64,000 bases of DNA from NCBI GenBank assembly GCA_947476295.1, contig CANJQC010000007.1, forward strand, positions 1 to 64,000, read 5' to 3'. The stretch is from Planctomycetaceae bacterium (GTDB taxonomy: Bacteria; Planctomycetota; Planctomycetia; Planctomycetales; Planctomycetaceae). Below are positions 1 to 64,000 of the stretch, in pieces (position 1 is the stretch's first letter; each line of letters opens with the position of its first letter). A program made the translations under genes and the position numbers. Under the pieces are notes generated by a model, which was given only the letters and a program-made list of their open reading frames with translations, made no database searches and was not told where the DNA came from.

Positions 1-1098
1 CAGCAAACGTGGCGAGTCCATTATCCGCAGTCATCGCTGCTGGTCGACAGCGATGGTCAATTCCGACCAACTTCGGGCGTTGATCAACCCGGCTGGCTGG
101 TGTCGCTGGGGCATATTGCATGGCCGGAGACATCGGAGCTGCCAAGGCGACTAGTTCCGCTGGGGATTTTCTTTCTGGTGTTGTTTGTACTGACAGTTTC
201 CGTTATCCGGCGGCGATGGATTGGTGTGGCTGGATTGTGCTTGGCTCTGTTTCTCCTTTTTCTGCTTCTTCCGTCCGTGCAACAGGCGCGCGAGGCATCT
301 CGCAGCACAATGGCGAGAAATGAAGCAAGAATGCGGCAGTTTGAAATGGAGGATACTCTGGCAGCGACAGCATCACCTGCTTACCAGGATGATGGGATTC
401 AATTCCAGGGAGGCACTGATCAGTCGTTTGGGGTCTCGACAGAAGGATTCGCTGCAGGCGCGCCTGCTTCATCTGCACCGATGTCCGGCGAAGGCGGAAT
501 GGGTGGCGGTGGATTTGGGGGCGGCATGCCCGGTAGTCCGCCGAACGCAAATGTAGATGCATTCGCTGTTGATGAAACTGCGCCTCCCGGAGCCACAACC
601 ACTCCTCAGCCACGTGACGGAAATGATTCGCCACGTGTCCCGATTCTGAATAAGATACCTTACGCCAGCCGACATCATCAGAAACAAAAAGGCAGCGCCC
701 GCCTTTCCGTCAACGTGAACCTGGACGTCCCTGCTGATTATCAGACTCGCGAATTTGTTTCAGTGGCTGATTCCGTGCATCGACCGTCGATGTTGAGCTT
801 GGTGGTGCAGCGTCGTGGGCAGATTTCCGCCATTCGGTTGGTGGCGGCGTTGATTGTGATTCTGCTGGCATGGCGAATGAGGTCGGCATCCCTGTTGTGG
901 AAGTTGACTCTGGCGATCACGATGTTACTTGTTGCTCTGGGCTTGTCGCCGCTGTTGTCCAATGCGTGGCAGAGCGTTGTCGATGGTCTGGCACTGGGAG
1001 CACTGTTGAGCGTCCTGATGGCGATGGTCTGTGGCTGTCTCAAGTGTTGTGAATGTCCTTGGACATGGTTGAAGAGACGAATGGTCTCGGCTGTTTGA
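1..1098 (+). CDS. membrane protein, 5'-truncated by window edge
   Basis: The reading frame is open from base 1 to a TGA at 1096-1098, so the gene starts before the window; about 365 residues are visible. A possible GTG at 100 is internal and has no reason to be the start. I see a hydrophobic pair around residues 50-95 (LGIFFLVLFVLTVSVI followed by ALFLLFLLLPSVQQA), a Ser/Ala/Gly-rich extramembrane stretch with GGMGGGGFGGG, and three more hydrophobic segments at the C-terminus from about residue 280. The layout is membrane pair, low-complexity loop, membrane block. I do not recognise the family. It ends 13 bases before the start of the large envelope protein at 1112, in the same direction, so the two are probably co-transcribed and may act together in the envelope. 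Confidence 0.75.
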   Translation, partial: QQTWRVHYPQSSLLVDSDGQFRPTSGVDQPGWLVSLGHIAWPETSELPRRLVPLGIFFLVLFVLTVSVIRRRWIGVAGLCLALFLLFLLLPSVQQAREASRSTMARNEARMRQFEMEDTLAATASPAYQDDGIQFQGGTDQSFGVSTEGFAAGAPASSAPMSGEGGMGGGGFGGGMPGSPPNANVDAFAVDETAPPGATTTPQPRDGNDSPRVPILNKIPYASRHHQKQKGSARLSVNVNLDVPADYQTREFVSVADSVHRPSMLSLVVQRRGQISAIRLVAALIVILLAWRMRSASLLWKLTLAITMLLVALGLSPLLSNAWQSVVDGLALGALLSVLMAMVCGCLKCCECPWTWLKRRMVSAV

Positions 1099-1111
1099 CG
1101 GGTGGAATTCG

Positions 1112-4100
1112 ATGTATCAGCATGAAAATGACAAGTGTGTTTCAGGCCCGACTGGGCCGGTACATCCTCTGCCGGTGGCGTTAGCCACCGGTTATGCTGG
1201 ATCGCGTGTGCAAAGCCCTGAGGGGGCGACACATCGCGATGGTTACGAATTGTGTCGGGCCTTCAGCCCTTTGAATTCTTTGCAGCATGTACCGGGGCCT
1301 TACGGCCCCGGCAGAGAGTGTATCGGCCCTGCCGGGCCTGAATTGCAGCGCAGGCAGGTTGCAGCGGGTTGCCAAGGCCATCCCGGCAGGCTGGACCTAC
1401 AGTCGCTGCCTAGCAGACAGCCGGTTGTTCGATGCGCCTATCTTCTGGTTGCTTTGTTTTCATTCGCAGCGATCACACAGGCTCAGGAACCTGACATCAA
1501 TCAGAAAATTCCGCAACCCGACATTGTCGTTCCATATTCACCGGACGAACCGGCTCTGCGTGCCGAACGAGTCTTCATCCGTCACGATGATTTTCTGAAG
1601 CTTTATCAGCAGGCGTTTCCTGATGCCTTGAAGTCGTCGATCGTGAATCCACTGGGATCGACGGTGGTTTCTTCATTTTTCAAAGCCGAAAAACTTACGC
1701 AGGTCGATGGCACAAGATATATCCTTAGCTTGGACGGTCGCTTTGTTGTCTGGAGCGATTCCGAACAGTCCGCCAATGTGCCGCTGCCCATCGGACCGGT
1801 CGCGATTCGCTCGGTAAAGGTCGATGGCAACGCAGGCTCTGTACAGCCCCTTGTGGTGGGGATTCAGGCGGGCGAGATTCAGAATTTTGCGGGCCAGCAA
1901 ATCCCGCAGCAGCAACAGCAGATCGCCAACCTCAACGCCGCGAAGCCAACTACTGAAGGACCTGCCTACACCGTGCAGGTTACCGGCAAGGGGGCTCATG
2001 TTGTCGATGTGTCGTTTGATATTACCGCTCTTGTCGAAGGCGAACTTGGCCGAGCTGACCTGCCGCTGCGGGATGCTTCTGCGGGAACGCTGGAGTGGAT
2101 TTTGCCTGCTGACGGACTTGATGCCAAAGTCAACGGACGCACGAATGTCTATCGCCGTGAAGGTCGCACAGTCATTCTGCCGATCGCTCAATTATCGACC
2201 GTTCGCTTGCAGTGGTTGCCCACGATTCAAAAAGTCGCTGGCGACGTGGTGTTTCATTCGGCGGTCAGTTCCGCGATGTCCGTACAGGATTCCGGAATCG
2301 TGCTCCGCACCACAGTAGCTGTGAACTGTCGTCAGGGTGAGATCTCGGAACTGGACATCACCATTCCAGAAGGCTACTCCGTGCAGTCAGTCACCGGCGA
2401 AGACGTTGCTGTCTGGACAGCTCAAAACACCGATGCGACTCGTTCGGTCCAACTGCAACTGCGACGCGCTGTCAGCGATGCCACCAAAGTGACGCTGCAG
2501 TTGTACGCATCTGCTCCCACGACTGAAGCACTGGCGTCGCTTCCCGTGCCGATCTCGATGGTCAAAGGCGCAAGTCGAGATCTTGGCACTGTGATCCTGA
2601 AGACCGGCTCACAGTTTCAGGTGCGTTCCGATTCGCTTTCCGCAGTAACGCAGATCAATCCCAACGAAGCTCCAACTCCGGAAGGCGATGAATTGCCCGG
2701 TCGTCCAATGCTGGCATGGCGCTACACGCGACATCCGGCCTCTGTCACGGTCAAGGTGACTCCAACCGCTGATGAACTGACGGTAGAGGCCATGCACGCC
2801 GTGCGTCTGGAAGAACAGCGTCAACTCTGGAGCAGCCGGATGACGCTGCGAGTCACCGGAGCACCTCGTTCGCGCATCGACATTGCTGTGCCGAAGGGAT
2901 TTCTGGCTCTGGATGTTACAGCCACCGGACTCAAGGACTGGTATCTTTCAGATGCAGTGGATGGTGACAACGCGAATGTCGATATCCGAAAGCTCAGCAT
3001 CCAATTGATGGATGCTAGTGCTGGGCAGATGCAGGTCGCGATTCAGGGTCAGATGAATCGCGATGCTGATCGAGCCCTGCTTAAGCTGCGGCCGCCTGCC
3101 GTCCTGAACGCGACGAAAGCAGATTCCGAATTGGCCGTGTGGCTCGACGCCGCTTCAGAAAGCGCCGGGCTGGAGATCGGCAGTGACTGGACCGCGAAAT
3201 CCGCAGCGGTGGTGAATCCGACATTTCGCGAAATCGCTCCCTCCTCACCATCGCTGGCATTTCAGAGCAACGCCGTTCGACCCGGCTCATTGTCCGTAAA
3301 ACTGCGGGAGGCCATTTCGACGCTGATTGGTGAATCCGTGACTGTGACCAATGTTACCGAGACCGCCGTTGAGATCACACTCGCACTGAACTGGCAAATC
3401 GCCCGAGCTGCCGCAGATTACTTTGCCGTCGAATTGCCCACCCGTGTTGCGTCGGTCATGACGTTCGATGTCCCCGGCCAGCGCCGCGTAACTCGCGAAG
3501 ATATCGGCAACGACCGAACACGAGTGACTATGCAGCTTCAACAGCCGTTGACCGATCGTCTGTTCGTGCTCGGTACGGCCAGCCTGCCGTTGCCAGCAGA
3601 TCGAGTCATCCGCAGTGAAGTGCCGACCATTGTCGTTCCTGCGGGAGCGCCATCGACCTTGTCGGGACAAGCACATTTCTGGGTTCTGGTGAATCAGTCC
3701 AACGGTCTGCTTCAGCCGAGTGCGGAACAGCCGGAAGACAAAGTCAGCCCGGAACAGATTACGACTCAGATTCCGCCACAGTTGCTACAACAGGCGGTGG
3801 CGGTGACGAGACTACGTCCGGAAACAGCCGTTTGGAATCTTGTGTATCCGGAACAATTCCAGGTCGCTCCGGCCGTTGTCACGCTGGCGACTCACACGAC
3901 GGTGATTGCTGACGACGGCAGTTGGAGAAGTCGACATCAGTTGCAGGTGACGAACGAATCTCGCCAGTTCCTGCCGGTGGTTCTGCCAAAGGGCAGCCGC
4001 CTGTTGTATTGCCTTGTGCAGGGTCGGCCAAGCAGGGTTGTCATTCGCGGTGAAGGCGACGCTGTACGGCATCTGATTCCGATTCCGCAGTCCGGTGCTT

Positions 4101-5566
4101 TGGCGTCCGGGTTTGAGGTCGATTTCGCCTTGGCAGGTCGTTTTGATGATTCTGCCGCGTCGATTCGGAAAGAATGGAAAAGCAGCCGACTGACAATTCC
4201 CGTGCCGAGATTTCCTGAATTCCGTGATGACCCGGAGTTCGGTATTCAAGTCTCCCGCAACCGCTGGAGCGTCTACGTGCCGAACTCCTGGCGAGCGACG
4301 TCAGTAGATGATCCGGAAGCCACCAACGTTGTACGTGCCGCATCGACTGAATTGCAGGATGCCTACCTGTTGTCCGATGTGGAACAGGCCACCACTTTGC
4401 TAAAGAACGTGAAGTCAGCAAAAGGCAACTACGCTCGAAGTAAGGCAATGTCGGAACTGCAGATTGCAACGGAAAGGCTTCAACGCAATTCAGGCAATGA
4501 TTCCGGCGTGGAACGGCAACGCGGGGAGGTGCTGAGCAAGCTGAATGAAATCAACGACGAATACGGAGTCAGCCAGGCACCTGAGGAATTGGCAGGCTCC
4601 GTGATCACAGGCAATGGTTTCCTCTATGAGCAGGATTCTCTACAGAACAATCTGAACTTCAGCAATAGTGCGTCGTTCTTTGAGAGCAACGGGCGCTTTC
4701 AGTCAGGTTCCCGCGGTGGGCAGGAGGATGGTCAGCAAGTAACACCGGACAGCGCATTCCGGTTTGGGATTACGATTCAGGATCTGGAAGAGTCGGATGA
4801 AGCCAGATCACTGAAAGAGGAAGGAAGGAAGTCCGGTGAAGACAACGAGGACGTTAAAAAGCCGCAAGCCAGTTCCAAAATGGCGAGGCCGGAATTGAAG
4901 AGTGAGACGGCGGAGGAAAGCCTCAGCGGCAAGGACGGAGTTGCACGCGAAGGAAAATCCAGTCGATCGAGATTAATGCAGCGTCGTGCAGGGCAGGCGG
5001 AGCTTGGGGAACAAGTGGCACCGGAGAGCCAAACGCTGTCGTTGCAAATACTCGACCAATCTTCACCGGTGCAGGAAGCCATGCCGCCAAAGATGGATGA
5101 TCCACTCAGTCTGGAGGTCCGGCAAACACAAACAGCGACAATCGAAGGACGCACAGCGACGCCGACCGGCCTGCTTTCCCTGAAATTCGATATCCCCACC
5201 GACGGCCAGCAAATCGACTTTCTGCGAGTCGGCGGCAATCCGGCACTTTCGCTTGATGTCCGATCGTCCGAATCCGTGACTAAAGGCACCGGCCTGATTT
5301 GGCTGATCTTCTGTGTCATCGGCATCCTGCTGCTCATTGGTCTAGGCCGCAATGGCAAGCCACTGATCTTCTGCCAACGCCTCTTCCTGATGCTTGCCAT
5401 CGCCGGTCTGGCCGCATGGATACTGACAAGCGGCGACCTGCGAGGATTCGGCCTGATGATGTGCCTTGCAGGATCCGTTGCCTTTGCCGTGACGAGCACA
5501 ATCGCCTGCCAGCGAAACTCAATTCGCGGAGCGATGTTAACGACAGCTGCAGGGAAATCGCACTGA
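1112..5566 (+). CDS. large envelope protein, 1484 aa, family not recognised
   Basis: The frame has only one ATG near its 5' end (1112), preceded by GGTGGA, and no ATG, GTG or TTG lies close to the obvious signal-like segment (YLLVALFSFAAITQAQEP, about residues 112-130). The 110 residues before that segment are a translated REP-like repeat cluster, so the true N-terminus is uncertain. After the signal-like segment comes a long, probably periplasmic, beta-rich region (about residues 130-1090), a Gln/Glu/Lys-rich linker with coiled-coil character (about 1090-1340), and three C-terminal transmembrane segments (from GLIWLIFCVIGILLLIGLG). No enzyme motif was found. It probably works with the preceding membrane protein. 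The gene is certain; its function is unknown. Confidence 0.85.
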   Translation: MYQHENDKCVSGPTGPVHPLPVALATGYAGSRVQSPEGATHRDGYELCRAFSPLNSLQHVPGPYGPGRECIGPAGPELQRRQVAAGCQGHPGRLDLQSLPSRQPVVRCAYLLVALFSFAAITQAQEPDINQKIPQPDIVVPYSPDEPALRAERVFIRHDDFLKLYQQAFPDALKSSIVNPLGSTVVSSFFKAEKLTQVDGTRYILSLDGRFVVWSDSEQSANVPLPIGPVAIRSVKVDGNAGSVQPLVVGIQAGEIQNFAGQQIPQQQQQIANLNAAKPTTEGPAYTVQVTGKGAHVVDVSFDITALVEGELGRADLPLRDASAGTLEWILPADGLDAKVNGRTNVYRREGRTVILPIAQLSTVRLQWLPTIQKVAGDVVFHSAVSSAMSVQDSGIVLRTTVAVNCRQGEISELDITIPEGYSVQSVTGEDVAVWTAQNTDATRSVQLQLRRAVSDATKVTLQLYASAPTTEALASLPVPISMVKGASRDLGTVILKTGSQFQVRSDSLSAVTQINPNEAPTPEGDELPGRPMLAWRYTRHPASVTVKVTPTADELTVEAMHAVRLEEQRQLWSSRMTLRVTGAPRSRIDIAVPKGFLALDVTATGLKDWYLSDAVDGDNANVDIRKLSIQLMDASAGQMQVAIQGQMNRDADRALLKLRPPAVLNATKADSELAVWLDAASESAGLEIGSDWTAKSAAVVNPTFREIAPSSPSLAFQSNAVRPGSLSVKLREAISTLIGESVTVTNVTETAVEITLALNWQIARAAADYFAVELPTRVASVMTFDVPGQRRVTREDIGNDRTRVTMQLQQPLTDRLFVLGTASLPLPADRVIRSEVPTIVVPAGAPSTLSGQAHFWVLVNQSNGLLQPSAEQPEDKVSPEQITTQIPPQLLQQAVAVTRLRPETAVWNLVYPEQFQVAPAVVTLATHTTVIADDGSWRSRHQLQVTNESRQFLPVVLPKGSRLLYCLVQGRPSRVVIRGEGDAVRHLIPIPQSGALASGFEVDFALAGRFDDSAASIRKEWKSSRLTIPVPRFPEFRDDPEFGIQVSRNRWSVYVPNSWRATSVDDPEATNVVRAASTELQDAYLLSDVEQATTLLKNVKSAKGNYARSKAMSELQIATERLQRNSGNDSGVERQRGEVLSKLNEINDEYGVSQAPEELAGSVITGNGFLYEQDSLQNNLNFSNSASFFESNGRFQSGSRGGQEDGQQVTPDSAFRFGITIQDLEESDEARSLKEEGRKSGEDNEDVKKPQASSKMARPELKSETAEESLSGKDGVAREGKSSRSRLMQRRAGQAELGEQVAPESQTLSLQILDQSSPVQEAMPPKMDDPLSLEVRQTQTATIEGRTATPTGLLSLKFDIPTDGQQIDFLRVGGNPALSLDVRSSESVTKGTGLIWLIFCVIGILLLIGLGRNGKPLIFCQRLFLMLAIAGLAAWILTSGDLRGFGLMMCLAGSVAFAVTSTIACQRNSIRGAMLTTAAGKSH
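1140..1340. repeat. REP-like composite palindrome cluster
   Basis: At least three palindromes lie within 200 bases: GGCCC-GACT-GGGCC type at 1145-1158, CCGGTGGC-GTTA-GCCACCGG at 1172-1191, and CCGGGGCC-TTAC-GGCCCCGG at 1292-1311, with a further GGCCC/GGGCC pair at 1325-1338. The same modules, including the lead-in TTCAGGCCCG and CTCTGCCGG, recur at 49150-49375. The cluster lies inside the open frame of the 1484-aa protein. Confidence 0.8.
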
Positions 5567-5570
5567 GTTG

Positions 5571-5705
5571 CACGGCTGGCCAGTTATTGATCATGGGCAG
5601 GCTGTAGGGTGTGACAAGCAACGCGCAGGCACACCGAAACACGGTCATAGTGTACCTGCGCTACCGCCTGTCACACCCTACCAATTCACAAACTGGCCAG
5701 CCGTG
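5571..5705. repeat. nested inverted repeat, MITE- or terminator-like
   Basis: Two nested perfect inverted repeats are seen. The outer arms are CACGGCTGGCCAGTT (5571-5585) and its complement at 5691-5705. The inner arms are GTAGGGTGTGACA (5604-5616) and its complement at 5669-5681. The middle is also partly self-complementary (GCAGGCAC against GTACCTGC). The whole can fold into one hairpin of about 135 nt directly after the stop of the 1484-aa gene. There is no T-run, so a simple terminator is less likely than a small non-autonomous element. The inner arm GTAGGGTGTG also begins the repeat at 43730. Confidence 0.75.
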
Positions 5706-5814
5706 GGGCAAAGCGGCAATGGATTTACATTTGGTGATTCAGGCTGGTATTGTTCATACACAAGACACTTCCACCCGTTTTTGCTCAGACGTCTGCACCC
5801 TTCAAGGAAATCCC

Positions 5815-7368
5815 GTGACTGCTCTGGAACCACTGCTGCTTCTGCATCCTTCCGACAACGTCGCTGTCGCTCGACGATCCCTGCAATCCGGGGAAACGCT
5901 GACGGTGGCAGGCAAGACACTGCAGATTGCGGAGGCCGTTCCCGCGAATCATAAGGTTGCGATCAGCGAAATTCGAGAACGCGATATCATCCGTAAGTTT
6001 GGCCAGCCGATCGGTTCGGCCCGTTCACCGATCGCCAGCGGTCAGTGGGTTCATGTTCACAACGTGAGTATTGAACGTGATAAATCCGGCTATGAATTCT
6101 GCACCGACATTGTGGAGTTTCCAAAACCCGCAGACAGCCGCACATTTATGGGATTCCGTCGTAAGGATGGTCGCGCAGGAACCCGCAACTATATCGCTCT
6201 GATCAGCACGGTCAATTGTTCGGCAACGACGTCGCGGTATGTAGCGCAGGAGTTGGCAAAATCCGACCTCAGCCGATACGGGAACATTGATGGCGTCATT
6301 CCGATCGTCCATAAAAGCGGCTGCGCATTTGCTTACAACGGCGATGATCATCTGCTGTTGAATCGCACGCTGGCTGGATTTGCGCGGCATCCGAACATTG
6401 CCGCATGCCTGGTGCTTGGCCTTGGATGTGAAACCGCTCAGGCCGGACATTTGCAGGAATCGCAGGGACTGGTGCAGCTCGGTGGAGCAAAGCGGCGTGA
6501 GCCGGATGATTCCCTGCCAATGATACTCAATATTCAGGAGGTTGGCGGAGTCCGCAAGACGGTGGATAAGGCCGTCGGCGTGATGCGTGAGTTGATGGTG
6601 CATGCAGATGCAGCACGACGCGAACCGATTCCACTTTCCGAGCTGACTTTAGGCCTGCAGTGTGGCGGCAGTGATGGCGTCAGCGGCATCACTGCGAATC
6701 CGGCGCTGGGTTATGCCAGTGATCTGCTGGTCGCTCATGGCGCTGGATCTGTGCTTGCGGAAACGCCTGAAGTCTATGGAGCCGAACAGTTGCTCACCCG
6801 CCGCTCAGTCAGTCGTGCGGTGGCAGATCGGCTGCTGGACCGGATTCGCTGGTGGGAGGACTATGCGAAAAAGAACAATGCCTCGATTGATAACAATCCA
6901 TCGTACGGAAACAAACAGGGTGGCCTCACGACGATCATCGAAAAATCGCTGGGGGCAGTTGCCAAAGGCGGCACCGCGCCGCTGCGAGCTGTCTACCAAT
7001 TCGCCGAACCGATCACAGAACGCGGGTTTACCTTTATGGATACGCCAGGCTATGACCCAATTTCAGTGACCGGCCTTGTCGCCGGCGGCTGTCAGGTGGT
7101 GGTCTTCACCACAGGACGCGGAAGTTGCTTTGGATGCAAACCAGCACCTACGATCAAAGTTGCCACCAATTCGCCGATCTACCATCACATGCGTGACGAC
7201 ATGGATCTGAACGCAGGATCAATTCTGGAAGGCGCGAGTGTAGAATCCGTTGGAGAAGAAATCTTTGAAAAAATAATCGCCACCGCCAGCGGCGAAAAGA
7301 CACTCAGCGAACAGCAGGGCATCGGCGACGAAGAGTTCTGCCCATGGATGCCGGGACCGATCTTTTAA
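5815..7368 (+). CDS. UxaA/GarD-family sugar-acid dehydratase
   Basis: The protein of 517 residues starts at GTG 5815, chosen because AAGGAAA lies 5-11 bases upstream and the homologous N-terminal domain starts here; the frame is open further upstream but only through the hairpin repeat. Residues about 5-85 form the SAF-type N-terminal domain, and about 110-517 the dehydratase domain with GRAGTRNYIALISTVNC and the C-terminal signature GRGSCFGCKPAPTIKVATN. Family members remove water from D-altronate or D-galactarate to give 2-keto-3-deoxy sugar acids and need iron. The length fits full-length members. The CFGCKPAP region resembles GarD as much as UxaA, so the substrate cannot be settled. No sugar-acid kinase or aldolase is adjacent. 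Confidence 0.88.
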   Translation: MTALEPLLLLHPSDNVAVARRSLQSGETLTVAGKTLQIAEAVPANHKVAISEIRERDIIRKFGQPIGSARSPIASGQWVHVHNVSIERDKSGYEFCTDIVEFPKPADSRTFMGFRRKDGRAGTRNYIALISTVNCSATTSRYVAQELAKSDLSRYGNIDGVIPIVHKSGCAFAYNGDDHLLLNRTLAGFARHPNIAACLVLGLGCETAQAGHLQESQGLVQLGGAKRREPDDSLPMILNIQEVGGVRKTVDKAVGVMRELMVHADAARREPIPLSELTLGLQCGGSDGVSGITANPALGYASDLLVAHGAGSVLAETPEVYGAEQLLTRRSVSRAVADRLLDRIRWWEDYAKKNNASIDNNPSYGNKQGGLTTIIEKSLGAVAKGGTAPLRAVYQFAEPITERGFTFMDTPGYDPISVTGLVAGGCQVVVFTTGRGSCFGCKPAPTIKVATNSPIYHHMRDDMDLNAGSILEGASVESVGEEIFEKIIATASGEKTLSEQQGIGDEEFCPWMPGPIF

Positions 7369-7413
7369 CGTCCTGAAATTTGAGCGAAATGGCGACAGGC
7401 TGCAGAAGTCGCA

Positions 7414-7914
7414 CTATTTCGATGTCTTCCCACCTCGTACCGCGAACGACACGTTCTCGAACTTCAGTTTCTGACACAGGTCGTAGATCAGAATAAACTG
7501 CTGGACTTCAACATCGTCGTTCACGTTCAGAATGATGCGAGTAGAAGGGTCAGCGGTGCCGAGGAGGGTGAGTCGCTGTGAGAGGATGTTGATACCCGGA
7601 AGCGGTTCTTCGTCCAGAAAGACGGCAATCGGATTGTTCCCCGCGACTGACGGTTCAATGCGAATCTGAACTGGCGGGTGTTCCCATGTTTCGGGTTCCG
7701 CTGAGGCCGCAGCTTCCATTGACGACGAACTGTCTCCGTTCAATTCCGCAGGCAGCAATTTGTCCGCTGTGCTGCCAACTGATGCACAAATAAAGAAGAC
7801 AAGCAGCAGAAAGACGACGTCGATCATCGGCGTCATTGTGTCGCCGTCAAACGAGTCGAATCGCCTCGGTCGGGATGGAAGTTTCATCAATGCCTGAACT
7901 TTTTGACGTGCCAA
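7414..7914 (-). CDS. ExbD/TolR-family biopolymer transport protein
   Basis: ExbD/TolR proteins are single-span inner-membrane partners of the ExbB/TolQ proton channel. The signature MTPMIDVVFLLLVFFICAS is near residues 27-45, followed by a periplasmic domain ending in KLKFENVSFAVRGG. The start given is TTG 7914, which has AGGAA just upstream and directly follows the TGA of the upstream exbD-like gene. ATG at 7887 is an alternative and would give 157 aa. It is the second gene of a two-gene exbD pair. No ExbB/MotA-type gene lies beside it, so the channel partner must be encoded elsewhere. Confidence 0.9.
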   Translation of the reverse strand: MARQKVQALMKLPSRPRRFDSFDGDTMTPMIDVVFLLLVFFICASVGSTADKLLPAELNGDSSSSMEAAASAEPETWEHPPVQIRIEPSVAGNNPIAVFLDEEPLPGINILSQRLTLLGTADPSTRIILNVNDDVEVQQFILIYDLCQKLKFENVSFAVRGGKTSK

Positions 7915-8349
7915 TCATTCCTGTGGTAAAGTCACGGCAAAACGAATGCTGCGGATACTGTGTGCGGCACAGTGTTCGATCAATGTCCGGATGGAGCCGA
8001 ATTGAGCATTACGGTCGGAACGAATTCGAACTTCAGGCTGCTTTCCGTCGGCAGGTTTAGCCTCATTTAGGTCTTCAATTCGCCTGAATATTTGTTTCTC
8101 AGTCATCTGGATGCCGCCGACCGACAAATGACCGTCAGGTTCGATCGTGATCGTCAGCCGATGCGGCGACGAAATATCGTCCGTTTGGCCTTTGGACGCA
8201 ACTGGCAGATTCACTTCTCTCGATTGTTCGCTGCGAATAAAGTAGCTGGCGACCAGAAAGAAAATGATCAGCAAAAAAACCACGTCGATCATCGGTGTGA
8301 TATTAAATCGTAGCGGTGTTCGTTGGAGTGAAGAAACAGGAAGTCGCAT
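7915..8349 (-). CDS. ExbD/TolR-family biopolymer transport protein
   Basis: This 144-aa protein has a short cytoplasmic tail, the membrane signature ITPMIDVVFLLIIFFLVASYF at about residues 17-37 with the conserved Asp, and a periplasmic domain. It begins at ATG 8349 and stops immediately before the second ExbD paralogue, so the two are translated from one message. In planctomycetes such pairs are common beside a MotA/TolQ/ExbB gene; here the upstream neighbour is instead a thioredoxin-like gene separated by a strong hairpin. Two different ExbD subunits may form a heteromeric stator, which is an inference. Confidence 0.9.
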   Translation of the reverse strand: MRLPVSSLQRTPLRFNITPMIDVVFLLIIFFLVASYFIRSEQSREVNLPVASKGQTDDISSPHRLTITIEPDGHLSVGGIQMTEKQIFRRIEDLNEAKPADGKQPEVRIRSDRNAQFGSIRTLIEHCAAHSIRSIRFAVTLPQE

Positions 8350-8456
8350 CGAAGCAAACTTTTTGAGCGGCCAAGGGCGGAATCTTGCTGTAAACCTGAC
8401 GACTTTTCTCGAACGCTGCCAGCCTTGAACGCCCCCTCAGCCGGCCCGTCGGCCAC

Positions 8457-8482
8457 CTTCTCCCCCGATCTCGGGGGAGAAG
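8457..8482. terminator. GC-rich perfect hairpin downstream of the thioredoxin-like gene
   Basis: Twelve-base arms CTTCTCCCCCGA and TCGGGGGAGAAG are separated by two bases, just after the stop of the minus-strand gene 8491-9420. It lies where a terminator is expected, but there is no U-tract on the minus strand. CTCCCCC/GGGGGAG hairpins are also dispersed repeats in planctomycetes, so it could be either. Confidence 0.55.
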
Positions 8483-8490
8483 GGACTGGT

Positions 8491-9420
8491 TTAATTCAGG
8501 GTCATCGATTTCAGAAATGGAAACTGGTCCGGATTCTGGATTCCGTCGGCGGAAATGCCTTCGGCATACCAAGCGGGATTATCCTGAAACAGCCGTCGGT
8601 TGGATTGTGATGTAAAGAAGAACAGGCGTCCTTTGTAGAAGGCTCCCAGTTCGATCGCACCGGTTTCAGCACGGCGTTCGCGCTGAAGTTCCACCGGGTC
8701 GCAGCCGTGAAGGCCGGGAATGAACTGATCAGCACTGGCGAAGAACAGTTCTCGTTCCTCAGCCGACTGGAAGAAATAGTCCACTCCGTCGTAAGAGCCG
8801 ACAAATTCTTCGCTGCCCTTCAACCATTTTTTGTCACGCATCATCGCGACCGGACAAAATCCACCAAGCCCGACAACCTTGCCATCGCGCATGACGAGGA
8901 GGCATCGACGCAGGCTTTCGTCCAGCTCCTGAGTTGGTTTCACGTCCTGATCGGTTCCGTTGCTGGCACCAGACTTATCCAGGCGAGCGGTGTATTCTGC
9001 GAGTGTGGCACTGCCTGCGTACCTCGCGAGTTCCTGGCCATCGGATCCGATGATGACTTCTGTCGGCAGTGACGAAATACCATACTTCGCGATCAGCTCC
9101 GGGTCGCGATCCGCGTCAATGCGCACGCCGATCACAGTGTTGCCCAGATGCTTGACCACGTCCTGTTGACTTAGTACGGCAGAATCCATTTGCCGACACG
9201 CTCCGCACCACACGGCTTCAAAGTGAAGCACAATCGGTACGTTCTTTTCTATCGATAGTTTTTTTGCCTCTTCAAATGAATCCAGCCATTTTCCGGATGA
9301 GGCATCCATTGCATCGGCCACAGTCTGTGATAGTTCAGAATTATTCGGGTCAGCAGAATTCGGGTCCATCGCAGCAAGCGATAACGAAACAGAAAACAGT
9401 ACCATCGCACTCACGGAAAT
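8491..9420 (-). CDS. exported thioredoxin-fold protein with two YHS-like modules
   Basis: The protein is about 309 aa from ATG 9420 (MISVSAMVLFSVSLSLAA is a signal peptide; GAAAGG lies about 9 bases upstream). The open frame extends to 9555 but without a plausible start. Residues about 45-155 form a thioredoxin domain with WCGAC and the cis-Pro segment SLPTEV, so it is likely a periplasmic thiol-disulfide protein. The C-terminal ~130 residues contain two copies of a YHS-like pattern: GFCPV...YDGVDYFFQSAEERELF and GCDPV...YKGRLFFFTSQSNRRLF. YHS modules are linked to metal or heavy-metal proteins, so a redox/metal role is possible. The exact substrate is unknown. Confidence 0.82.
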   Translation of the reverse strand: MSVSAMVLFSVSLSLAAMDPNSADPNNSELSQTVADAMDASSGKWLDSFEEAKKLSIEKNVPIVLHFEAVWCGACRQMDSAVLSQQDVVKHLGNTVIGVRIDADRDPELIAKYGISSLPTEVIIGSDGQELARYAGSATLAEYTARLDKSGASNGTDQDVKPTQELDESLRRCLLVMRDGKVVGLGGFCPVAMMRDKKWLKGSEEFVGSYDGVDYFFQSAEERELFFASADQFIPGLHGCDPVELQRERRAETGAIELGAFYKGRLFFFTSQSNRRLFQDNPAWYAEGISADGIQNPDQFPFLKSMTLN

Positions 9421-9606
9421 CATCCGCAGCATCCTTTCAGAACAGAGAAAGATCGCGGCACTTTCATCCGGAAAGACTCCGCGATTTTTATGGGATAAAA
9501 TCGATCCCCCGCTGGTATCGCGGCGACATCCTGTCGCAGCGTCCAGTGTTGGCAAGCGGGGACCTGCTTCGATCGCCGCATGACTGTGTTTCTGTGGACT
9601 ACACAG

Positions 9607-10215
9607 CTACTTCAGAATCCCGGATTTAGTGAGATACGCGATGACTTCCTTCGCGAGTTCCTCAATGCCCTTATTGTCAGAATCTAGGGTAAGCTCTGCT
9701 TTTTCCGGTGCTTCATAAGGAGCGCTGATACCGGTGAAATTCTTGATTTCGCCGGCTCGTGCCTTCTTGTAAAGTCCCTTGGGGTCACGAGATTCGCACG
9801 TCTCAAGACTGGCTTCGACCATGATCTCGATGAATTCTCCCTGCGGCATCAGTCCTCGAACCAAATCGCGGTCGGCCTTGTAAGGAGAAATGAATGCGGT
9901 GGAAACGATCGTCGCTGCGTCGGCGAACAACTTTGCAACTTCACCAATTCGGCGGATATTTTCTGTCCGGTCTTCGGGTGAAAAACCAAGATTCTTGTTC
10001 AGCCCCATGCGGATGTTGTCGCCATCCAGCACAAAGGAATGCACACCTCGCTCGTGCAGGATCTGATCCACTGCGTTCGCGATCGTGCTTTTGCCACAAC
10101 CGCTCAGACCGGTGAACCATAGCACCGCTCCACGGTGTCCGTTCAGCTTCTGGCGGTCTTCGCGAGTGATGTTGTGAGCATGCCATGTAACGTTTGTCGC
10201 CTTCTGTTCAGCCAT
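9607..10215 (-). CDS. cysC: adenylylsulfate (APS) kinase
   Basis: CysC phosphorylates APS to PAPS with ATP. The 202-aa protein starts at ATG 10215 (MAEQKATNVTWHAH, a typical CysC N-terminus). GAAGG abuts the ATG and GGAG lies further up; the longer frame to 10383 is not homologous. I see the P-loop GLSGCGKST, the DGDNIR substrate loop, NIRRIGEVAKLF, and ISPYKADRD followed by DPKGLYKKARAGEIKNFTGI, all hallmarks of the family. It stands alone, with no cysD/cysN or sat gene nearby. PAPS may feed sulfate assimilation or sulfation of polysaccharide. It diverges from the HEAT-repeat gene. Confidence 0.95.
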   Translation of the reverse strand: MAEQKATNVTWHAHNITREDRQKLNGHRGAVLWFTGLSGCGKSTIANAVDQILHERGVHSFVLDGDNIRMGLNKNLGFSPEDRTENIRRIGEVAKLFADAATIVSTAFISPYKADRDLVRGLMPQGEFIEIMVEASLETCESRDPKGLYKKARAGEIKNFTGISAPYEAPEKAELTLDSDNKGIEELAKEVIAYLTKSGILK

Positions 10216-10679
10216 CCTTCGTATGTCTCCAGAAAATTTCAATTCAGAATTGGATAAATCCGGCCAGCGATTCCAGACTGCCTGCCGCAGTCCGGGCGAA
10301 CCCGACCATCGGGCTTTCAATTGATTCAGCAACTTGCCGATCACAAACTGGTGATCCCAACCGTTCGCCCGCTGCTCAGTCAATAAAACAGGTCAGTTAT
10401 TCACTTGACTCTGCCGGTCACCTGAACTGCGAGGCTGGGGATCATAGGGAAGCCCAATCGGCTCGCAAATCAATCGGGCACACCCTAGGGGAGTCTGTTT
10501 GCGAATTCTCAACACTCGCAGAGAACGCCGTGAATGTGGGTTGACGGCTATTTCTGGGTTACTTGCGAAATTTGCATGTTTCTCGAATGCCGGGCTTTTT
10601 TGGAAACGCCTGCATTTCAGCGAGGACGCACTTATTATGCGGCAGCGACTGGATTTACTGTAATGATCGAGACCACGAA
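10216..10679. other. divergent intergenic region
   Basis: This 460-base stretch between divergent cysC and the HEAT-repeat gene should carry promoters for both. I see no ORF with coding character. A CAGGT...ACCTG partial inverted repeat lies at about 10390-10425 and a TTGACG hexamer near 10541, without a convincing -10 partner. Confidence 0.4.
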
Positions 10680-11828
10680 ATGGCATCTGAATCTGATCCT
10701 TCGACCTTAGAGTCCACTACTGCATCCTCGGGATTTCGCCACGAAGAGCTGCCGCCCGTGACGCCACCTTCGGCAGGATTCATTGTACAGTTGTTCCTAA
10801 TTCCGGCGATGATCGTGCTGGCCGTGGTCGCTGTCTGGGCGCTGTTCGGGAAGCTGGCAGACTCAGACAATGACTGGAAACAACTTGCCACGGAACTCGG
10901 CAGCAGCAACGAACACCGCCGCTGGCGCGCTGCGATGGGGTTGGCTCAATTGCTGCGTAATGAAGAAATCTCGCCTACAAAGGATCCTGAGCCGCTGGCG
11001 AAAAACCCCGTTGTGGTGGATTCGCTCACAAAACTGCTCAGTGAATCACTAGCTTCAACCACGACAACGGACGAAGACATCACGCATCAGGAATTTCTCG
11101 CCCGAACCCTAGGAGCCCTCGACGCAGATGAGAAGACGCTGCCGGTGCTGGCTGAGGGCGTGAAAGATTCTCACAATATTGAAGTCCGCAAGAGTTCGCT
11201 TATGTCAATCGCGGCGATTGCCGGTCGCCATTTCGACGATGCGACGGGATACTCTGCGGCCGTCGCTGCGGGTTCAATTGCTCCACCGCTGTCCGACCGC
11301 AAGTTGCCACTGATCGCCTCGACAATTTCCGACGCCGCTGTACTCGAACAACTTCGGCGTTCGGCTCAGGATCCGGAGCCGGTTGTGCGGCATCTTTCTG
11401 GATATGCGTTAGCGAACGTCAGCGGGCCCGATTCCCTGGAACAGCTTCGTGTGATGCTGACAGACGGCAATCGCCTGGCGCAGGCCAATGCCGCGATCGG
11501 TCTGGCTCGCAATGGTTCCACAGATGGTGTCCCGGCATTGATTCAACTTCTGACAACTTCGCTTAAGCCGTTTGAGTATCAACCTGATTCAGCCGTGAAA
11601 GAAGAATCGACGCCCGAAACAATTCGACAGGCGGAAGCGCGGCATCAGATTGAAGAATCGCAAGTCGCCCGCAATTGCCTCAAAGCTACAGCCGACCTCT
11701 GGCCGCAGATCGATGCGGAGAATCGCGTCACGCTGGTCGCCGTGATCAGCCAGATAGAGCAAAAATTCTTCGCTTCAGACGTGCAACTGCAAGCTGGCGA
11801 TATGCTGAAGACGATTGGCCGGCCGTGA
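10680..11828 (+). CDS. membrane-anchored HEAT-repeat protein
   Basis: The protein has 382 aa from ATG 10680. The open frame extends to 10563, but the upstream part looks non-coding and a GAGACC lies before this ATG. Residues about 33-60 are one transmembrane segment (FIVQLFLIPAMIVLAVVAVWALF). The rest is alpha-helical with HEAT-like repeats, for example RRWRAAMGLAQLLRNEE, VVRHLSGYALANVSG and RLAQANAAIGLARNG. It is probably a scaffold or protein-binding membrane protein. Its TGA overlaps the GTG of the DUF456 gene by four bases (GTGA), so the two are translationally coupled. Confidence 0.85.
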   Translation: MASESDPSTLESTTASSGFRHEELPPVTPPSAGFIVQLFLIPAMIVLAVVAVWALFGKLADSDNDWKQLATELGSSNEHRRWRAAMGLAQLLRNEEISPTKDPEPLAKNPVVVDSLTKLLSESLASTTTTDEDITHQEFLARTLGALDADEKTLPVLAEGVKDSHNIEVRKSSLMSIAAIAGRHFDDATGYSAAVAAGSIAPPLSDRKLPLIASTISDAAVLEQLRRSAQDPEPVVRHLSGYALANVSGPDSLEQLRVMLTDGNRLAQANAAIGLARNGSTDGVPALIQLLTTSLKPFEYQPDSAVKEESTPETIRQAEARHQIEESQVARNCLKATADLWPQIDAENRVTLVAVISQIEQKFFASDVQLQAGDMLKTIGRP

Positions 11829-12355
11829 TAAGTTACTGGCTATGGGTCAGTTTGCTGATTTCGTTGAATACGGTCGCGTTGTTGAGCAACCTTTTCCTGC
11901 TGCCCGGCAACTGGTTCATGACGGGGCTGCTTTGCGTCTTTCTGATTGCATCCGATTTTGGACATGGCCCGACATGGATGGTCGTCATCATCTGCGCGGG
12001 ACTTGCCGGACTGGGCGAGGTTCTGGAACTCGTAATGGGTTCTGCCAAAGCCGCTAAAAAAGGTGCCAGTCGCCGTGCGCTGGCGATTTCGATGGCATTG
12101 TCGTTCGTCTGCAGCATTGCAGGAACATTCGTCGTGCCGATTCCCGTCGTGGGCAGTGTGATCGGTGCCATTCTGGGAGCGGCCATCGGTGCGTTTGTCG
12201 GAGCCTGGCTGGGGGAAGCCTGGAAAGGTACCGACCACACCTTTCGCACAGAAATCGGCACTGCTGCCATGAATGGTCGCTTACTCGGAATGCTGGCCAA
12301 AGGCGTCGTCGGTGTCGCGATTTTCGTCGTGCAACTCGTGAGCTTCTGGCTGTAG
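11825..12355 (+). CDS. DUF456 family membrane protein
   Basis: This 176-aa integral membrane protein starts at GTG 11825, overlapping the stop of the HEAT-repeat gene (GTGA). The frame is open upstream but only in the shadow of that gene. DUF456 features are visible: LLPGNWFMTGLLCVFL near the N-terminus, LAGLGEVLELVMGSAKAAKKGASRRA in the centre, and the Gly/Ala-rich segment VVGSVIGAILGAAIGAFVGAWLGE. Four to five membrane segments are expected. The molecular role of the family is not established. The coupling suggests it forms a complex with the HEAT-repeat protein. Confidence 0.9.
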   Translation: MISYWLWVSLLISLNTVALLSNLFLLPGNWFMTGLLCVFLIASDFGHGPTWMVVIICAGLAGLGEVLELVMGSAKAAKKGASRRALAISMALSFVCSIAGTFVVPIPVVGSVIGAILGAAIGAFVGAWLGEAWKGTDHTFRTEIGTAAMNGRLLGMLAKGVVGVAIFVVQLVSFWL

Positions 12356-12477
12356 CTTCGCCTGCTTCTCTGAAGCATGTTGTCGTTGAGTGAGCGTGAG
12401 TGGCTCCCGCTGCGTCGCTTGATGCGTTACAATCAGTCGAATCAGGCGGCGGCGGGCAAATTGGTCTTACCCACAAG

Positions 12478-12528
12478 AACCCGACGCGCCAGCGAGGAAA
12501 CAGAAGTCCGTGCCTCGCGCGTCGGGTT
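12478..12528. repeat. inverted repeat, AACCCGACGCG family
   Basis: AACCCGACGCGCCAGCGAGG at 12478-12497 is followed 15 bases later by CCTCGCGCGTCGGGTT (12513-12528). The outer 11 bases are perfectly complementary, with CGAGG/CCTCG extending the pairing imperfectly. It resembles repeats I know from planctomycete intergenic regions. It could act as a terminator for the DUF456 gene. Confidence 0.6.
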
Positions 12529-12593
12529 GGTATATTGTTGTTCCGCTGCTGCCTTAGAATCTTGACATGTGTCAGCTGATGCGTTTTTGTGTT

Positions 12594-12609
12594 TACGCGG
12601 CGCCGCGTA
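12594..12609. promoter_or_regulatory. 16-bp perfect palindrome before the Zn-ribbon/Arg-rich gene
   Basis: TACGCGGCGCCGCGTA is a perfect palindrome 18 bases upstream of the start codon, followed by a very strong ribosome binding site (GGAAGGAGG). A TTGACA at 12562-12567 could be the -35 box. This arrangement suits an operator or an mRNA hairpin in the leader. Confidence 0.4.
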
Positions 12610-12627
12610 TAACATGCGGAAGGAGGC

Positions 12628-13485
12628 ATGATGAAGGGGCCGGCCTTACATTACGATCTGCGAGTCCTGCGGGTCTTTTGCTGTGATGCGTGCGGACGTC
12701 GGGTACAGACGCCTGGACATGTGACGTCGCATACTTGTCTGTGCAGCGATCCGCCGAAGTTTATGCGACCGCTGGATCGGCCTCGGACGGTGTCACCCGA
12801 CGTCAGCAGCTTTATCAGTCCTGCTGACCCAGCGGACTTGGTTGAAGATGTCGAGATCGAAGAAACACCTTACGTGCTGCACGTTCCGGTGAAGCCACCA
12901 CCACCGGCGAGATTCGCCAATCGTCGCAAACTATACGACGACTCTGCTGCCGAAGATCAACCGGAATTTGGCGAAGGTATCGTTCCAGACGCATCCAGCG
13001 AAGCGAATTCCCGTGTCGAACTAACCAACGAAGTTCCGCAGAATACCGGCAACGACAGTACAGTCGAGCCATCCGAGACCGTCGCTGGGGATACGGGGCG
13101 TCCTCGCAGGCGACGCCGTGGTCGTGGTGGCTCGAAGGACGGAGATAGACCGCCGGGCAGCGCGGCGGTAACTCATGGAGGTCGGCTTGGTGGAGTCCAG
13201 CAGAACGCCGCGAAAACCACTGGTTCTGAATCCTTGATCCCGAATCCTGAATCCTCGTCCAACAGAGCCCGGCACAGTGCCGCCAAGACCACCGGCGAAG
13301 CGAAGGTCAATGCGACGGCAAACGCAGACGAATCGAGCGAAGCCTCGGAGGGTGATGACGATTCCGCAACGACCGGCGATTCTTTGCCTGAACAATTATC
13401 GCCTGAACAAGGCGAAGAGCGTCGTCGTCGGTCACGTCGGCGCGGACGACGTCGGGGGCCTCGACCGGAAAGCGGCGGTGTGTGA
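12628..13485 (+). CDS. hypothetical protein, N-terminal Cys motif and Arg-rich tail
   Basis: This 285-aa protein is preceded by AAGGAGG. The first ATG (12628) is very close to it, so ATG 12631 may be used. The N-terminus has CCDACGRR...HTCLC, a CxxC...CxC arrangement that could bind zinc. The middle is Pro/Glu/Asp-rich. Two Arg-rich tracts follow: RPRRRRRGRGGSK near residue 155 and ERRRRSRRRGRRRGPRP at the end, separated by a low-complexity acidic Ser/Thr stretch. The short phrase AAKTTG occurs twice. The basic tails suggest nucleic-acid binding. I do not recognise the family; it appears lineage-specific. Confidence 0.75.
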   Translation: MMKGPALHYDLRVLRVFCCDACGRRVQTPGHVTSHTCLCSDPPKFMRPLDRPRTVSPDVSSFISPADPADLVEDVEIEETPYVLHVPVKPPPPARFANRRKLYDDSAAEDQPEFGEGIVPDASSEANSRVELTNEVPQNTGNDSTVEPSETVAGDTGRPRRRRRGRGGSKDGDRPPGSAAVTHGGRLGGVQQNAAKTTGSESLIPNPESSSNRARHSAAKTTGEAKVNATANADESSEASEGDDDSATTGDSLPEQLSPEQGEERRRRSRRRGRRRGPRPESGGV

Positions 13486-13743
13486 CCAGCAGCGAACCAT
13501 GTGACGAAACGTCGTCGGAGACACAATGTGCGGTAACACTCTCTTCAGCAGGCAGCTCCACCCACAAACCCCAATTCTCGGACGGACTCCTTGGCTGCGA
13601 CCAGCAATAATGCCAAGTTGTTAATTCGCTAAAATAGGCGATTTGCACAGGAGCAGTCTTTCCCAAGAGCGTAATTCAGGCAGTCTTGGAGGAATCAGTG
13701 TCCCCGGTTCGCTGGAATCGGCGGGGCTGATTGTGAATTTTTG

Positions 13744-13772
13744 TTGACATTCGGCACCGCAGACTCAAGAAT
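13744..13772 (+). promoter_or_regulatory. candidate sigma-70 promoter in the 13486-13967 gap
   Basis: TTGACA at 13744-13749, a 17-base spacer, then AAGAAT at 13767-13772 (weak -10). It lies about 195 bases upstream of the 103-aa gene. The rest of the 480-base gap shows no coding sequence that I can support. Confidence 0.35.
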
Positions 13773-13967
13773 CTGCCTCCGAATGGAATCGGAATAACTT
13801 GCTGCGGAATTTGGTCTTTGGGCTCCTCACCTTTCTGTCAAAAGAGCTGATTGCCGCGACAGACTGATGTGAGCAAATCCAGATCCAGCAGGCACTCTCT
13901 AGGGAAGGAGATCACTGAATGATGAACCGTTTTATGCAACCGGTCTGGCCCCCTCTGGAGCTTCTGA

Positions 13968-14279
13968 ATGACGTCTTATTATGTGGAAATGGAATCGGGA
14001 CTCGAATCTCTTTCAGAAATTGAGGGATATGAATTCCTCAGCGACCTGGACGCTGGATTTGAAGAAGAATTGCGATCGCTTGGCGTAGACCCAGCTGCCC
14101 CGACGGCCGCCAAGCCCGGTTCAGAAGAAAAAGTGATGATGCTCGCGGCTCGTTATGCCGCCGGGCTGCCCCTGTGGCATTCAGATGACTGCTACGATCA
14201 CGGTCCTGGCAGCGTCGGAAACCTGATCGTCGATGACGAATTGGCCGAAGAGAGCGTCGAAGTTTTCGACGTAGCCTGA
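13968..14279 (+). CDS. small acidic hypothetical protein, 103 aa
   Basis: ATG 13968 is preceded by GGAG seven bases upstream. The protein is strongly acidic (EMESGLESLSEIEGYEFLSDLDAGFEEEL at the N-terminus, VDDELAEESVEVFDVA at the end) and has no signal peptide or membrane segment. A central motif AARYAAGLPLWHSDDCYDHGPG is the most distinctive part. A textbook terminator follows 30 bases after the stop, so it is a monocistronic gene. I do not recognise the family. Confidence 0.75.
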   Translation: MTSYYVEMESGLESLSEIEGYEFLSDLDAGFEEELRSLGVDPAAPTAAKPGSEEKVMMLAARYAAGLPLWHSDDCYDHGPGSVGNLIVDDELAEESVEVFDVA

Positions 14280-14308
14280 TCAGGATTTTGCAATTCTGAG
14301 CAACGAGA

Positions 14309-14342
14309 AACGCCGCAGCATCATTCGCTGCGGCGTTTTTTT
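14309..14342 (+). terminator. rho-independent terminator
   Basis: Stem CGCCGCAGC / GCTGCGGCG with a 7-base loop is followed directly by TTTTTTT. It lies 30 bases after the 103-aa gene and is the clearest intrinsic terminator in the window. Confidence 0.92.
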
Positions 14343-14397
14343 GTCGGGGCCCCGTTTGCTGTCACCCACCCCGTGTCAGGCGACCGTTGTTGCCTGG

Positions 14398-14429
14398 AAG
14401 GACCATATAATGTCCTAAACTAGGTCCTT
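14398..14429 (+). promoter_or_regulatory. candidate -10 box between inverted repeats
   Basis: AAGGACC (14398-14404) and GGTCCTT (14423-14429) flank TATAAT (14406-14411). A TTGTTG at 14387 is the nearest -35-like hexamer but at short spacing (13). This could be a repressed promoter for the HDOD-GGDEF gene starting at 14613. The remainder of the 14343-14612 gap shows nothing else. Confidence 0.35.
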
Positions 14430-14612
14430 CAGACCGCAGAACCGGTCATTGGGGCCCAATCAAGGCTTGGGCAATTACCCGAAGCCGGTCCTGAACTGCC
14501 GTCCTTGCCGCTCTTACTGAGCCAGGCTTGGCTGTCGAGATATCGCAACAGCTGTTGATTCGTTTGTCCCGAAACGATCCCAGTCGCAATGGCTGGATGC
14601 CGGAGGTTTATT

Positions 14613-16184
14613 GTGAAGATTTCCCTTGATTCCATCCTTGCGTCCGATCGTCTGCCAAGCCTTCCGGAAGTTGCCGCCCGAATTGTAGAAATCGCCCGCA
14701 ATCCGGAACCGGACTTCGATAGGATGATCGAAGCCATTCGCACCGATCCAGCGATCGCCGGACGTATCCTGAAGACGGCAAACTCCGCCCTGCTCGGAAT
14801 GCGCACCCGAGCTTCATCGATTGAAATGGCGGTACCGCGACTGGGTTCGACAATGGTGCGGACACTGGTCCTCAGCTTCTGTCTGGCAGAATACCAGAAC
14901 AAAAATTCGCTGAATCTGCGACCCTGGTATCAGCAAATCTGGCGTGAATCTCTCGTGCAGGCAGCCACCGCTGAGATGCTGGCCGAACGTCAGCCACAGC
15001 GGATCGATCCCGCCAACTGGTTCCTGGCGGGACTGGTTCAGGACATCGGTCGCCTGGCATTGCTGCACGCATGCCGCGACGAGTATGTTGAAAACGTACT
15101 GGAAGTCGATGACGATCGTTCGCAGCGCCAGCGTGAAAAAGAATGGCTGGGCTTTACACATGTCGAGGTCGGTCTTGGACTGTGTCGTCGCTGGAATCTG
15201 GACCCGGAAATCATCGACGCTATCGCCGTGCATCATGCGTCCGCTCATGGCATCGTACCGCTGAAATTCGTCTCCAGCGTTTCTTTGCCGGCAGCACTGA
15301 TCACCGCCTCGCTTGTGGCGGAGTATCTTGAAGAAGTCAGCCATAATCTGAACTGCAGCCGGGAACAGATCGAACGTCTGCTGATGCAGGTGTATGGGAT
15401 GCGACCAAACGATATTTTTCGAATGCTGGGCGATGTTGATCAGCGTGTCAGTGAATTGAGTGCCGCGTTCGGAATCGACGTGGGTCACGCGCCGGAACTG
15501 GGAATCATTCTGACGGAAGCTCAACGACTGCTGGCGGAGATTGCTGTCGCCAGTCAACTGCGACTTGTCAATGCACATGCGTCAGTCGGGCGTGCCGAAC
15601 GCATCCGTATGGCTGCTGAGGAACAGATCGAATCGCTGCAACACACGGTCTGGCGTGATCATCTGACCGGAGCATTCAATCGCGCGTGGCTGGGCCCTGC
15701 TCTCAATGCCACGATTCAGCAGGCTCATGAACACAGCGTTCCGCTCGGACTGATGTTTGCCGATATTGATCAATTCAAATCAATCAACGACGCGCAGGGC
15801 CATTCTGCAGGAGACCTTTTGCTTCAGAAAGTGGCGGGCATTCTCAGAGAGTGTGTTCGTCTGACGGATTCCGTGGTGCGGTATGGCGGAGATGAATTTG
15901 TAATCTTGCTCAAAGACGTGAACGTTGACATGCTGACGCTGATTGCCGACAAAATTCTTGGTCGTATCCGCACCGAACTGTCCTCGACGGAACCCGTCCA
16001 AACTATCACCTGCAGCCTTGGTGCCGTGCTCTACGTGCCACAGGAATCCGCTGCCGTTCGGTGTGAAGCCCTGATTAAAGAAGCTGACCTCGCTATGTAC
16101 GAAGCCAAACGTCGCGGCGGCGACCGTGTGTACGTGGCGACCTGTGAAGCTGGCAAATGGGAGTTGGCAGCGGCAGGTGGTTAG
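14613..16184 (+). CDS. HDOD-GGDEF signalling protein (diguanylate cyclase)
   Basis: The protein has 523 aa from GTG 14613, chosen because GGAGG lies seven bases upstream; an ATG at 14589 lacks such a site. Residues about 5-205 are an HDOD domain (LPSLPEVAARIVEIARNPE, IAGRILKTANSALLG), followed by a helical linker. The GGDEF domain (about 345-515) has RDHLTGAFNRAWL, FADIDQFKSIND, and an intact YGGDEF near residue 424, so it should make cyclic di-GMP from two GTP. RLTD sits five residues before GGDEF, the usual inhibitory I-site, implying product feedback. It is cytoplasmic. The signal sensed by the HDOD part is unknown. Confidence 0.93.
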   Translation: MKISLDSILASDRLPSLPEVAARIVEIARNPEPDFDRMIEAIRTDPAIAGRILKTANSALLGMRTRASSIEMAVPRLGSTMVRTLVLSFCLAEYQNKNSLNLRPWYQQIWRESLVQAATAEMLAERQPQRIDPANWFLAGLVQDIGRLALLHACRDEYVENVLEVDDDRSQRQREKEWLGFTHVEVGLGLCRRWNLDPEIIDAIAVHHASAHGIVPLKFVSSVSLPAALITASLVAEYLEEVSHNLNCSREQIERLLMQVYGMRPNDIFRMLGDVDQRVSELSAAFGIDVGHAPELGIILTEAQRLLAEIAVASQLRLVNAHASVGRAERIRMAAEEQIESLQHTVWRDHLTGAFNRAWLGPALNATIQQAHEHSVPLGLMFADIDQFKSINDAQGHSAGDLLLQKVAGILRECVRLTDSVVRYGGDEFVILLKDVNVDMLTLIADKILGRIRTELSSTEPVQTITCSLGAVLYVPQESAAVRCEALIKEADLAMYEAKRRGGDRVYVATCEAGKWELAAAGG

Positions 16185-16485
16185 TCCGCGCGGGCGTCAG
16201 GTTAGGACCATTCGGACCGGTTCCACGAACGTGGAACGTGGTAAGTTGGCAGACGGTCCAACTCATCGACTACACCGGCGTTATCTAGGCTAGGTCGTTG
16301 CAGGATTCTTCGATCAAAAAAACATTCGCAGAAGCCGAAGAGGCGATCCAATAGAGATTGGCGAACAGGACTTCCGGAACAGGCCGTTTTCGAAAGGCAT
16401 TGCATTCGGCCACTCGAAATGCGAGAGTTCCGACTTCCTTTGACGGCATGGCACCCGATCTCAGACTCTATTGGAGATTTATAGA
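16185..16485. other. intergenic region with a small palindrome
   Basis: This 300-base gap has no convincing ORF. TTCCACGAACGTGGAA (about 16219-16234) is a near-perfect palindrome. The likely ribosome binding site of the next gene, GGAG, is at 16473-16476. Confidence 0.35.
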
Positions 16486-16938
16486 ATGATTGTTGACAGA
16501 CTCGATAACGCAGCCCTCTACTTCGGACTCGGCGAACGCATCACAACGGCGCTTCGCTATCTGACAGACAATGACTGTACGACGTTGCCGGTTGGCAAAA
16601 TTCCCATTCGGGGCGAACAGATTTTTGTGCTCGTGCAGGACAACACAACCAAACCTCGTGATCAGGGAGTCTGGGAAGCGCACCGCAGGTACATTGATGT
16701 GCAGTTTGTTGCTGCTGGTATTGAGGAGATGGGTTATGCGAACATCGGGACGCTGACCGTCAGGACTCCGTACGATGAGAAAGCCGATTACGCACTGTTC
16801 GATGGCACTGGCAGCTTCGTGACAGTCCCTGCCGGGAGCTTTACGATTTTCTTTCCCGAAGACGGCCATATTCCCGGCTCCGCAGTGGATGGAGCCCCGA
16901 CCGCTGTTCGAAAGGTGGTCGTGAAAGTCGCCGTGTAA
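16486..16938 (+). CDS. YhcH/YjgK/YiaL (DUF386) family protein
   Basis: The 150-aa protein starts at ATG 16486 with GGAG about nine bases upstream; the frame is open back to 16471. Family features are EAHRRYIDVQFV near residue 63 and PEDGHIPG near residue 120, whose His and Glu residues line a metal-containing cupin-like pocket in known structures. Relatives include the EbgC-type and NanQ (YhcH) proteins, which are linked to galactosides or sialic acid anomers. The sialidase-like genes in this window make a sugar-anomer role attractive, but they are not adjacent. It probably acts in the cytoplasm. Confidence 0.85.
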   Translation: MIVDRLDNAALYFGLGERITTALRYLTDNDCTTLPVGKIPIRGEQIFVLVQDNTTKPRDQGVWEAHRRYIDVQFVAAGIEEMGYANIGTLTVRTPYDEKADYALFDGTGSFVTVPAGSFTIFFPEDGHIPGSAVDGAPTAVRKVVVKVAV

Positions 16939-16989
16939 GCTGGACGTCACCACATATACTCACTCCATGTGGTCATGACTAAGAAAATT

Positions 16990-17059
16990 GGCGAGCGGCA
17001 TGCGTCAGCTTGCCGGTACAAAAACGAGGTACCGAAGGGCTCACGCCGCTCCGCTCGCC
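16990..17059. repeat. inverted repeat GGCGAGCGG / CCGCTCGCC
   Basis: Nine-base perfect arms at 16990-16998 and 17051-17059, with inner partial pairing (GGTACAAAA...GGTACC region). It lies between the YhcH-type gene and the MFS gene and looks like a dispersed REP-type element. Confidence 0.6.
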
Positions 17060-17155
17060 AGACTCATTTCTAACCTCGCGAAGTATAGTCCCCCTCTCCC
17101 CAGCCCCGGGGCACGAACCAGCAGACGCCCTTAAAAACTCGTGAAGAACGCCTAC

Positions 17156-18400
17156 ATGAATTCTCGATTCAAACGGCTGCTATATTTGATCTGCGGACTG
17201 ACCGACTTCTCTGCCTTCATTGTGATCTTTGCGGTGTCTCGTGGCCTAGCCGAGGGGATGGCTGCGTCGTGGTATCTCGGAGTTGTCGGGGCCGGCCTCT
17301 CGTTCAGCGCAGGAGTCGGCAGTATCCTTGGTGGCTGGCTGTCGCACCGTTTTGATGGCCGAATCGTGTTTGTTTCCGGGGCGATGATGATCAGCGCAAG
17401 CATTGCTGCGTGCATGCTGGGCGATCCGACACAAATCCGGTTCCTGCCAGGTTATTGGCTGCTGGGGACTGGGCTGGGGTTTCTTTATCCACCGTTGATG
17501 GGCTGGCTGAATCAGGGTGTCGATGCGCATGCCAACCGCCACGGAGTCAGCCGTACGCTGATCCTGTTCTGCGTGGCCTGGAATATTGGCATGATGTGCG
17601 GCCAGCTGACAGCCGGAACGTTGTTTTCATTTGGCGTGACCTGGACTTATGGGGCGTCGTTTGCCGTTTCGATCATTAATCTGGTTTTAGTGTTCTCTGC
17701 TGTTCGTCGAGTCGTCCCGCTTTCTGTCATGTCCGCCGAAAGGACGCCAGAGGAACACGAAGCAGTAGAACTGGCGGTTGCTTTCAAGCGGTTAAGCTGG
17801 ATCGCCAATCTGGGAGGAATGTTTGGCGGCAGCATGGTCATTCACCTGCTGCCGGATCTGGCCGTGGCCATTGGCGTGCCGGCAAAAAATCATGGGATGC
17901 TGTTGGCGAGCTGGCGCGCGGTGATCATTGCGACGTATCTGATCATGCACTACATCAAATTCTGGCATTATCGGCTCAGTACGTCGCTGGCCTCCCAGAC
18001 TCTGGCCGCCATCGGACTGGTCGTGATCGCGCAGGCGGAATCTGCGGGCATGCTCCTGCTCGGACTGACTCTGCTGGGACAACTCGTTGGTTACAATTAT
18101 TTCTCCGGTTTGTTTTACAGCACTGCCGGCAGTTCACACGAACGACGCGCGTTGGCAGCCGGAATCCATGAGGCCACGCTGGCGACTGGAATGGCGGTCG
18201 GCACGATTGTTGGTGGTGTACTCGGTTCTTTGTTCGATCCACACATGCCATACCTGCTGGCAGCGGTAGTCCTGATGCTGATGGTCGCGATCCAGTCGCT
18301 CGCCTGGATGCGCTGGGTGCCGCCGCTCCACATGAAGAGACCGGCAAGCACTATCGAATCTCGACCTCTGGTTTGCGAATCCGATTCCACCGTACCATGA
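17156..18400 (+). CDS. MFS transporter
   Basis: An integral membrane protein of about 414 aa with twelve predicted transmembrane segments. ATG 17156 is chosen because GAAGAA lies about eight bases upstream; GTG 17141 would add five residues. The N-terminal half has the short MFS loop GGWLSHRFDGRIVFVSG between segments 2 and 3. The second half repeats the fold and ends with LAWMRWVPP. No gene nearby fixes the substrate. Family membership is secure, substrate unknown. Confidence 0.9.
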   Translation: MNSRFKRLLYLICGLTDFSAFIVIFAVSRGLAEGMAASWYLGVVGAGLSFSAGVGSILGGWLSHRFDGRIVFVSGAMMISASIAACMLGDPTQIRFLPGYWLLGTGLGFLYPPLMGWLNQGVDAHANRHGVSRTLILFCVAWNIGMMCGQLTAGTLFSFGVTWTYGASFAVSIINLVLVFSAVRRVVPLSVMSAERTPEEHEAVELAVAFKRLSWIANLGGMFGGSMVIHLLPDLAVAIGVPAKNHGMLLASWRAVIIATYLIMHYIKFWHYRLSTSLASQTLAAIGLVVIAQAESAGMLLLGLTLLGQLVGYNYFSGLFYSTAGSSHERRALAAGIHEATLATGMAVGTIVGGVLGSLFDPHMPYLLAAVVLMLMVAIQSLAWMRWVPPLHMKRPASTIESRPLVCESDSTVP

Positions 18401-18428
18401 TGGACGGTCACAACAAACAGCCAAATAA

Positions 18429-21152
18429 GTGAACTTCATGTCTTTCCTGCTTTGTCGTTTCGGGCTCGTCGTATGTACTCTGTTTTTGATCAGAACATGC
18501 CTGCTGGCCGATGATGCAGCGGTTGATCCTAGCCGCTTTGAAATCACGGAACTTGCCGCTGGTCTGATTCAACCAATGGAACTGTCTGTCGCTCCCGATG
18601 GAACGGTGTTCTTTATCGAGTTGAACGGAAAGCTGAGGGCCTTCAACCCGATTATGCGTCAGGTTGTTCCGGTCGGTGAAATCAAGATCACGACCGAACA
18701 GGAAAATGGACTCATCGGCCTGGCACTGGATCCGAATTTTTCCGACACGCACTGGATCTATCTTCAGTATTCTCCGCCGGATTTTCCCGGCCAGCATATC
18801 AGCCGATTTACGCTCACCGACGGTATGCTCGACCCCGCTTCGGAAACAATCCTGCTGAAGTATGAAGAACAGCGTAAAGAATGCTGTCATCATGCGGGTT
18901 CATTGCACTTCGGACCGCGCGGCGAACTGTTTATCGCGTCTGGCGACAATACGCATCCGCATGGAGACTCTCAGGGCTACGCACCGCTTGATGAACGCCT
19001 CGACAAAGCCCCTTGGGATGCCCAGAAGTCGGCTGCTAACACTCATAGTTACAACGGAAAAATTCTGCGAATTCGCCCGACGGCGGATGGCAGTTACGAG
19101 ATCCCTGAGGGCAATCTCTTTCCACGCGATGGTTCCAAAGGTCGGCCCGAGATTTATGCGATGGGATGCCGCAACCCATGGCGAATGACGGTCGATCAGA
19201 AAACGGGATTTGTGTACTGGGGCGAAGTCGGCCCCGATGCCGGAGCAGATGGCCCGCGCGGCCCGCGCGGTTACGACGAGATCAATCAGGCTCGTTCCGC
19301 AGGCAACTTTGGCTGGCCCTATTTTATTGCCAACAATCGTCCGTACGCCGACGTCGATTTTGCAACGGGCGAAGTTGGTTCCACCTTCGATCTGAAAGCT
19401 CCGATCAATGAATCACCAAACAATACCGGCGAAAAAACTCTGCCGCTGCCCACATCCGCGTTCCTCTATTATCCTTACGGTGAGTCGGCTGAATTCCCTG
19501 AACTTGGCACCGGTGGTCGCACAGCCTGTGCGGGTCCGGTGTACCACTTTTCTGATGCCTCGAATTCCAGCGTCCGGTTTCCGGCAGAATTTGATCGCTC
19601 ATTGTTTATATACGAATGGACGCGGAACTGGATTAAGGTCGTCCATCTGGATGAGAACAACGACGTGAGCCGGATTGAACCGTTTATGCCGCATCAGAAA
19701 TTTATCCGGCCAATCGACATGACCTTCGGCCCGGATGGCGCTTTGTATGTCATGGAATACGGCGAAACATGGGGAGTCAATTCCGATGCACGACTGCTTC
19801 GCATCGACTATGTTCGGGGCAACCGAACTCCAGTGGTGGTCGCGTCTGTTGAAAACAATATCGGCAGGGAACCGCTCACGCTTTCTGTGTCCAGCGCGGG
19901 AACATTTGATAAAGATGTCGGTGACCAGCTGAAGTACGAGTGGCGCCTCATCAACACCGCCGCTCAGCAGGCGGCTCCGAAAGTTGTTTCGAATGAACCA
20001 TACGCTGAAATCACCATTGATTTACCTGGAATCTACAATATTGAACTGGTCGTCACGGATTCTCATGGTGCCACCCGAGCCGCCGCTGTGCCAGCCGTTG
20101 TCGGTAACGAACGCCCTGAAATTCGCTTTACGAAGCCAGTTACTGGAGATTTCTTTGATGCTCAGCAGCCAATTCGCTACGAACTGTTTGTGAAGGATGC
20201 TGAGGATGGCACGAACGACGACTATGAAATGGACGAGAACAACGTCCCTGCGATCGATCCGGATTCGCCAGGTCGCGTGAGTGTCAACGTGGTCTTTACA
20301 AATGGACCACTGCCGCCGACAAATGCGACTGCCACCGCAAAAGATGATGGGCCGATCGGATTGCGACGCATGAAGTCCAGTGATTGTTTTAACTGTCACG
20401 CAGTCGATCAAAAACGTGTGGGTCCGGCGTTGCTGGACGTGGCCAACAAGTACCGCGGCAAAGAAGGTGCGCTGGAAGCGTCGATCGAACGAGTCATGAA
20501 GGGCTCCACCGGTGCATGGGGCAAGATTCCTATGATTCCTCATTCTCATCACACAGCAGATGAAGTTCGCGATATGGTTCGCTGGATCTATAGCCTAGAA
20601 CCGTCCGGTCTGGTTCGTGTGTTTGGCGGTTTTGTGGCGGAGATCCCAGTCGATCCAAAAGAAGAATCGCTGGCCGGTTATTATCGTCTGGAAGCCACGT
20701 ATACCGACCGAGGCGCGGGATCAATTCCGCCATTATCAGCCTCAGCCACGCTGCTGCTGAGACAGCGGCTCGTGGAAGCGGAATCAGCGGACGAGATCAG
20801 TGGACCTCAGATACTTGGGTCCGCAAACGCAAGTGGCGGAAAATTCATTGGAGCCATCAACCATGGCCATCTGCTGCGATTCCGTGACGTCGCCATGGGC
20901 GAGATCGGAAGCGTTACGCTTCGAGTTGCCTCGGCCGGAGCAGGCGGACAGATTGAAGTACGTTTGGATGAGCCCAACGGTGAATTACTCGCCACCACCG
21001 AGATCGATGTCAACGGCCAATGGGAACAGTTCTACGACCGCCACGTCGATCTGCCGAAGACCACCGGTTGCCACGATGTCATCATTCGCTTCGTACATCC
21101 TCAACAAGCTGGCGGTCTAATGAATCTGGATTCGATTCATTTTCAACGTTAG
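18429..21152 (+). CDS. PQQ-type sugar dehydrogenase fused to PKD, cytochrome c and CBM6-like domains
   Basis: A secreted protein of 907 aa (ATG at 18438 is an alternative start). A signal peptide (about 1-27) is followed by a glucose/sorbosone dehydrogenase beta-propeller (about 35-460) with LAAGLIQPMELSVAPDG, GLIGLALDPNF, HHAGSLHFGPRGELFIASGD and GCRNPWRMTVD. A PKD-like domain lies at about 470-560. A cytochrome c segment has the haem motif CFNCH near residue 652 and a possible axial Met in KIPMIPH. A CBM6-like module ends the protein from about 775 (VEAESAD...MNLDSIHFQR). It should oxidise a sugar in the periplasm and pass electrons to the attached haem. Such fusions are typical of planctomycetes and relatives. 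Confidence 0.92.
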   Translation: MNFMSFLLCRFGLVVCTLFLIRTCLLADDAAVDPSRFEITELAAGLIQPMELSVAPDGTVFFIELNGKLRAFNPIMRQVVPVGEIKITTEQENGLIGLALDPNFSDTHWIYLQYSPPDFPGQHISRFTLTDGMLDPASETILLKYEEQRKECCHHAGSLHFGPRGELFIASGDNTHPHGDSQGYAPLDERLDKAPWDAQKSAANTHSYNGKILRIRPTADGSYEIPEGNLFPRDGSKGRPEIYAMGCRNPWRMTVDQKTGFVYWGEVGPDAGADGPRGPRGYDEINQARSAGNFGWPYFIANNRPYADVDFATGEVGSTFDLKAPINESPNNTGEKTLPLPTSAFLYYPYGESAEFPELGTGGRTACAGPVYHFSDASNSSVRFPAEFDRSLFIYEWTRNWIKVVHLDENNDVSRIEPFMPHQKFIRPIDMTFGPDGALYVMEYGETWGVNSDARLLRIDYVRGNRTPVVVASVENNIGREPLTLSVSSAGTFDKDVGDQLKYEWRLINTAAQQAAPKVVSNEPYAEITIDLPGIYNIELVVTDSHGATRAAAVPAVVGNERPEIRFTKPVTGDFFDAQQPIRYELFVKDAEDGTNDDYEMDENNVPAIDPDSPGRVSVNVVFTNGPLPPTNATATAKDDGPIGLRRMKSSDCFNCHAVDQKRVGPALLDVANKYRGKEGALEASIERVMKGSTGAWGKIPMIPHSHHTADEVRDMVRWIYSLEPSGLVRVFGGFVAEIPVDPKEESLAGYYRLEATYTDRGAGSIPPLSASATLLLRQRLVEAESADEISGPQILGSANASGGKFIGAINHGHLLRFRDVAMGEIGSVTLRVASAGAGGQIEVRLDEPNGELLATTEIDVNGQWEQFYDRHVDLPKTTGCHDVIIRFVHPQQAGGLMNLDSIHFQR

Positions 21153-21246
21153 AACTTATCTTTTGCCGAACAATAGTTCACTCTCTTCAACTACCCATTG
21201 GACATCCTCAAATGAGATTTAACACCAATTTTTTCTTGAGTGACGC

Positions 21247-21630
21247 ATGATGAGAGTTGCAATCAATGGCTTGCACCTGATACCGGGCCGACTCGGTGGC
21301 TTGGAAACCTATCTTCACAAATTGCTTCGAGACTAGGCTTCCGCCAAACGCCCCGAGCACGAGCTGGTGATTTACAGCTCTAGGAAGTATGCATCTGCGT
21401 TCGATGCCTACCGCGACTCCTTTCAGGTCATACCGCTCGATGTGAATGTAGATCAGGCAGTTGCGCGTATTTGGTTTGAACAAACGCGCCTTTCCAAATT
21501 CGCGCAAAGAGATCGTATCGATATTCTTCATTCATCTGGCTACACAGCCCCGTCGATGAAAGTTTGCCGTACTGTTATGACGGTGCATGACCTGTGCTAT
21601 CTTGAGATCCCGGATCGCTTCAGAGGTTGA
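21247..21630 (+). pseudogene. glycosyltransferase family 4 N-terminal remnant
   Basis: ATG 21247 starts MRVAINGLHLIPGRLGGLETY, the N-terminus of GT4-type glycosyltransferases. An in-frame TAG at 21334-21336 interrupts the frame, which then continues as KRPEHELVIYSSRKY... to HSSGYTAPSMK and VMTVHDLCYLEIPDRFR, matching the family's mid N-terminal domain. The similarity ends at about 21618, where a helicase fragment on the other strand begins. About 125 of an expected 370 residues remain, so the gene is dead. Confidence 0.8.
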
Positions 21631-21837
21631 ATTTTTCCGTAAGCTCGAGACTCCACTGTTTTCGAAGACTGGCTGGACAAACGACGCCGACGTTCGGCCC
21701 ACATTTGACAAAGAACCAGTCCGGCTTCAATTGTCTTTCCAAGCCCCACTTCATCAGCCAGAACGACCCGGACGACAGCGGGTTACGCAAAGCAAACAGC
21801 GATGCGTCCACTTGATGCGGATTTGAGCTTCACACAT
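21620..21837 (-). pseudogene. SNF2/RapA-type helicase fragment, frameshifted
   Basis: On the minus strand one frame reads NPHQVDASLFALRNPLS and later VVCPASLRKQWSLELTEKFNL; between them the next frame reads VVLADEVGLGKTIEAGLVL, a perfect SNF2 motif I (GLGKT). These pieces join in the order expected for an SNF2-type helicase after two frameshifts. Only about 70 residues survive. It abuts the glycosyltransferase remnant on one side and the transposase remnant on the other. Confidence 0.82.
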
Positions 21838-21909
21838 GAGTTGAATAATGCAGTGCCAACTCCGCTCCCGCGATAATGGCGAGTAAGCTCATGGGCGAAA
21901 TAGCGGGCA

Positions 21910-22174
21910 TGATACGGTGTTGTCATGAGAATGGATGGCCGATATTTTGGGGGAATCGAAACGACGTGTCACTGGAGTCTGGATGTCACTTACGGAGAAC
22001 ACGGATTGAGAACTCGCCAACGGACGATCGCTCAGAATCTTGCCTGGCTCCGACGCTTCACTTTGTCTCTGCTGAAACAACATCCCGGCAAGGACTGGCC
22101 TCGCCATGAAACGACGAATCTGTGGCTGGAATGATGACTTCCTGATGCAAGTCCTTGGTATCAAAGCTATTTAG
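21910..22174 (+). mobile_element. ISAs1-family transposase C-terminal remnant
   Basis: The frame from 21925 reads HWSLDVTYGEHGLRTRQRT...NLAWLRRFTLSLLKQHPGKD, the C-terminal signature of ISAs1-type transposases. After KD the match continues in the next frame as AMKRRICGWNDDFLMQVLG to a TAG at 22172-22174. At least one frameshift and loss of the N-terminal domain show that it is inactive. No terminal inverted repeats were found. Confidence 0.82.
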
Positions 22175-22374
22175 TGTGCGCTGGCCTTGAGTTTACAATG
22201 GGCTCGACGGCTGCGGAAATCGAGGCGGCGCTCGCGGCCTTCGCGGCAACTGAGGCCTCCAATCAGGACAAGCACATGCAGGATCACATCGAAAGTGAAG
22301 CTCCAGAGCACAAAGTGATTCTCACGAAACCGATGTATTTGGGAGTCCATGAAATCACGCAAGCCCAATACTAG
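22174..22374 (+). pseudogene. formylglycine-generating-enzyme (SUMF1) domain fragment
   Basis: The frame reads EFTMGSTAAEIEAALAAFA... and SEAPEHKVILTKPMYLGVHEITQAQY, then a stop. This is the start of the FGE-sulfatase/SUMF1 domain; the following ~200 residues, with the catalytic Cys pair, are missing. It begins at the last base of the transposase remnant stop codon, so it was probably cut by past insertions or deletions. Confidence 0.82.
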
Positions 22375-22810
22375 TTGTTTTCGCGTCGTGCTGGCGGTCG
22401 ATGCCGTTAAGCATGTCAGATCTGGCTCGCCTGCCGGAATTTCCCCGGCATCCTGAGATGAAGAATGCAGACTCTCCCCGGCATACAAGTGATTGCTCAC
22501 AGCTCTATCCTTTATCTTGGTTAGTTCGACCGTCCCGGATTCGCGACCAAGAGAGGGAAATCGCGTCGAGGAAATTGTCTGTCTTTTTCAACCAATTAGT
22601 AGAAATGTGATAACACGACCTATTTATCCTAAATAAAGTGATTGCACAGCTTTACCATCTTGTCGCTGTCGCAGCGGCGACGCTGCTGAGTCTGGTTCCC
22701 TCAATGGGGCCTTAAGAAACAAGCTGAAATCCACAATTTGAAATGGTCGCTGCAGGGCATCGGTGGCCTGTTTGATATTTTCTGAAAATCCATTCGTAAG
22801 AAAGACTTCC
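22375..22810. other. non-coding, AT-richer region before the giant surface gene
   Basis: I see no supported gene. The stretch 22590-22650 is clearly richer in A and T than its surroundings and could hold the promoter of the downstream gene. The likely ribosome binding site is AAGAAAG at 22798-22804. Confidence 0.35.
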
Positions 22811-25800
22811 ATGAATCTATTTCTCTCGGGACTTCGCAGTGTCGCAGGCCTTTCCACTCCACAACGCAGGTCAAAGGTGTTGCGATCGCGGACGGCCAGA
22901 ACCGGAGGTGAGTTCTTGGAGCCGCGTATCGTGCTTTCAGCGGTTGTCGGCAACGTGTATGACGATGCGGATGCGAGCGGCGACAAAACTGGCGGTGACA
23001 ATGAGTTGGGAGGCTGGACTGTATTTCTTGATCTGGACAACAGTGGGACCTTAAACAACAAACCGGATGGAACTCCAGAGCCCTCCGTCGAGACAGACCC
23101 GATCACCGGCGAGTATACGTTTAATGCGGTGTCACCTGGACTTTATCGTGTGTCCGAGATAGTGCAGGCTGGCTGGACTCCAACTGCACCGGCGTCGCAG
23201 TATGTCACGGTGGCTGACAGCGATAGCAAAGCCGACTTCTTCAACTTTGCGGGCGGTGACATCGTGGGCACCGTTTGGAATGATATCAACCAAGATAGAA
23301 TTCGGGATGTGGATCCGGGAACGGGTGCGTTTACTGACCCGGGACTGGCGGGCTGGACCGTGTTTCTGGACCTGAACCCTCACGGCGGTGGTGGCACCAA
23401 CGGGATCATTGATCTTGGTGAGCCTGTGACGGTGACCGATGAGTTCGGACAATATTCGTTTTCTGACCTGCCGGCTGGTAGCTACGAAGTGACAGAGATC
23501 CTGCCGGACGGCTGGGTCACAGACGTCGATACAAAACAGACGGTCGAAGTTGTTGCCTTGGGAACTGCGACGCAGGACTTTATCAACTTTTCGCTGTCAA
23601 ATGGCTCCATCCGCGGAACAGTTTGGAACGACATGAATGTGGACGGGATTCGCCAGATCGATCCGTCCACAGGTGCCTTCACGGAACCGGGGCTGGCGGA
23701 CTGGACGATCTTTCTGGATGTAACAAACTTCGGGATATTGGATCCCGGAGAGATTTTCACGTTGACGGATGCCGATGGAAACTACGGCTTCGTCAGTCTT
23801 CCCGAAGGTTCTTATGAAGTCACAGAAGTCCTGCCACCAGGCTGGAATGTGGCGCCGACGCCTGCGGATGTTCCGTGGGAGTATGGCACCAGACAGACGG
23901 TTGAAGTTTTTGCTGGAGAAAACTCGACGGCTCTGGACTTTGCCAACTTCACAATCCTGAATGGTTCGATTCGAGGCACGGTGTGGAACGATCTCAATCG
24001 AGATGGCGTGCGTAACACAAGCCTGTCCGGAGCCTTTACCGACCCGGGACTTGCGGTCTGGACAGTTTACCTGGACCTGAATCGCAACAGCGTCTTTGAC
24101 GCCGCTGAGCCCACTGCACTCACAGACGTGGACGGCAGCTATGTCTTTGCTGACCTCCAGGTCGGCGACTATGACGTCATCGAGATTCTGCCGTCTGGCT
24201 GGGAAACGGCACCCACATTCGGTGACAACCAGACCGTCACGGTGTTCTCCGGAGCGGAGTCGCTCGCAAGCGATTTCGCCAACTTCGAGTTGGCATCGGC
24301 AGTGGTTGGCTCTGTCAGCGGGATTGTGTGGAACGACTTGAACGGAAACGGATTGTTTGAAGGGACCGAGCCCGGTCTGGAGGGGTGGACACTGTTTGTC
24401 GATCTCGATTCGGACGGTGTTCTGAATGGGGCGGAACCACAGGCCACAACGGGCACGGACGGCTCCTATTCAATTCTCGGCGTTGCCCCTGGAACAATCA
24501 GCATCGTCGAAGTAGTGAAATCCGGTTGGCACGTGACAGCTCCGCTTACCGAAAAACGTTCCCTGACGCTGCGGAACGGGGAAAATGCAGCTGGGATCAA
24601 CTACGGAAATCAGCAGCTCAGGGATTCAGCGATTCGTGGAGTGGTGTTTGCGGATACGAACAAAGACGGTCTGCGCAGTGCCTCAGAACGCGGACTGGCC
24701 GGCATCACGGTTTATCTCGATCTGAATAACAACGACTCGCCGGATCCCTCTGAGCCTCAGATGAAGACTTCGGAGGATCTGTACTACACCCCAACCGTTG
24801 ATGAAGCCGGCACCTACAGCTTCACCCACCTGGGCACAGGGACTTATACCGTTCGCCAAGTGCTTCCAGCGGTCCTGAGTTCCACGCCGCCCACTCAGTT
24901 CGAACACACTGTTTCGATCATCGCCGCAGAGGATCGTGCGGGAGTCGATTTCGCCGACGTGTATCGTCCCAACGAGATTCACGGCGTTAAGTTCAATGAC
25001 GCCAACAGCGACCATGTGAAAGGTCCCGGTGAAGCTGGAATCAACGGCACAACAATCTTTATCGACCTGAACCGCAACAATTTGCTCGACGCAGGGGAAC
25101 CGACCACAGTCACTCATAATGTCGATGGCATCGATGGGGTGTATGTATTCACGGGACTGACACCGGGTGCTTATGTTGTGCGCGAGGTCGCCACTCCGGG
25201 CTATGGTCAAACCTACCCGACAACGACTGGCGGCATCCTGTTGCCTGCCGGTGTCAGCAACCCCGCGCAGGGCAATGTCAGCCCCGTTATCATCGAAAAA
25301 TCACTGGCCGCCGGAGAGAAGTACCGTACGACAGTCAGCCTGACGCTGCCCAATACCGGCGCACTCACGAATGCCGTGGACGTGTTTTTGCTGTTCGATG
25401 ACACTGGTAGCTTTGTTAACAACAGCCCGATTATTCGCGGGGCGTTCCCCACGATTATCTCGGACCTGCAATCATCGCTGCCGGGAATCGATCTTGGATT
25501 CGGCGTCGGACGGTTTGAGGAGTATGCAAACTTCGCGTACGAATATTCCACGGGACGTCCTTTTGTGCTAAATCAGCCCATCGTGGCAGCGAGCACCGCT
25601 GGCTACATGACGGCCATCGATGCAGCCCTGAATCGAACCACACCGGGTTATGGCGGAGATGGTCCGGAAACGGATATTGAAGCTCTGTATCAGCTGGTTA
25701 CAGGACTCGGTTTTGACGGGAATAACAACGGTTCTGTGATGGACAGCGGAGCGGCCGGGCTCGCTTCAACGCAGCTTTCTCCTGGGAATAGTGGCGACGT

Positions 25801-27712
25801 ACCATCATTCGCAGCCCCAGGGACCGTTGGAGGCGCTGGTTTCCGAGCTGGTGCATTGCCTGTCATTCTGCTGGCCACAGACATTGGATTTGCCTACCAG
25901 CCAAAGGGTGAAATGTCCATTACCGGCGTTAACGGGCTTTCACTCCCTGTCAGTGCATTGACAGGAACGTCTCGTCCATCAACGCCCTTCAATGCAGGAG
26001 CCGGGCTCCAGGAAACCATCACCGGGCTGAATGCCTTGGGCGCACTGGTGATTGGGTTGGGAACAAATACGCAGACAAATATTGATCCGCGACAGGGCTT
26101 GGAAGCGATCTCAAAGCTGACGGGCGCCACGAATCAGTCGATGGTGGACATTCCAAATGGAACTCCCAATCCGATCAAGCCTAACGAGCCGCTGTACTTC
26201 CAGATCTCCTCGGGATTTGCAAACAGTGTCGCAACTGGCATTCAAAACGCCATTCAGAACGCCGTGACCAATGTGGCCGTGAACATGACGGTTCAATCTT
26301 CCGATCCCCGAGTGAAGATCACCAACTACACAGGAACGAGAACTGGCCTCATTGCAGGACAAACCGGCACTTTTGATATTGAGTTCGTCGGTGATGGGAT
26401 TCCGCACCGTTTTGATCTGCAATTTGTCCGCGAGGGAACGAGCGTCGTTCTGGGTTCAATTCCGGTTGTCCTTGGCACGCCAATCCCGGGTAACGGCTAT
26501 CATTTCGATGACCTTGCTGAAGGAGAGATCGAGCGTGAGGATCACTTTGGTGATACTGCATCAGTCCCGAACGTGGCTCCAAGTTTTGTCAAAGGTGCGA
26601 ACCAGCTTCTTGCCGAGGATTCCGGAACACAGACCGTGACTGGCTGGGCGACAAACATTTCTCCCGGCTCGCTAGGCGAGTCCGGCCAGGTCGTTGACTT
26701 CATCGTGACTAGCGACAACCCAGGACTCTTCAGTACGTCACCGCAGATTTCACCCGACGGGACATTGACGTTCACTTCAGCGTTGAATGCTTCGGGAATT
26801 GCCGTCGTGACCGTGACTCTGCATGATGACGGTGGCACTTCGGACGGTGGCATCGACACCAGCAGCCCGCAAGAGTTCACGATTACCGTGACGCCGGTCA
26901 ACGATACTCCCACGGACATCAGCCTGAGCAACAGCAGCGTTGCTGAGAATGCGGGCGCCGGTGCTTTGGTGGGGACTCTGTCCGGCACCGATCCGGATGC
27001 CGGTGACTCGTTGAGCTTCAGCTTGCCATCCGGATTGGGCGACAATTCAGCCTTCACAATTTCCGGCACGACGCTCCGTGCCAATGCGTCGTTCAACTTT
27101 GAAACGAAGTCGAGCTATTCGATTACTGTCCGAGTCACCGACACAGGGGACAAGACATTTGACAAAGTGTTCACGATTTCAGTGACAAACGTGACAGAAC
27201 TCAATGGGATCGATGTGCAGAACGGACAGACTCAACGTTCATATTTGAACGCTCTGGATGTCGTGTTTGATCAATCCGGCGGACTGATGGACCTGATCAA
27301 CAACGGTCGGCTGCAGCTCACCAGGTTTGATCTGAACGGGCTGAACGGATCACCACCTATGAGTCTGCCTCCTCGCACGGTCGTGGGTAATAACATTCGT
27401 TTCGACTTCGGACCTCAGGGCATCGGTGGTAACCGGAATACGAATGCCGGTGACGGTTATTACGAGCTGGGCGTCGACATGGACGGGAATGGTTCGTTCG
27501 AATCGAAAAAGTACTTCCATCGCCTGCTGGGCGACGTGAATGGTGATGGCGTTGTAAGCTCCAGCGACAAGATTCAGGTACTTTTGGCTTCGGGCAGTTC
27601 CTCGGCAGAATCTGATGTCAACGGAGACGGACTGGTCAACATCTTGGATACGTCGCTGGTCAGTCGTGCCGTGGGGAGAAAATTGAAGGGCGGGCTATTC
27701 CGTGACGATTAA
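22811..27712 (+). CDS. giant surface protein: SdrD-B repeats, VWA, cadherin-like, dockerin
   Basis: The protein has 1633 aa from ATG 22811 (AAGAAAG upstream; the frame is open to 22763). The N-terminus carries the planctomycete export-type motif FLEPRIVLSA. Seven SdrD-B-like repeats follow (about residues 45-830), each with a start such as IRGTVWNDLNRDGVR and an Asp/Asn-rich calcium-type loop like FLDLNRN. A von Willebrand A domain (about 850-1080) has the MIDAS motif DDTGS near residue 861. A cadherin-like domain begins at about 1362. A dockerin-like pair of EF-hand loops closes the protein (DVNGDGVVSSSD, DVNGDGLVN). It is a calcium-dependent adhesin or surface-scaffold protein. The partner carrying a cohesin is not in this window. 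Confidence 0.92.
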   Translation: MNLFLSGLRSVAGLSTPQRRSKVLRSRTARTGGEFLEPRIVLSAVVGNVYDDADASGDKTGGDNELGGWTVFLDLDNSGTLNNKPDGTPEPSVETDPITGEYTFNAVSPGLYRVSEIVQAGWTPTAPASQYVTVADSDSKADFFNFAGGDIVGTVWNDINQDRIRDVDPGTGAFTDPGLAGWTVFLDLNPHGGGGTNGIIDLGEPVTVTDEFGQYSFSDLPAGSYEVTEILPDGWVTDVDTKQTVEVVALGTATQDFINFSLSNGSIRGTVWNDMNVDGIRQIDPSTGAFTEPGLADWTIFLDVTNFGILDPGEIFTLTDADGNYGFVSLPEGSYEVTEVLPPGWNVAPTPADVPWEYGTRQTVEVFAGENSTALDFANFTILNGSIRGTVWNDLNRDGVRNTSLSGAFTDPGLAVWTVYLDLNRNSVFDAAEPTALTDVDGSYVFADLQVGDYDVIEILPSGWETAPTFGDNQTVTVFSGAESLASDFANFELASAVVGSVSGIVWNDLNGNGLFEGTEPGLEGWTLFVDLDSDGVLNGAEPQATTGTDGSYSILGVAPGTISIVEVVKSGWHVTAPLTEKRSLTLRNGENAAGINYGNQQLRDSAIRGVVFADTNKDGLRSASERGLAGITVYLDLNNNDSPDPSEPQMKTSEDLYYTPTVDEAGTYSFTHLGTGTYTVRQVLPAVLSSTPPTQFEHTVSIIAAEDRAGVDFADVYRPNEIHGVKFNDANSDHVKGPGEAGINGTTIFIDLNRNNLLDAGEPTTVTHNVDGIDGVYVFTGLTPGAYVVREVATPGYGQTYPTTTGGILLPAGVSNPAQGNVSPVIIEKSLAAGEKYRTTVSLTLPNTGALTNAVDVFLLFDDTGSFVNNSPIIRGAFPTIISDLQSSLPGIDLGFGVGRFEEYANFAYEYSTGRPFVLNQPIVAASTAGYMTAIDAALNRTTPGYGGDGPETDIEALYQLVTGLGFDGNNNGSVMDSGAAGLASTQLSPGNSGDVPSFAAPGTVGGAGFRAGALPVILLATDIGFAYQPKGEMSITGVNGLSLPVSALTGTSRPSTPFNAGAGLQETITGLNALGALVIGLGTNTQTNIDPRQGLEAISKLTGATNQSMVDIPNGTPNPIKPNEPLYFQISSGFANSVATGIQNAIQNAVTNVAVNMTVQSSDPRVKITNYTGTRTGLIAGQTGTFDIEFVGDGIPHRFDLQFVREGTSVVLGSIPVVLGTPIPGNGYHFDDLAEGEIEREDHFGDTASVPNVAPSFVKGANQLLAEDSGTQTVTGWATNISPGSLGESGQVVDFIVTSDNPGLFSTSPQISPDGTLTFTSALNASGIAVVTVTLHDDGGTSDGGIDTSSPQEFTITVTPVNDTPTDISLSNSSVAENAGAGALVGTLSGTDPDAGDSLSFSLPSGLGDNSAFTISGTTLRANASFNFETKSSYSITVRVTDTGDKTFDKVFTISVTNVTELNGIDVQNGQTQRSYLNALDVVFDQSGGLMDLINNGRLQLTRFDLNGLNGSPPMSLPPRTVVGNNIRFDFGPQGIGGNRNTNAGDGYYELGVDMDGNGSFESKKYFHRLLGDVNGDGVVSSSDKIQVLLASGSSSAESDVNGDGLVNILDTSLVSRAVGRKLKGGLFRDD

Positions 27713-27880
27713 TCAGCGGGCTGGTTCACTGCGTCGTGTCTCACCTAGTTCGCCTGAGACGACGGATGGACTCAAAACACACAGATCCCGTTTTTTTGAT
27801 TTGTGATAACCAGGGAGGGGCACTTAATTGACGTCATATCAAGTTTCGTATTCTCTTCTGTTTTTAAAGGCAGTTTCCTC

Positions 27881-28585
27881 ATGAAGACCCGTCTTGTTCT
27901 CTTGTGTGCGATACTATTGTCCGCCGATATCGGCAGTTCGGTCGCTTCGGCCGGGATGGTGCTTTCCTTTGCTACGTCCAGCCCGGCGCCGTTGCTGGCC
28001 GGATCGTCAGGGACGATCGATGTCCTGATTGAAAGTGACGCATCTGACATGCTTGATTTCTTTCAGGTGGATGTGACACTCACGCCCGTTAGTTTTTCAC
28101 CGGCTGGTGGTGTGCAGTTTGCTGCGACACAATCGGACGCACAGCTGACTGAACCGGGTTACGTATTTTTCGGGAACAGTTTGTCTGAGAAAACCTTAAC
28201 ATCTGTGGGGACAGTCACTGCGGGAGTCCAGTTCTCGGCATTTGACGCCACGGACGATGGATCAGGTCCGCCACCGTTGTCGGGTTCCCCAAACCCTGTG
28301 ACGTTGTTGCCGAGTACTACCTATTTGCTGTTTCGGCTGGATCTGGTTGCGTTTGCTGCCGGGACCTATGAAATTGATGTGGTGGTAGATCCGGGGATTA
28401 CGGGCTTTTTCGATGTAGACTACAACGAGATTCTTTCTTCCAGTAATAAAGGCACGATCACAGTGGCAGGTGCTGCCGCAGTTCCGGAACCCTCAAGCGC
28501 GATAATTCTGGGGCTGGCGTGTGCGCTCGGAGTGTTTTGGCGTCGTACCTCAAAGAAGCAAACTTCCGCGAAGTCACATCAATGA
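27881..28585 (+). CDS. PEP-CTERM sorting-domain protein
   Basis: The 234-aa protein starts at ATG 27881 (AAAGGCAG upstream; the longer frame to 27803 is unsupported). The signal peptide is MKTRLVLLCAILLSADIGSSVASA. The central region resembles a cohesin-like or secreted beta-domain (SSGTIDVLIESDASDMLDFFQVDVTL). The C-terminus is a classic PEP-CTERM tail: VPEPSS, a hydrophobic helix (AIILGLACALGVFW) and RRTSKK. An exosortase should cut and anchor or release it. It follows the dockerin-bearing giant protein by 170 bases, so the two may interact at the surface. Confidence 0.9.
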   Translation: MKTRLVLLCAILLSADIGSSVASAGMVLSFATSSPAPLLAGSSGTIDVLIESDASDMLDFFQVDVTLTPVSFSPAGGVQFAATQSDAQLTEPGYVFFGNSLSEKTLTSVGTVTAGVQFSAFDATDDGSGPPPLSGSPNPVTLLPSTTYLLFRLDLVAFAAGTYEIDVVVDPGITGFFDVDYNEILSSSNKGTITVAGAAAVPEPSSAIILGLACALGVFWRRTSKKQTSAKSHQ

Positions 28586-29088
28586 ACCTTGCAGACCGGA
28601 GATTCGGTTATCCGATCGCGTCTCCGGTTCGTACGGTCCTGCTCGGATCGCAAGTACTGTTGTTGGCGGGCACGTTCCCGAAATTGCATTAGGCGGTTCC
28701 GGAGAGTGCCAGCGGCCGTCGTCACCGGAGGTGCCAACTTAACGCAAATTGAAACTACCATCGCAACATCGGGCAACTCAGTCGTCGTCGCATTCAATGG
28801 CTCCGGGTCCAAAAACGGAGCCGGCGACGACCGGCTTGGCCGCAGGTACTTACAAGCGGGTCTTCACGATCATCGGCGACCCACTGGAACACTCCCTGAT
28901 TTTTGACGTACGATAGATCATGCAGGCAGGTACCAAGCGCTCCATGGACTTTGACGGAAATGGTTTCCCTGACTCCTAGCAAATGATACGGATGTGGACG
29001 GCCCCGTTTGCTGTCTGCCGCTCTTCGCGGGTTCCGAGGCACTTGCGGAATCAATCAGGTCCACGGGGCGGGAGGTTGTAAGGCAGCC
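28586..29088. other. gap with degraded coding remnants
   Basis: No intact gene is seen. Two adjacent frames around 28725-28918 read GGANLTQIETTIATSGNSVVVAFNGSGS and then TGLAAGTYKRVFTIIGDP before a stop, as expected of a frameshifted secreted beta-protein. Further on, 28943-28980 reads MDFDGNGFPDS, like a calcium-binding loop. These may be decayed paralogues of the neighbouring surface genes. Confidence 0.3.
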
Positions 29089-30264
29089 TCAGCGCGACAT
29101 GATCCACGCCTCGTTGAACCGCACATGTTTGATGGTCTTGCCCTCGAAGTTTTTCTTGTCCTCGTACGTGTAGGTGCAATGGATACTTCCATCGGTCGTC
29201 TGGATGAGTGTGGGATAGCCCCCGTTGCCCATTTCCGGCTCCATGTTCTCCAGGGGCCGCTTAACTTTCCATGTTTTGCCTTCGTCCTCGGACAAGTACA
29301 AGGTCAGAACGTGGCGACCGCGCGGTACGTCATTGACTGCCAGAATCCAGTTTCCGCTCTTCAGCCTGAGTGCAGCCACACTGGATCCGGAGTTTGCGAT
29401 ATCGATAGGGTCTTCAGTCCAAGTCATGCCTGCGTCACTTGACTCCGCCCGGCGCACCACCGGCGAATCTCGCATGAAAGCCACAAGGTTGCCGTTCTTC
29501 TTCCGCACAACGGAGGGCTGAATTCCTGGCTGGGCCAAAGGCTGGCTGAATTCCCACGTCTGCCCGGCATCTTCGGTGAAGGCGAACATGGAGCAATCAA
29601 ATGTATCAGAGTAAAGGCCGAGCATCATACGCTTGTCTGTCAGCATGATCGGAGGCTGGCGAGGCATCCAGCCCAGTCGCTGGAAGAGCTTGTCGTTAAA
29701 CGTCTCTCGGCGTTCCTCAATTCCGGAGAGGTATTTGGCTTTTCGTTCTTCAGTGATTTCAGTAGACGCCTTGATCTGTTCGATCCGACTCTCCAGATTC
29801 TTTGCGAATACGGTTTCCGCATCCTTCGGCCGGCAGAAGATCGCATCCTGCCAGGTCCAGACTGGCGGTCCGTCGCCCTCATAGTTTGTGGAGTAGCGGT
29901 ATTTCAGAAAGTAGCTTCGAACAAGATTGTCGATTGAAGAAATCCAGAAAAGCCATAAACGTCCGTCGGGATCGATAAAGAGCGTACAGTTCTGGTCTGG
30001 CAAATTCTGGTTGTCAGCCATGATGAAGGGCGCGGACCAAGAAGTCTCACCCTTGTTCTTCCTCGCCCCGCTGATGACCAGGGTGTCGTCCGTGCGTTCT
30101 CCCTTGCCATGAAACCAGCAGGCAATCAGGTCGCCGCCGGCCGTCTCAACAATGCTGGAGGAATGGTTATGAAATGCTTCCGGCGGAAACAGGAACTCCG
30201 CTTCGTATAACGGCGCTTCCGGCGCGCCCAGCATGGCCAGTGACACGATCGTTGCCAAGAACAT
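29089..30264 (-). CDS. exported sialidase-like BNR-repeat protein
   Basis: The 391-aa protein is preceded by GAAGGAG. A short signal peptide (MFLATIVSLAMLGAPEA) is followed by a six-bladed propeller typical of exo-alpha-sialidase family proteins. Asp-box motifs are visible: TEDAGQTWEF, SSDAGMTWTED and LSEDEGKTWKV, plus an N-terminal SSSIVETAGGDLIACWFHG segment like the Arg-containing first blade. Planctomycetes carry many such proteins, and true sialidase activity is shown for few. It could act on other glycosides. It is transcribed away from the PEP-CTERM gene. Confidence 0.88.
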   Translation of the reverse strand: MFLATIVSLAMLGAPEAPLYEAEFLFPPEAFHNHSSSIVETAGGDLIACWFHGKGERTDDTLVISGARKNKGETSWSAPFIMADNQNLPDQNCTLFIDPDGRLWLFWISSIDNLVRSYFLKYRYSTNYEGDGPPVWTWQDAIFCRPKDAETVFAKNLESRIEQIKASTEITEERKAKYLSGIEERRETFNDKLFQRLGWMPRQPPIMLTDKRMMLGLYSDTFDCSMFAFTEDAGQTWEFSQPLAQPGIQPSVVRKKNGNLVAFMRDSPVVRRAESSDAGMTWTEDPIDIANSGSSVAALRLKSGNWILAVNDVPRGRHVLTLYLSEDEGKTWKVKRPLENMEPEMGNGGYPTLIQTTDGSIHCTYTYEDKKNFEGKTIKHVRFNEAWIMSR

Positions 30265-30490
30265 GTTCGTTCTCCTTCAATGTCATTTCAGTCACTACGC
30301 CAAGCATATCCTTCAACAGGAAGAGTAAGTGCGTATTAGAAAAGTGGAATGTAGTTTAACCCCGGGCCGATTTCTATGGTGGGACTTCATGGATCCTGCT
30401 TTTTGTACTGGACATGTGCAGTCAGTGTTTGCGCGTAGCGGCACGTTCACGAATGAAGCGTCGAGCGAGGGTTTTACAGTGGCGACCAGC

Positions 30491-31471
30491 TTACCGCATC
30501 GTTGTTTCTCGTACTTCCTTCGCGAGAATTCCTCGGTCAATGCCCTGCCAGGGGCGGATGTCGATCTGGTATGGGCCGTGAGCATCGTCGAACCCGCCGT
30601 AGTCTCGCTGGTATTCACTCAGTCGCTGAAGTTTCTGAGCGACCGCCAGCTCGCCGGGATGTTGCGAATTCGGACCACGGCCCCAGAGGATTTCTGAGCC
30701 GCCCTGGGTTCGCAGTTCATATTCCAGTTCGTCAGCGTCTTCGATCAATGCGACTCGACGCGGCATCAGAATGGCAGCAAGTTTCAATTCGGCCCACCAC
30801 GAGTCTTTACCTTGGCGCTTCGCATTCAGAGTTGCAGCAAGTTCCGCCGCGCCAGTGACCGCCGGGTCGCCCCAGGATTCGCCCAGCTTTCCCATCGGCA
30901 CACTCGCCACACGTTCGATGACCGGATAGCGTTCGATATCGGCGTCAGAAAAATCTCTGGCTGGCAGCAGGATGCCGTGGCGATCGATCGGATAATAACC
31001 ATCAACTCCTTTGACCATCGCCACTGGTTCTCGATAAACGACATCCACATGAATTCTGGCCGGGTAAGTCTTCCGGACGCTGCGAACTTCTTGAACCCAC
31101 GGGTGAGTGTAAAACGCTGCGGCAATACGTTCACTCAGAGTCGAATCCAGCAATGATTGATTTTCTTCCAAACCAGCGCGAACAAACACCTGCTGCGCAA
31201 GATCCGGTGGAATCCAGTGCGGTGTTGTTGAGATAGAAAGCTGTTCCGACCCGATTCGATATTCCGGACGGTCATTCAGCTTCGGCATCCTGCGTGCCAG
31301 TACAGGAATCAGGACAATCGTCATCGCCACAGCCGCCGTGATCATCAACTGGCGCGGTCGAAAGAACCAGGACGCCGCCTGCGACCTCACAACCGGCGGT
31401 GTCGGCGGTGCTGGCGCTGCGGCTGCAGCCTTTGACGTTTTCTTCCTGCCTGTTCCAGAGCCCTTCGCCAT
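30491..31471 (-). CDS. FtsQ/DivIB-like membrane protein
   Basis: The 326-aa protein has a cytoplasmic Lys/Ala/Pro-rich tail (1-40), one transmembrane segment (about 42-60, LMITAAVAMTIVLIPVLA), a POTRA-like region (IPPDLAQQVFVRAGLEENQSLLD...), and then HPWVQEVRSVRKTYPARIHVDVVYREPVAMV, which matches FtsQ proteins closely in pattern, followed by GYYPIDRHGILLP. FtsQ links early and late division proteins in the periplasm. Most planctomycetes lack FtsZ, so this protein may serve another envelope or budding function. No dcw-cluster neighbours are present. Confidence 0.75.
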   Translation of the reverse strand: MAKGSGTGRKKTSKAAAAAPAPPTPPVVRSQAASWFFRPRQLMITAAVAMTIVLIPVLARRMPKLNDRPEYRIGSEQLSISTTPHWIPPDLAQQVFVRAGLEENQSLLDSTLSERIAAAFYTHPWVQEVRSVRKTYPARIHVDVVYREPVAMVKGVDGYYPIDRHGILLPARDFSDADIERYPVIERVASVPMGKLGESWGDPAVTGAAELAATLNAKRQGKDSWWAELKLAAILMPRRVALIEDADELEYELRTQGGSEILWGRGPNSQHPGELAVAQKLQRLSEYQRDYGGFDDAHGPYQIDIRPWQGIDRGILAKEVRETTMR

Positions 31472-31905
31472 TGGGAGTTAAATCCGTCTAGAGTCATAAA
31501 ATCAGAGTTTTCTGAAACATATCGCATAAACAAGAGCACGGGATTGGTTGCCCGGAGATTCAGTCGTTCGCCGCAGATCTTATCGTGGACTCTGCCGGGT
31601 CGGGAACTTTGTCAAACTCTGACGACCATTCCGATTGCACTCGACGAGCCGGGTGCCGTCAGGCTCCGGATCAGATTCACCCGCGGAATACGCCCTTAAC
31701 ACTCAGCAAATTGCTCCCAAAGCACAGCCCATATAGAATCCCATTGATTCGGAAGGTTTGATCAAGTTGGGCACCGACCCCAACGTCGCGATCTCGTGTC
31801 TTCTGTGAGACCTGACGTCTACCAGTTGACCCATGTCGCCTGGTCAGGTCCAATTCGCGCCGGAAGTGCCTGCGTTTTGCTCTTGTCGATCGGAACTGTC
31901 CCGAA
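31472..31905. other. intergenic leader of metG with an inverted repeat
   Basis: This 434-base gap between divergent genes has no supported ORF. GACCTGAC (31809-31816) and GTCAGGTC (31843-31850) form an 8-bp stem, with an alternative ACCAG/CTGGT pairing inside, 56 bases before metG. It might be a leader hairpin. No T-box signature is visible. Confidence 0.35.
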
Positions 31906-34002
31906 ATGTCTCGTCAGATTCTTGTGACCGCTGCGTTGCCATACGCCAACGGACATATTCATATTGGTCATCTTGTGGAATACATCCAGACGGACATCTG
32001 GGTGCGTTTTCAGAAGCTGCGCGGCCATCGGTGTATTTTTGTCTGTGCTGACGATACGCACGGCACGGCCATCATGATTCGTGCCCGCCGCGAAGGCCGT
32101 TCGGAAGAAGCCGTCATCGCCGATATGCGTGAGGCTCACATTCGCGACTTCGCCAGCTTTCAGATCGAATTCGACAACTACGGAAGCACTAACAGTCCGG
32201 AAAACCGCGAGCTGTGCAATCAGATTTGGGCTTCGATCCGCAACGCCGGGCTTGTCAAAACAAAAGACGTCGCACAACTTTACGATCCCGTCGCTGGGAC
32301 GTTTCTGGCCGACCGTTTTGTCCGCGGAACATGTCCGAAATGCGGAGCCGATGACCAGCCCGGCGATAACTGCAGTGTCTGCGGAGCTGCTTACACACCG
32401 GCGGATTTGAAGAACCCGAAGAGCACGCTGTCAGGGGCGGTGCCGGAAATCAGAACGGCCGAGCATCTGTTTATCGAACTGGAACGGTTGCACGATTTTT
32501 TGAATGAGTGGACTCAGGACGGCACGCATCTGCAATCGGAAGTCGCCAATTATCTCAAGGGTCACTTTCTGGGCGAGCCCTTGCGCGACTGGGACGTCTC
32601 ACGGCCTGCTCCGTATTTTGGGTTTGAAATCTCCGACACACCTGGTCACTACTGGTACGTGTGGTTTGATGCACCGATTGGTTATATGGCATCCACGCAG
32701 GAATGGTGTCATCGGAACAACGAACACCTGAACGACTGGTGGCGAAGCGATTCAAAGGCTGAGATTCATCATTTCATCGGGAAGGACATCACATATTTTC
32801 ACACGCTGTTTTGGCCAGGCATGCTGAAGTCTGCAGGCTGTAACCTGCCGAAGAAAGTTCACATCCACGGATTCCTCACGGTGGGTGGCGAGAAAATGTC
32901 GAAGTCCAAAGGCACGTTTGTCATGGGCTCAACGTATCTCAATCACCTGCCGCCCGGGGCGTTGCGATATTATTATGCCAGCAAACTTGGCACGGGTCTG
33001 GATGACATCGACTTGAATCTTGACGAGTTCGTCTCGCGGTTCAACAGCGATCTTGTCGGCAAGGTTGTCAACCTGGCTTCGCGTTCGGCCGGTTTTCTCG
33101 CTGGTCAAGCACTCAGCGACCCATATCCCGATGACAGTGGTTTGTTTGCAGCCGCTGCGGACAAGGGCGAACAGATCGCCGCTTACTACGAGGACTGCAA
33201 TTACAACGCAGCGATGCGAGAGATTATGGCATTGGCGGACAAGGCCAATAAATTTGTCGATGACCGCCAGCCATGGGTGATTCGCAAAGATCCAGCGAAG
33301 GCAGACGAGCTGCGCGATGTGTGTACAATCACGCTCAATCTGTTCCGTCAGATCGTGACTTATCTCGCTCCGGTTCTGCCCGAGCTGGTGAAGCAGACCG
33401 AAGAACTTTTGAACCGTCCGATGACACGCTGGTCGGATTCTCAAATACCGCTGACGGGAACGCTCGTCAGTCCGTTTACCCACTTAATGAAACGTATTGA
33501 AACGAAACAGGTCGAATCGATGATTGAAGAGAGCAAAGAAGATATGGCCGCTGAACGCGGGGCCGCTGAACAGGCAACTGCACCGGAAACTCCCGAAACA
33601 CCAGCCGTAAACTTTCATGCCGCTGACCAATGGAAAGACGCCGGCGACGCGCTGGCCAATGAAGCGTTGGCTGGTGAATGCACGATCGATGATTTCGTGA
33701 AGATCGATTTGCGTGTGGCGCGTGTGATCGAAGCGAATCATGTTCAGGGTGCAAATAAGCTGCTGCAGTTGACGCTGTCACTGGGCGGCGGTGAGACTCG
33801 CAATGTGTTTGCGGGAATCAAGGCTGCGTATAAGCCGGAAGATCTGGTAGGACGTCTGGTGATTTGCGTTGCCAATTTGAAACCGCGTCAGATGAAGTTC
33901 GGTCTCAGTCAAGGTATGGTCTGTGCCAGCGGAAGTGGCGGGATGGAAGTGTTTCTGTTGTCTCCCGATACCGGTTCGGTGCCGGGGCAGCGTGTGCATT
34001 AA
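31906..34002 (+). CDS. metG: methionyl-tRNA synthetase
   Basis: MetG charges tRNA-Met with methionine. The 698-aa protein starts [22 protein letters not shown], containing the class I HIGH motif. A zinc-binding insertion is seen near residues 143-160 (CPKCG...CSVCG). KMSKS is intact near residue 330 ([10 protein letters not shown]). An anticodon-binding helical domain follows. The C-terminal ~110 residues are a tRNA-binding OB-fold ([19 protein letters not shown]), a common dimerisation domain in bacterial MetG. All catalytic motifs are intact, so the enzyme should be functional. Confidence 0.98.
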
Positions 34003-34017
34003 GTTCGAAAAGCTGAC

Positions 34018-34042
34018 GTACGATGGACATTCATGTCCGTCG
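34018..34042. repeat. half copy of the GGACATTCATGTCC element
   Basis: GTACGATGGACATTCATGTCCGTCG lies between metG and the next gene and contains its first in-frame ATG (34033). The core GGACATTCATGTCC also occurs twice at 36452-36538 and once at 49805-49829. Confidence 0.75.
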
Positions 34043-34071
34043 CGCAGCACCTGGAAAGTATCGACTCCACA

Positions 34072-35244
34072 ATGTCATCTCCGCATCCTTCCCGAATGGG
34101 CCATCCGGCACCGTCGGTCACGGTTCCCAGCGCGCCGCCGATCTACCAATCGACAGCGTTTGATGTGCCGGACCTCGATGTTCTGGAAAAGATTCATTCG
34201 GGAGAACTTCACGGCGATATCTACACGCGCGACAGCAACCCGAACCATACGGCCCTTGCTGAATCCATCGCTGTGCTGGAAGAAACCGAAGCCGGGGCGG
34301 TGTTTGCTTCCGGTATGGGCGCACTGGGCAGCATTTTTCTGACGCTCGCGTCCGCAGGTGATCACGTCATCCTTGCCAAAGCCATCTACGGCAAGACGAT
34401 GCAGCTGGCTCACCGAATGCAGCGGCTTGGGATCAGCACTTCAACATTCGACGCCACAAGACCGGACGAATTGACTTCGCTGATCACGGAGAAAACGCGA
34501 TTCGTCCTTGTCGAAACAGTGTCGAATCCTCTTCTGGAAGTCTCGGATATCCGAGCGATCTCAAATCTGCTGCCTTCGAAGATTCCACTCGTCGTTGACA
34601 GCACGTTTACTACCCCCGAACTGATCAAACCCTGTCAGCTTGGTGCGTCCATCGTCATGCACAGCGCGTCGAAGTATATCAACGGCCACGGAGATGTGAT
34701 GCTTGGGCTGGCCGCTGGCTCCGCTGTACTCATGAAGCGATTGAACAGCACGGCCAGCGTCTTCGGACAGAATGCGAATCCGTTTGAATCCTGGTTGTGC
34801 CAGCGCGGATTAAAAACGTTGCCCCTGCGCATGACTCAGATCTGCCGTACGACACTGGAACTCGCGCGGTCAATCAGCGGACATCCTGGCGTACGACGTG
34901 TCTATCATCCGTCATTGTCGGATCATGTGTCGCATGAGATCGCTCAGCAGTTGTATCCTTTCGGGACTGGCGGCATCCTGTCAATCGAACTTGCAGGCAA
35001 CGGAGTCGAAGTCGTCAACGCATTTATGCGAGCGGCGGAATCCATTCCGTTTGCCCCGACACTGGCTGATGCGCGAACGACGCTGTCTCATCCAGCGACG
35101 ACGTCTCACCGCTTTATGTCGCCCGAAGCTCGAGCCGCCGTTGGTATCCATGATGAGCTGGTGAGACTATCCGTTGGCCTGGAATCATTCGAACAACTGC
35201 AGGCTGATTTGTCAGCGGCGCTGGATGTGATCGCGGGAATTTGA
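34072..35244 (+). CDS. Cys/Met-metabolism PLP enzyme (cystathionine gamma-synthase family)
   Basis: About 390 aa. The frame is open from ATG 34033, but that ATG lies in a dispersed repeat, so ATG 34072 is preferred. Family features are PPIYQSTAF, YTRDSNPNHTALAESIAVLE, SGMGALGS, DSTFTTPELIKPCQLGASIV, and the PLP-lysine motif SASKYINGHGD with Lys near residue 199. Members interconvert homocysteine, cystathionine and cysteine, or lyse methionine. The exact reaction cannot be told from these motifs. It follows metG by 30-70 bases in the same direction, which fits a methionine theme. Confidence 0.92.
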   Translation: MSSPHPSRMGHPAPSVTVPSAPPIYQSTAFDVPDLDVLEKIHSGELHGDIYTRDSNPNHTALAESIAVLEETEAGAVFASGMGALGSIFLTLASAGDHVILAKAIYGKTMQLAHRMQRLGISTSTFDATRPDELTSLITEKTRFVLVETVSNPLLEVSDIRAISNLLPSKIPLVVDSTFTTPELIKPCQLGASIVMHSASKYINGHGDVMLGLAAGSAVLMKRLNSTASVFGQNANPFESWLCQRGLKTLPLRMTQICRTTLELARSISGHPGVRRVYHPSLSDHVSHEIAQQLYPFGTGGILSIELAGNGVEVVNAFMRAAESIPFAPTLADARTTLSHPATTSHRFMSPEARAAVGIHDELVRLSVGLESFEQLQADLSAALDVIAGI

Positions 35245-35496
35245 TCGCTGAGAATCCTGTGATGCAACCAGCGGCTGATAAGCAGCGGGATCCCACCCTG
35301 ATCGATGCTGCAGTTCAATTCCTGCCGGATGCCGATGCCGGTCGGGGAACCTCACCAAATCTGTGAAATTTTAAGGAGTCGCTGCGGGAACTGATATTCC
35401 GGCAGTGAATGCGTTTGTCTCGGGAGCAAAGACGGTTATCCTTCCGCAGCTTACTCTTTTGTTTCCATAATGCTGATGGATGATTGCAAACCGATC

Positions 35497-36438
35497 ATGG
35501 GATTGTTCGACAAACTTAAACGCGGCCTTCAAAAGACGAAACAGATTCTGCGAACCGATGTTCGTGACCTGTTCAAGGCAGGCCAGATTCTGGATGACAG
35601 ACTGCTGCAGGATTTTGAAGCCCGTATGATCCGCACAGATATGGGAGTGACAGCTGCCGGCAGGATCGTGGAACGGATCAGAGCAGATCACGGTGGCCGC
35701 ACGATTGATGTGGATGCCGTCTGGAAGACGATTCACGACGAAATGGTCGAACTGCTCAAGGGCCACGACGCCGTTCGCTGGGACCTGAGCAATCCGCTGT
35801 CACCGCTGGCTAAAGTTGCGTCCGGGCCAACGGTCATCCTTGTCGCGGGTGTGAATGGCGTCGGCAAGACGACATCGATCGCCAAGCTGGCCAACCTGTT
35901 GCAGAAAAACGGCAACAAAGTCGTCCTTGCAGCGGGTGATACGTTTCGAGCGGCAGCGGTCGAACAACTCACGTTGTGGAGCGAGCGACTGGGTTGCACG
36001 ATTGTCCGCAAGGAGAGCAATTCCGATCCTGCAGCTGTTGCCTATGAAGGCGTGCAGAAGGCAGTTGAACTTGGTGCCGATTATCTGATCATGGATACGG
36101 CCGGCCGTCTGCAAACTCAGAAGAATCTGATGGACGAACTCGAGAAAATTCGTCGCGTAATGCAGAAGATCATTCCCGATGCGCCGCACGAAAGCCTGTT
36201 AGTTCTCGATGCCACAACCGGCCAGAACGGACTCAGCCAGGCGAAGAGTTTCTCGCAGGCAATCGGCTGCACAGGACTCATTCTGGCGAAGCTCGATGGC
36301 ACAGCGCGCGGCGGCGTGGTCATCGCCATCCGCCAGGAAATGGGATTCCCTGTGAAGTATATTGGTGTCGGCGAACAGATCGATGACATTGAACTCTTTG
36401 ACCCGGACGGGTTTGTGGATGCGCTGTTTGCGAAGTAG
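35497..36438 (+). CDS. ftsY: signal recognition particle receptor FtsY
   Basis: FtsY is the membrane-associated GTPase that docks SRP-bound ribosomes at the translocon. The 313-aa protein starts at ATG 35497 (MGLFDKLKRGLQKTK, the usual amphipathic N-terminus); the frame is open to 35470. An N-domain is followed by the G-domain: GVNGVGKTTSIAKLA near residue 117, GDTFRAAAVEQL, DTAGR near residue 199, and AKLDGTARGG with the terminal helix near GVGEQIDDIELFDP. The long acidic A-domain of E. coli is absent, as in many bacteria. The 250-base gap before it holds nothing recognised. Confidence 0.97.
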   Translation: MGLFDKLKRGLQKTKQILRTDVRDLFKAGQILDDRLLQDFEARMIRTDMGVTAAGRIVERIRADHGGRTIDVDAVWKTIHDEMVELLKGHDAVRWDLSNPLSPLAKVASGPTVILVAGVNGVGKTTSIAKLANLLQKNGNKVVLAAGDTFRAAAVEQLTLWSERLGCTIVRKESNSDPAAVAYEGVQKAVELGADYLIMDTAGRLQTQKNLMDELEKIRRVMQKIIPDAPHESLLVLDATTGQNGLSQAKSFSQAIGCTGLILAKLDGTARGGVVIAIRQEMGFPVKYIGVGEQIDDIELFDPDGFVDALFAK

Positions 36439-36451
36439 TGCATCGGCTTCA

Positions 36452-36538
36452 GTAGGATGGACATTCATGTCCGTCGCTTCTTGTGGAAGTCATTCGTTGA
36501 TTCCGCGTTGCTCGGTCGGACATGAATGTCCAACGTAC
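36452..36538. repeat. complete GGACATTCATGTCC element with terminal inverted repeats
   Basis: Arms GTAGGATGGACATTCATG... (36452-36476) and the complementary ...CATGAATGTCCAACGTAC (36513-36538) flank a 36-base centre. Each arm itself contains the palindrome GGACATTCATGTCC. It sits between ftsY and the convergent DUF1080 gene. This full copy defines the element whose halves occur at 34018 and 49805. Confidence 0.8.
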
Positions 36539-36543
36539 AGCGG

Positions 36544-37275
36544 CTACTTCGCTGCACCTTTCTCAGCGGGTTTTTCTTCCGTCTTTGGCAGCGGTCGCAC
36601 CTTTAGGTTGCGGAGTTTAGCGGTGGTTTGCCAGGTGGCAAATCCGAAGGGCTTGGAGCGATCGACTTCAAAGCGGGTGCTGATCCGCTGGCCGGTGGTA
36701 TCGACATCGACGATCTGTTTGTCGTCGATCCATGCGCTGATGTTGTTGTCGGTCACGACCAGCCGGATCTTGTACCACTGGCCCTTCTTGAAGTCGCGGT
36801 AGCTGGTTGTTTCGTTCTCGGACGCATCCATGCCGCTCAAACTGGACAGGCCGCAAACGCCGCCGCCCCAGCCACCGACGATGAGTGAACAATGGTTGTC
36901 TTTGACTGGAAATGTGAGACCTGCAAAGAAATCACTGCCGGCCGCGCGCTGGGCTTCGAATTGAACTTCATAGTTGGACTTCGGGAGTTCCTGTTCGGTG
37001 TGAATTCCTGACAGGTCCGATCCCTGCGAAATGACGACGGCTCCGTCTTCGATGAAGACTTCGCCTTCACCACCGAAATTCGTGATCTTCCAGCCTTCCA
37101 GATCCTTGCCGTTGAAAAGCGATTTCCAGCCGTCTTTGTCAACGGTTGCCTCTTCGGCTGTAGTCGCTGCTTTCGGTTTTTTGTCGCCCGGCTTTGTATC
37201 GTCTGTCGCCTGGACATGCGAAAGCATCAAGGCGAACGTCGCTGCGCACAGGCAGCCGTGGAACTTACAGATCAT
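36544..37275 (-). CDS. DUF1080 (3-keto-disaccharide hydrolase-type) exported protein
   Basis: The 243-aa protein has a signal peptide (MICKFHGCLCAATFALMLSHVQA), a charged linker, then a DUF1080 domain beginning GWKSLFNGKDLEGWKITNFGG at about residue 50 and ending FGFATWQTTAKLRNLKVRPL. The fold is a concanavalin-like jelly roll. Some members hydrolyse 3-keto-glycosides, and planctomycetes have dozens of copies. A short Lys/Ala tail follows. No operon partner is evident. Confidence 0.92.
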   Translation of the reverse strand: MICKFHGCLCAATFALMLSHVQATDDTKPGDKKPKAATTAEEATVDKDGWKSLFNGKDLEGWKITNFGGEGEVFIEDGAVVISQGSDLSGIHTEQELPKSNYEVQFEAQRAAGSDFFAGLTFPVKDNHCSLIVGGWGGGVCGLSSLSGMDASENETTSYRDFKKGQWYKIRLVVTDNNISAWIDDKQIVDVDTTGQRISTRFEVDRSKPFGFATWQTTAKLRNLKVRPLPKTEEKPAEKGAAK

Positions 37276-37448
37276 TGTCGTTTCCCCTGGATTCGTGCAG
37301 ACACAGTTCGAGTGTCATGTTGCCAACGAGTAACATCTTACCGTGGACTGCAGGTTGAGGGAAACGGTTTTGAACTGAGGCAGCGACCTGAACCGGTGTT
37401 CCAGATTTCGTTGAAAGCCAATTGGCCGACAGAAGCCCGTCCTTCAAC

Positions 37449-39515
37449 CTACCGCAGGACATTCAGCAGGTTGTTGCGATCGTCGGTCCAGTACACGATG
37501 CGGTGTGGTGCTTTTGATGTGTCGGGCCCACAGACCACGTCCAGCAATGGTCCATCATGTGACAGCAGCATCCACACGGAATCAAAGGCGACTCCGGCAT
37601 CCGATCCGCGATCGCACGTCTGAACGCGGGCATCAAGTCCCGATTCTTCAGCCAGTGCCCGCACGACGGGTTCAAGGTCGAAGTACGAATTGGAGATATG
37701 CACAGCGAGAATACCGTTGGCACTCAAGTGTCGTGTGTAGATCTGCATGGCTTCTGACGTGAGCAAATGCACGGGGATGGCATCACCTGAGAACGCATCC
37801 AGCACCAAGATATCGAAGTGCTGAGCCGATTCACGTTCTAGGACCAGTCGCGCATCGCCAGGAACGACGTCAATCTGTGCGTACGAATCTTCCAGGAACG
37901 TGAAGTGCTTCCGAGCGAGCGAGATGACGTCCGGGTTGATCTCGTAAAACCGCATGTCGTCGCCGCTGCGACCGTAGACAGCCAGTGTTCCGGCACCCAG
38001 TCCGACGACACCGATTCGTCGCGGCTGGTTGTTGTCGCCTGCCAGCATGGCTTTACCGATACCAGAAGAATGTGAATAGTAGGTTGTGGGTTCGCGACGG
38101 CCCTGAGCGTCCGTAAATTGTCGTCCGTGGACTACGCGTCCGTGGACCATATCTCGCATAGGTCGTACGGGAAATTCCGTGACGTCATCTTCCACGCGCA
38201 GCACGCCGTAGAAGTTACGTTCCGCGTCCTTTACGCTTGCTGAATGCTGGGCGAAGAATGCAAAGTAGACAAAGAACAGGCTTACCACAGCAATGCCGAA
38301 TTTCAGCCTCGTTGCTTCGGGAACTTGCAGTTGAACGTGTTTGTCGTCCTGCAAATACGTTCCGATGCAGACCAGCAGGCAGGCTAGAATCGCCAGTGGA
38401 AGTTCAAAGTAACCGTTGAAAACAAGCGGTGCAAGCAGACCAACCGCCAGACCGCCCGCTGCTCCACCTGCCGACATCGTCAGATAAAACGATGTCAGGT
38501 GTTTAGGACTTGGTTTCAGCCGGACAAGTTCACCGTGGCACAACATGCAGGCCGCGAACAGATTAGCGAAGAACAGAATTATCTGCACGACAACACCAAA
38601 CATGCAGCCTCGCGACAGCATGATCATCGTTGAGACCAAACTGATGGCGGTAATCGTGGTCATCAGGCGGCGATGATAAAACCGATCGGATTCGAACGTC
38701 AGGATGAAGCTCAGTAAGTACAACGTCAGAGGAATAATCCAGAGAAATGGAACGACAGCAATATCCATACAGACTTCGTTCGTCGTCGCTAGCAGCATAA
38801 TCGATGGCAGCAGAGCGAGCATGAACCAGCGGACTCGCGGCAGTCGAACGTCGCCATCGGCTCGTGCTTCGGAGAATGCTGCATTGGATGGTGGGTTGGC
38901 CACTTCTGAACTCGCCGTTTTCCAGCCGCACATCAGGCACGACAGAGCAAACACAAGAAACAACACCGACCACAGCCATGCCTGGGCGGTCGAAGAAAAG
39001 ACCGGTTCAAACGCAAATGGATAAGAGACCAATGCCAGTAACGATCCGGTGTTGGACAGGGCATACAAGCGATATGGCGATGATCCCGGACAGGCTGTGC
39101 TGAACCATTTTTGCAGCAGCGGGCCAGTGGAGGACAAAAGAAAGTAGGGCACGCCAACAGTGGCCAGCAGCAGCAACGTGATCCGCAGGCCAGGAACTTC
39201 GTCACCCACGGGCTTCCAGTCGGCACTGGGGACAATCGGCAGTGTGAGAGCGGCGACAGCCAACAGAGCCGCATGAATGCAGGCTTGGCGCGACACACTT
39301 TGAATGCAGGACAGCAGGTGCGCATACGCATACCCGCCGAACAGCAGCATCTGGAAGACCAGCATGCACATCGTCCAGACTGCTGGTGTGCCGCCGAACC
39401 AGGGCAGAATAAATTTTGCCAGCATCGGCTGGACCTGAAACAGCAGGAACGCACTTGTGAAAATCGTGACGGCGAACAGCACTGAACTGCTCTTACCTGG
39501 TGGCCGGCCTGTCAT
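37449..39515 (-). CDS. membrane protein with C-terminal spermidine-synthase-like domain
   Basis: About 688 aa from ATG 39515 (MTGRPPGKSSSVLFAVTIFTS); the upstream frame runs into a dispersed repeat. The N-terminal ~430 residues contain about 11-12 transmembrane segments (FQVQPMLAKFILPWFGGTPAVW is the family hallmark). The C-terminal ~230 residues form a SpeE-like Rossmann domain with GVVGLGAGTLAVYG, FYEINPDVISLAR and VLDAFSGDAIPVHLLTSEA. These fused proteins are widespread in bacteria, and polyamine synthesis is unproven for them. The SAM-like site suggests an aminopropyl or other transfer at the membrane. Confidence 0.9.
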   Translation of the reverse strand: MTGRPPGKSSSVLFAVTIFTSAFLLFQVQPMLAKFILPWFGGTPAVWTMCMLVFQMLLFGGYAYAHLLSCIQSVSRQACIHAALLAVAALTLPIVPSADWKPVGDEVPGLRITLLLLATVGVPYFLLSSTGPLLQKWFSTACPGSSPYRLYALSNTGSLLALVSYPFAFEPVFSSTAQAWLWSVLFLVFALSCLMCGWKTASSEVANPPSNAAFSEARADGDVRLPRVRWFMLALLPSIMLLATTNEVCMDIAVVPFLWIIPLTLYLLSFILTFESDRFYHRRLMTTITAISLVSTMIMLSRGCMFGVVVQIILFFANLFAACMLCHGELVRLKPSPKHLTSFYLTMSAGGAAGGLAVGLLAPLVFNGYFELPLAILACLLVCIGTYLQDDKHVQLQVPEATRLKFGIAVVSLFFVYFAFFAQHSASVKDAERNFYGVLRVEDDVTEFPVRPMRDMVHGRVVHGRQFTDAQGRREPTTYYSHSSGIGKAMLAGDNNQPRRIGVVGLGAGTLAVYGRSGDDMRFYEINPDVISLARKHFTFLEDSYAQIDVVPGDARLVLERESAQHFDILVLDAFSGDAIPVHLLTSEAMQIYTRHLSANGILAVHISNSYFDLEPVVRALAEESGLDARVQTCDRGSDAGVAFDSVWMLLSHDGPLLDVVCGPDTSKAPHRIVYWTDDRNNLLNVLR

Positions 39516-39556
39516 CTTCGTGAATCTCGCCCGATGAGTTTGCAAGGTGATCGCGT

Positions 39557-39634
39557 TTTGAAAAGGGGTCAGGAACCAATAGTGCAAAGCACCCTCCGGG
39601 CCATTTGGCTATTGGTTCCTGACCCCTTTTCAAA
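39557..39634. repeat. long perfect inverted repeat
   Basis: Arms of 26 bases (TTTGAAAAGGGGTCAGGAAC..., 39557-39582, and its complement 39609-39634) flank a 26-base centre. It lies just upstream of the spermidine-synthase-like gene. The GGGGTCAGGAACC core suggests a transposase-associated palindrome. No transposase is next to it. Confidence 0.75.
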
Positions 39635-40004
39635 GCCCGAACTCAAACGTAGCTTCCGGAACACAACACGTCGGAATTATCTGCATTTCAGGTGCAGATT
39701 CACGCATGAGACAACCTGCAACTCACGATCAACGCAGTCGGACATCGAAAGTCGTTCCGGCTGCTCCGAGCATAACGATCGTATCGATGACCTGGGCAGC
39801 GGCGGGTTTTGATTTTTATCTTAGTGGCAGAAAGTCAACGTAGGTACCGCTCCACATGCCAGGTTGCATCGGAGGCATCGTTTGTTTGACGGCAAGCCAA
39901 CAGGCCTCGATGCGTTCAAAACGTTGCGGACCGGCTGTTTCGCGGAGCAAACAGCGACTCTGATTCAATGACCGGTCATTAGTCGCCATCAGGGCATTTA
40001 CACC
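39635..40004. other. intergenic region
   Basis: About 370 bases between divergent genes with no supported ORF. It should hold promoters for both, but I see no clear -35/-10 pair. The inverted repeat at 39557-39634 is the only structure. Confidence 0.35.
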
Positions 40005-41456
40005 ATGTCGGAATTGCTGAAACGTCATCAAACGGTTGTCCAGAGCGCCGCACTGGTTGTGCTTGGTCTGGTTGCATTCTGGCAGTCAGTGGCTTTCGAC
40101 TTCGTCAATTGGGACGACGTTACCTACGTGCAGCGAAACGAATTGATTCAAAGCTGGTCGCCTTCCAATCTGTGGGGCGTGGCGACTGAAACTGTGACCC
40201 GCAACTATGCTCCGCTCACGGTTTTCTCGTTCCTGATCGATCATACGATCTGGGGCAACAATCCCAGTGGTTACCACGCCACAAACGTGCTGCTGCATCT
40301 GTTGAACGGTATTCTGGTGTTTCTGCTGTTGAAACGGCTGACCGGGAACCTGTTCGTTGCATGGCTCACGGCGGCCTTATTCCTAGTGCATCCGGTGCAG
40401 ATTGAAAGCGTTGTCTGGATTTCGTCACGCAAAGGATTGCTGTGTGGTGTGTTCCTGCTGTGGGCTGCGATTGTGCGGCTGCGGCCTGAAGTGACAGCGA
40501 AACAGGATGCCTGGTACATCGGGTTGCTGATCGCGGCTCTGCTTTCCAAAGCGCTGGCAATCGTCTTTCCGCCGATCGTGTTGCTCTACGACCTGCTCAT
40601 CCGTCGCGAAAAAACGGCCCCTGCGATTGCTCGTCAGGTGATTCCCGGCTTGCTCACGCTGCTAATGCTGCTTTACACGGCCAGCGTGCAAAATACGGTT
40701 CTCGGCGGCGTGCGCGGTCACATGGAGTTCAGTCTGCTGCACATTGTCGCGATCGACGTCACGATAATGTGGCAATACGTCGCGATGCTGTTCTGTCCGA
40801 CAGATTTGTGTGTGATGTACGATCCGCAAACGAGCGGTATCGGTATGCAGGTTCTTGTCGGCAGTGTCGCCTGGGCAGCTGTTGGCTGTGCGCTTTGGCG
40901 AATTCGCAAATCACAACCATTGTGGATTCTGGGATCACTCAGCTTTCTGCTGTTGCTCTTTCCGGTACTCAACTTCTTCCGCATCACAACTCTGATGAAT
41001 GATCGTTATCTGTATCTGCCGTGCATCATCGTTTTCGCGATGGCTGCCAGTGCGGTACATCAGTTCGTCAGGTTTGCCGAATCAGAATCCGGCAGAATCG
41101 TACAGATGATCTGCAGCAGCCTGCGTGGAATGGTCATTGTCGGGTCGCTCGCGGCATGCCTGACACTGACTTTGAAGCATCTTCCGGTCTGGCAGAACTC
41201 ACAAACACTCTGGACACACGCTCTGCAAAAATACCCGAAGATGCCAGTCCTGCGAATTCAGATGGCACTGACGGTTCACGCCCGCGGCCAGGAGCGAGAA
41301 GCCGTTCAACAGTTGCAGCTCGCACTGCTGGAATGCCAGTCGGACGATCTGGATCGGGAACGTATGCGCGGCATGATCGAAGAATGGCAAACAAATATCG
41401 CTGACCGTCAAAAAATCGCTAAAAGTATCAATCGGCAGAACGGCAGTTCGAATTAG
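40005..41456 (+). CDS. TMTC-like GT-C integral membrane protein
   Basis: The 483-aa protein has about ten transmembrane segments. The N-terminal FVNWDDVTYVQRN with its Asp pair in the first outer loop, YHATNVLLHLLN, and HPVQIESVVWISSRKGLL are typical of TMTC/DUF1736-type GT-C proteins, whose animal members are O-mannosyltransferases. NDRYLYLP near residue 330 is another family motif. Animal TMTCs have TPR repeats after the membrane domain. Here only a short helical tail with one TPR-like unit (LRIQMALTVHARGQEREAVQQLQLAL) remains. It may transfer a sugar to exported proteins or glycans. Confidence 0.82.
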   Translation: MSELLKRHQTVVQSAALVVLGLVAFWQSVAFDFVNWDDVTYVQRNELIQSWSPSNLWGVATETVTRNYAPLTVFSFLIDHTIWGNNPSGYHATNVLLHLLNGILVFLLLKRLTGNLFVAWLTAALFLVHPVQIESVVWISSRKGLLCGVFLLWAAIVRLRPEVTAKQDAWYIGLLIAALLSKALAIVFPPIVLLYDLLIRREKTAPAIARQVIPGLLTLLMLLYTASVQNTVLGGVRGHMEFSLLHIVAIDVTIMWQYVAMLFCPTDLCVMYDPQTSGIGMQVLVGSVAWAAVGCALWRIRKSQPLWILGSLSFLLLLFPVLNFFRITTLMNDRYLYLPCIIVFAMAASAVHQFVRFAESESGRIVQMICSSLRGMVIVGSLAACLTLTLKHLPVWQNSQTLWTHALQKYPKMPVLRIQMALTVHARGQEREAVQQLQLALLECQSDDLDRERMRGMIEEWQTNIADRQKIAKSINRQNGSSN

Positions 41457-41554
41457 TCCTGCACCTGGCTTGACGGTCTGAGTTCCTCAGCGCCAGAGTA
41501 TTCCGGTCATTCGACAGACTTGAATGTTGATCCTGCAGAAACGCAGTCTCCAGA

Positions 41555-41953
41555 TTACGCCGCGTCACGCAGGACATCTTCCAGGACTTTGCGACGCTTC
41601 GAGCGACGACGCAGCTTATGGACCCAGCGGTCTTCGTTGTCGCTGGTTTCATTGAAAAATGACCCTGACAGCAGTCGGTAGAAGAACAGCAGCGCAAACG
41701 CTCCGAACACGGCGGCGAAAAATCCCTTGAAGCTAATGGGATCGATCGACATATCGCGCCAGAAGAACAAAGCGATACCGCAGCCGATCACACTGCCGCC
41801 GATACCCGTGAGCATCGTCGTAATCGCACCACCGGGATCTCGGCCTGGCATGATGGCCTTGGCCGCCAGCCCAGTCAGTGTCCCGAATCCGACCCAGCGC
41901 AGGAGCTCGTTAAGGCTCGTACGCAGGATTTCTACAACTTCTGTTTCTGTCAT
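41555..41953 (-). CDS. GlsB/YeaQ/YmgE-type small membrane protein
   Basis: The 132-aa protein starts at ATG 41953, with AGGAGG seven bases upstream; the longer frame to 42049 lacks this. GFGTLTGLAAKAIMPGRDPGGAITTMLTGIGGSVIGCGIALFF is the family core: Gly-rich transmembrane helices around the PGRDPGG loop. A third membrane segment (FAAVFGAFALLFFYRLL) and a basic C-terminal tail (RRRSKRRK) follow. Members are linked to stress responses but have no firm biochemical role. It is a single gene. Confidence 0.85.
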   Translation of the reverse strand: MTETEVVEILRTSLNELLRWVGFGTLTGLAAKAIMPGRDPGGAITTMLTGIGGSVIGCGIALFFWRDMSIDPISFKGFFAAVFGAFALLFFYRLLSGSFFNETSDNEDRWVHKLRRRSKRRKVLEDVLRDAA

Positions 41954-42240
41954 GGACGGGCCTCCTGCCCGAGCCTTCGCCAATCGCAGGCGGAACCGTT
42001 TTCTGTTCCAACACCTGCCTGTGAACGCAACTGTCATCAGCGAGCGCAAGCAGCCCCGGCTGCCATTTCACTCATTCTCTTTTCGGCAAATCAGGACAAC
42101 TGATCCCAGTCCGAAAAGTCATCTTTTGACTCTCGCAATGCTTTGACCTCAGCCGTGCGGACATTCGGCAGTCTCTGCCGGTCGTTCGCATCGACTCCAG
42201 CTTCTCAACTCACAGGCTTGCCGCAACACGCGCAGTGCCA

Positions 42241-43710
42241 TCACGCCAAGATGTCCTGGATCACATGGCCAGCGACGTCAGTCAGTCGAAAACGTCGGCC
42301 GTTGTATTTGTACGTCAGGCGTTCGTGATCCATGCCCATCAGATGCAGAATCGTCGCGTGCAGGTCGTTGAGGTGGACTCGGTTTTCCACGGACTTGTAC
42401 CCGATCTCATCTGAGTTCCCGTAACTGACCCCGCCTTTGACGCCGCCACCGGCCAGCCACGCGCAGAAGTGGTGAGGGTTATGGTCGCGGCCTGGTTTGT
42501 CTCCGGTTTGAGCGATCGGCAGCCGACCAAATTCGCCGCACCAGATCACAAGCGTGTCTTCCAGCAGACCACTCGCCGCCATGTCACTGAGCAATCCGGC
42601 GACCGGCTTATCTGTCTCTCCGGCGAATTGCCGGTGGTTGCCTTCAATGTCGCTGTGGCCGTCCCAGGAACGTTGATTCTCCATTCCGCCGGAGTAAATC
42701 TGGACGAAACGCACACCGCGTTCGACTAGGCGACGAGCCGTCAGACACTGTCGCGCGAAGTGATCACATTGTTCATCGCCGATGCCGTACAAATCCTGAA
42801 TGTGTTTCGGCTCAGTCGCCAGATTGAGTGCTTCCGGGGCTGCCGCCTGCATGCGATACGCCAGTTCGAAACTTTCGATCCGCGCCGCGAGTTCTGTATC
42901 TGCGGCATGCTGTTCCCGATGCAGTCCGTTGAGTTGCTTCAGCAGATTCAGCTCATTCCGCTGAGCAGATTCCGTCAGCGATGCTGGTCGCACCAGATTA
43001 TCGATCGCTTCACCCTGAGGACGCAGGTACGTTCCCTGATAGACGCCCGGCAGAAATCCGGCGCTCCAGTTTGCCGCGCTGCCTTTCGGCAGACCGCGGC
43101 CTTTCGGATCGCTCATCACGACAAAGCCGGGCAGATTGGCACTCTCGCTGCCCAGACCGTACGTAACCCACGAACCAACGCACGGAAATCCCATCCGCGC
43201 GAAACCTGTATTCATGGCAAACAGTGCCGGTGAGTGATTATTCGATTCTGTATACCCGGACTGAATCACGGCCATGCGATCGACGTGTTCTCCAAGGTGG
43301 GGGAAAATATCCGGCACCATCTTGCCGCACTCACCGCGCGGAGTGAACGTAAACGGCGACTGCATCAGATTGCCGACGGCGTTCTTGAAAAATCCGGTCG
43401 TATTCTGGAACCCCGGATCGAATTCGCGAATCGTTTTGCCGTTCCACTTCGTCAGTTCAGGCCGATAGTTCCATGTGTCTACGGGACTTGGGCCACCGTT
43501 GACAAAGATCCAGATCACGCGCTTGGCCTTCGCGTCAAAATGCCCCGACTGCGGTGCGAGAGGATTGAGCGATCGATTGCCGAGACTGTCTTCGGCCGAT
43601 GCCGTTTCGAGAAGTCCTTGGTCATGCAACAAGCCTGCAAGACCCAGCATGCCAAAACCACAGCCGCTGCGTTGCAGCATGCTGCGACGGGAAAATTTTG
43701 AAGACGTCAT
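42241..43710 (-). CDS. DUF1501 protein with Tat signal
   Basis: The 489-aa protein has a twin-arginine leader (SRRSMLQRSGCGFGMLGLAGLL). DUF1501 features include KRVIWIFVNGGPSPVDTWNYRP, ESNNHSPALFAMNTG, WDGHSDIEGNHR, and VIWCGEFGRLPIAQ...GRDHNPHHFCAWLAGGG near the C-terminus. The fold is alkaline-phosphatase/sulfatase-like, but a formylglycine site is not visible. It nearly always follows a PSD1/DUF1553 protein in planctomycetes, as it does here (43828-46923, same strand), so the two form an exported unit. The substrate is unknown. Confidence 0.95.
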   Translation of the reverse strand: MTSSKFSRRSMLQRSGCGFGMLGLAGLLHDQGLLETASAEDSLGNRSLNPLAPQSGHFDAKAKRVIWIFVNGGPSPVDTWNYRPELTKWNGKTIREFDPGFQNTTGFFKNAVGNLMQSPFTFTPRGECGKMVPDIFPHLGEHVDRMAVIQSGYTESNNHSPALFAMNTGFARMGFPCVGSWVTYGLGSESANLPGFVVMSDPKGRGLPKGSAANWSAGFLPGVYQGTYLRPQGEAIDNLVRPASLTESAQRNELNLLKQLNGLHREQHAADTELAARIESFELAYRMQAAAPEALNLATEPKHIQDLYGIGDEQCDHFARQCLTARRLVERGVRFVQIYSGGMENQRSWDGHSDIEGNHRQFAGETDKPVAGLLSDMAASGLLEDTLVIWCGEFGRLPIAQTGDKPGRDHNPHHFCAWLAGGGVKGGVSYGNSDEIGYKSVENRVHLNDLHATILHLMGMDHERLTYKYNGRRFRLTDVAGHVIQDILA

Positions 43711-43729
43711 TTTGGCTCTCCGATTTTTC

Positions 43730-43820
43730 GTAGGGTGTGTGCAGCGAAGCGAAACACACCACTCGGGGGGTCATACGAAAGTTGTCATCGATGGTGCGTT
43801 ATGCTCCGCTGCACGCACCT
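43730..43820. repeat. GTAGGGTGTG-type inverted repeat
   Basis: GTAGGGTGTGTGCAGCG (43730-43746) pairs imperfectly with CGCTGCACGCACCT (43807-43820). A second internal pair, GTGTG/CACAC, is present. It lies in the 117-base gap between the PSD1 and DUF1501 genes. The first bases match the inner arm of the element at 5571-5705. Confidence 0.65.
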
Positions 43821-43827
43821 GACTCTA

Positions 43828-46800
43828 CTACTCAACATACACGAACTCATTCATACTCAGGATCGTCTGGCACAAATTCATGATCGCCTGATCTGCGTCG
43901 GGCTGCTGATTTAAGAATTGCAAACATGCCGCTGATTCGGCGGCGGTTGGTTCTCGCCCAAACGCCAGTCGCCACGCTTCACGGACGGTTTGTTCAGGAG
44001 CATCCTGTGGCAGTCGCTTAGCGAACGCCGTGGCATAATCCTGCCCCTGCGGACTGTTCATAAACATCAGAGCCTGAGGTGCGATCGTCGTCACGGGGCG
44101 CTGGCCGATGCTGACGAGATGTTCCGGCCAGTCAAAGAGCATCATCATCGGAATTAGCTGACTGCGTTTGATGAAAAAGTATACACTGCGGCGAGTCATG
44201 TTCTGATCCAGCGTGCCTGGACCAAACTGCGTCGGATCAAGTCTGCCGGACACCGCCAGCATCGAATCTCGAATGGCCTCCGCTTCCAGCCGCTGCGGAG
44301 TGCGTCGCCATAGCAGCGTATTCTCGCGATCAGTCTCGGCGCGTGTCTCATCATGTGCCCCCGACTGCATGTACGCTTGACTCATCATGATCAGCTTGTG
44401 CATGCGTTTGAGCGTCCAGCCGTGTTCGATCAAATCGGATGCCAGCCAATCCAGCAGTTCCGGATGACTGGGTCGATCGCCGGAAACTCCAAAGTCGTTG
44501 GGAGTTGAAACAAGGCCGCGACCGAAATGATGCTGCCACAATCGATTGACCATGACTCGCGCGGCAAGGCTGCCTGCACCCAGTTTCGGATCGGTCATCC
44601 AGTTTGCCAGGGTCGCGCGCCGAAAGCTGGTACGATTCCAGCCTTCCGGCGGGGTGACCTGCCAACGAGAAAGTTCAACGCCTGCCGGAGCCAGAACCTG
44701 CAGGAACCCGGCGTTGACGACTTCCTGCTTCTGATGGACGTCGCCACGTTTGAGCAGGTGGGTCTCCGGATAGAAATGCGGAAAGCCGCGATCGTCTGCG
44801 TGGTGGCTCATGTGCGGCAGGCCTTCGCTGGTCACCATGACTTTGGCCATCTGCAGACCGGGGCCCTCCTTTTCGAAATCCAGTACGGCCTGTCGCAGTG
44901 AGCTCATTTCCGCATCGCTGGTCGCGAACCAGGCAAGGCCCGTCTTCCAGTCATCCGTTGATTCATCGATGCTCTTTTGCAAAACTTCAAGAGCGTGCAG
45001 AACTTTTGCATCCGGTCCACTGCTGCCAACTTCCGGCAGCGGCTGAGCCTGATCCGAAACAGACAAGCGAAAACGGCCGAGCGTATGCTGAGGATTCGGA
45101 TGATTCATGGACAACGTGATCGTCCATCGCGCGATGCCGCTGAACTTAGTGGACGGTTCAAGATCAAACACCGCCGCCTGATCTTTGCCGATGCCTCCTG
45201 CGTCCACTGCCCAGCCGGAGACAGGATCGCTGTCGATTGATGCGGCGACCGAAAGTGAATCGGTGTTTTGCTGATGGGTGGCTCGCGCGGCCGTGAGCTT
45301 CGTGGGATACGCTTCCAGCTTGTCGTCCGCGCCGGAAACATCAACCGGCACAACCTTCACCTGCAAATCACCCAGCACAAAGTTTCCATTGCCTGCGCGC
45401 CCTGGGCCGCGTTGCGGCAGCGAATCATGCGTCAGCGCCTCTATTCGCAGAGCTTTCACGCCGGGCCGAAACGACTCGGCAACAATCGTGATGACTTCCT
45501 GTGCCGGCACCGTTCCGGTGGACAGGATGGAGGCATCTGGCTCAAGCTCAAGCTTCGTGCCTGCTGATGATTCGACCGAGACCACATGCAGAGTTTCCCA
45601 CGGACCCTGCGGTGAGGCGGCAGGTGCCGTCGCCAGCCATTCACGGAACTTGGCCGGCAACTGAAACTTCTCATACTCCGCCACTGCCTGCTTTTTCGCC
45701 GCCAACTGCGAGTCAAACGCATTTTGGCGTTTGCGATTCTCTTCCGGCGAAAGGTCAATCTCCGTCTCCGCGCGAATCGCGGAGCTGAACGTGGCTGCCA
45801 TGCGATAATAGTCGCGCGCGGGTATCGGATCGAACTTATGATCGTGACAACGCGCACAACCGATCGACAATCCGAGGAACGACACGCCTGTGGTCATGAC
45901 CATGTCATCGAGTTCATCGTAGCGCGCAGATTCGAATTCGGTTTCGGTGAGCTGCGTCGGAAAGGCTCCGGCACCCAGAAACCCCGTGGCCATCATCGCC
46001 AGAGGATTATTCGCAGCCAATTCATCCCCAGCCAGTTGCCACTGCACGAACTTGTCATACGGCAGATCGGCATTCAGGGCACGGATGAGGAAGTCGCGGT
46101 AGTGGTAAGCGTTGGGGCGATCGTAATCCTGTTCGTAGCCGTGCGATTCGGCAAACCGCGCCACATCCATCCAGTGCCGTGCCCAGCGCTCACCGTATTG
46201 AGGCGACTCAAGCAATTCATCGATCAGCTTTGACCATGCATCGGGATCAGAATCGTTGACAAACGCATCGACCTGCTCCGGCGTCGGGGGCAATCCGATG
46301 AGACCAAGGTAAGCTCGGCGAATGAGAACGTGTCGATCGGCAGTGGCGTTCGGTGAGAGCTTCACGGCTTCTTGGCGAGCCCGTACAAACTGATCGATCG
46401 GCGTTCGGCACCATGCCGCATCTTCCACCATCGGCGGCGTGATTGATTGCAGAGTTTGAAAAGACCAGAACTGCCGATCACTGTCTTTGACCTGCATTTC
46501 AAGGGCTGGCGTCGTTGATTTTTCGACCAGCGGTGCATCGTACGGGGCGCCCAGATTGATCCATGTGCGAATCTGTTCAATCGCTTCCTCGGGCAGCTTT
46601 GGTTTCTTGAACGGCATATGCGGATCGGCGGTGTGCTCGATCAACGCGACCAGATGACTGTCGTCCGCAGCATCTTTCACGAACCCGCTGCTCATCAGCA
46701 ATTCGCGCGAAGAAAGATCGAAATCGCCTTTCACGGATTGGCCGCCGTGACAGTCGAGGCAGTGCCGTATCAGCGTTTTTCGCACGGACGACTTGAACAA

Positions 46801-46923
46801 AGCAAGCCCCATCTTCGCGCGTTCAGGATGATCGGCAGGAATAGATTTCTGTTCGTCAGCGTTGGCCGGATAAATCAACGCGATCAACATGGCAAGAAGC
46901 ACTGCGAGCAAACAGCAACGCAT
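43828..46923 (-). CDS. PSD1/DUF1553-DUF1549 planctomycete cytochrome c protein
   Basis: The 1031-aa protein starts at ATG 46923 with AAGGAG eight bases upstream; the frame is open to 47070 without a better start. A signal peptide (MRCCLLAVLLAMLIALIYPANA) is followed by a PSCyt1 domain with haem motif CLDCH near residue 55. A DUF1549/PSCyt2 domain follows (about 150-370; PIDQFVRARQEAV, GERWARHWMDVARFAESHG). A middle discoidin-like region comes next, then the DUF1553/PSD1 domain (about 760-1031; VNRLWQHHFGRGLVSTPNDFG, RRTPQRLEAEAIRDSML). It is paired with the DUF1501 gene downstream. It is probably a periplasmic haem protein for carbohydrate or sulfated substrate turnover. Confidence 0.95.
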   Translation of the reverse strand: MRCCLLAVLLAMLIALIYPANADEQKSIPADHPERAKMGLALFKSSVRKTLIRHCLDCHGGQSVKGDFDLSSRELLMSSGFVKDAADDSHLVALIEHTADPHMPFKKPKLPEEAIEQIRTWINLGAPYDAPLVEKSTTPALEMQVKDSDRQFWSFQTLQSITPPMVEDAAWCRTPIDQFVRARQEAVKLSPNATADRHVLIRRAYLGLIGLPPTPEQVDAFVNDSDPDAWSKLIDELLESPQYGERWARHWMDVARFAESHGYEQDYDRPNAYHYRDFLIRALNADLPYDKFVQWQLAGDELAANNPLAMMATGFLGAGAFPTQLTETEFESARYDELDDMVMTTGVSFLGLSIGCARCHDHKFDPIPARDYYRMAATFSSAIRAETEIDLSPEENRKRQNAFDSQLAAKKQAVAEYEKFQLPAKFREWLATAPAASPQGPWETLHVVSVESSAGTKLELEPDASILSTGTVPAQEVITIVAESFRPGVKALRIEALTHDSLPQRGPGRAGNGNFVLGDLQVKVVPVDVSGADDKLEAYPTKLTAARATHQQNTDSLSVAASIDSDPVSGWAVDAGGIGKDQAAVFDLEPSTKFSGIARWTITLSMNHPNPQHTLGRFRLSVSDQAQPLPEVGSSGPDAKVLHALEVLQKSIDESTDDWKTGLAWFATSDAEMSSLRQAVLDFEKEGPGLQMAKVMVTSEGLPHMSHHADDRGFPHFYPETHLLKRGDVHQKQEVVNAGFLQVLAPAGVELSRWQVTPPEGWNRTSFRRATLANWMTDPKLGAGSLAARVMVNRLWQHHFGRGLVSTPNDFGVSGDRPSHPELLDWLASDLIEHGWTLKRMHKLIMMSQAYMQSGAHDETRAETDRENTLLWRRTPQRLEAEAIRDSMLAVSGRLDPTQFGPGTLDQNMTRRSVYFFIKRSQLIPMMMLFDWPEHLVSIGQRPVTTIAPQALMFMNSPQGQDYATAFAKRLPQDAPEQTVREAWRLAFGREPTAAESAACLQFLNQQPDADQAIMNLCQTILSMNEFVYVE

Positions 46924-47371
46924 CGGGCGGACTCCTTGATGGCAGGAAGTCACCACCAGCGCAAGGCACGCAGGTGGCAAGGTGAGAATCCCATTATACG
47001 CAACGGGTTGGTGATTCCAAAGCCATTGTAGCCCTCTCGCTCCGTCGAGGGGAGCCTTCAGAGTGGCCATGTGATTGAAGTTGCAGCGTTATACCTCCCG
47101 CTATCGGCGAGCTGCGATGCGTCAGCGTCTGGACTTGATTTAAGGCCATGTTGTCTCTTTCGCACGTCGATTGCCAAGGGCTCATCACGGCGGAGCGTGA
47201 TGACCACATTGGGAACGATGACGATTCAACAATTCTTCATGCCGTGATTATGGAAGGCCGCCTCGCGATTAAACCGGCAGTTTTGAACTCCGCTGGATTG
47301 AAACCTGCGGGTGGATTTGTTCGACTTCCTACTGATTTGATTCTGTTCCACTTTCTGTTGAGATCCGCAGT
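46924..47371. other. intergenic region
   Basis: About 450 bases between the PSD1 gene and the kinase pseudogene. CCCTC-GCTCCGTC-GAGGG at about 47032-47049 is a small hairpin, probably a dispersed repeat. No supported gene is seen. Confidence 0.35.
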
Positions 47372-47967
47372 ATGTCGATATCGAAGGATGATTTGTTCCG
47401 ACGAATCAAGGCCGATTTTCTGCAGGCCGTGCGTGCAGGCGGCTCGCCGAATCGTGCTGAACTGCTGGGCAAGTATCCGGAACTGGCCGCACAACTGAAC
47501 GAGCTCTTTGCTGAAGTCGATCGGACTCCGCCCCACAATCAACCGGAAACTGCCACGCTGCCGCCGGACAATGCTGGTGTTGATGAATACGCCACGCTGC
47601 CGCCGGAAACCGGTGACCAGGAATTTTCCACGATCGTTCCTGCGGATAAGTCAATTGCACTGCCAATGACGGCGGGCAGCCGCACGGGAACCAAAGTCCG
47701 TTACTTTGGCGACTATGAACTGCTGAGCGAGATCGCTCGCGGCGGCATGGGAGTTGTCTACAAGGCTCAGCAGGTCAATCTGAATCGCATCGTGGCTCTG
47801 AAAATGATTCTGGCCGGGCAGCTGGCATCGGACGAAGACGTCAACGCTTCTATACGGAAGCGGAAGCGGCGGCGAATCTGGATCATCCGGGGATCGTGCC
47901 GATCTTTGAAATCGGCGAGCACGACGGCCAGCACTATTTTTCGATGGGATTTATCGACGGCAAGTGA
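47372..47967 (+). pseudogene. truncated, frameshifted Ser/Thr protein kinase
   Basis: ATG 47372 opens a planctomycete-type kinase: an N-terminal helical region (FLQAVRAGGSPNRAELLGKYPEL), a linker with repeated ATLPPE phrases, and then kinase subdomains [23 protein letters not shown] and [11 protein letters not shown]. At about 47843 one base is missing; the next frame continues correctly as [44 protein letters not shown] at 47965 then ends it before the catalytic loop (HRD) and DFG. The frameshift and truncation together mean it is not a working kinase. Confidence 0.88.
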
Positions 47968-48130
47968 GGTAGGCTGTGAAGGGGATTTGATGGCGGCAAT
48001 GAAAGCTCAGTCCGCCCAACCTTGCTTCGCTACGCCACAGTCTCCGCCCGCACTCGCGAAGTCAAAGGCTCGTATGTTCGTCGGTATTCGCGGCGGCCAA
48101 CGAGCGACCGTCAGTAAATACGCTCTGGAG
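47968..48130. other. sequence after the kinase truncation point
   Basis: The original kinase frame stays open to 48313, but the translated sequence no longer resembles a kinase and no other family is recognised. This marks the junction of the deletion or insertion that cut the kinase. Confidence 0.35.
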
Positions 48131-48388
48131 TCAGTGTTTAGCAGACACACACGCCTCAAGGCTCATCAGAGATACGGTTGTGGCAACGGCGGCTGCACTC
48201 TGAATTTGCTGACAAACGAGAACGAATCCGAATACAGCCAGCGGGAGACCACAGCAAGTCATCGTTGTTGTCAGTACATTTGGGAGCGATGCCACAAACA
48301 ACATGCGTTTTGACCGGAAGCAGCATAGGCATGTCGAGATCAGTGTGACTGCGTAGATCACAAGTAAAAATGAAGTAAACGCCTTCAC
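48131..48388 (-). CDS. possible small membrane protein, 85 aa
   Basis: A minus-strand frame starting at GTG 48388 encodes two hydrophobic segments (FTSFLLVIYAVTLISTCLC and CGLPLAVFGFVLVCQQIQ) joined by a Cys- and Thr-rich loop. There is no clear ribosome binding site. It lies in a decayed stretch next to another membrane-protein pseudogene, so it may be a remnant. No family is recognised. Confidence 0.35.
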   Translation of the reverse strand: MKAFTSFLLVIYAVTLISTCLCCFRSKRMLFVASLPNVLTTTMTCCGLPLAVFGFVLVCQQIQSAAAVATTVSLMSLEACVSAKH

Positions 48389-48480
48389 ATTCCACGGTTC
48401 TGCATCGCCGACGCACCGTGACAGCTACAGCCCTGTCCATTTTGTCGCCCCCTTCTTGGCAGATGGCCGTCATTCTGACA

Positions 48481-48876
48481 TCAGAACGCGGCTGCCAACA
48501 TCCCTAAACTTTTCTCCACGAGAAATGAGGAGACCGAGCAGACGAGCGTGAGAATCACGGCCTGCCAAAACGTCCTTTCAAAAAGATACATGATTCCGAC
48601 GAACCAGATCACGATGCTGAGAATGATGACTAACGGCGACAGAAAGAGGAGTGACGGCACCATCAAGATCACGACGGAAACAGCACCAAGCACGCTGACC
48701 GTACTGCAAAGCTAGGCACACCTCATCCATGTTTGTTTTGCTCCGTATACCTTGAAGGGGCCTGACCACTCATCACCTAGAATCCATAGCCCCAATACGA
48801 GGATTGCGGTCGATGTTGCAATCTGAAAGATTAAGATTACAACCAAGACAAGAACCAAAATCGCAACGCCTAGCAT
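48481..48876 (-). pseudogene. membrane protein gene interrupted by an in-frame TAG
   Basis: ATG 48876 opens MLGVAILVLVLVVILIFQIATST...WILGDEWSGPFKVYG and reaches a TAG at 48712-48714. The same frame continues without shift as LCSTVSVLGAVSVVILMVPSLLFLSPLVIILSIVIW...FERTFWQAVILTLVCSVSSFL to 48481. Both halves are strongly hydrophobic and together would give a protein of about 130 aa with three to four membrane segments. The second half could restart at GTG 48693. I call it a nonsense-interrupted gene. The family is not recognised. Confidence 0.65.
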
Positions 48877-48997
48877 GTTCGTTTTCCTTTTTTTGCAGTG
48901 AATAGGTGATAACCGGGATTCGACCGCGAGTAAACGGCGGAGAGAAATCGGGGCGCTTGGCGGGCGAGTATAGCATTGCTAATCTTGACGCATCATC

Positions 48998-49090
48998 ATG
49001 AGCATCGGCTGCCGCCTCGGACTGGACTCCACCCCATACACCGGCACGGCGTGGTTTGATGATCTGGTGCTGGAGAAGGTCGAAAATTGA
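48998..49090 (+). pseudogene. C-terminal remnant of a carbohydrate-binding-type protein
   Basis: A 30-codon frame reads CRLGLDSTPYTGTAWFDDLVLEKVEN before a TGA. The pattern TGTAWFDDL.LE is typical of the last strands of CBM-like or concanavalin-like domains of exported enzymes. The rest of the gene is missing, so this is a stranded 3' end. Confidence 0.5.
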
Positions 49091-49149
49091 AAGCGGGGAC
49101 TGAACCCATTGTGAGTCTTTATGTCAATCGATGACAAAGAACTGTTTGC

Positions 49150-49375
49150 GATTCAGGCCCGGAGGGCAGGAAAATTCTCTGCCGGGGCTGTGAGGCCCCG
49201 GTTTGATGCAATGAGACACATCAAGGCCTGAAAGGCCGACACAAGGGTATGCACGACGCCTTGTCAACAGCTTTGTTGTGTCGGCCTTTCAGGCCTCAAT
49301 TCGCACGAATATTCGTTTCCGGTGGCTCACGCCACCGGCAGTGGATGTGCCTGCCCTCCGGGCCTTTTACAACGA
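49150..49375. repeat. REP-like composite palindrome cluster, second copy
   Basis: CCGGGGC-TGTGAG-GCCCCGG at 49182-49201, GGCCT-GAA-AGGCC near 49225 with its inverted partner TCGGCCTTTCAGGCC near 49281, and CCGGTGGC-TCAC-GCCACCGG at 49319-49338. Order and lead-in (TTCAGGCCCG, CTCTGCCGG) match the cluster at 1140-1340. It is not within a gene here. Confidence 0.8.
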
Positions 49376-49804
49376 CACAATTGGGCCGCGAATTCGACAC
49401 AGGACATTCCAGAACCACAATGTGCCGCGACAGTGAAGGCGAGAGTGACATATGGACCGGCAGTTGGATTTGTGATGAAAGTCCGAAAAGGGCTTCGCCC
49501 GAAATCGTAAAAGCGGTGTCGAGCCACCGCACTCTAAAGAACCAAAACTATAGAGTGCTCCGGCTTGACGGAGCTTTCCTCTGTCGCGGAGCGACCTTGA
49601 CCCGGGACGTCCGACTGGACGCAGATCACTCGGGATGGAGCAGGTCGAGTGATGTTCCTTCAAAAACTGGCGAGTGGTGTGTCGTGCCTGGCCTGCGAAA
49701 AAGTTACGATTCACCGCAGAGCGGTTTCAGGATGGAAATCCCCGTTTCTTCCTGAATTCAGGGCATCGCATTCGATCTGTCGATGAACCCACTTTCTGGC
49801 GACG
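49376..49804. other. repeat-rich non-coding stretch
   Basis: Two more hairpins are seen: GCGGTG-TCGAGC-CACCGC at 49513-49530 and GCTCCG-GCTTGA-CGGAGC at 49557-49574. The first resembles a dispersed planctomycete repeat. Long frames on both strands here look like chance products of repeat sequence, and I do not support a gene. Confidence 0.5.
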
Positions 49805-49829
49805 CCTCGGACATGAATGTCCAAGCTAC
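49805..49829. repeat. half copy of the GGACATTCATGTCC element overlapping a stop codon
   Basis: Read on the minus strand, TAGCTTGGACATTCATGTCCG begins with the TAG that ends the redox protein gene (49826-49828). The element therefore supplies the stop codon and may have shortened or changed the C-terminus. Confidence 0.7.
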
Positions 49830-50863
49830 ATAAATCGCGCCTGGCGCTGAACCGAAGCGTCGGATTCATCGCCGGACAGTTCTACGTCGGTCTCTGTTGG
49901 CAATGTTGCCAATTGAACGTAGTCTGGAAGATCTGCCGCAGACTGGTGCCTGTAGGCTCGGACAATTTGGCCATCCTGCATAAGAAACACACCAGGCATC
50001 CGCAGAACATTACCATCGGCCGGACCGGTTCTGTGCCCTTGAAAGAAAGCCCGGAACGCGCGCCACCAGACGTTGGGGCCAAACAGTTGTCCGAAGGTGC
50101 CCATCTTAAGGCCAAATGCGTCGTACAGACTACAGGAATGATCGCGAAATACATGCAGGTCCGTCAGTCTGTATTTTTCGAGCAACTCGATCGGCTCTTT
50201 CTGTCCCATATGAACGAACGCGATCTGAGTTCCACCGCTTTCGATCTGCCGACGATGGGTAGCCACGTCGCAAACGGACTCGCGACAAAACGTGCAACCG
50301 GAATGCCTAAGAAATACCAGCAGAAGTGGATGTTGTCGCGAAAGTTCAATCAGCGATGCACCCCGCTGGCTGAGCATTCTACCAACAGGATCAATTTTTC
50401 TGATGGGGGCCGGGACCGTGAAGCATTCTAATCGAGACTGATGAAAACGTGCTGCATGCCAGAGGATGAGGCTAAACGGTATCCACCAGATCAGATCATT
50501 CGTCAGAATGACCCAGCCAAATGCAGCAGGAAGTCGGCCTGCTGTCACAGACAGCAGAAAACCGATGGGACCGAAAATCTTCCCGAGCAATCCGACCAAG
50601 ACGATGGGCCAGTGAATGAACGGTTGACGGGCCGCAATCGCATATCCGATTCCGTACACACCAATAATCATTCCAATGCACTGCCAAAGTTCCGGGTAGT
50701 TTGGCAGTGTCGAAGCACCAGCGATACGAAAGATCGCCGTGGGAAATACGATCGCGAGCACGCCCCAGATGAGATTGTACAGCGCGGCTGCCTGCAACAC
50801 GAAACCCATCCAAGGTTTGGGCAGAAGGGGGTTTAAAACAACTTCTTTAGGTGCGTCAGTCAT
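49826..50863 (-). CDS. membrane-anchored thioredoxin-like (SelL/AhpC-type) protein
   Basis: The 345-aa protein has an N-terminal membrane domain of four segments (about residues 18-145; MGFVLQAAALYNLIWGVLAIVFP, FGWVILTNDLIWWIPFSLIL). The C-terminal domain (about 165-320) is a thioredoxin-fold of the SelL/AhpC-TSA type: LLVFLRHSGCTFCRESVCDVA with a CxxC redox pair, IAFVHMGQ, and PGVFLMQDGQIVRAY. It probably reduces peroxides or disulfides at the membrane. It is the last gene after the sigma factor (17-base gap) and the lipid cluster. Its stop codon lies in a repeat. Confidence 0.85.
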   Translation of the reverse strand: MTDAPKEVVLNPLLPKPWMGFVLQAAALYNLIWGVLAIVFPTAIFRIAGASTLPNYPELWQCIGMIIGVYGIGYAIAARQPFIHWPIVLVGLLGKIFGPIGFLLSVTAGRLPAAFGWVILTNDLIWWIPFSLILWHAARFHQSRLECFTVPAPIRKIDPVGRMLSQRGASLIELSRQHPLLLVFLRHSGCTFCRESVCDVATHRRQIESGGTQIAFVHMGQKEPIELLEKYRLTDLHVFRDHSCSLYDAFGLKMGTFGQLFGPNVWWRAFRAFFQGHRTGPADGNVLRMPGVFLMQDGQIVRAYRHQSAADLPDYVQLATLPTETDVELSGDESDASVQRQARFM

Positions 50864-50880
50864 CGAAGACAGTCGTAATT

Positions 50881-51792
50881 TCAGGTCGAGACAAGACCGG
50901 GCTCAAGCTCTTCAAAGAATTCGCGGAGCTTATCCACCGCTGCGATCTGCAACTGTCTGACTCGCTCTTTGGACAGCCCAAGGTCCGTCGCAAGCTCTCG
51001 CAGAGTCTTCACGACACGGTTCTCGGAAAGACCAAATCGCCCCACGATTACCATTTGCTCTCGTTCGTCGAGACATTCGGCCATCCGCATAATAAGCTCA
51101 CTCACGCGATGCTCTTCTCGAACCCATTCAGAAATGACAGGATCTTCCTCGGTTGCCGGGACCTCATTCAGAAATTCAACGCCCGACTTGAATTCTACTG
51201 AATTTCGTCGTTTCTGACGCTGAGCGAATCGGTAGAAGTGTCTCTGAACAGAATGAGTCGCGTAAGTGCTGAAGCGGAATCCACGAGAGAAGTCAAACTT
51301 CGTAATGGCTTTCAGAAGAATCTCATTCCCTTCACTCATCAGTTCATCAAAATCACATGATGAGTTGGAAAACTTCCGTGCGAGGGAAATCACGAGTCGC
51401 AGGTTGCATTGGGCAATGTGGTTCCGCACAGATTCAGCATCGTGAAGCAGACTGCGAAGCGTATTCTGCAGTTTTCGGGAACCAGTAGAGTTCAGGAGAA
51501 GCAGGCGCACCCGTTCCGCTTGGAACCGCATGTAGTTCATTTTCCGGAACAGAAATGTCTCGCCTTCCGGTGACAGAAGGGGCAGGTCGGTCAACATTTC
51601 AAAGTCGCCAACGCCATCTAATTGCATCATCTCGTTCTGCACGCAGTCAGCATAGATGCTGCTGCCGACAGGCAGGGACAGCATGTCGTCGGAGGAAGCA
51701 TTTTGAAATGAACCATTTTCAATAAAGATCACAGGCTCAATCATGCTCGCCTCAAGCAGATTGCCTGAAGCCCTCGCACGTGTTGTGTTCAT
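50881..51792 (-). CDS. sigma-70 family RNA polymerase sigma factor
   Basis: About 303 aa from ATG 51792 (AGGA upstream; a TTG at 51804 would add four residues). A region 1.2-like segment (PEGETFLFRKMNYMRFQAERV) is followed by region 2 (NLRLVISLARKFS, FDELMSEGNEILLKAITKFDFSRGFRFSTYATHSVQRHFYRF) and region 4 (DEREQMVIVGRFGL...KTLRELATDLGLSKERVRQLQ) with its helix-turn-helix. The presence of regions 1.2, 2, 3 and 4 makes it a group 2/3 alternative sigma factor rather than an ECF. No anti-sigma gene is adjacent. It likely serves the flanking lipid and redox genes. Confidence 0.92.
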   Translation of the reverse strand: MNTTRARASGNLLEASMIEPVIFIENGSFQNASSDDMLSLPVGSSIYADCVQNEMMQLDGVGDFEMLTDLPLLSPEGETFLFRKMNYMRFQAERVRLLLLNSTGSRKLQNTLRSLLHDAESVRNHIAQCNLRLVISLARKFSNSSCDFDELMSEGNEILLKAITKFDFSRGFRFSTYATHSVQRHFYRFAQRQKRRNSVEFKSGVEFLNEVPATEEDPVISEWVREEHRVSELIMRMAECLDEREQMVIVGRFGLSENRVVKTLRELATDLGLSKERVRQLQIAAVDKLREFFEELEPGLVST

Positions 51793-51863
51793 AGTCCTGT
51801 CCAATCAAGTCTGCGTGATGAATGCCCAGACTTTGCCATCCGTTTGTATGACGAGCATTTAAC

Positions 51864-51892
51864 ATAATTTAATATGTGACGTATTAAATTAT
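51864..51892. promoter_or_regulatory. AT-rich perfect inverted repeat upstream of the sigma factor
   Basis: ATAATTTAATA (51864-51874) and TATTAAATTAT (51882-51892) are 11-bp perfect arms around TGTGACG. They lie 72 bases upstream of the sigma factor start and 12 bases after the DUF1295 stop, next to a run of nine C (51894-51902). The AT-rich arms are weak as a terminator; an operator is more likely. Confidence 0.55.
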
Positions 51893-51903
51893 TCCCCCCC
51901 CCG

Positions 51904-52680
51904 TCATTTTCTGCGTTTTCGTCGCAGCAATGGGAAAAAAGCACTCGTTGCCGCCACGTACTCGGCATAGTCTGGCTTTGATTTCCCAAGCCTTTTCTCG
52001 AGTAATGCAACCCCTGAGAACTTCATGAGCAGAACAGCCATGAGAACCGGTCCCACGGCCGACCAGGCCGGGGCACCGTGCTGCAGGGACACGACAAATA
52101 ATCCCCACCAGACACAGAAATCCCCAAAATAATTGGGATGCCTGGTGTACCTCCAAAGACCACGGTCCAGAACCGCCCCCTTGTTACTAGGCACACTTCG
52201 AAATCTGGCCAGTTGCCAGTCACCGACACTTTCGAACAGGATGCCGATCAGCCAAAGAAGTACACCGACCACAACCAGTCCGGTGCTCCCTCCTATCATC
52301 GGTCCGGATGTCTGCAGGGGAAGTGAGACAATCCACATCACAAGTCCCTGAAGGACGAAGACTGTCAGAAGACTGACCAGCCAGAAACGCGAGCCGTGTT
52401 TGTCTCTCATGGACTTATATCGATAATCTTCCGGCAGCCACCAGTTTCGCCAGGCAAGGAAAAGACTCAGTCGCACTCCCCAAATTGTGGTCAGCACAGG
52501 CAGCAAAAGGGAACGCTGCGGGAGATCGGCAATTCCATAAGTCGTCCACGCAATCAGTACGAAGCCTGCTCCCCAGAAGGCGTCCACGATGCTGGCATTG
52601 CGCCGGACAATGCTGCCGATCCAGATGGTCAGCATCAGTGCCGCCACGACGACAGCATTCATCATCAGCGGGCTTGTCAT
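51904..52680 (-). CDS. DUF1295 (steroid 5-alpha-reductase-like) membrane protein
   Basis: The 258-aa protein has about six transmembrane segments. The family signature is present: IVDAFWGAGFVLIAW near residue 31, WWLPEDYRYKSMRDKHG, and GLWRYTRHPNYFGDFCVWWGLFV near residue 175, then EKRLGKSKPDYAEYVAATSAFFP. Such proteins relate to steroid reductases and isoprenylcysteine methyltransferases. A lipid double-bond reduction or modification role is plausible. Its ATG overlaps the stop of the upstream methyltransferase (ATGA), so it is coupled to the lipid cluster. Confidence 0.93.
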   Translation of the reverse strand: MTSPLMMNAVVVAALMLTIWIGSIVRRNASIVDAFWGAGFVLIAWTTYGIADLPQRSLLLPVLTTIWGVRLSLFLAWRNWWLPEDYRYKSMRDKHGSRFWLVSLLTVFVLQGLVMWIVSLPLQTSGPMIGGSTGLVVVGVLLWLIGILFESVGDWQLARFRSVPSNKGAVLDRGLWRYTRHPNYFGDFCVWWGLFVVSLQHGAPAWSAVGPVLMAVLLMKFSGVALLEKRLGKSKPDYAEYVAATSAFFPLLRRKRRK

Positions 52681-53729
52681 AGGGCACGGCGCTCAAACAG
52701 GAAGTGTGAGACCCACCATTCGCTTCCGTCGCGGAATCCGAACAACTCTGCACACGCCATGAAAAACATCCGCCAGCGATTCAGCCAGACGACGGCCTGT
52801 TGCTGGCCGTAAGTTTCGCGGAAGAGGTCTCTGAGATGCTCCTTGTTTGCATCCTGTCTTAACAGCCATTCGTTGCATGTGCGCTCATAGTGCCTGCCGT
52901 CCCAGCGCCAGCGATCACTGAGTTCAAGATGCTGCTGACAGTGGGCCAGCAGAGATTCGCCGGGCATCATGCCTCCGCTGAAGAAGTGCTTCGCCATCCA
53001 GTCGCGTTTGCCGTTTGTCTCAAACAAATACGAATGCAGTCGATGGCAAAAGATATGGACGAATAACTTTCCCTGTGGGTTCAGCCACGTTGAGATGCGT
53101 CTGAGCAGTTCCCGGTGATTTCGCATATGTTCAAACATTTCTACGGAGACAACTCGGTCAAATGTCTGCAGTGTCTGAAAGCTATTCATGTCAGCCGTTA
53201 TGACGGACAGGTTCGTCAGCCCCAATTCTGTGGCGCGGCCCTGGATGAATTGTCTTTGCGATGCAGAATTCGAAACCCCCAGAATCCGGCTGCCGGGGTA
53301 ACGTTCGGCCATCCACAGCGACAGAGATCCCCAGCCGCACCCAAGCTCCAGAATTGTCATGCCGTCTTCAATCTTAGCTCGCTGGCATGTTGTGGCCAGC
53401 GCTGCTTCTTCTGCCTGATCAAGATTCGCAACGTCGTCGGTCCATTCGCAGCAACTGTACTTCAGACGCCTTCCCAGTACCGTACGGAAAAATTCTGATG
53501 GGAGTTCGTAATGCTGTTCGTTGGCAAGTTCCGGGACCACTGCGACTGGGCTCTCTTCGCAGTCCTTAAGGAAGCTGCGAAACCGCGAGTTCTGGGCCTC
53601 AACGCCTCCAGATTGCAGTTCCTGCAGTCGGCGGCTCAAAAGTCTGCGAATGCCGGCGCGGCAAACCTTGTCCGGCAGGATCCCGTTTTCTGCGGCATGC
53701 ATTGCAGAGCCAAACAGATGAATCAGCAT
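52677..53729 (-). CDS. CFA-synthase-like SAM methyltransferase
   Basis: About 350 aa from ATG 53729 (GGAA eight bases upstream; TTG 53756 is an alternative). It has the CFA-synthase/coclaurine-methyltransferase architecture: KYSCCEWTDDVANLDQAEEAAL before the SAM site ILELGCGWGSLSLWMAERYP, then VSNSASQRQFI, VVSVEMFEHMRNH, FVHIFCHR, and HFFSGGMMPGESLL. It should transfer a methyl or methylene group from SAM to an unsaturated acyl chain. It differs clearly from the next methyltransferase (53773-55056), so the pair probably acts at successive steps. Confidence 0.88.
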   Translation of the reverse strand: MLIHLFGSAMHAAENGILPDKVCRAGIRRLLSRRLQELQSGGVEAQNSRFRSFLKDCEESPVAVVPELANEQHYELPSEFFRTVLGRRLKYSCCEWTDDVANLDQAEEAALATTCQRAKIEDGMTILELGCGWGSLSLWMAERYPGSRILGVSNSASQRQFIQGRATELGLTNLSVITADMNSFQTLQTFDRVVSVEMFEHMRNHRELLRRISTWLNPQGKLFVHIFCHRLHSYLFETNGKRDWMAKHFFSGGMMPGESLLAHCQQHLELSDRWRWDGRHYERTCNEWLLRQDANKEHLRDLFRETYGQQQAVVWLNRWRMFFMACAELFGFRDGSEWWVSHFLFERRAL

Positions 53730-53772
53730 GGCGAAATTCCGTTCCTCGAAAGACAATCCAGTTCAATTGATC

Positions 53773-55056
53773 TCAGCGACCCCAGACGGCCTGCACAACT
53801 CCGACGGCTCTCTCCTCGAATGCCCCCTCGCAATACGTCAGGTAGTAATCCCACATCCGAATGAATCGTTCAGAATAGCCCAACTGACGGACATTCTCCT
53901 GACGCGCAAGAAAACTGCGTCGCCATTCTCTCAGAGTTCTGGCATAGCCTTCAGCAAAATCATCCATGCTCAACAGCCGCAGACTGGAATTTCTGGTCAT
54001 GGAGTTCTGCATCGCAGTTACAGATGGCAGACAGCCGCCCGGAAAGATGTACTTCTGGATGAAGTCGACAGAATTCAGATATTGTGAATACCGCTGTTCT
54101 GGCATAACGATTGCCTGCAGCAGCATTCGTCCATTTGTATTCAGAAGTCGGGCACACTTCGAAAAATACTGATCATAAAACTGCGGCCCAACAGCCTCAA
54201 TCATTTCCAGCGACACCAGTTTGTCGAACTTCCCTGTCAGATCGCGGTAGTCCAGCTGCAGTACGGTGACCCGGTCACCGAGGCCCGCCGCTGCGACATG
54301 CTGCTGGGCATATCGGAACTGATTTTCAGAGATCGTCGTGGTTGTGACGCGACATCCGAATTTTTTTGCGGCATGCATGGCAAAACCACCCCATCCGGTT
54401 CCGATTTCCAGAACGTGGTCCGTCTCTTTCAGCTGCAGACGGCGACACGTCTCGTCCAGTCGGGCGATCTGTGCGTCAGCGAGGGACATTTCGGCATCAT
54501 CGAAGATGGCCGACGAGTACATCATGCTGGGATCAAGAAACAATTCAAAAAATTCATTCCCCAGATCATAATGTGCACCAATATTCCGGCGACTTCCGGA
54601 ACGCGTGTTGCGGGCCAGCCAGTAGCCAACACGAGCCGCAGCCCGTGTTGCCAATTCAAGCGTTTTCCCGAACGTTCGATGCCAGTTTAGGTTCCGACTG
54701 AAAATTCGGAACAGACTCGGAAGGTCGTCACACTCCCAGTCCCCATCCATGTAAGTCTCCGCCAGCCCCAGACTTCTGCCCGTCACCAGTCGTCGATAGA
54801 ACCGAGGATTCTTGACAGCGATCGTGGCCTGAAGATCATCCTGAGAGTTCTCCCCTAGGACATATCTTTTACACTGATCATCCAGGTAGAGTCGACCATT
54901 TTGCAGCGAACTCAGTCTTTTGAGAACCAGCCTTTGGCATGACCTGTTTAGTAACGACGTTTGCCTGCCGCACATGGCACTGAGGTCGTCTGGTACGGTT
55001 GGCCGGACCGCGTCATTGATGTCTTGCTGGCTGGATGTGGCGGTCGCAGAACTCAT
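53773..55056 (-). CDS. cyclopropane-fatty-acyl-phospholipid synthase family protein
   Basis: The 427-aa protein has AAGGAA before its ATG. The N-terminal domain (about 40-130) has VKNPRFYRRLVTGRSLGLAETYMDGDWECDDL, typical of CFA synthases. The SAM domain has NIGAHYDLGNEFFELFLDPSMMYSSAIF, VLEIGTGWGGFAMHAA, TTTISENQ, LVSLEMIEAVGP, and QKYIFPGGCLPS. These match CfaA-type enzymes that methylenate the double bond of phospholipid acyl chains on the inner membrane. Length and motifs are complete. It follows the DUF1365 gene by three bases. Confidence 0.93.
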   Translation of the reverse strand: MSSATATSSQQDINDAVRPTVPDDLSAMCGRQTSLLNRSCQRLVLKRLSSLQNGRLYLDDQCKRYVLGENSQDDLQATIAVKNPRFYRRLVTGRSLGLAETYMDGDWECDDLPSLFRIFSRNLNWHRTFGKTLELATRAAARVGYWLARNTRSGSRRNIGAHYDLGNEFFELFLDPSMMYSSAIFDDAEMSLADAQIARLDETCRRLQLKETDHVLEIGTGWGGFAMHAAKKFGCRVTTTTISENQFRYAQQHVAAAGLGDRVTVLQLDYRDLTGKFDKLVSLEMIEAVGPQFYDQYFSKCARLLNTNGRMLLQAIVMPEQRYSQYLNSVDFIQKYIFPGGCLPSVTAMQNSMTRNSSLRLLSMDDFAEGYARTLREWRRSFLARQENVRQLGYSERFIRMWDYYLTYCEGAFEERAVGVVQAVWGR

Positions 55057-55059
55057 TCT

Positions 55060-55989
55060 TCAATTCCTTGAATGGCGTACACTCGCTTGTTCGAGTGAAC
55101 AATCTTCATAATCTGCCTCATTGAGCACCAGCCCGGCAAATGGGTCGGCAGCATCCCGCGAGAGGGCATCAACTACTGAATCGTTCGTATCAGGCAGAGT
55201 TCCGGGATGAGGACAAAACGGGACACCCTTCAGCCACAGTCTGAGTGCCTGCCAGTAAATGCCGACGGTGACCTGCATGGTCATGAGGGGATATCGGCAG
55301 AGGACTCGCGCAAGGCTTCGTCGCGCAACGGGACGGCGTGTCAGAGCCATGCTCGCAGAAAAGGCGATCTTGTCAGCACTGTGGTTTTGAATCTGAATGG
55401 CCAGTTGATCTGCTGGCGGCGTAATTCGCCAGGAGTAGGTAAAGTCCATGGGCATGAATGGAGAAACATGAAACTCTTTCCGGTGCTGGGCGCGAATCAG
55501 GCGGCCTGTGTCAGTCCGTGTGGGCTCGCCCTCCCCGACTCTCGAATTCTGCGCACCGAAGTCCTCACGCGCGTCGATCACGTAGCAGTGTCGTTCCCCC
55601 CACGGTGTATTATTGACCTCAGCCACCACAGCTTCGACGGACTGACCTGAATTGTCGTAACAGAAGTAGAAGCTAACCGGATTCATCATGTAGCCAAAGT
55701 AGCGCAGATGTGTCAGCAGGCGAACCGCACCAGTCGGACGGAATCCAGCTTGCTTTTGCACCAGATTCCTGACGCTTTGGTCGAGTGGTTCAGAGGCTGG
55801 CCCCAGATGATCGTCGCGGCGGAAACGGGCAATCGCAGGCCTGCTGCACGACCACAGCCAGCGGTCGCGAAATACATCGCCAATTTCATCCAGGTCCAGA
55901 TACAGCATAAACAGTGAATTGCAAAATTCGTGCGATGGCGGACCGCCCCTTCGATGACGCACAATTCCTTCGTAGAGGCAACTATGCAT
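55060..55989 (-). CDS. DUF1365 family protein
   Basis: About 309 aa from ATG 55989 ([14 protein letters not shown], the usual DUF1365 start). It overlaps the 3' end of the FAD gene by eight bases; the longer frame to 56031 is a shadow. Family features are [41 protein letters not shown], and [19 protein letters not shown]. The biochemical role is not settled. It is almost always found next to the FAD protein and CFA synthase, which implies a shared lipid pathway. Confidence 0.93.
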
Positions 55990-57259
55990 GCGCACGCTCC
56001 GCCGACTCCAGACGTATCGGCGTCTCTTCAAAAGCCGCAGAAACTGCGAGTCCGCTGTTTACGCCGTCCTCATGAAATCCATTGCCCCAGTAAGCCCCGC
56101 AAAACGACAGGCGATCGCTTCGAATCAGATCGCGGTGCCGCTGCTGCGCCGACTTCCGCTGAATTGTGAAAACCGGATGACTGTAACGGAACTTCGAGAT
56201 GATTTTTTCCGGATCGATCGCGCTCTCTTCGTTCAGTGTCACACAGAACGTATGCCGAGACCGGATGTGCTGCAGGATGTTCATGTTGTACGTAAGCGTA
56301 GCATGATCTGAAGTCCCCGCCGGAATGTGGTAGTTCCAACTGGCCCAGGCCGAGGTTCGTCGCGGCAATAAAGAAATATCTGTGTGGAGAACGGCTGTGT
56401 TCGGCTCGTAGGGTATCGCTCCCAACACAGACTTCTCAACTGCGGAGGCCTGGTCCCCCAGAATCGAAAGCGACTGATCGCTGTGACATGCAAAAATCAC
56501 TTCGTCATATTGATCCTGCCCACGCTCGGTTTCCACCATGACAGAATCGGGCCTACGAACCACCGACCGAACGGGAGTTCTTAGAAAAATGCGGTCTCGA
56601 AACGGCCGCGTCAGTGCCTGAACGTAGTTTCGTGAGCCGCCCTTGATGACTCTCCACACCGGCCGATTCTTCAGACTCAGCAGGCCGTGGTTCCGATAGA
56701 AATCGCAAATGAAGCGGATTGGGAACTTCTCGAATGTGCTCGTCGGGCAAGACCAGATCGCCGCTCCCATCGGCAGCAGATAATGCCTGGCGAACTGCGA
56801 CGAATAGCGATGTTGCGCAAGGAAATCGCCCACAGTCTGCTCATCTCCGGAGTCATCCACCCGGTCCAGTGCTTCGCGATTGAATCGCATGATGTCGCGA
56901 ATCATGCGATAGAAGCCTGGTCGCAACAGGTTTCGCTTTTGAGCAAACAGCCCGGTCAGACCGCTGCCGTTGTACTCGAGATTGTCCTCGTCAGCACGAA
57001 CACTGAAACTCATTGACGTCGGCACCGATTCAACCTTCAGTTCCTGCAAGAGCCGACAAAAGTTCGGATATGTTCTGTCGTTAAAGACGATGAATCCAGT
57101 GTCTATCGCATGGTGTTCACCTTCCACATCAACCGACACTGTGTTTGTATGGCCGCCCGCATAATCATTCGCTTCATAGACTGTCACCTCGTGAGCGACG
57201 GTTAGGCTACGAGCGGCCACAAGCCCCGAAATTCCTGATCCAATGATGGCGATCCGCAT
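55982..57259 (-). CDS. FAD-dependent oxidoreductase (NAD(P)-binding, COG2907-type)
   Basis: The 425-aa protein begins [19 protein letters not shown], the FAD-binding GxGxxG fold, then [67 protein letters not shown] and [21 protein letters not shown] are hallmarks of the flavoprotein that accompanies CFA synthase and DUF1365. It resembles amine oxidases and phytoene desaturases, so desaturation of an acyl chain is plausible. It is the first gene of the minus-strand operon, whose promoter must lie in the divergent gap 57260-57721. Confidence 0.93.
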
Positions 57260-57721
57260 GTGGCAGTCTCTAACAGTTAAAGTGCAACGTCGTCAATTTT
57301 AGAGTTAAGAGTTCGTCTGGCCAGTATTTCTGCGCAAATAATTTTTGCTACGGGATGGTTGGACCGGGCCGACGCGATTCAGCCACGATACCCGAAAACC
57401 TGCTGGCGACGCGCACTTTGGGGAGTTTTTTGCTCTGGTCCTACTGTCTGCAAGTCCGAAGCGGATTGTCATCGGGGCGATCGCTGGAACGACCACGACC
57501 TTGCTGATCGCGTTCTCTGGTCCGATGAACGGATTCAAAGTTGCCCCGTTAGCTTTCAAAGGATCGTTCCTGCTGCTATGACTGTCAGGATTGTGACGGG
57601 CTGCATTGCCAGCCTGCTGTTTCTAAAAAGCCGAAGGATGAGAGCGGATTGGCACTGGCCACCGGTGTCGCAAACTAAAGCCGGCTCACAAGTCTGCACT
57701 AACCACAGAACCACTTCACCC
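57260..57721. other. divergent gap between the two large operons
   Basis: It should hold the start sites of both the lipid cluster (minus) and the catabolic operon (plus). A plus frame 57345-57581 reads FALVLLSASPKRIVIGAIAGTTTTLLIAF, hydrophobic but without known similarity; it could be a remnant. The sequence CCGGTGTCGCAAAC (57662-57675) recurs exactly at 63969-63982, after the catabolic operon. Confidence 0.4.
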
Positions 57722-58504
57722 ATGAGAAAAAGTAAGACCCTTGCCCGTATCCGTAACAACGAAACCGTGCGAATGTGTGCCCTAGGGCACTTTGTGCCGG
57801 CATTCGTGAAATTCGCGGCTCACTTTGAGTTTGATTGTATCTGGCTGGATATGGAGCATCGAAACTTCACCGATCGAGACGTCCAAACGCTGCTGGCGCA
57901 TTCTCACCTGCATGACGTCGATATCATGGTGCGGCCGCCCACGCTGGAGAAAACTCGACTATACCGCTATCTGGAAGACGGCGCCGCGGGTCTGATGATT
58001 CCGCATGTGAATACTGCTGAGAAGACTGCGACGCTGGTGGATGCTGTCAAATTTCCACCGCTCGGTGACCGTGGTCTTGATGGCGCAGGGCTGGATGCTG
58101 ACTACTTTGTGAACGGCATGGACGGGGTGGAGACATTTCTTGACGCGGCAAATAAGGAAACATTTCTCGTCATTCAGGTGGAAACGCCCGAGGCAATTGC
58201 CAACATCGAACAGATTGCCGCTACACCAGGACTGGATGGGATTTTCGTCGGTCCCGGAGACCTAGGGCTCCGCATTCGACGAACGAAAACTGACCTGACG
58301 CTGGATGCGGCCTTCGAAAAGGTTGCTGCCGCCTGTGCCCGCCACGGCATCGCATGGGGAACGCCGGTTGGGTCACCGGAAGATCTTGCAAAGCGACAGG
58401 ATCAGGGCGGGCAGTTGCTGGCCCACGGCGGCGACTTCGGTGGCATGATGAACATCCTCAAAACCAGCGCTCAGACTTTTGTTAACACTCCACGGAAAAC
58501 GTGA
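57722..58504 (+). CDS. HpcH/HpaI-family aldolase
   Basis: About 260 aa from ATG 57722; the frame is open far upstream but there it does not resemble the family. HpaI-type aldolases are metal-dependent class II enzymes that split 2-keto-3-deoxy sugar acids or related 4-hydroxy-2-oxo acids to pyruvate and an aldehyde. I see DCIWLDMEHRNF, DIMVRPPT, GAAGLMIPHVNTAEKT, VIQVETPEAIANIEQIAATPGLDGIFVGPGDLGL, the expected metal-binding Glu/Asp motifs. It is the first gene of a six-gene operon; the SDR gene follows by three bases. The aldehyde product is unknown. Confidence 0.92.
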   Translation: MRKSKTLARIRNNETVRMCALGHFVPAFVKFAAHFEFDCIWLDMEHRNFTDRDVQTLLAHSHLHDVDIMVRPPTLEKTRLYRYLEDGAAGLMIPHVNTAEKTATLVDAVKFPPLGDRGLDGAGLDADYFVNGMDGVETFLDAANKETFLVIQVETPEAIANIEQIAATPGLDGIFVGPGDLGLRIRRTKTDLTLDAAFEKVAAACARHGIAWGTPVGSPEDLAKRQDQGGQLLAHGGDFGGMMNILKTSAQTFVNTPRKT

Positions 58505-58507
58505 CGA

Positions 58508-59302
58508 ATGAAACTCTCAGGAAAAACTGCATTGGTGACTGGTGCGGGTCGAGGCATCGGGAAAGGCTGCGCGGTCGAATTAGCTCGTGCGGGCGCAGAC
58601 ATCGTTCTAAACGATCGGCCGGAGAGTCCGGACGTCAAAAGCGCGGCGGAAGAAATCCGTGCACTGGGTCGCAAGTGTCATGTGATCACAGCCGACGTCT
58701 TTTCAAGACCCGGTTGCGAGCAACTCGTCGGCGCTGCGCTTCAGGCCGTACCGAAGATTGATATTCTCATCAGTAATCCGGCGTTCAGTCGCCGGGGTGC
58801 CTTTCTGGATTATCCACCGGAATTGTTCGAAGACACCATTCGAGGCACACTGACAAGCGGGTATCACCTGAGTCAGCTAGTGGCTCGACATATGGTTGAA
58901 CGTGCAGGCGGCGGCAAGATTGTGTTTATTTCCAGCGTGCAGGCTCAGATTCCATCGGCACTCTGCTTTGCTTACGGCGCGGCAAAAGCAGGACTGAATC
59001 ATATGATGCGGTCGATCGCCGTCGAGTTGTGTGATTATCGAATCAACGTCAATGCGATTGAGCCGGGCTGGATCGACACACCGGGTGAACACGTAACGTT
59101 CAGCGAAGAAACGATGGCCGAGGAATCTCAAAAACTTCCGTGGAAGCGCATGGGGCAACCGGATGACATCGGCAAAGCGGCCGCGTTTCTTGCGTCGTCA
59201 GACGCAGACTATATCACGGGCGTCGTTCTTCCCGTTGACGGTCTGTACCGATTTGGACACTGCGTCGCGGCCATGGGTCCGCAGCTGAAGGACGCAAACT
59301 AA
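58508..59302 (+). CDS. SDR family oxidoreductase
   Basis: The 264-aa classical short-chain dehydrogenase has the cofactor motif TGAGRGIGKG near residue 11, SNPAF in place of the usual NNAG, catalytic Ser in ISSVQAQIP, and YGAAK with catalytic Tyr and Lys. EPGWIDTPGEHVTFSEE follows, and the C-terminus is YITGVVLPVDGLYRFGH. It should oxidise or reduce a sugar-like alcohol with NAD(P). It is coupled to the next gene by a TAATG overlap. The unusual SNPAF loop may indicate a specific substrate. Confidence 0.93.
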   Translation: MKLSGKTALVTGAGRGIGKGCAVELARAGADIVLNDRPESPDVKSAAEEIRALGRKCHVITADVFSRPGCEQLVGAALQAVPKIDILISNPAFSRRGAFLDYPPELFEDTIRGTLTSGYHLSQLVARHMVERAGGGKIVFISSVQAQIPSALCFAYGAAKAGLNHMMRSIAVELCDYRINVNAIEPGWIDTPGEHVTFSEETMAEESQKLPWKRMGQPDDIGKAAAFLASSDADYITGVVLPVDGLYRFGHCVAAMGPQLKDAN

Positions 59303-60222
59303 TGGCGTTGGGTGAATTGAAGTTGCGCGAATTTGTCGGGGATTCTTCCGGACCTCATCTGTTAATCACCGGTGGTGTGCATGGTGATGAATTCGAACCA
59401 ATCGCCGCGATTCGAAAACTGTCACAGATTCTGACGGAAAAATCTGAGAAAGCAGCGTTATTGAATGGCCGACTAAGTCTGGTGCCCTGCGTGAATGTGG
59501 AAGCATTTCTGCAAGGCAATCGGTGCGCGTCCGACCGGCTCGACCTTGCCCGCACCTGTCCAGGCCGATCTGACGGCACGATCACGGAACAAACAGCGTG
59601 GGCCCTGAGTGAGCTAATTCGATGTGCTGACTTCTACGTCGATTTGCATACCGGTGGCACGGAGTTTTCGATCTATCCCCTGGCCGGTTACATGCTCCAT
59701 CCAAACCCCCAAGTGCTTGATGCTCAGCGGAGAATGGCGAAGTCGTTTGGCCTTCCGGTTATCTGGGGAACAGCACCGAATCTGGACGGGCGGTCTCTGT
59801 CAGTCGCGCGTGATGCGGAGGTGCCGGCGATTTATTGTGAATATCGCGGCTCGTCGGTATGCTCGCAGGTCGGAGTACATGCCTACGTCGATGGCTGTCT
59901 CAACGTGATGGCGGAACTGAACATGATCTGCAGCAGGCCTCCTGTCGAAGCCGCTCAGTATGTCGTCGAAGACCCGCGCGAGAGTTCCGGACATCTGCAG
60001 GTCTGCAATCCTTCTCCAGTCGATGGTTTCTTCGAGCCGCAAGTTCAACTGGGACAGGAAGTCCGAGCGGGAACGGTCCTTGGAACAGTCATTGCGATGA
60101 AGGATGATTCCTCGCATCTCATAGAATGTAGGCATGGCGGAGTCGTCCTGATGTTGCGCACCTTTCCTCGCGTTCGTGCGGGCGAATCGGTGGGAGTGGT
60201 GCTGGAAACAGGCATTGCCTGA
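59302..60222 (+). CDS. succinylglutamate desuccinylase/aspartoacylase family hydrolase
   Basis: The 306-aa protein has the zinc ligands of the M14-like family: GGVHGDEFEP (His and Glu) near residue 28 and VDLHTGG (third His) near residue 115. NVEAFLQGNR and DLARTCPG supply the Asn-Arg substrate-contact region. A C-terminal beta domain (FFEPQVQLGQEVRAGTVLG) is typical of the AstE/AspA-type group. Members remove an acyl group from an N-acyl amino compound. Here the substrate could be an N-acylated amino sugar acid. It sits between an SDR and a Gfo/Idh/MocA gene. Confidence 0.9.
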   Translation: MALGELKLREFVGDSSGPHLLITGGVHGDEFEPIAAIRKLSQILTEKSEKAALLNGRLSLVPCVNVEAFLQGNRCASDRLDLARTCPGRSDGTITEQTAWALSELIRCADFYVDLHTGGTEFSIYPLAGYMLHPNPQVLDAQRRMAKSFGLPVIWGTAPNLDGRSLSVARDAEVPAIYCEYRGSSVCSQVGVHAYVDGCLNVMAELNMICSRPPVEAAQYVVEDPRESSGHLQVCNPSPVDGFFEPQVQLGQEVRAGTVLGTVIAMKDDSSHLIECRHGGVVLMLRTFPRVRAGESVGVVLETGIA

Positions 60223-60249
60223 TGTGATCTGTCGAATTGGTAACGTCTT

Positions 60250-61236
60250 ATGAAACGAATTCTTGTCATCGGTGGCGGATCCATTGGAGAGCGGCATCTG
60301 CGATGCTTCCTGAATACTGGTCGTACTGAGGTCGCCTTGTGCGACATCAACGAAAATCTTCGAACCGACGTTGCTCGGCGTTACAACGTCCTGCAAACCT
60401 ATGCGTCGCTGAGTGATGCTCTGGAAGCGACGTTTGATGCCGCAGTGATCTGCACTCCAGCTCACCTTCATATTCCGATGGCTATCGATATTGCTGGTCG
60501 TAACATCGCCATCCTGATCGAGAAACCCCTCAGCGTTTCGCTGGATCGCATTGACGAACTGAAAGCGGAGATCGAATCACGTCGCCTCCCGACGTCTGTT
60601 GCGTATGTCCTGCGACATCATCCTGCGCTTCGGGCGTTAAAGCAAAGTGTCAGCAGCGGCGCGTTCGGGCGTCCGGTTCAGGTGGTGTTCACCGGCGGAC
60701 AGCACTTTCCGTTCTACCGTCCGGCCTATCGTCAGACCTACTACACTCGTCACGCAACCGGAGGTGGAGCGATTCAGGACGCACTCACTCATGTTGTGAA
60801 CGCTGCAGAATGGATTGTTGGACCTGTAACTCGCCTTGTGGCAGACGCCGACCATTGCGTTCTGGACGGTGTAGACGTTGAAGACACAGTTCACCTGATC
60901 ACTCGACACGGAAAAGTAATGGGTTCATTCAGTTTGAATCAGCATCAACCGCCAAACGAAACAACATTGACGGTGATTTGCGAACGCGGCACTGTGCGAT
61001 ACGAAGCCCATTCAGCGAGTTGGTTATCCTGTACTGAACCGAATTCGGCGTGGAAAGTCGAAGAACAGTTTCACATCGAACGAGACGATATGTTCCTGAA
61101 TCAGGCGAATGCGTTTTTGGAGCAACTGGACGGTAAAGCCGATCCTGCGTGCTCATTGGCAGAGGCAAAGCAAACTCTGCGAGTCAACCTGGCAGCACTG
61201 AAGTCTGTTGAAACCCGTGGCTGGATAGAATTATGA
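60250..61236 (+). CDS. Gfo/Idh/MocA family oxidoreductase
   Basis: The 328-aa protein begins KRILVIGGGSIGERHLRCF, the NAD(P) Rossmann motif. The EKP motif is present as LIEKPLSVS near residue 95. The C-terminal alpha/beta domain has GGGAIQDALTHVVNAAEWIVGPV with the conserved Asp/His catalytic region. Family members oxidise or reduce sugars and cyclitols with NAD(P). It overlaps the next SDR gene by four bases (ATGA). Together with two SDRs it gives the operon three redox steps. Confidence 0.93.
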   Translation: MKRILVIGGGSIGERHLRCFLNTGRTEVALCDINENLRTDVARRYNVLQTYASLSDALEATFDAAVICTPAHLHIPMAIDIAGRNIAILIEKPLSVSLDRIDELKAEIESRRLPTSVAYVLRHHPALRALKQSVSSGAFGRPVQVVFTGGQHFPFYRPAYRQTYYTRHATGGGAIQDALTHVVNAAEWIVGPVTRLVADADHCVLDGVDVEDTVHLITRHGKVMGSFSLNQHQPPNETTLTVICERGTVRYEAHSASWLSCTEPNSAWKVEEQFHIERDDMFLNQANAFLEQLDGKADPACSLAEAKQTLRVNLAALKSVETRGWIEL

Positions 61237-62021
61237 CGGAACCTGCAGTTCAGGATCTCTTCGACATGACCGGGCAATCGGTGCTGATCACCGGAGCTTC
61301 CGGCTTTTTGGGCGGGGCGATGTCTCGTGCGCTCGCTGAAGCGGGGGCGACGGTGGTGGTGGGAAGCCGGGACGCGCTCAAAGCTCAGCGAGTAGCGGAA
61401 GCATTGCCGGGAGACGGTCCGCACTACGGGGTGGAACTGAACCATCTGGACGAAGAGTCCCTCAACAAAGGCTTTGATGCAGCTGTGAAAGCTGCCGGAA
61501 CAATTGACGTGCTGGTCAATAACGGCCAACAGGGTCACGCGATGGATCTGACGGATGTGACCGCTGAGGCTTTCAGTCAGGATCTGCAAAACGCGACCGG
61601 ATATTTCCTGCTGGCTCGAAAACTGCGAGACCATGTGGTGTCTCGACAGACGCCCGGGTCCATCGTGATGATCGGGTCCATGTATGGCGTCGTCGGTTCG
61701 TATCCAGACGCCTACAAAGACGTGTGTGTCGCCAGCCCCGTTCAGTATCATGCCCTGAAGGGCGGGATTATCCATATGACTCGGCACCTTGCGGTTTACT
61801 GGGCCAAAGACAACGTGCGCGTGAATTGTCTGAGCCCCGGTCCGTTTCCGTCGCAAAAGGCCCATCCGGAAATGGTGGAACGTCTGAAACAGAAAAGCCC
61901 CATGGCACGAATGGGGCAACCTGAAGAACTCAAGGGCCCTTTGTTACTGTTAGCAAGTCGAGCCGGAAGCTATATCACGGGACAGAATTTGCTTGTCGAT
62001 GGCGGCTGGACTGCCTGGTAA
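61233..62021 (+). CDS. SDR family oxidoreductase
   Basis: The 262-aa protein has TGASGFLGGAMSRAL near residue 20, NNGQQG in place of NNAG, a catalytic Ser in IGSMYG, and YHALKGG with Tyr and Lys. CLSPGPFPSQ and YITGQNLLVDGGWTAW complete the fold. The pattern is close to gluconate 5-dehydrogenase-type SDRs, which act on sugar acids, but that is a weak indication. It is translationally coupled to the Gfo/Idh/MocA gene. Confidence 0.93.
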   Translation: MTEPAVQDLFDMTGQSVLITGASGFLGGAMSRALAEAGATVVVGSRDALKAQRVAEALPGDGPHYGVELNHLDEESLNKGFDAAVKAAGTIDVLVNNGQQGHAMDLTDVTAEAFSQDLQNATGYFLLARKLRDHVVSRQTPGSIVMIGSMYGVVGSYPDAYKDVCVASPVQYHALKGGIIHMTRHLAVYWAKDNVRVNCLSPGPFPSQKAHPEMVERLKQKSPMARMGQPEELKGPLLLLASRAGSYITGQNLLVDGGWTAW

Positions 62022-62046
62022 ACTCCATCTGCAGAAAGTTCTCTTC

Positions 62047-63948
62047 ATGACGACGCTTCGACTGATTCTTGCGACCATTACAGTTTCGATGACATTCACC
62101 AATGCCATCGCTGAAGATGCACAGATCGTGACTCTTGATACTGCGACTCGAGAGCGTTGTCTTGAGGTTCTTCGCAAAGGATTGCACGGTGACGAATTCT
62201 GGCCATCAATTCACGCTGCCGAAGGCTTGATACTTGGTGGCTGCGGCGACGACGTGATTAAGTTTCTGGAACCGAAACTGGCCACGGAAAAAGATAACCA
62301 GAAGCGTTGCGGTATCGCACGAGAAATAGTCCGGGCAGGTGACAAATCCCGCGTTGACATCATGCTGTCGATTCTCGCCGGTGACGAAACTCATGGTCAT
62401 GTGCATGCTGCCGAAAGTCTCTACAAGGTCGTTGAAATTGGCGACGGAGTTGCCTTGCGCAAAGTGTTTCTGCAGGGCGATAACGATAGTCTGAAACTCA
62501 TGGCGGCCGGAGCACTGGGGCGCTGCGGCAATCCCGATGCCATGAATTTTCTGAGAGATTCGCTTGAGAGCGTAGATCCGGACGTGCTGAGGATCGCGGC
62601 GTGGATCCTTGGCCTCATTGGTGATCCATCAGACATCCCGCGATTGAAGAAACAGCTGCCTCGATGCGAGGAGGAACTGCTCAAGGCTTACGTTCAACAT
62701 GCACTCGCGGCGCTCGGAGATGCGGATGGTCTCAAAGCCTTGGCCGTGAACCTGACGAACGACGACCCCGAGGTGCGAACCTATGCTGCAACATTTGCCG
62801 CTGACGCACGAGCCCTCGGTGTTACAGAAACACTCAAGCAAATGCTGGCTGATCCGCATCCGGACGCTTCCTACCGTGCGGCGCAGACGTTGCTTGTGTT
62901 TGCCAGCCCTGCTCCACCAGATCCTAAGCAGGATGTTTCCGAACTGCTTTTTGCCGCAACGGAGAAGAACCCCAGGTATACCGAAGGTTCTGTGATTGCG
63001 GCAGGGAACGGATCTTTGCTGTGCGCCGTCACGGAGTTTCTGGACAGTGACAGCGATTTTGCAGCAGCTCACATCATCGGGCGCACGTCTTCTGACGGCG
63101 GACGTACCTGGAGCGAATCGCGAGTGCTTCAGGAAAATACCGGTGGTCTGAATGTGATGAGTGTCACGCTGCGTCGTTTACGAAATGGTTCGATCGCGAT
63201 GTTCTACCTTCAGAAGAACAGCTTAAATGATTTGCGGCTGCTCGTTCGGTTCTCAGACGACGAGGCCGTCAGTTTTGGCCCCCCCGTCAGAGTTACAAAT
63301 GACGACGGCTATCATGTTGTCAACAACGATCGCATTATTCAGTTGTCTTCCGGGCGTTTGTTGGCACCTGCCGCATCGACCGCTGATGTGGAGAAGGTGA
63401 ATCATTTCGTTTCGCATTGCTATCTTTCAGATGATGACGGTGCCACATGGCGGAATGGCACAGGCCATGTTGATGCGGAAAAACGCGGCGCGATGGAGCC
63501 GGAAGTCATTGAACTCAAAGATGGTCGAGTCATGATCATCGTGCGCACACAGCTCGGCTTCATTGGCAAGAGTTACTCCAGCGACGGTGGCGACACATGG
63601 AGTCCCATGACATCGCTGGGGGTGAAGGCTCCTGAAGCACCCGCCACATTGCGGCGAATTCCGGCAACCGGCGATCTGCTGCTGGTGTGGAACAATACTT
63701 TCAAAGAGGGATTTGACCATGGCGGAGAACGCACTCCTCTTGCAGCCGCCATTTCCCAAGACGAAGGCGCGACCTGGCAAGTCGTTGATAACCTAGAATC
63801 CAATCTTAATAAAACATTCTCTTACGCCAGCCTCACGTTCGTCCGCGATCGGGCGGTCATGAATTACTGGGAAAGCGGAGATACCCAAAGCCGGCTTTCG
63901 TGTCGGTTTCGATCTTTGCCGGTGAGTTGGTTCTATCGTCAGAAATAA
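62047..63948 (+). CDS. exported HEAT-repeat + sialidase-like protein
   Basis: About 633 aa from ATG 62047 (GCAGAAAG upstream; the frame is open to 61993). A signal peptide (MTTLRLILATITVSMTFTNAIA) is followed by HEAT/PBS-like helical repeats (about 25-300; for example AAGALGRCGNPDAMNFLRD and RIAAWILGLIGDPSDIPRL). The C-terminal ~330 residues form a sialidase-type BNR propeller with Asp-boxes SSDGGRTWSES, LSDDDGATWRNG, SSDGGDTWSPM and SQDEGATWQVV. It probably binds or cleaves a glycan outside the cytoplasm and supplies the sugar for the preceding five cytoplasmic enzymes. Hydrolytic activity is not proven by the motifs. Confidence 0.9.
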   Translation: MTTLRLILATITVSMTFTNAIAEDAQIVTLDTATRERCLEVLRKGLHGDEFWPSIHAAEGLILGGCGDDVIKFLEPKLATEKDNQKRCGIAREIVRAGDKSRVDIMLSILAGDETHGHVHAAESLYKVVEIGDGVALRKVFLQGDNDSLKLMAAGALGRCGNPDAMNFLRDSLESVDPDVLRIAAWILGLIGDPSDIPRLKKQLPRCEEELLKAYVQHALAALGDADGLKALAVNLTNDDPEVRTYAATFAADARALGVTETLKQMLADPHPDASYRAAQTLLVFASPAPPDPKQDVSELLFAATEKNPRYTEGSVIAAGNGSLLCAVTEFLDSDSDFAAAHIIGRTSSDGGRTWSESRVLQENTGGLNVMSVTLRRLRNGSIAMFYLQKNSLNDLRLLVRFSDDEAVSFGPPVRVTNDDGYHVVNNDRIIQLSSGRLLAPAASTADVEKVNHFVSHCYLSDDDGATWRNGTGHVDAEKRGAMEPEVIELKDGRVMIIVRTQLGFIGKSYSSDGGDTWSPMTSLGVKAPEAPATLRRIPATGDLLLVWNNTFKEGFDHGGERTPLAAAISQDEGATWQVVDNLESNLNKTFSYASLTFVRDRAVMNYWESGDTQSRLSCRFRSLPVSWFYRQK

Positions 63949-63965
63949 TCAGCGCGAGGCACAAG

Positions 63966-64000
63966 CCGCCGGTGTCGCAAACACAATGTAGCACCGGCGG
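63966..64000. repeat. inverted repeat after the catabolic operon
   Basis: CCGCCGGTG (63966-63974) and CACCGGCGG (63992-64000) are perfect 9-base arms around a 17-base loop at the window's end. The left arm overlaps CCGGTGTCGCAAAC, also found at 57662-57675. It could end transcription of the operon or be a dispersed repeat. Confidence 0.65.

What the first reader, a model, noticed from the sequence alone, without database searches (positions are those of the whole stretch)
49826..57259. Lipid-modification cluster coupled to its own sigma factor and a membrane redox protein
All seven genes run in the same direction: FAD oxidoreductase, DUF1365, CFA synthase, a second CFA-like methyltransferase, DUF1295, then sigma-70 factor and a SelL/AhpC-like membrane protein. 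The core set is known from proteobacteria near singlet-oxygen or light-responsive regulators; related methyltransferase/flavoprotein sets make modified fatty acids there. Here the regulator is a group 2/3 sigma factor, not an ECF/ChrR pair, and a membrane-bound thiol redox protein is added. It may be a planctomycete version making cyclopropane, methylated or furan acyl chains under oxidative stress.
Basis: partly seen in the sequence, partly recalled or inferred. Interest (0 to 1): 0.65.

Follow-up and report, generated by a model that had tools for sequence, protein, structure and literature searches.

The report
Light-stress furan-lipid operon with sigma factor
Seven planctomycete genes that probably make an unusual light-damage-absorbing membrane lipid (a furan fatty acid) sit together with their own transcription switch and a membrane peroxide-handling protein, and comparison with other genomes shows that this switch belongs to a previously unnoticed sigma-factor family tied to light-defence genes.

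Summary
The seven same-strand genes are real. A second, complete genome of another genus has them in identical order (D-O-M1-M2-X-S-L, 56-70% identity).

D (FAD oxidoreductase), O (DUF1365) and M1 match the furan-fatty-acid genes ufaD, ufaO and ufaM in family and order. M1 is not an ordinary cyclopropane synthase: the bicarbonate-binding histidine of Cfa is glutamine in 106 of 106 M1 proteins, against histidine in 73 of 73 M2.

The sigma (S) lacks domain 3 and falls in a 34-member planctomycete clade, 27 of them within 5 kb of photolyase, MerR/B12 photoregulator, SRPBCC, SelL or ufa genes, against 0 of 23 other sigmas. Sigmas of this clade lie beside ufa genes in nine genomes and in three arrangements.

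A motif, TGAACG[T/A]TT, is shared upstream of ufa, sigma, photoregulator, photolyase and fasciclin genes. The window's operon lacks it, though same-genus relatives keep it.

Reading: a new variant of the known proteobacterial LitR and RpoE-ChrR furan-lipid regulons. Neither the lipid product nor control by S has been shown; both are inferred.

The parts
55982..57259 (-). D: FAD-dependent amine-oxidase-like protein, UfaD-type desaturase candidate
   Evidence: PF01593/NAD_binding_8; heads D-O-M1 in planctomycetes and in annotated proteobacterial loci; UfaD described in PMC7380195 as an NAD/FAD-binding, phytoene-desaturase-like protein
55060..56031 (-). O: DUF1365 protein, UfaO-type oxygenase candidate (likely ATG start at 55989, overlapping D by 8 bp)
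   Evidence: PF07103, 282 bits; UfaO is a DUF1365 protein (PMC7380195); 34-73% identity to planctomycete and proteobacterial copies
53773..55056 (-). M1: CMAS-fold SAM methyltransferase, UfaM-type; Cfa H266 replaced by Q and C139 by S
   Evidence: CMAS 294 bits; 41% identical to E. coli Cfa over 358 residues; Q at the H266 position in 106/106 cluster copies
52677..53756 (-). M2: second, distinct CMAS-family methyltransferase (possibly FufM-like), keeps the C/E/H/Y bicarbonate-site residues
   Evidence: CMAS 146 bits; 26% identical to M1 and 46-50% to M2 orthologues in Mesorhizobium/Ensifer ChrR islands; H in 73/73
51904..52680 (-). X: DUF1295 membrane protein, usual neighbour of M2
   Evidence: PF06966, 234 bits; X found beside M2 across phyla
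51865..51891 (.). Perfect inverted repeat TAATTTAATA-n7-TATTAAATTA in the 99-bp X-S gap, unique in the genome; possible operator
50881..51804 (-). S: sigma-70-family factor with regions 1.2, 2 and 4, no domain 3 (likely ATG start at 51792)
   Evidence: Pfam r2 and r4 only; AlphaFold helix pattern leaves no sigma3 domain; member of the light-associated clade
49826..50863 (-). L: four-helix membrane domain fused to a SelL/PRXL2-type thioredoxin-fold domain, CxxC = C190-T-F-C193
   Evidence: NF040769 over cut-off; C190/C193 invariant in 11 homologues; model's C-terminal domain matches prostamide/PGF synthase (TM 0.74 on target) and peroxiredoxin Q
57285..57304 (-). D promoter stretch where same-genus relatives G012/G001 have the operator-like AAAACGTTCACG; in the window it reads AAAATTGACGACG (motif absent)
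   Evidence: alignment; motif scores 17.7 in G012/G001 against no site in the window

Best explanation
A furan-fatty-acid operon of the planctomycete photo-oxidative stress response, carrying its own sigma factor and peroxide-handling protein. M1 (UfaM-like) methylates an unsaturated acyl chain of a phospholipid, D (UfaD-like) desaturates it and O (UfaO-like) inserts oxygen to close the furan ring; M2, with X as partner, probably adds a second methyl group (FufM-like) or makes a related modified chain. The furan lipid quenches singlet oxygen in the membrane, and L reduces the lipid peroxides or endoperoxides that result. S, a sigma3-less sigma of a light-associated planctomycete clade, directs RNA polymerase to this operon, probably with feedback onto itself, doing the job that RpoE-ChrR does in Rhodobacter and a LitR/CarH-like regulator probably does in most other planctomycetes. 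Shown here: gene content, order, conservation, clade membership, motif distribution and the M1 signature. Inferred: product, direction of control, and the roles of L, M2 and X.
For: Identical seven-gene order in another genus, all proteins 56-70% identical. D-O-M1(-M2-X) conserved in planctomycetes and in Gammaproteobacteria, Nitrospirota, Acidobacteriota and Gemmatimonadota, often near photolyase, MerR/B12 or ECF-ChrR genes. UfaD/UfaO/UfaM were demonstrated experimentally in R. sphaeroides and R. palustris (PMC7380195). M1 has Q for Cfa H266 in 106/106 and M2 has H in 73/73. Sigma clade: 27/34 in light context within 5 kb against 0/23 other sigmas, P = 4e-10. Out-of-sample genomes: five new species with B12-MerR | S-DCC-D-O-M1..., and two S-L pairs in G321. 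Shared motif: 24/29 S, 17/40 D, 13/20 B12-MerR, 4/4 fasciclin against 16/531 other genes; learned on D alone it recurs in 15/27 S promoters at other loci against 9/526. In the host genome the motif lies between an ispH-like gene and phytoene-synthase/desaturase-like genes and upstream of two fasciclin genes.
Against: No direct sequence comparison with R. sphaeroides or R. palustris Ufa proteins was possible; orthology rests on family, gene order and ChrR-linked rhizobial proxies. DUF1365 and CMAS families may contain other activities. Same-genus G012/G001 have the lipid genes without S-L beside them. The window's D and S promoters lack the shared motif, so light control of this copy is not shown, and no S-dependent promoter was identified. 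The regulator that binds the motif is not proven.
Confidence: 0.62

Rival explanations
1. The lipid genes make the furan fatty acid, but S and L form a separate module, an S-L redox-stress pair that merely moved next to the lipid operon and reads its own promoter.
For: S-L pairs occur without ufa genes (G044, G048, G024, second pair of G321); a 99-bp gap with an inverted repeat separates X from S; same-genus relatives lack S-L at this locus.
Against: Identical seven-gene order in two genera with matched divergence; S beside ufa genes in nine genomes in three arrangements; both S and ufa genes carry the same motif in other species.
Confidence: 0.22
2. The cluster makes cyclopropane or simple methyl-branched fatty acids for general membrane hardening, not furans.
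For: M1 and M2 belong to the CMAS family; M2 keeps all four bicarbonate-site residues.
Against: M1 lacks the bicarbonate-binding His (Q in 106/106) and has Ser for C139; D and O are needed only beyond the methylation step (PMC7380195); the genome has a separate CMAS at C103 with C/E/H/Y intact.
Confidence: 0.1
3. A chance neighbourhood of unrelated membrane, sigma and redox genes.
For: Sigma-SelL adjacency is absent in most ufa-bearing relatives.
Against: Exact recurrence in another genus, clade-level context statistics, shared promoter motif.
Confidence: 0.03

Closest known systems
RpoE (ECF11)-ChrR core regulon with ufaDO and ufaM, Rhodobacter sphaeroides / Rhodopseudomonas palustris (PMC7380195, PMC6852236)
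   Same: D-O-M enzyme set; dedicated sigma factor; photo-oxidative theme; M2-type methylase and DUF1295 neighbour also in a Mesorhizobium ChrR island
   Different: Sigma is not ECF, no ChrR in the window, and a SelL/PRXL2 membrane protein is added
LitR/PplR-PmlR light-inducible cluster of Pseudomonas/Aeromonas (phrB, SDR, FAD oxidoreductase, DUF1365, ufaM; PMC9758184; Aeromonas locus)
   Same: FAD-DUF1365-UfaM order; light theme; MerR/B12-type regulators beside many planctomycete copies
   Different: No MerR/B12 gene at this locus; sigma and SelL instead; the planctomycete motif TGAACG[T/A]TT was found here and was not compared with published LitR sites
LitS/CarQ-type light-induced sigma factors (from general knowledge; the Streptomyces ECF sigma is cited in PMC9758184)
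   Same: A sigma factor linked to a LitR/CarH-type regulator and light defence
   Different: Those are ECF sigmas; this clade has region 1.2 and branches apart from RpoD and the second planctomycete sigma group

Membership tests
UfaDOM furan-fatty-acid pathway | FAD/NAD-binding desaturase, DUF1365 protein and CMAS-type methylase in order D-O-M | tested here: met
UfaDOM furan-fatty-acid pathway | Methylase distinct from genuine cyclopropane synthases | tested here: met
   Q at Cfa H266 in 106/106 M1, separate CFA-like gene elsewhere in the genome; not compared directly with RSP_2144
UfaDOM furan-fatty-acid pathway | Furan fatty acid in phospholipids | not testable with these tools
   needs GC-MS
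Cyclopropane-fatty-acid synthase (M1) | C139/E239/H266/Y317 bicarbonate-site residues | tested here: not met
   S/E/Q/Y in the window's M1
FufM (furan methylase), for M2 | Methylates mono- to dimethyl-furan acid | not testable with these tools
   only a parallel: M2-M1 identity 26%, as FufM-UfaM 26% in PMC7380195
ECF11 RpoE-ChrR system | ECF sigma with ChrR zinc anti-sigma partner | tested here: not met
   No ChrR or ECF hit in the window; S carries region 1.2 and matches RpoS/RpoD-type profiles best
Canonical group 2/3 sigma-70 | Domains sigma2, sigma3 and sigma4 | tested here: not met
   Short linker between regions 2.4 and 4; no sigma3 in Pfam or in the AlphaFold helix pattern
Planctomycete light-associated sigma clade (defined here) | Phylogenetic membership | tested here: met
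   34-row clade SH-aLRT 99, 23-row subclade 97
Planctomycete light-associated sigma clade (defined here) | TGAACG[T/A]TT motif upstream | tested here: not met
   No site at window S or D; also absent in G022 and G040
SelL-related redox protein (NF040769) | Score over the curated cut-off and CxxC/UxxU motif | tested here: met
   136.3 bits against 120; C190/C193 invariant in 11

The most novel reading that the evidence does not exclude
Planctomycetes have an undescribed photo-oxidative sigma factor family without domain 3, which with a MerR/B12-like regulator and a TGAACG[T/A]TT direct-repeat operator controls photolyase, carotenoid, fasciclin and furan-lipid genes. In one lineage it has been hard-wired into a seven-gene operon with a membrane PRXL2-type reductase that recycles peroxidised furan lipids.
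Probability: 0.4. Interest if true: 0.75.

Novelty: new variant of a known kind. Interest (0 to 1): 0.58.

Why it matters
It would extend bacterial furan-fatty-acid synthesis to planctomycetes (no paper holding both terms was found). It gives a one-residue sequence marker (Q for H) that separates UfaM-type methylases from cyclopropane synthases, both annotated alike today. It points to a sigma family and promoter motif for light defence in a phylum where I found no described light regulon. The SelL/PRXL2 partner gives a testable answer to what happens to furan lipids after they trap singlet oxygen.

Tried and rejected
CFA synthase as the identity of M1: rejected on active-site residues. ECF-ChrR control: no such genes in the window. 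Direct MerR/B12 control of the window operon: no motif at D or S, regulator on another contig. The X-S inverted repeat as a regulon-wide operator: single copy in the genome. Shared promoter words among window D and S, G022 S and G040 S/D upstream regions: nothing convincing. R. palustris or R. sphaeroides sequences were not among the 80 loci returned, so direct comparison failed. AlphaFold global superposition of S gave low TM (0.3-0.4) because domains are loosely placed; only the helix inventory was used.
Full report
OBSERVATION. Below: D FAD oxidoreductase, O DUF1365, M1 and M2 CMAS-family methyltransferases, X DUF1295, S sigma, L SelL-like. Gene junctions are operon-like. The window is contig C7 of a 5.99-Mb genome, 99% complete.

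IS THE CLUSTER REAL? DUF1365 occurs in 31 of 59 relatives. Reading the loci shows D-O-M1-M2-X or most of it. Next to it S-L was found at first only in G000 and, divergently, in G040 of another family. The two closest copies (same genus, G012 and G001, 75-87% identical) lack S-L at this place. A wider search (294 genomes of the phylum) then found genome G321, complete and from another genus, with D-O-M1-M2-X-S-L in the same order, every protein 56-70% identical. In six species of a third genus (five newly drawn, plus L215, which is G261) the order is MerR/B12 | S-DCC-D-O-M1-X/M2 (M2/X reading of G220 incomplete). So S stands beside ufa genes in nine genomes and three arrangements.

WHAT THE ENZYMES ARE. 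In R. sphaeroides and R. palustris, UfaM, UfaD (NAD/FAD-binding) and UfaO (DUF1365) convert vaccenoyl chains to a methyl-furan acid, and FufM adds a second methyl (PMC7380195). In R. palustris the locus numbers run 2571 D, 2570 O, 2569 M, the order seen here. In annotated plasmid loci D-O-M1 lies beside ECF sigma-ChrR (Mesorhizobium), and an Ensifer locus has ECF-ChrR a few kb away; others carry MerR-photolyase (Aeromonas) or photolyase (Legionella). M2 orthologues, 46-50% identical, sit in the two rhizobial islands, beside DUF1295 in Mesorhizobium. Aligned with E. coli Cfa, the H266 position is Q in all 106 M1 and H in all 73 M2; the window's M1 also has S for C139. The residue roles in Cfa are from general knowledge of the enzyme. 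M1-M2 identity is 26% and M1 to the separate C103 CMAS 38%. The paper gives 26% for FufM and 38% for the other R. palustris CMAS against UfaM: suggestive, not proof.

THE SIGMA. S has regions 1.2, 2 and 4, with a linker too short for domain 3. In a tree of 57 planctomycete sigmas it lies in a 34-row clade (SH-aLRT 99), apart from RpoD-type and a second sigma group. Of the 34, 27 have photolyase, MerR/B12, SRPBCC, TIGR01777-like epimerase, fasciclin, L or ufa genes within 5 kb, against 0 of 23 others (P = 4e-10). Caveats: rows are related, contexts are not independent, and some loci are cut by contig ends. In the phylum-wide search the high-scoring S-type hits (scores near 300 and above, frames of about 300-420 aa) fall in the same class, mostly the same family.

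THE REDOX PROTEIN. L is a four-helix membrane domain plus a thioredoxin-fold domain with invariant C190 and C193. Its model's C-terminal domain is closest to human prostamide/prostaglandin F synthase, an endoperoxide-reducing enzyme (general knowledge), and to peroxiredoxin Q. S and L are neighbours or within about 4 kb in G000, G040, G027, G024, G044, G048 and twice in G321.

A SHARED MOTIF. Upstream regions of D, S, MerR/B12, photolyase, SRPBCC and fasciclin genes share TGAACG[T/A]TT, often repeated at 9-bp spacing. The 9-mer TGAACGTTT is in 45 of 117 such regions against 3 of 532 others. Learned on D alone, the top 8-mer TGAACGTT recurs in 15 of 27 S promoters at other loci against 9 of 526. 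By matrix score it is at 24 of 29 S and 17 of 40 D promoters; the matrix was trained on overlapping regions, so one search is the cleaner test. S promoters of newly drawn genomes mostly carry it too. In the host genome it lies at two fasciclin genes, an SDR/FAD oxidoreductase pair, and between an ispH-like gene and phytoene-synthase/desaturase-like genes. The MerR/B12 gene is on C14 and a class II-like photolyase on C39.

REGULATORY TURNOVER. G012 and G001 have the motif 42 bp before D; the aligned window stretch reads AAAATTGACGACG instead of AAAACGTTCACG. Window D and S have no site, nor do the S promoters of G022 and G040; in G321 the S promoter scores only 7.3 and no exact site lies in the 3.9-kb stretch around S. 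Copies with S-L attached thus appear to have left motif control, or never had it; the direction of change is undetermined.

MECHANISM. Shown: anatomy, conservation, clade, motif distribution, M1 signature. Inferred: furan product, S acting on this operon, L acting on lipid peroxides, M2-X as a second modification. In R. sphaeroides these lipid genes feed back on sigma activation (PMC6852236); S lying at the operon's end would allow similar feedback.

NOVELTY. A new variant of known furan-lipid light/singlet-oxygen regulons, with a new sigma clade as regulator. Literature searches found nothing for planctomycetes, within an open-access library only.

Noticed in passing
L073, L077, L079, L081, L089, L135, L215 (MerR/B12 genes): Most of the planctomycete MerR/B12 proteins read have W-x9-ER where, from general knowledge, CarH/LitR has W-x9-EH, and lack its second histidine motif; they may not bind cobalamin in the usual way. 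The G044 copy (L137) has EH.
   Followed up: partly
L298 (G000 C48) 1-12600: Phytoene-synthase-like, FAD desaturase-like, ispH-like, fasciclin and SDR/FAD oxidoreductase genes all carry the TGAACG[T/A]TT motif nearby: a likely light-induced carotenoid locus.
   Followed up: partly
G000:C1:2052-2453, C4:26596-26919, C140:5499-5882: The membrane half of L exists as free-standing paralogues (40-65% identical) in the same genome, one beside a cryptochrome-like photolyase and one beside a TIGR01777-like epimerase.
   Followed up: partly
L188, L189 (G018, G020): Two sigma genes of uncertain placement sit directly beside an epimerase-like gene; both have very long branches in the sigma tree.
   Followed up: no
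window 47372-48313: Truncated-looking serine/threonine kinase N-terminus followed by low-coding sequence up to the cluster's downstream side; possible decayed gene.
   Followed up: no
L194, L196, L200: Public record titles of several MAGs (e.g. 'Candidatus Kuenenia stuttgartiensis' for a contig whose length matches same-genus relative G001 C88) look taxonomically wrong.
   Followed up: no
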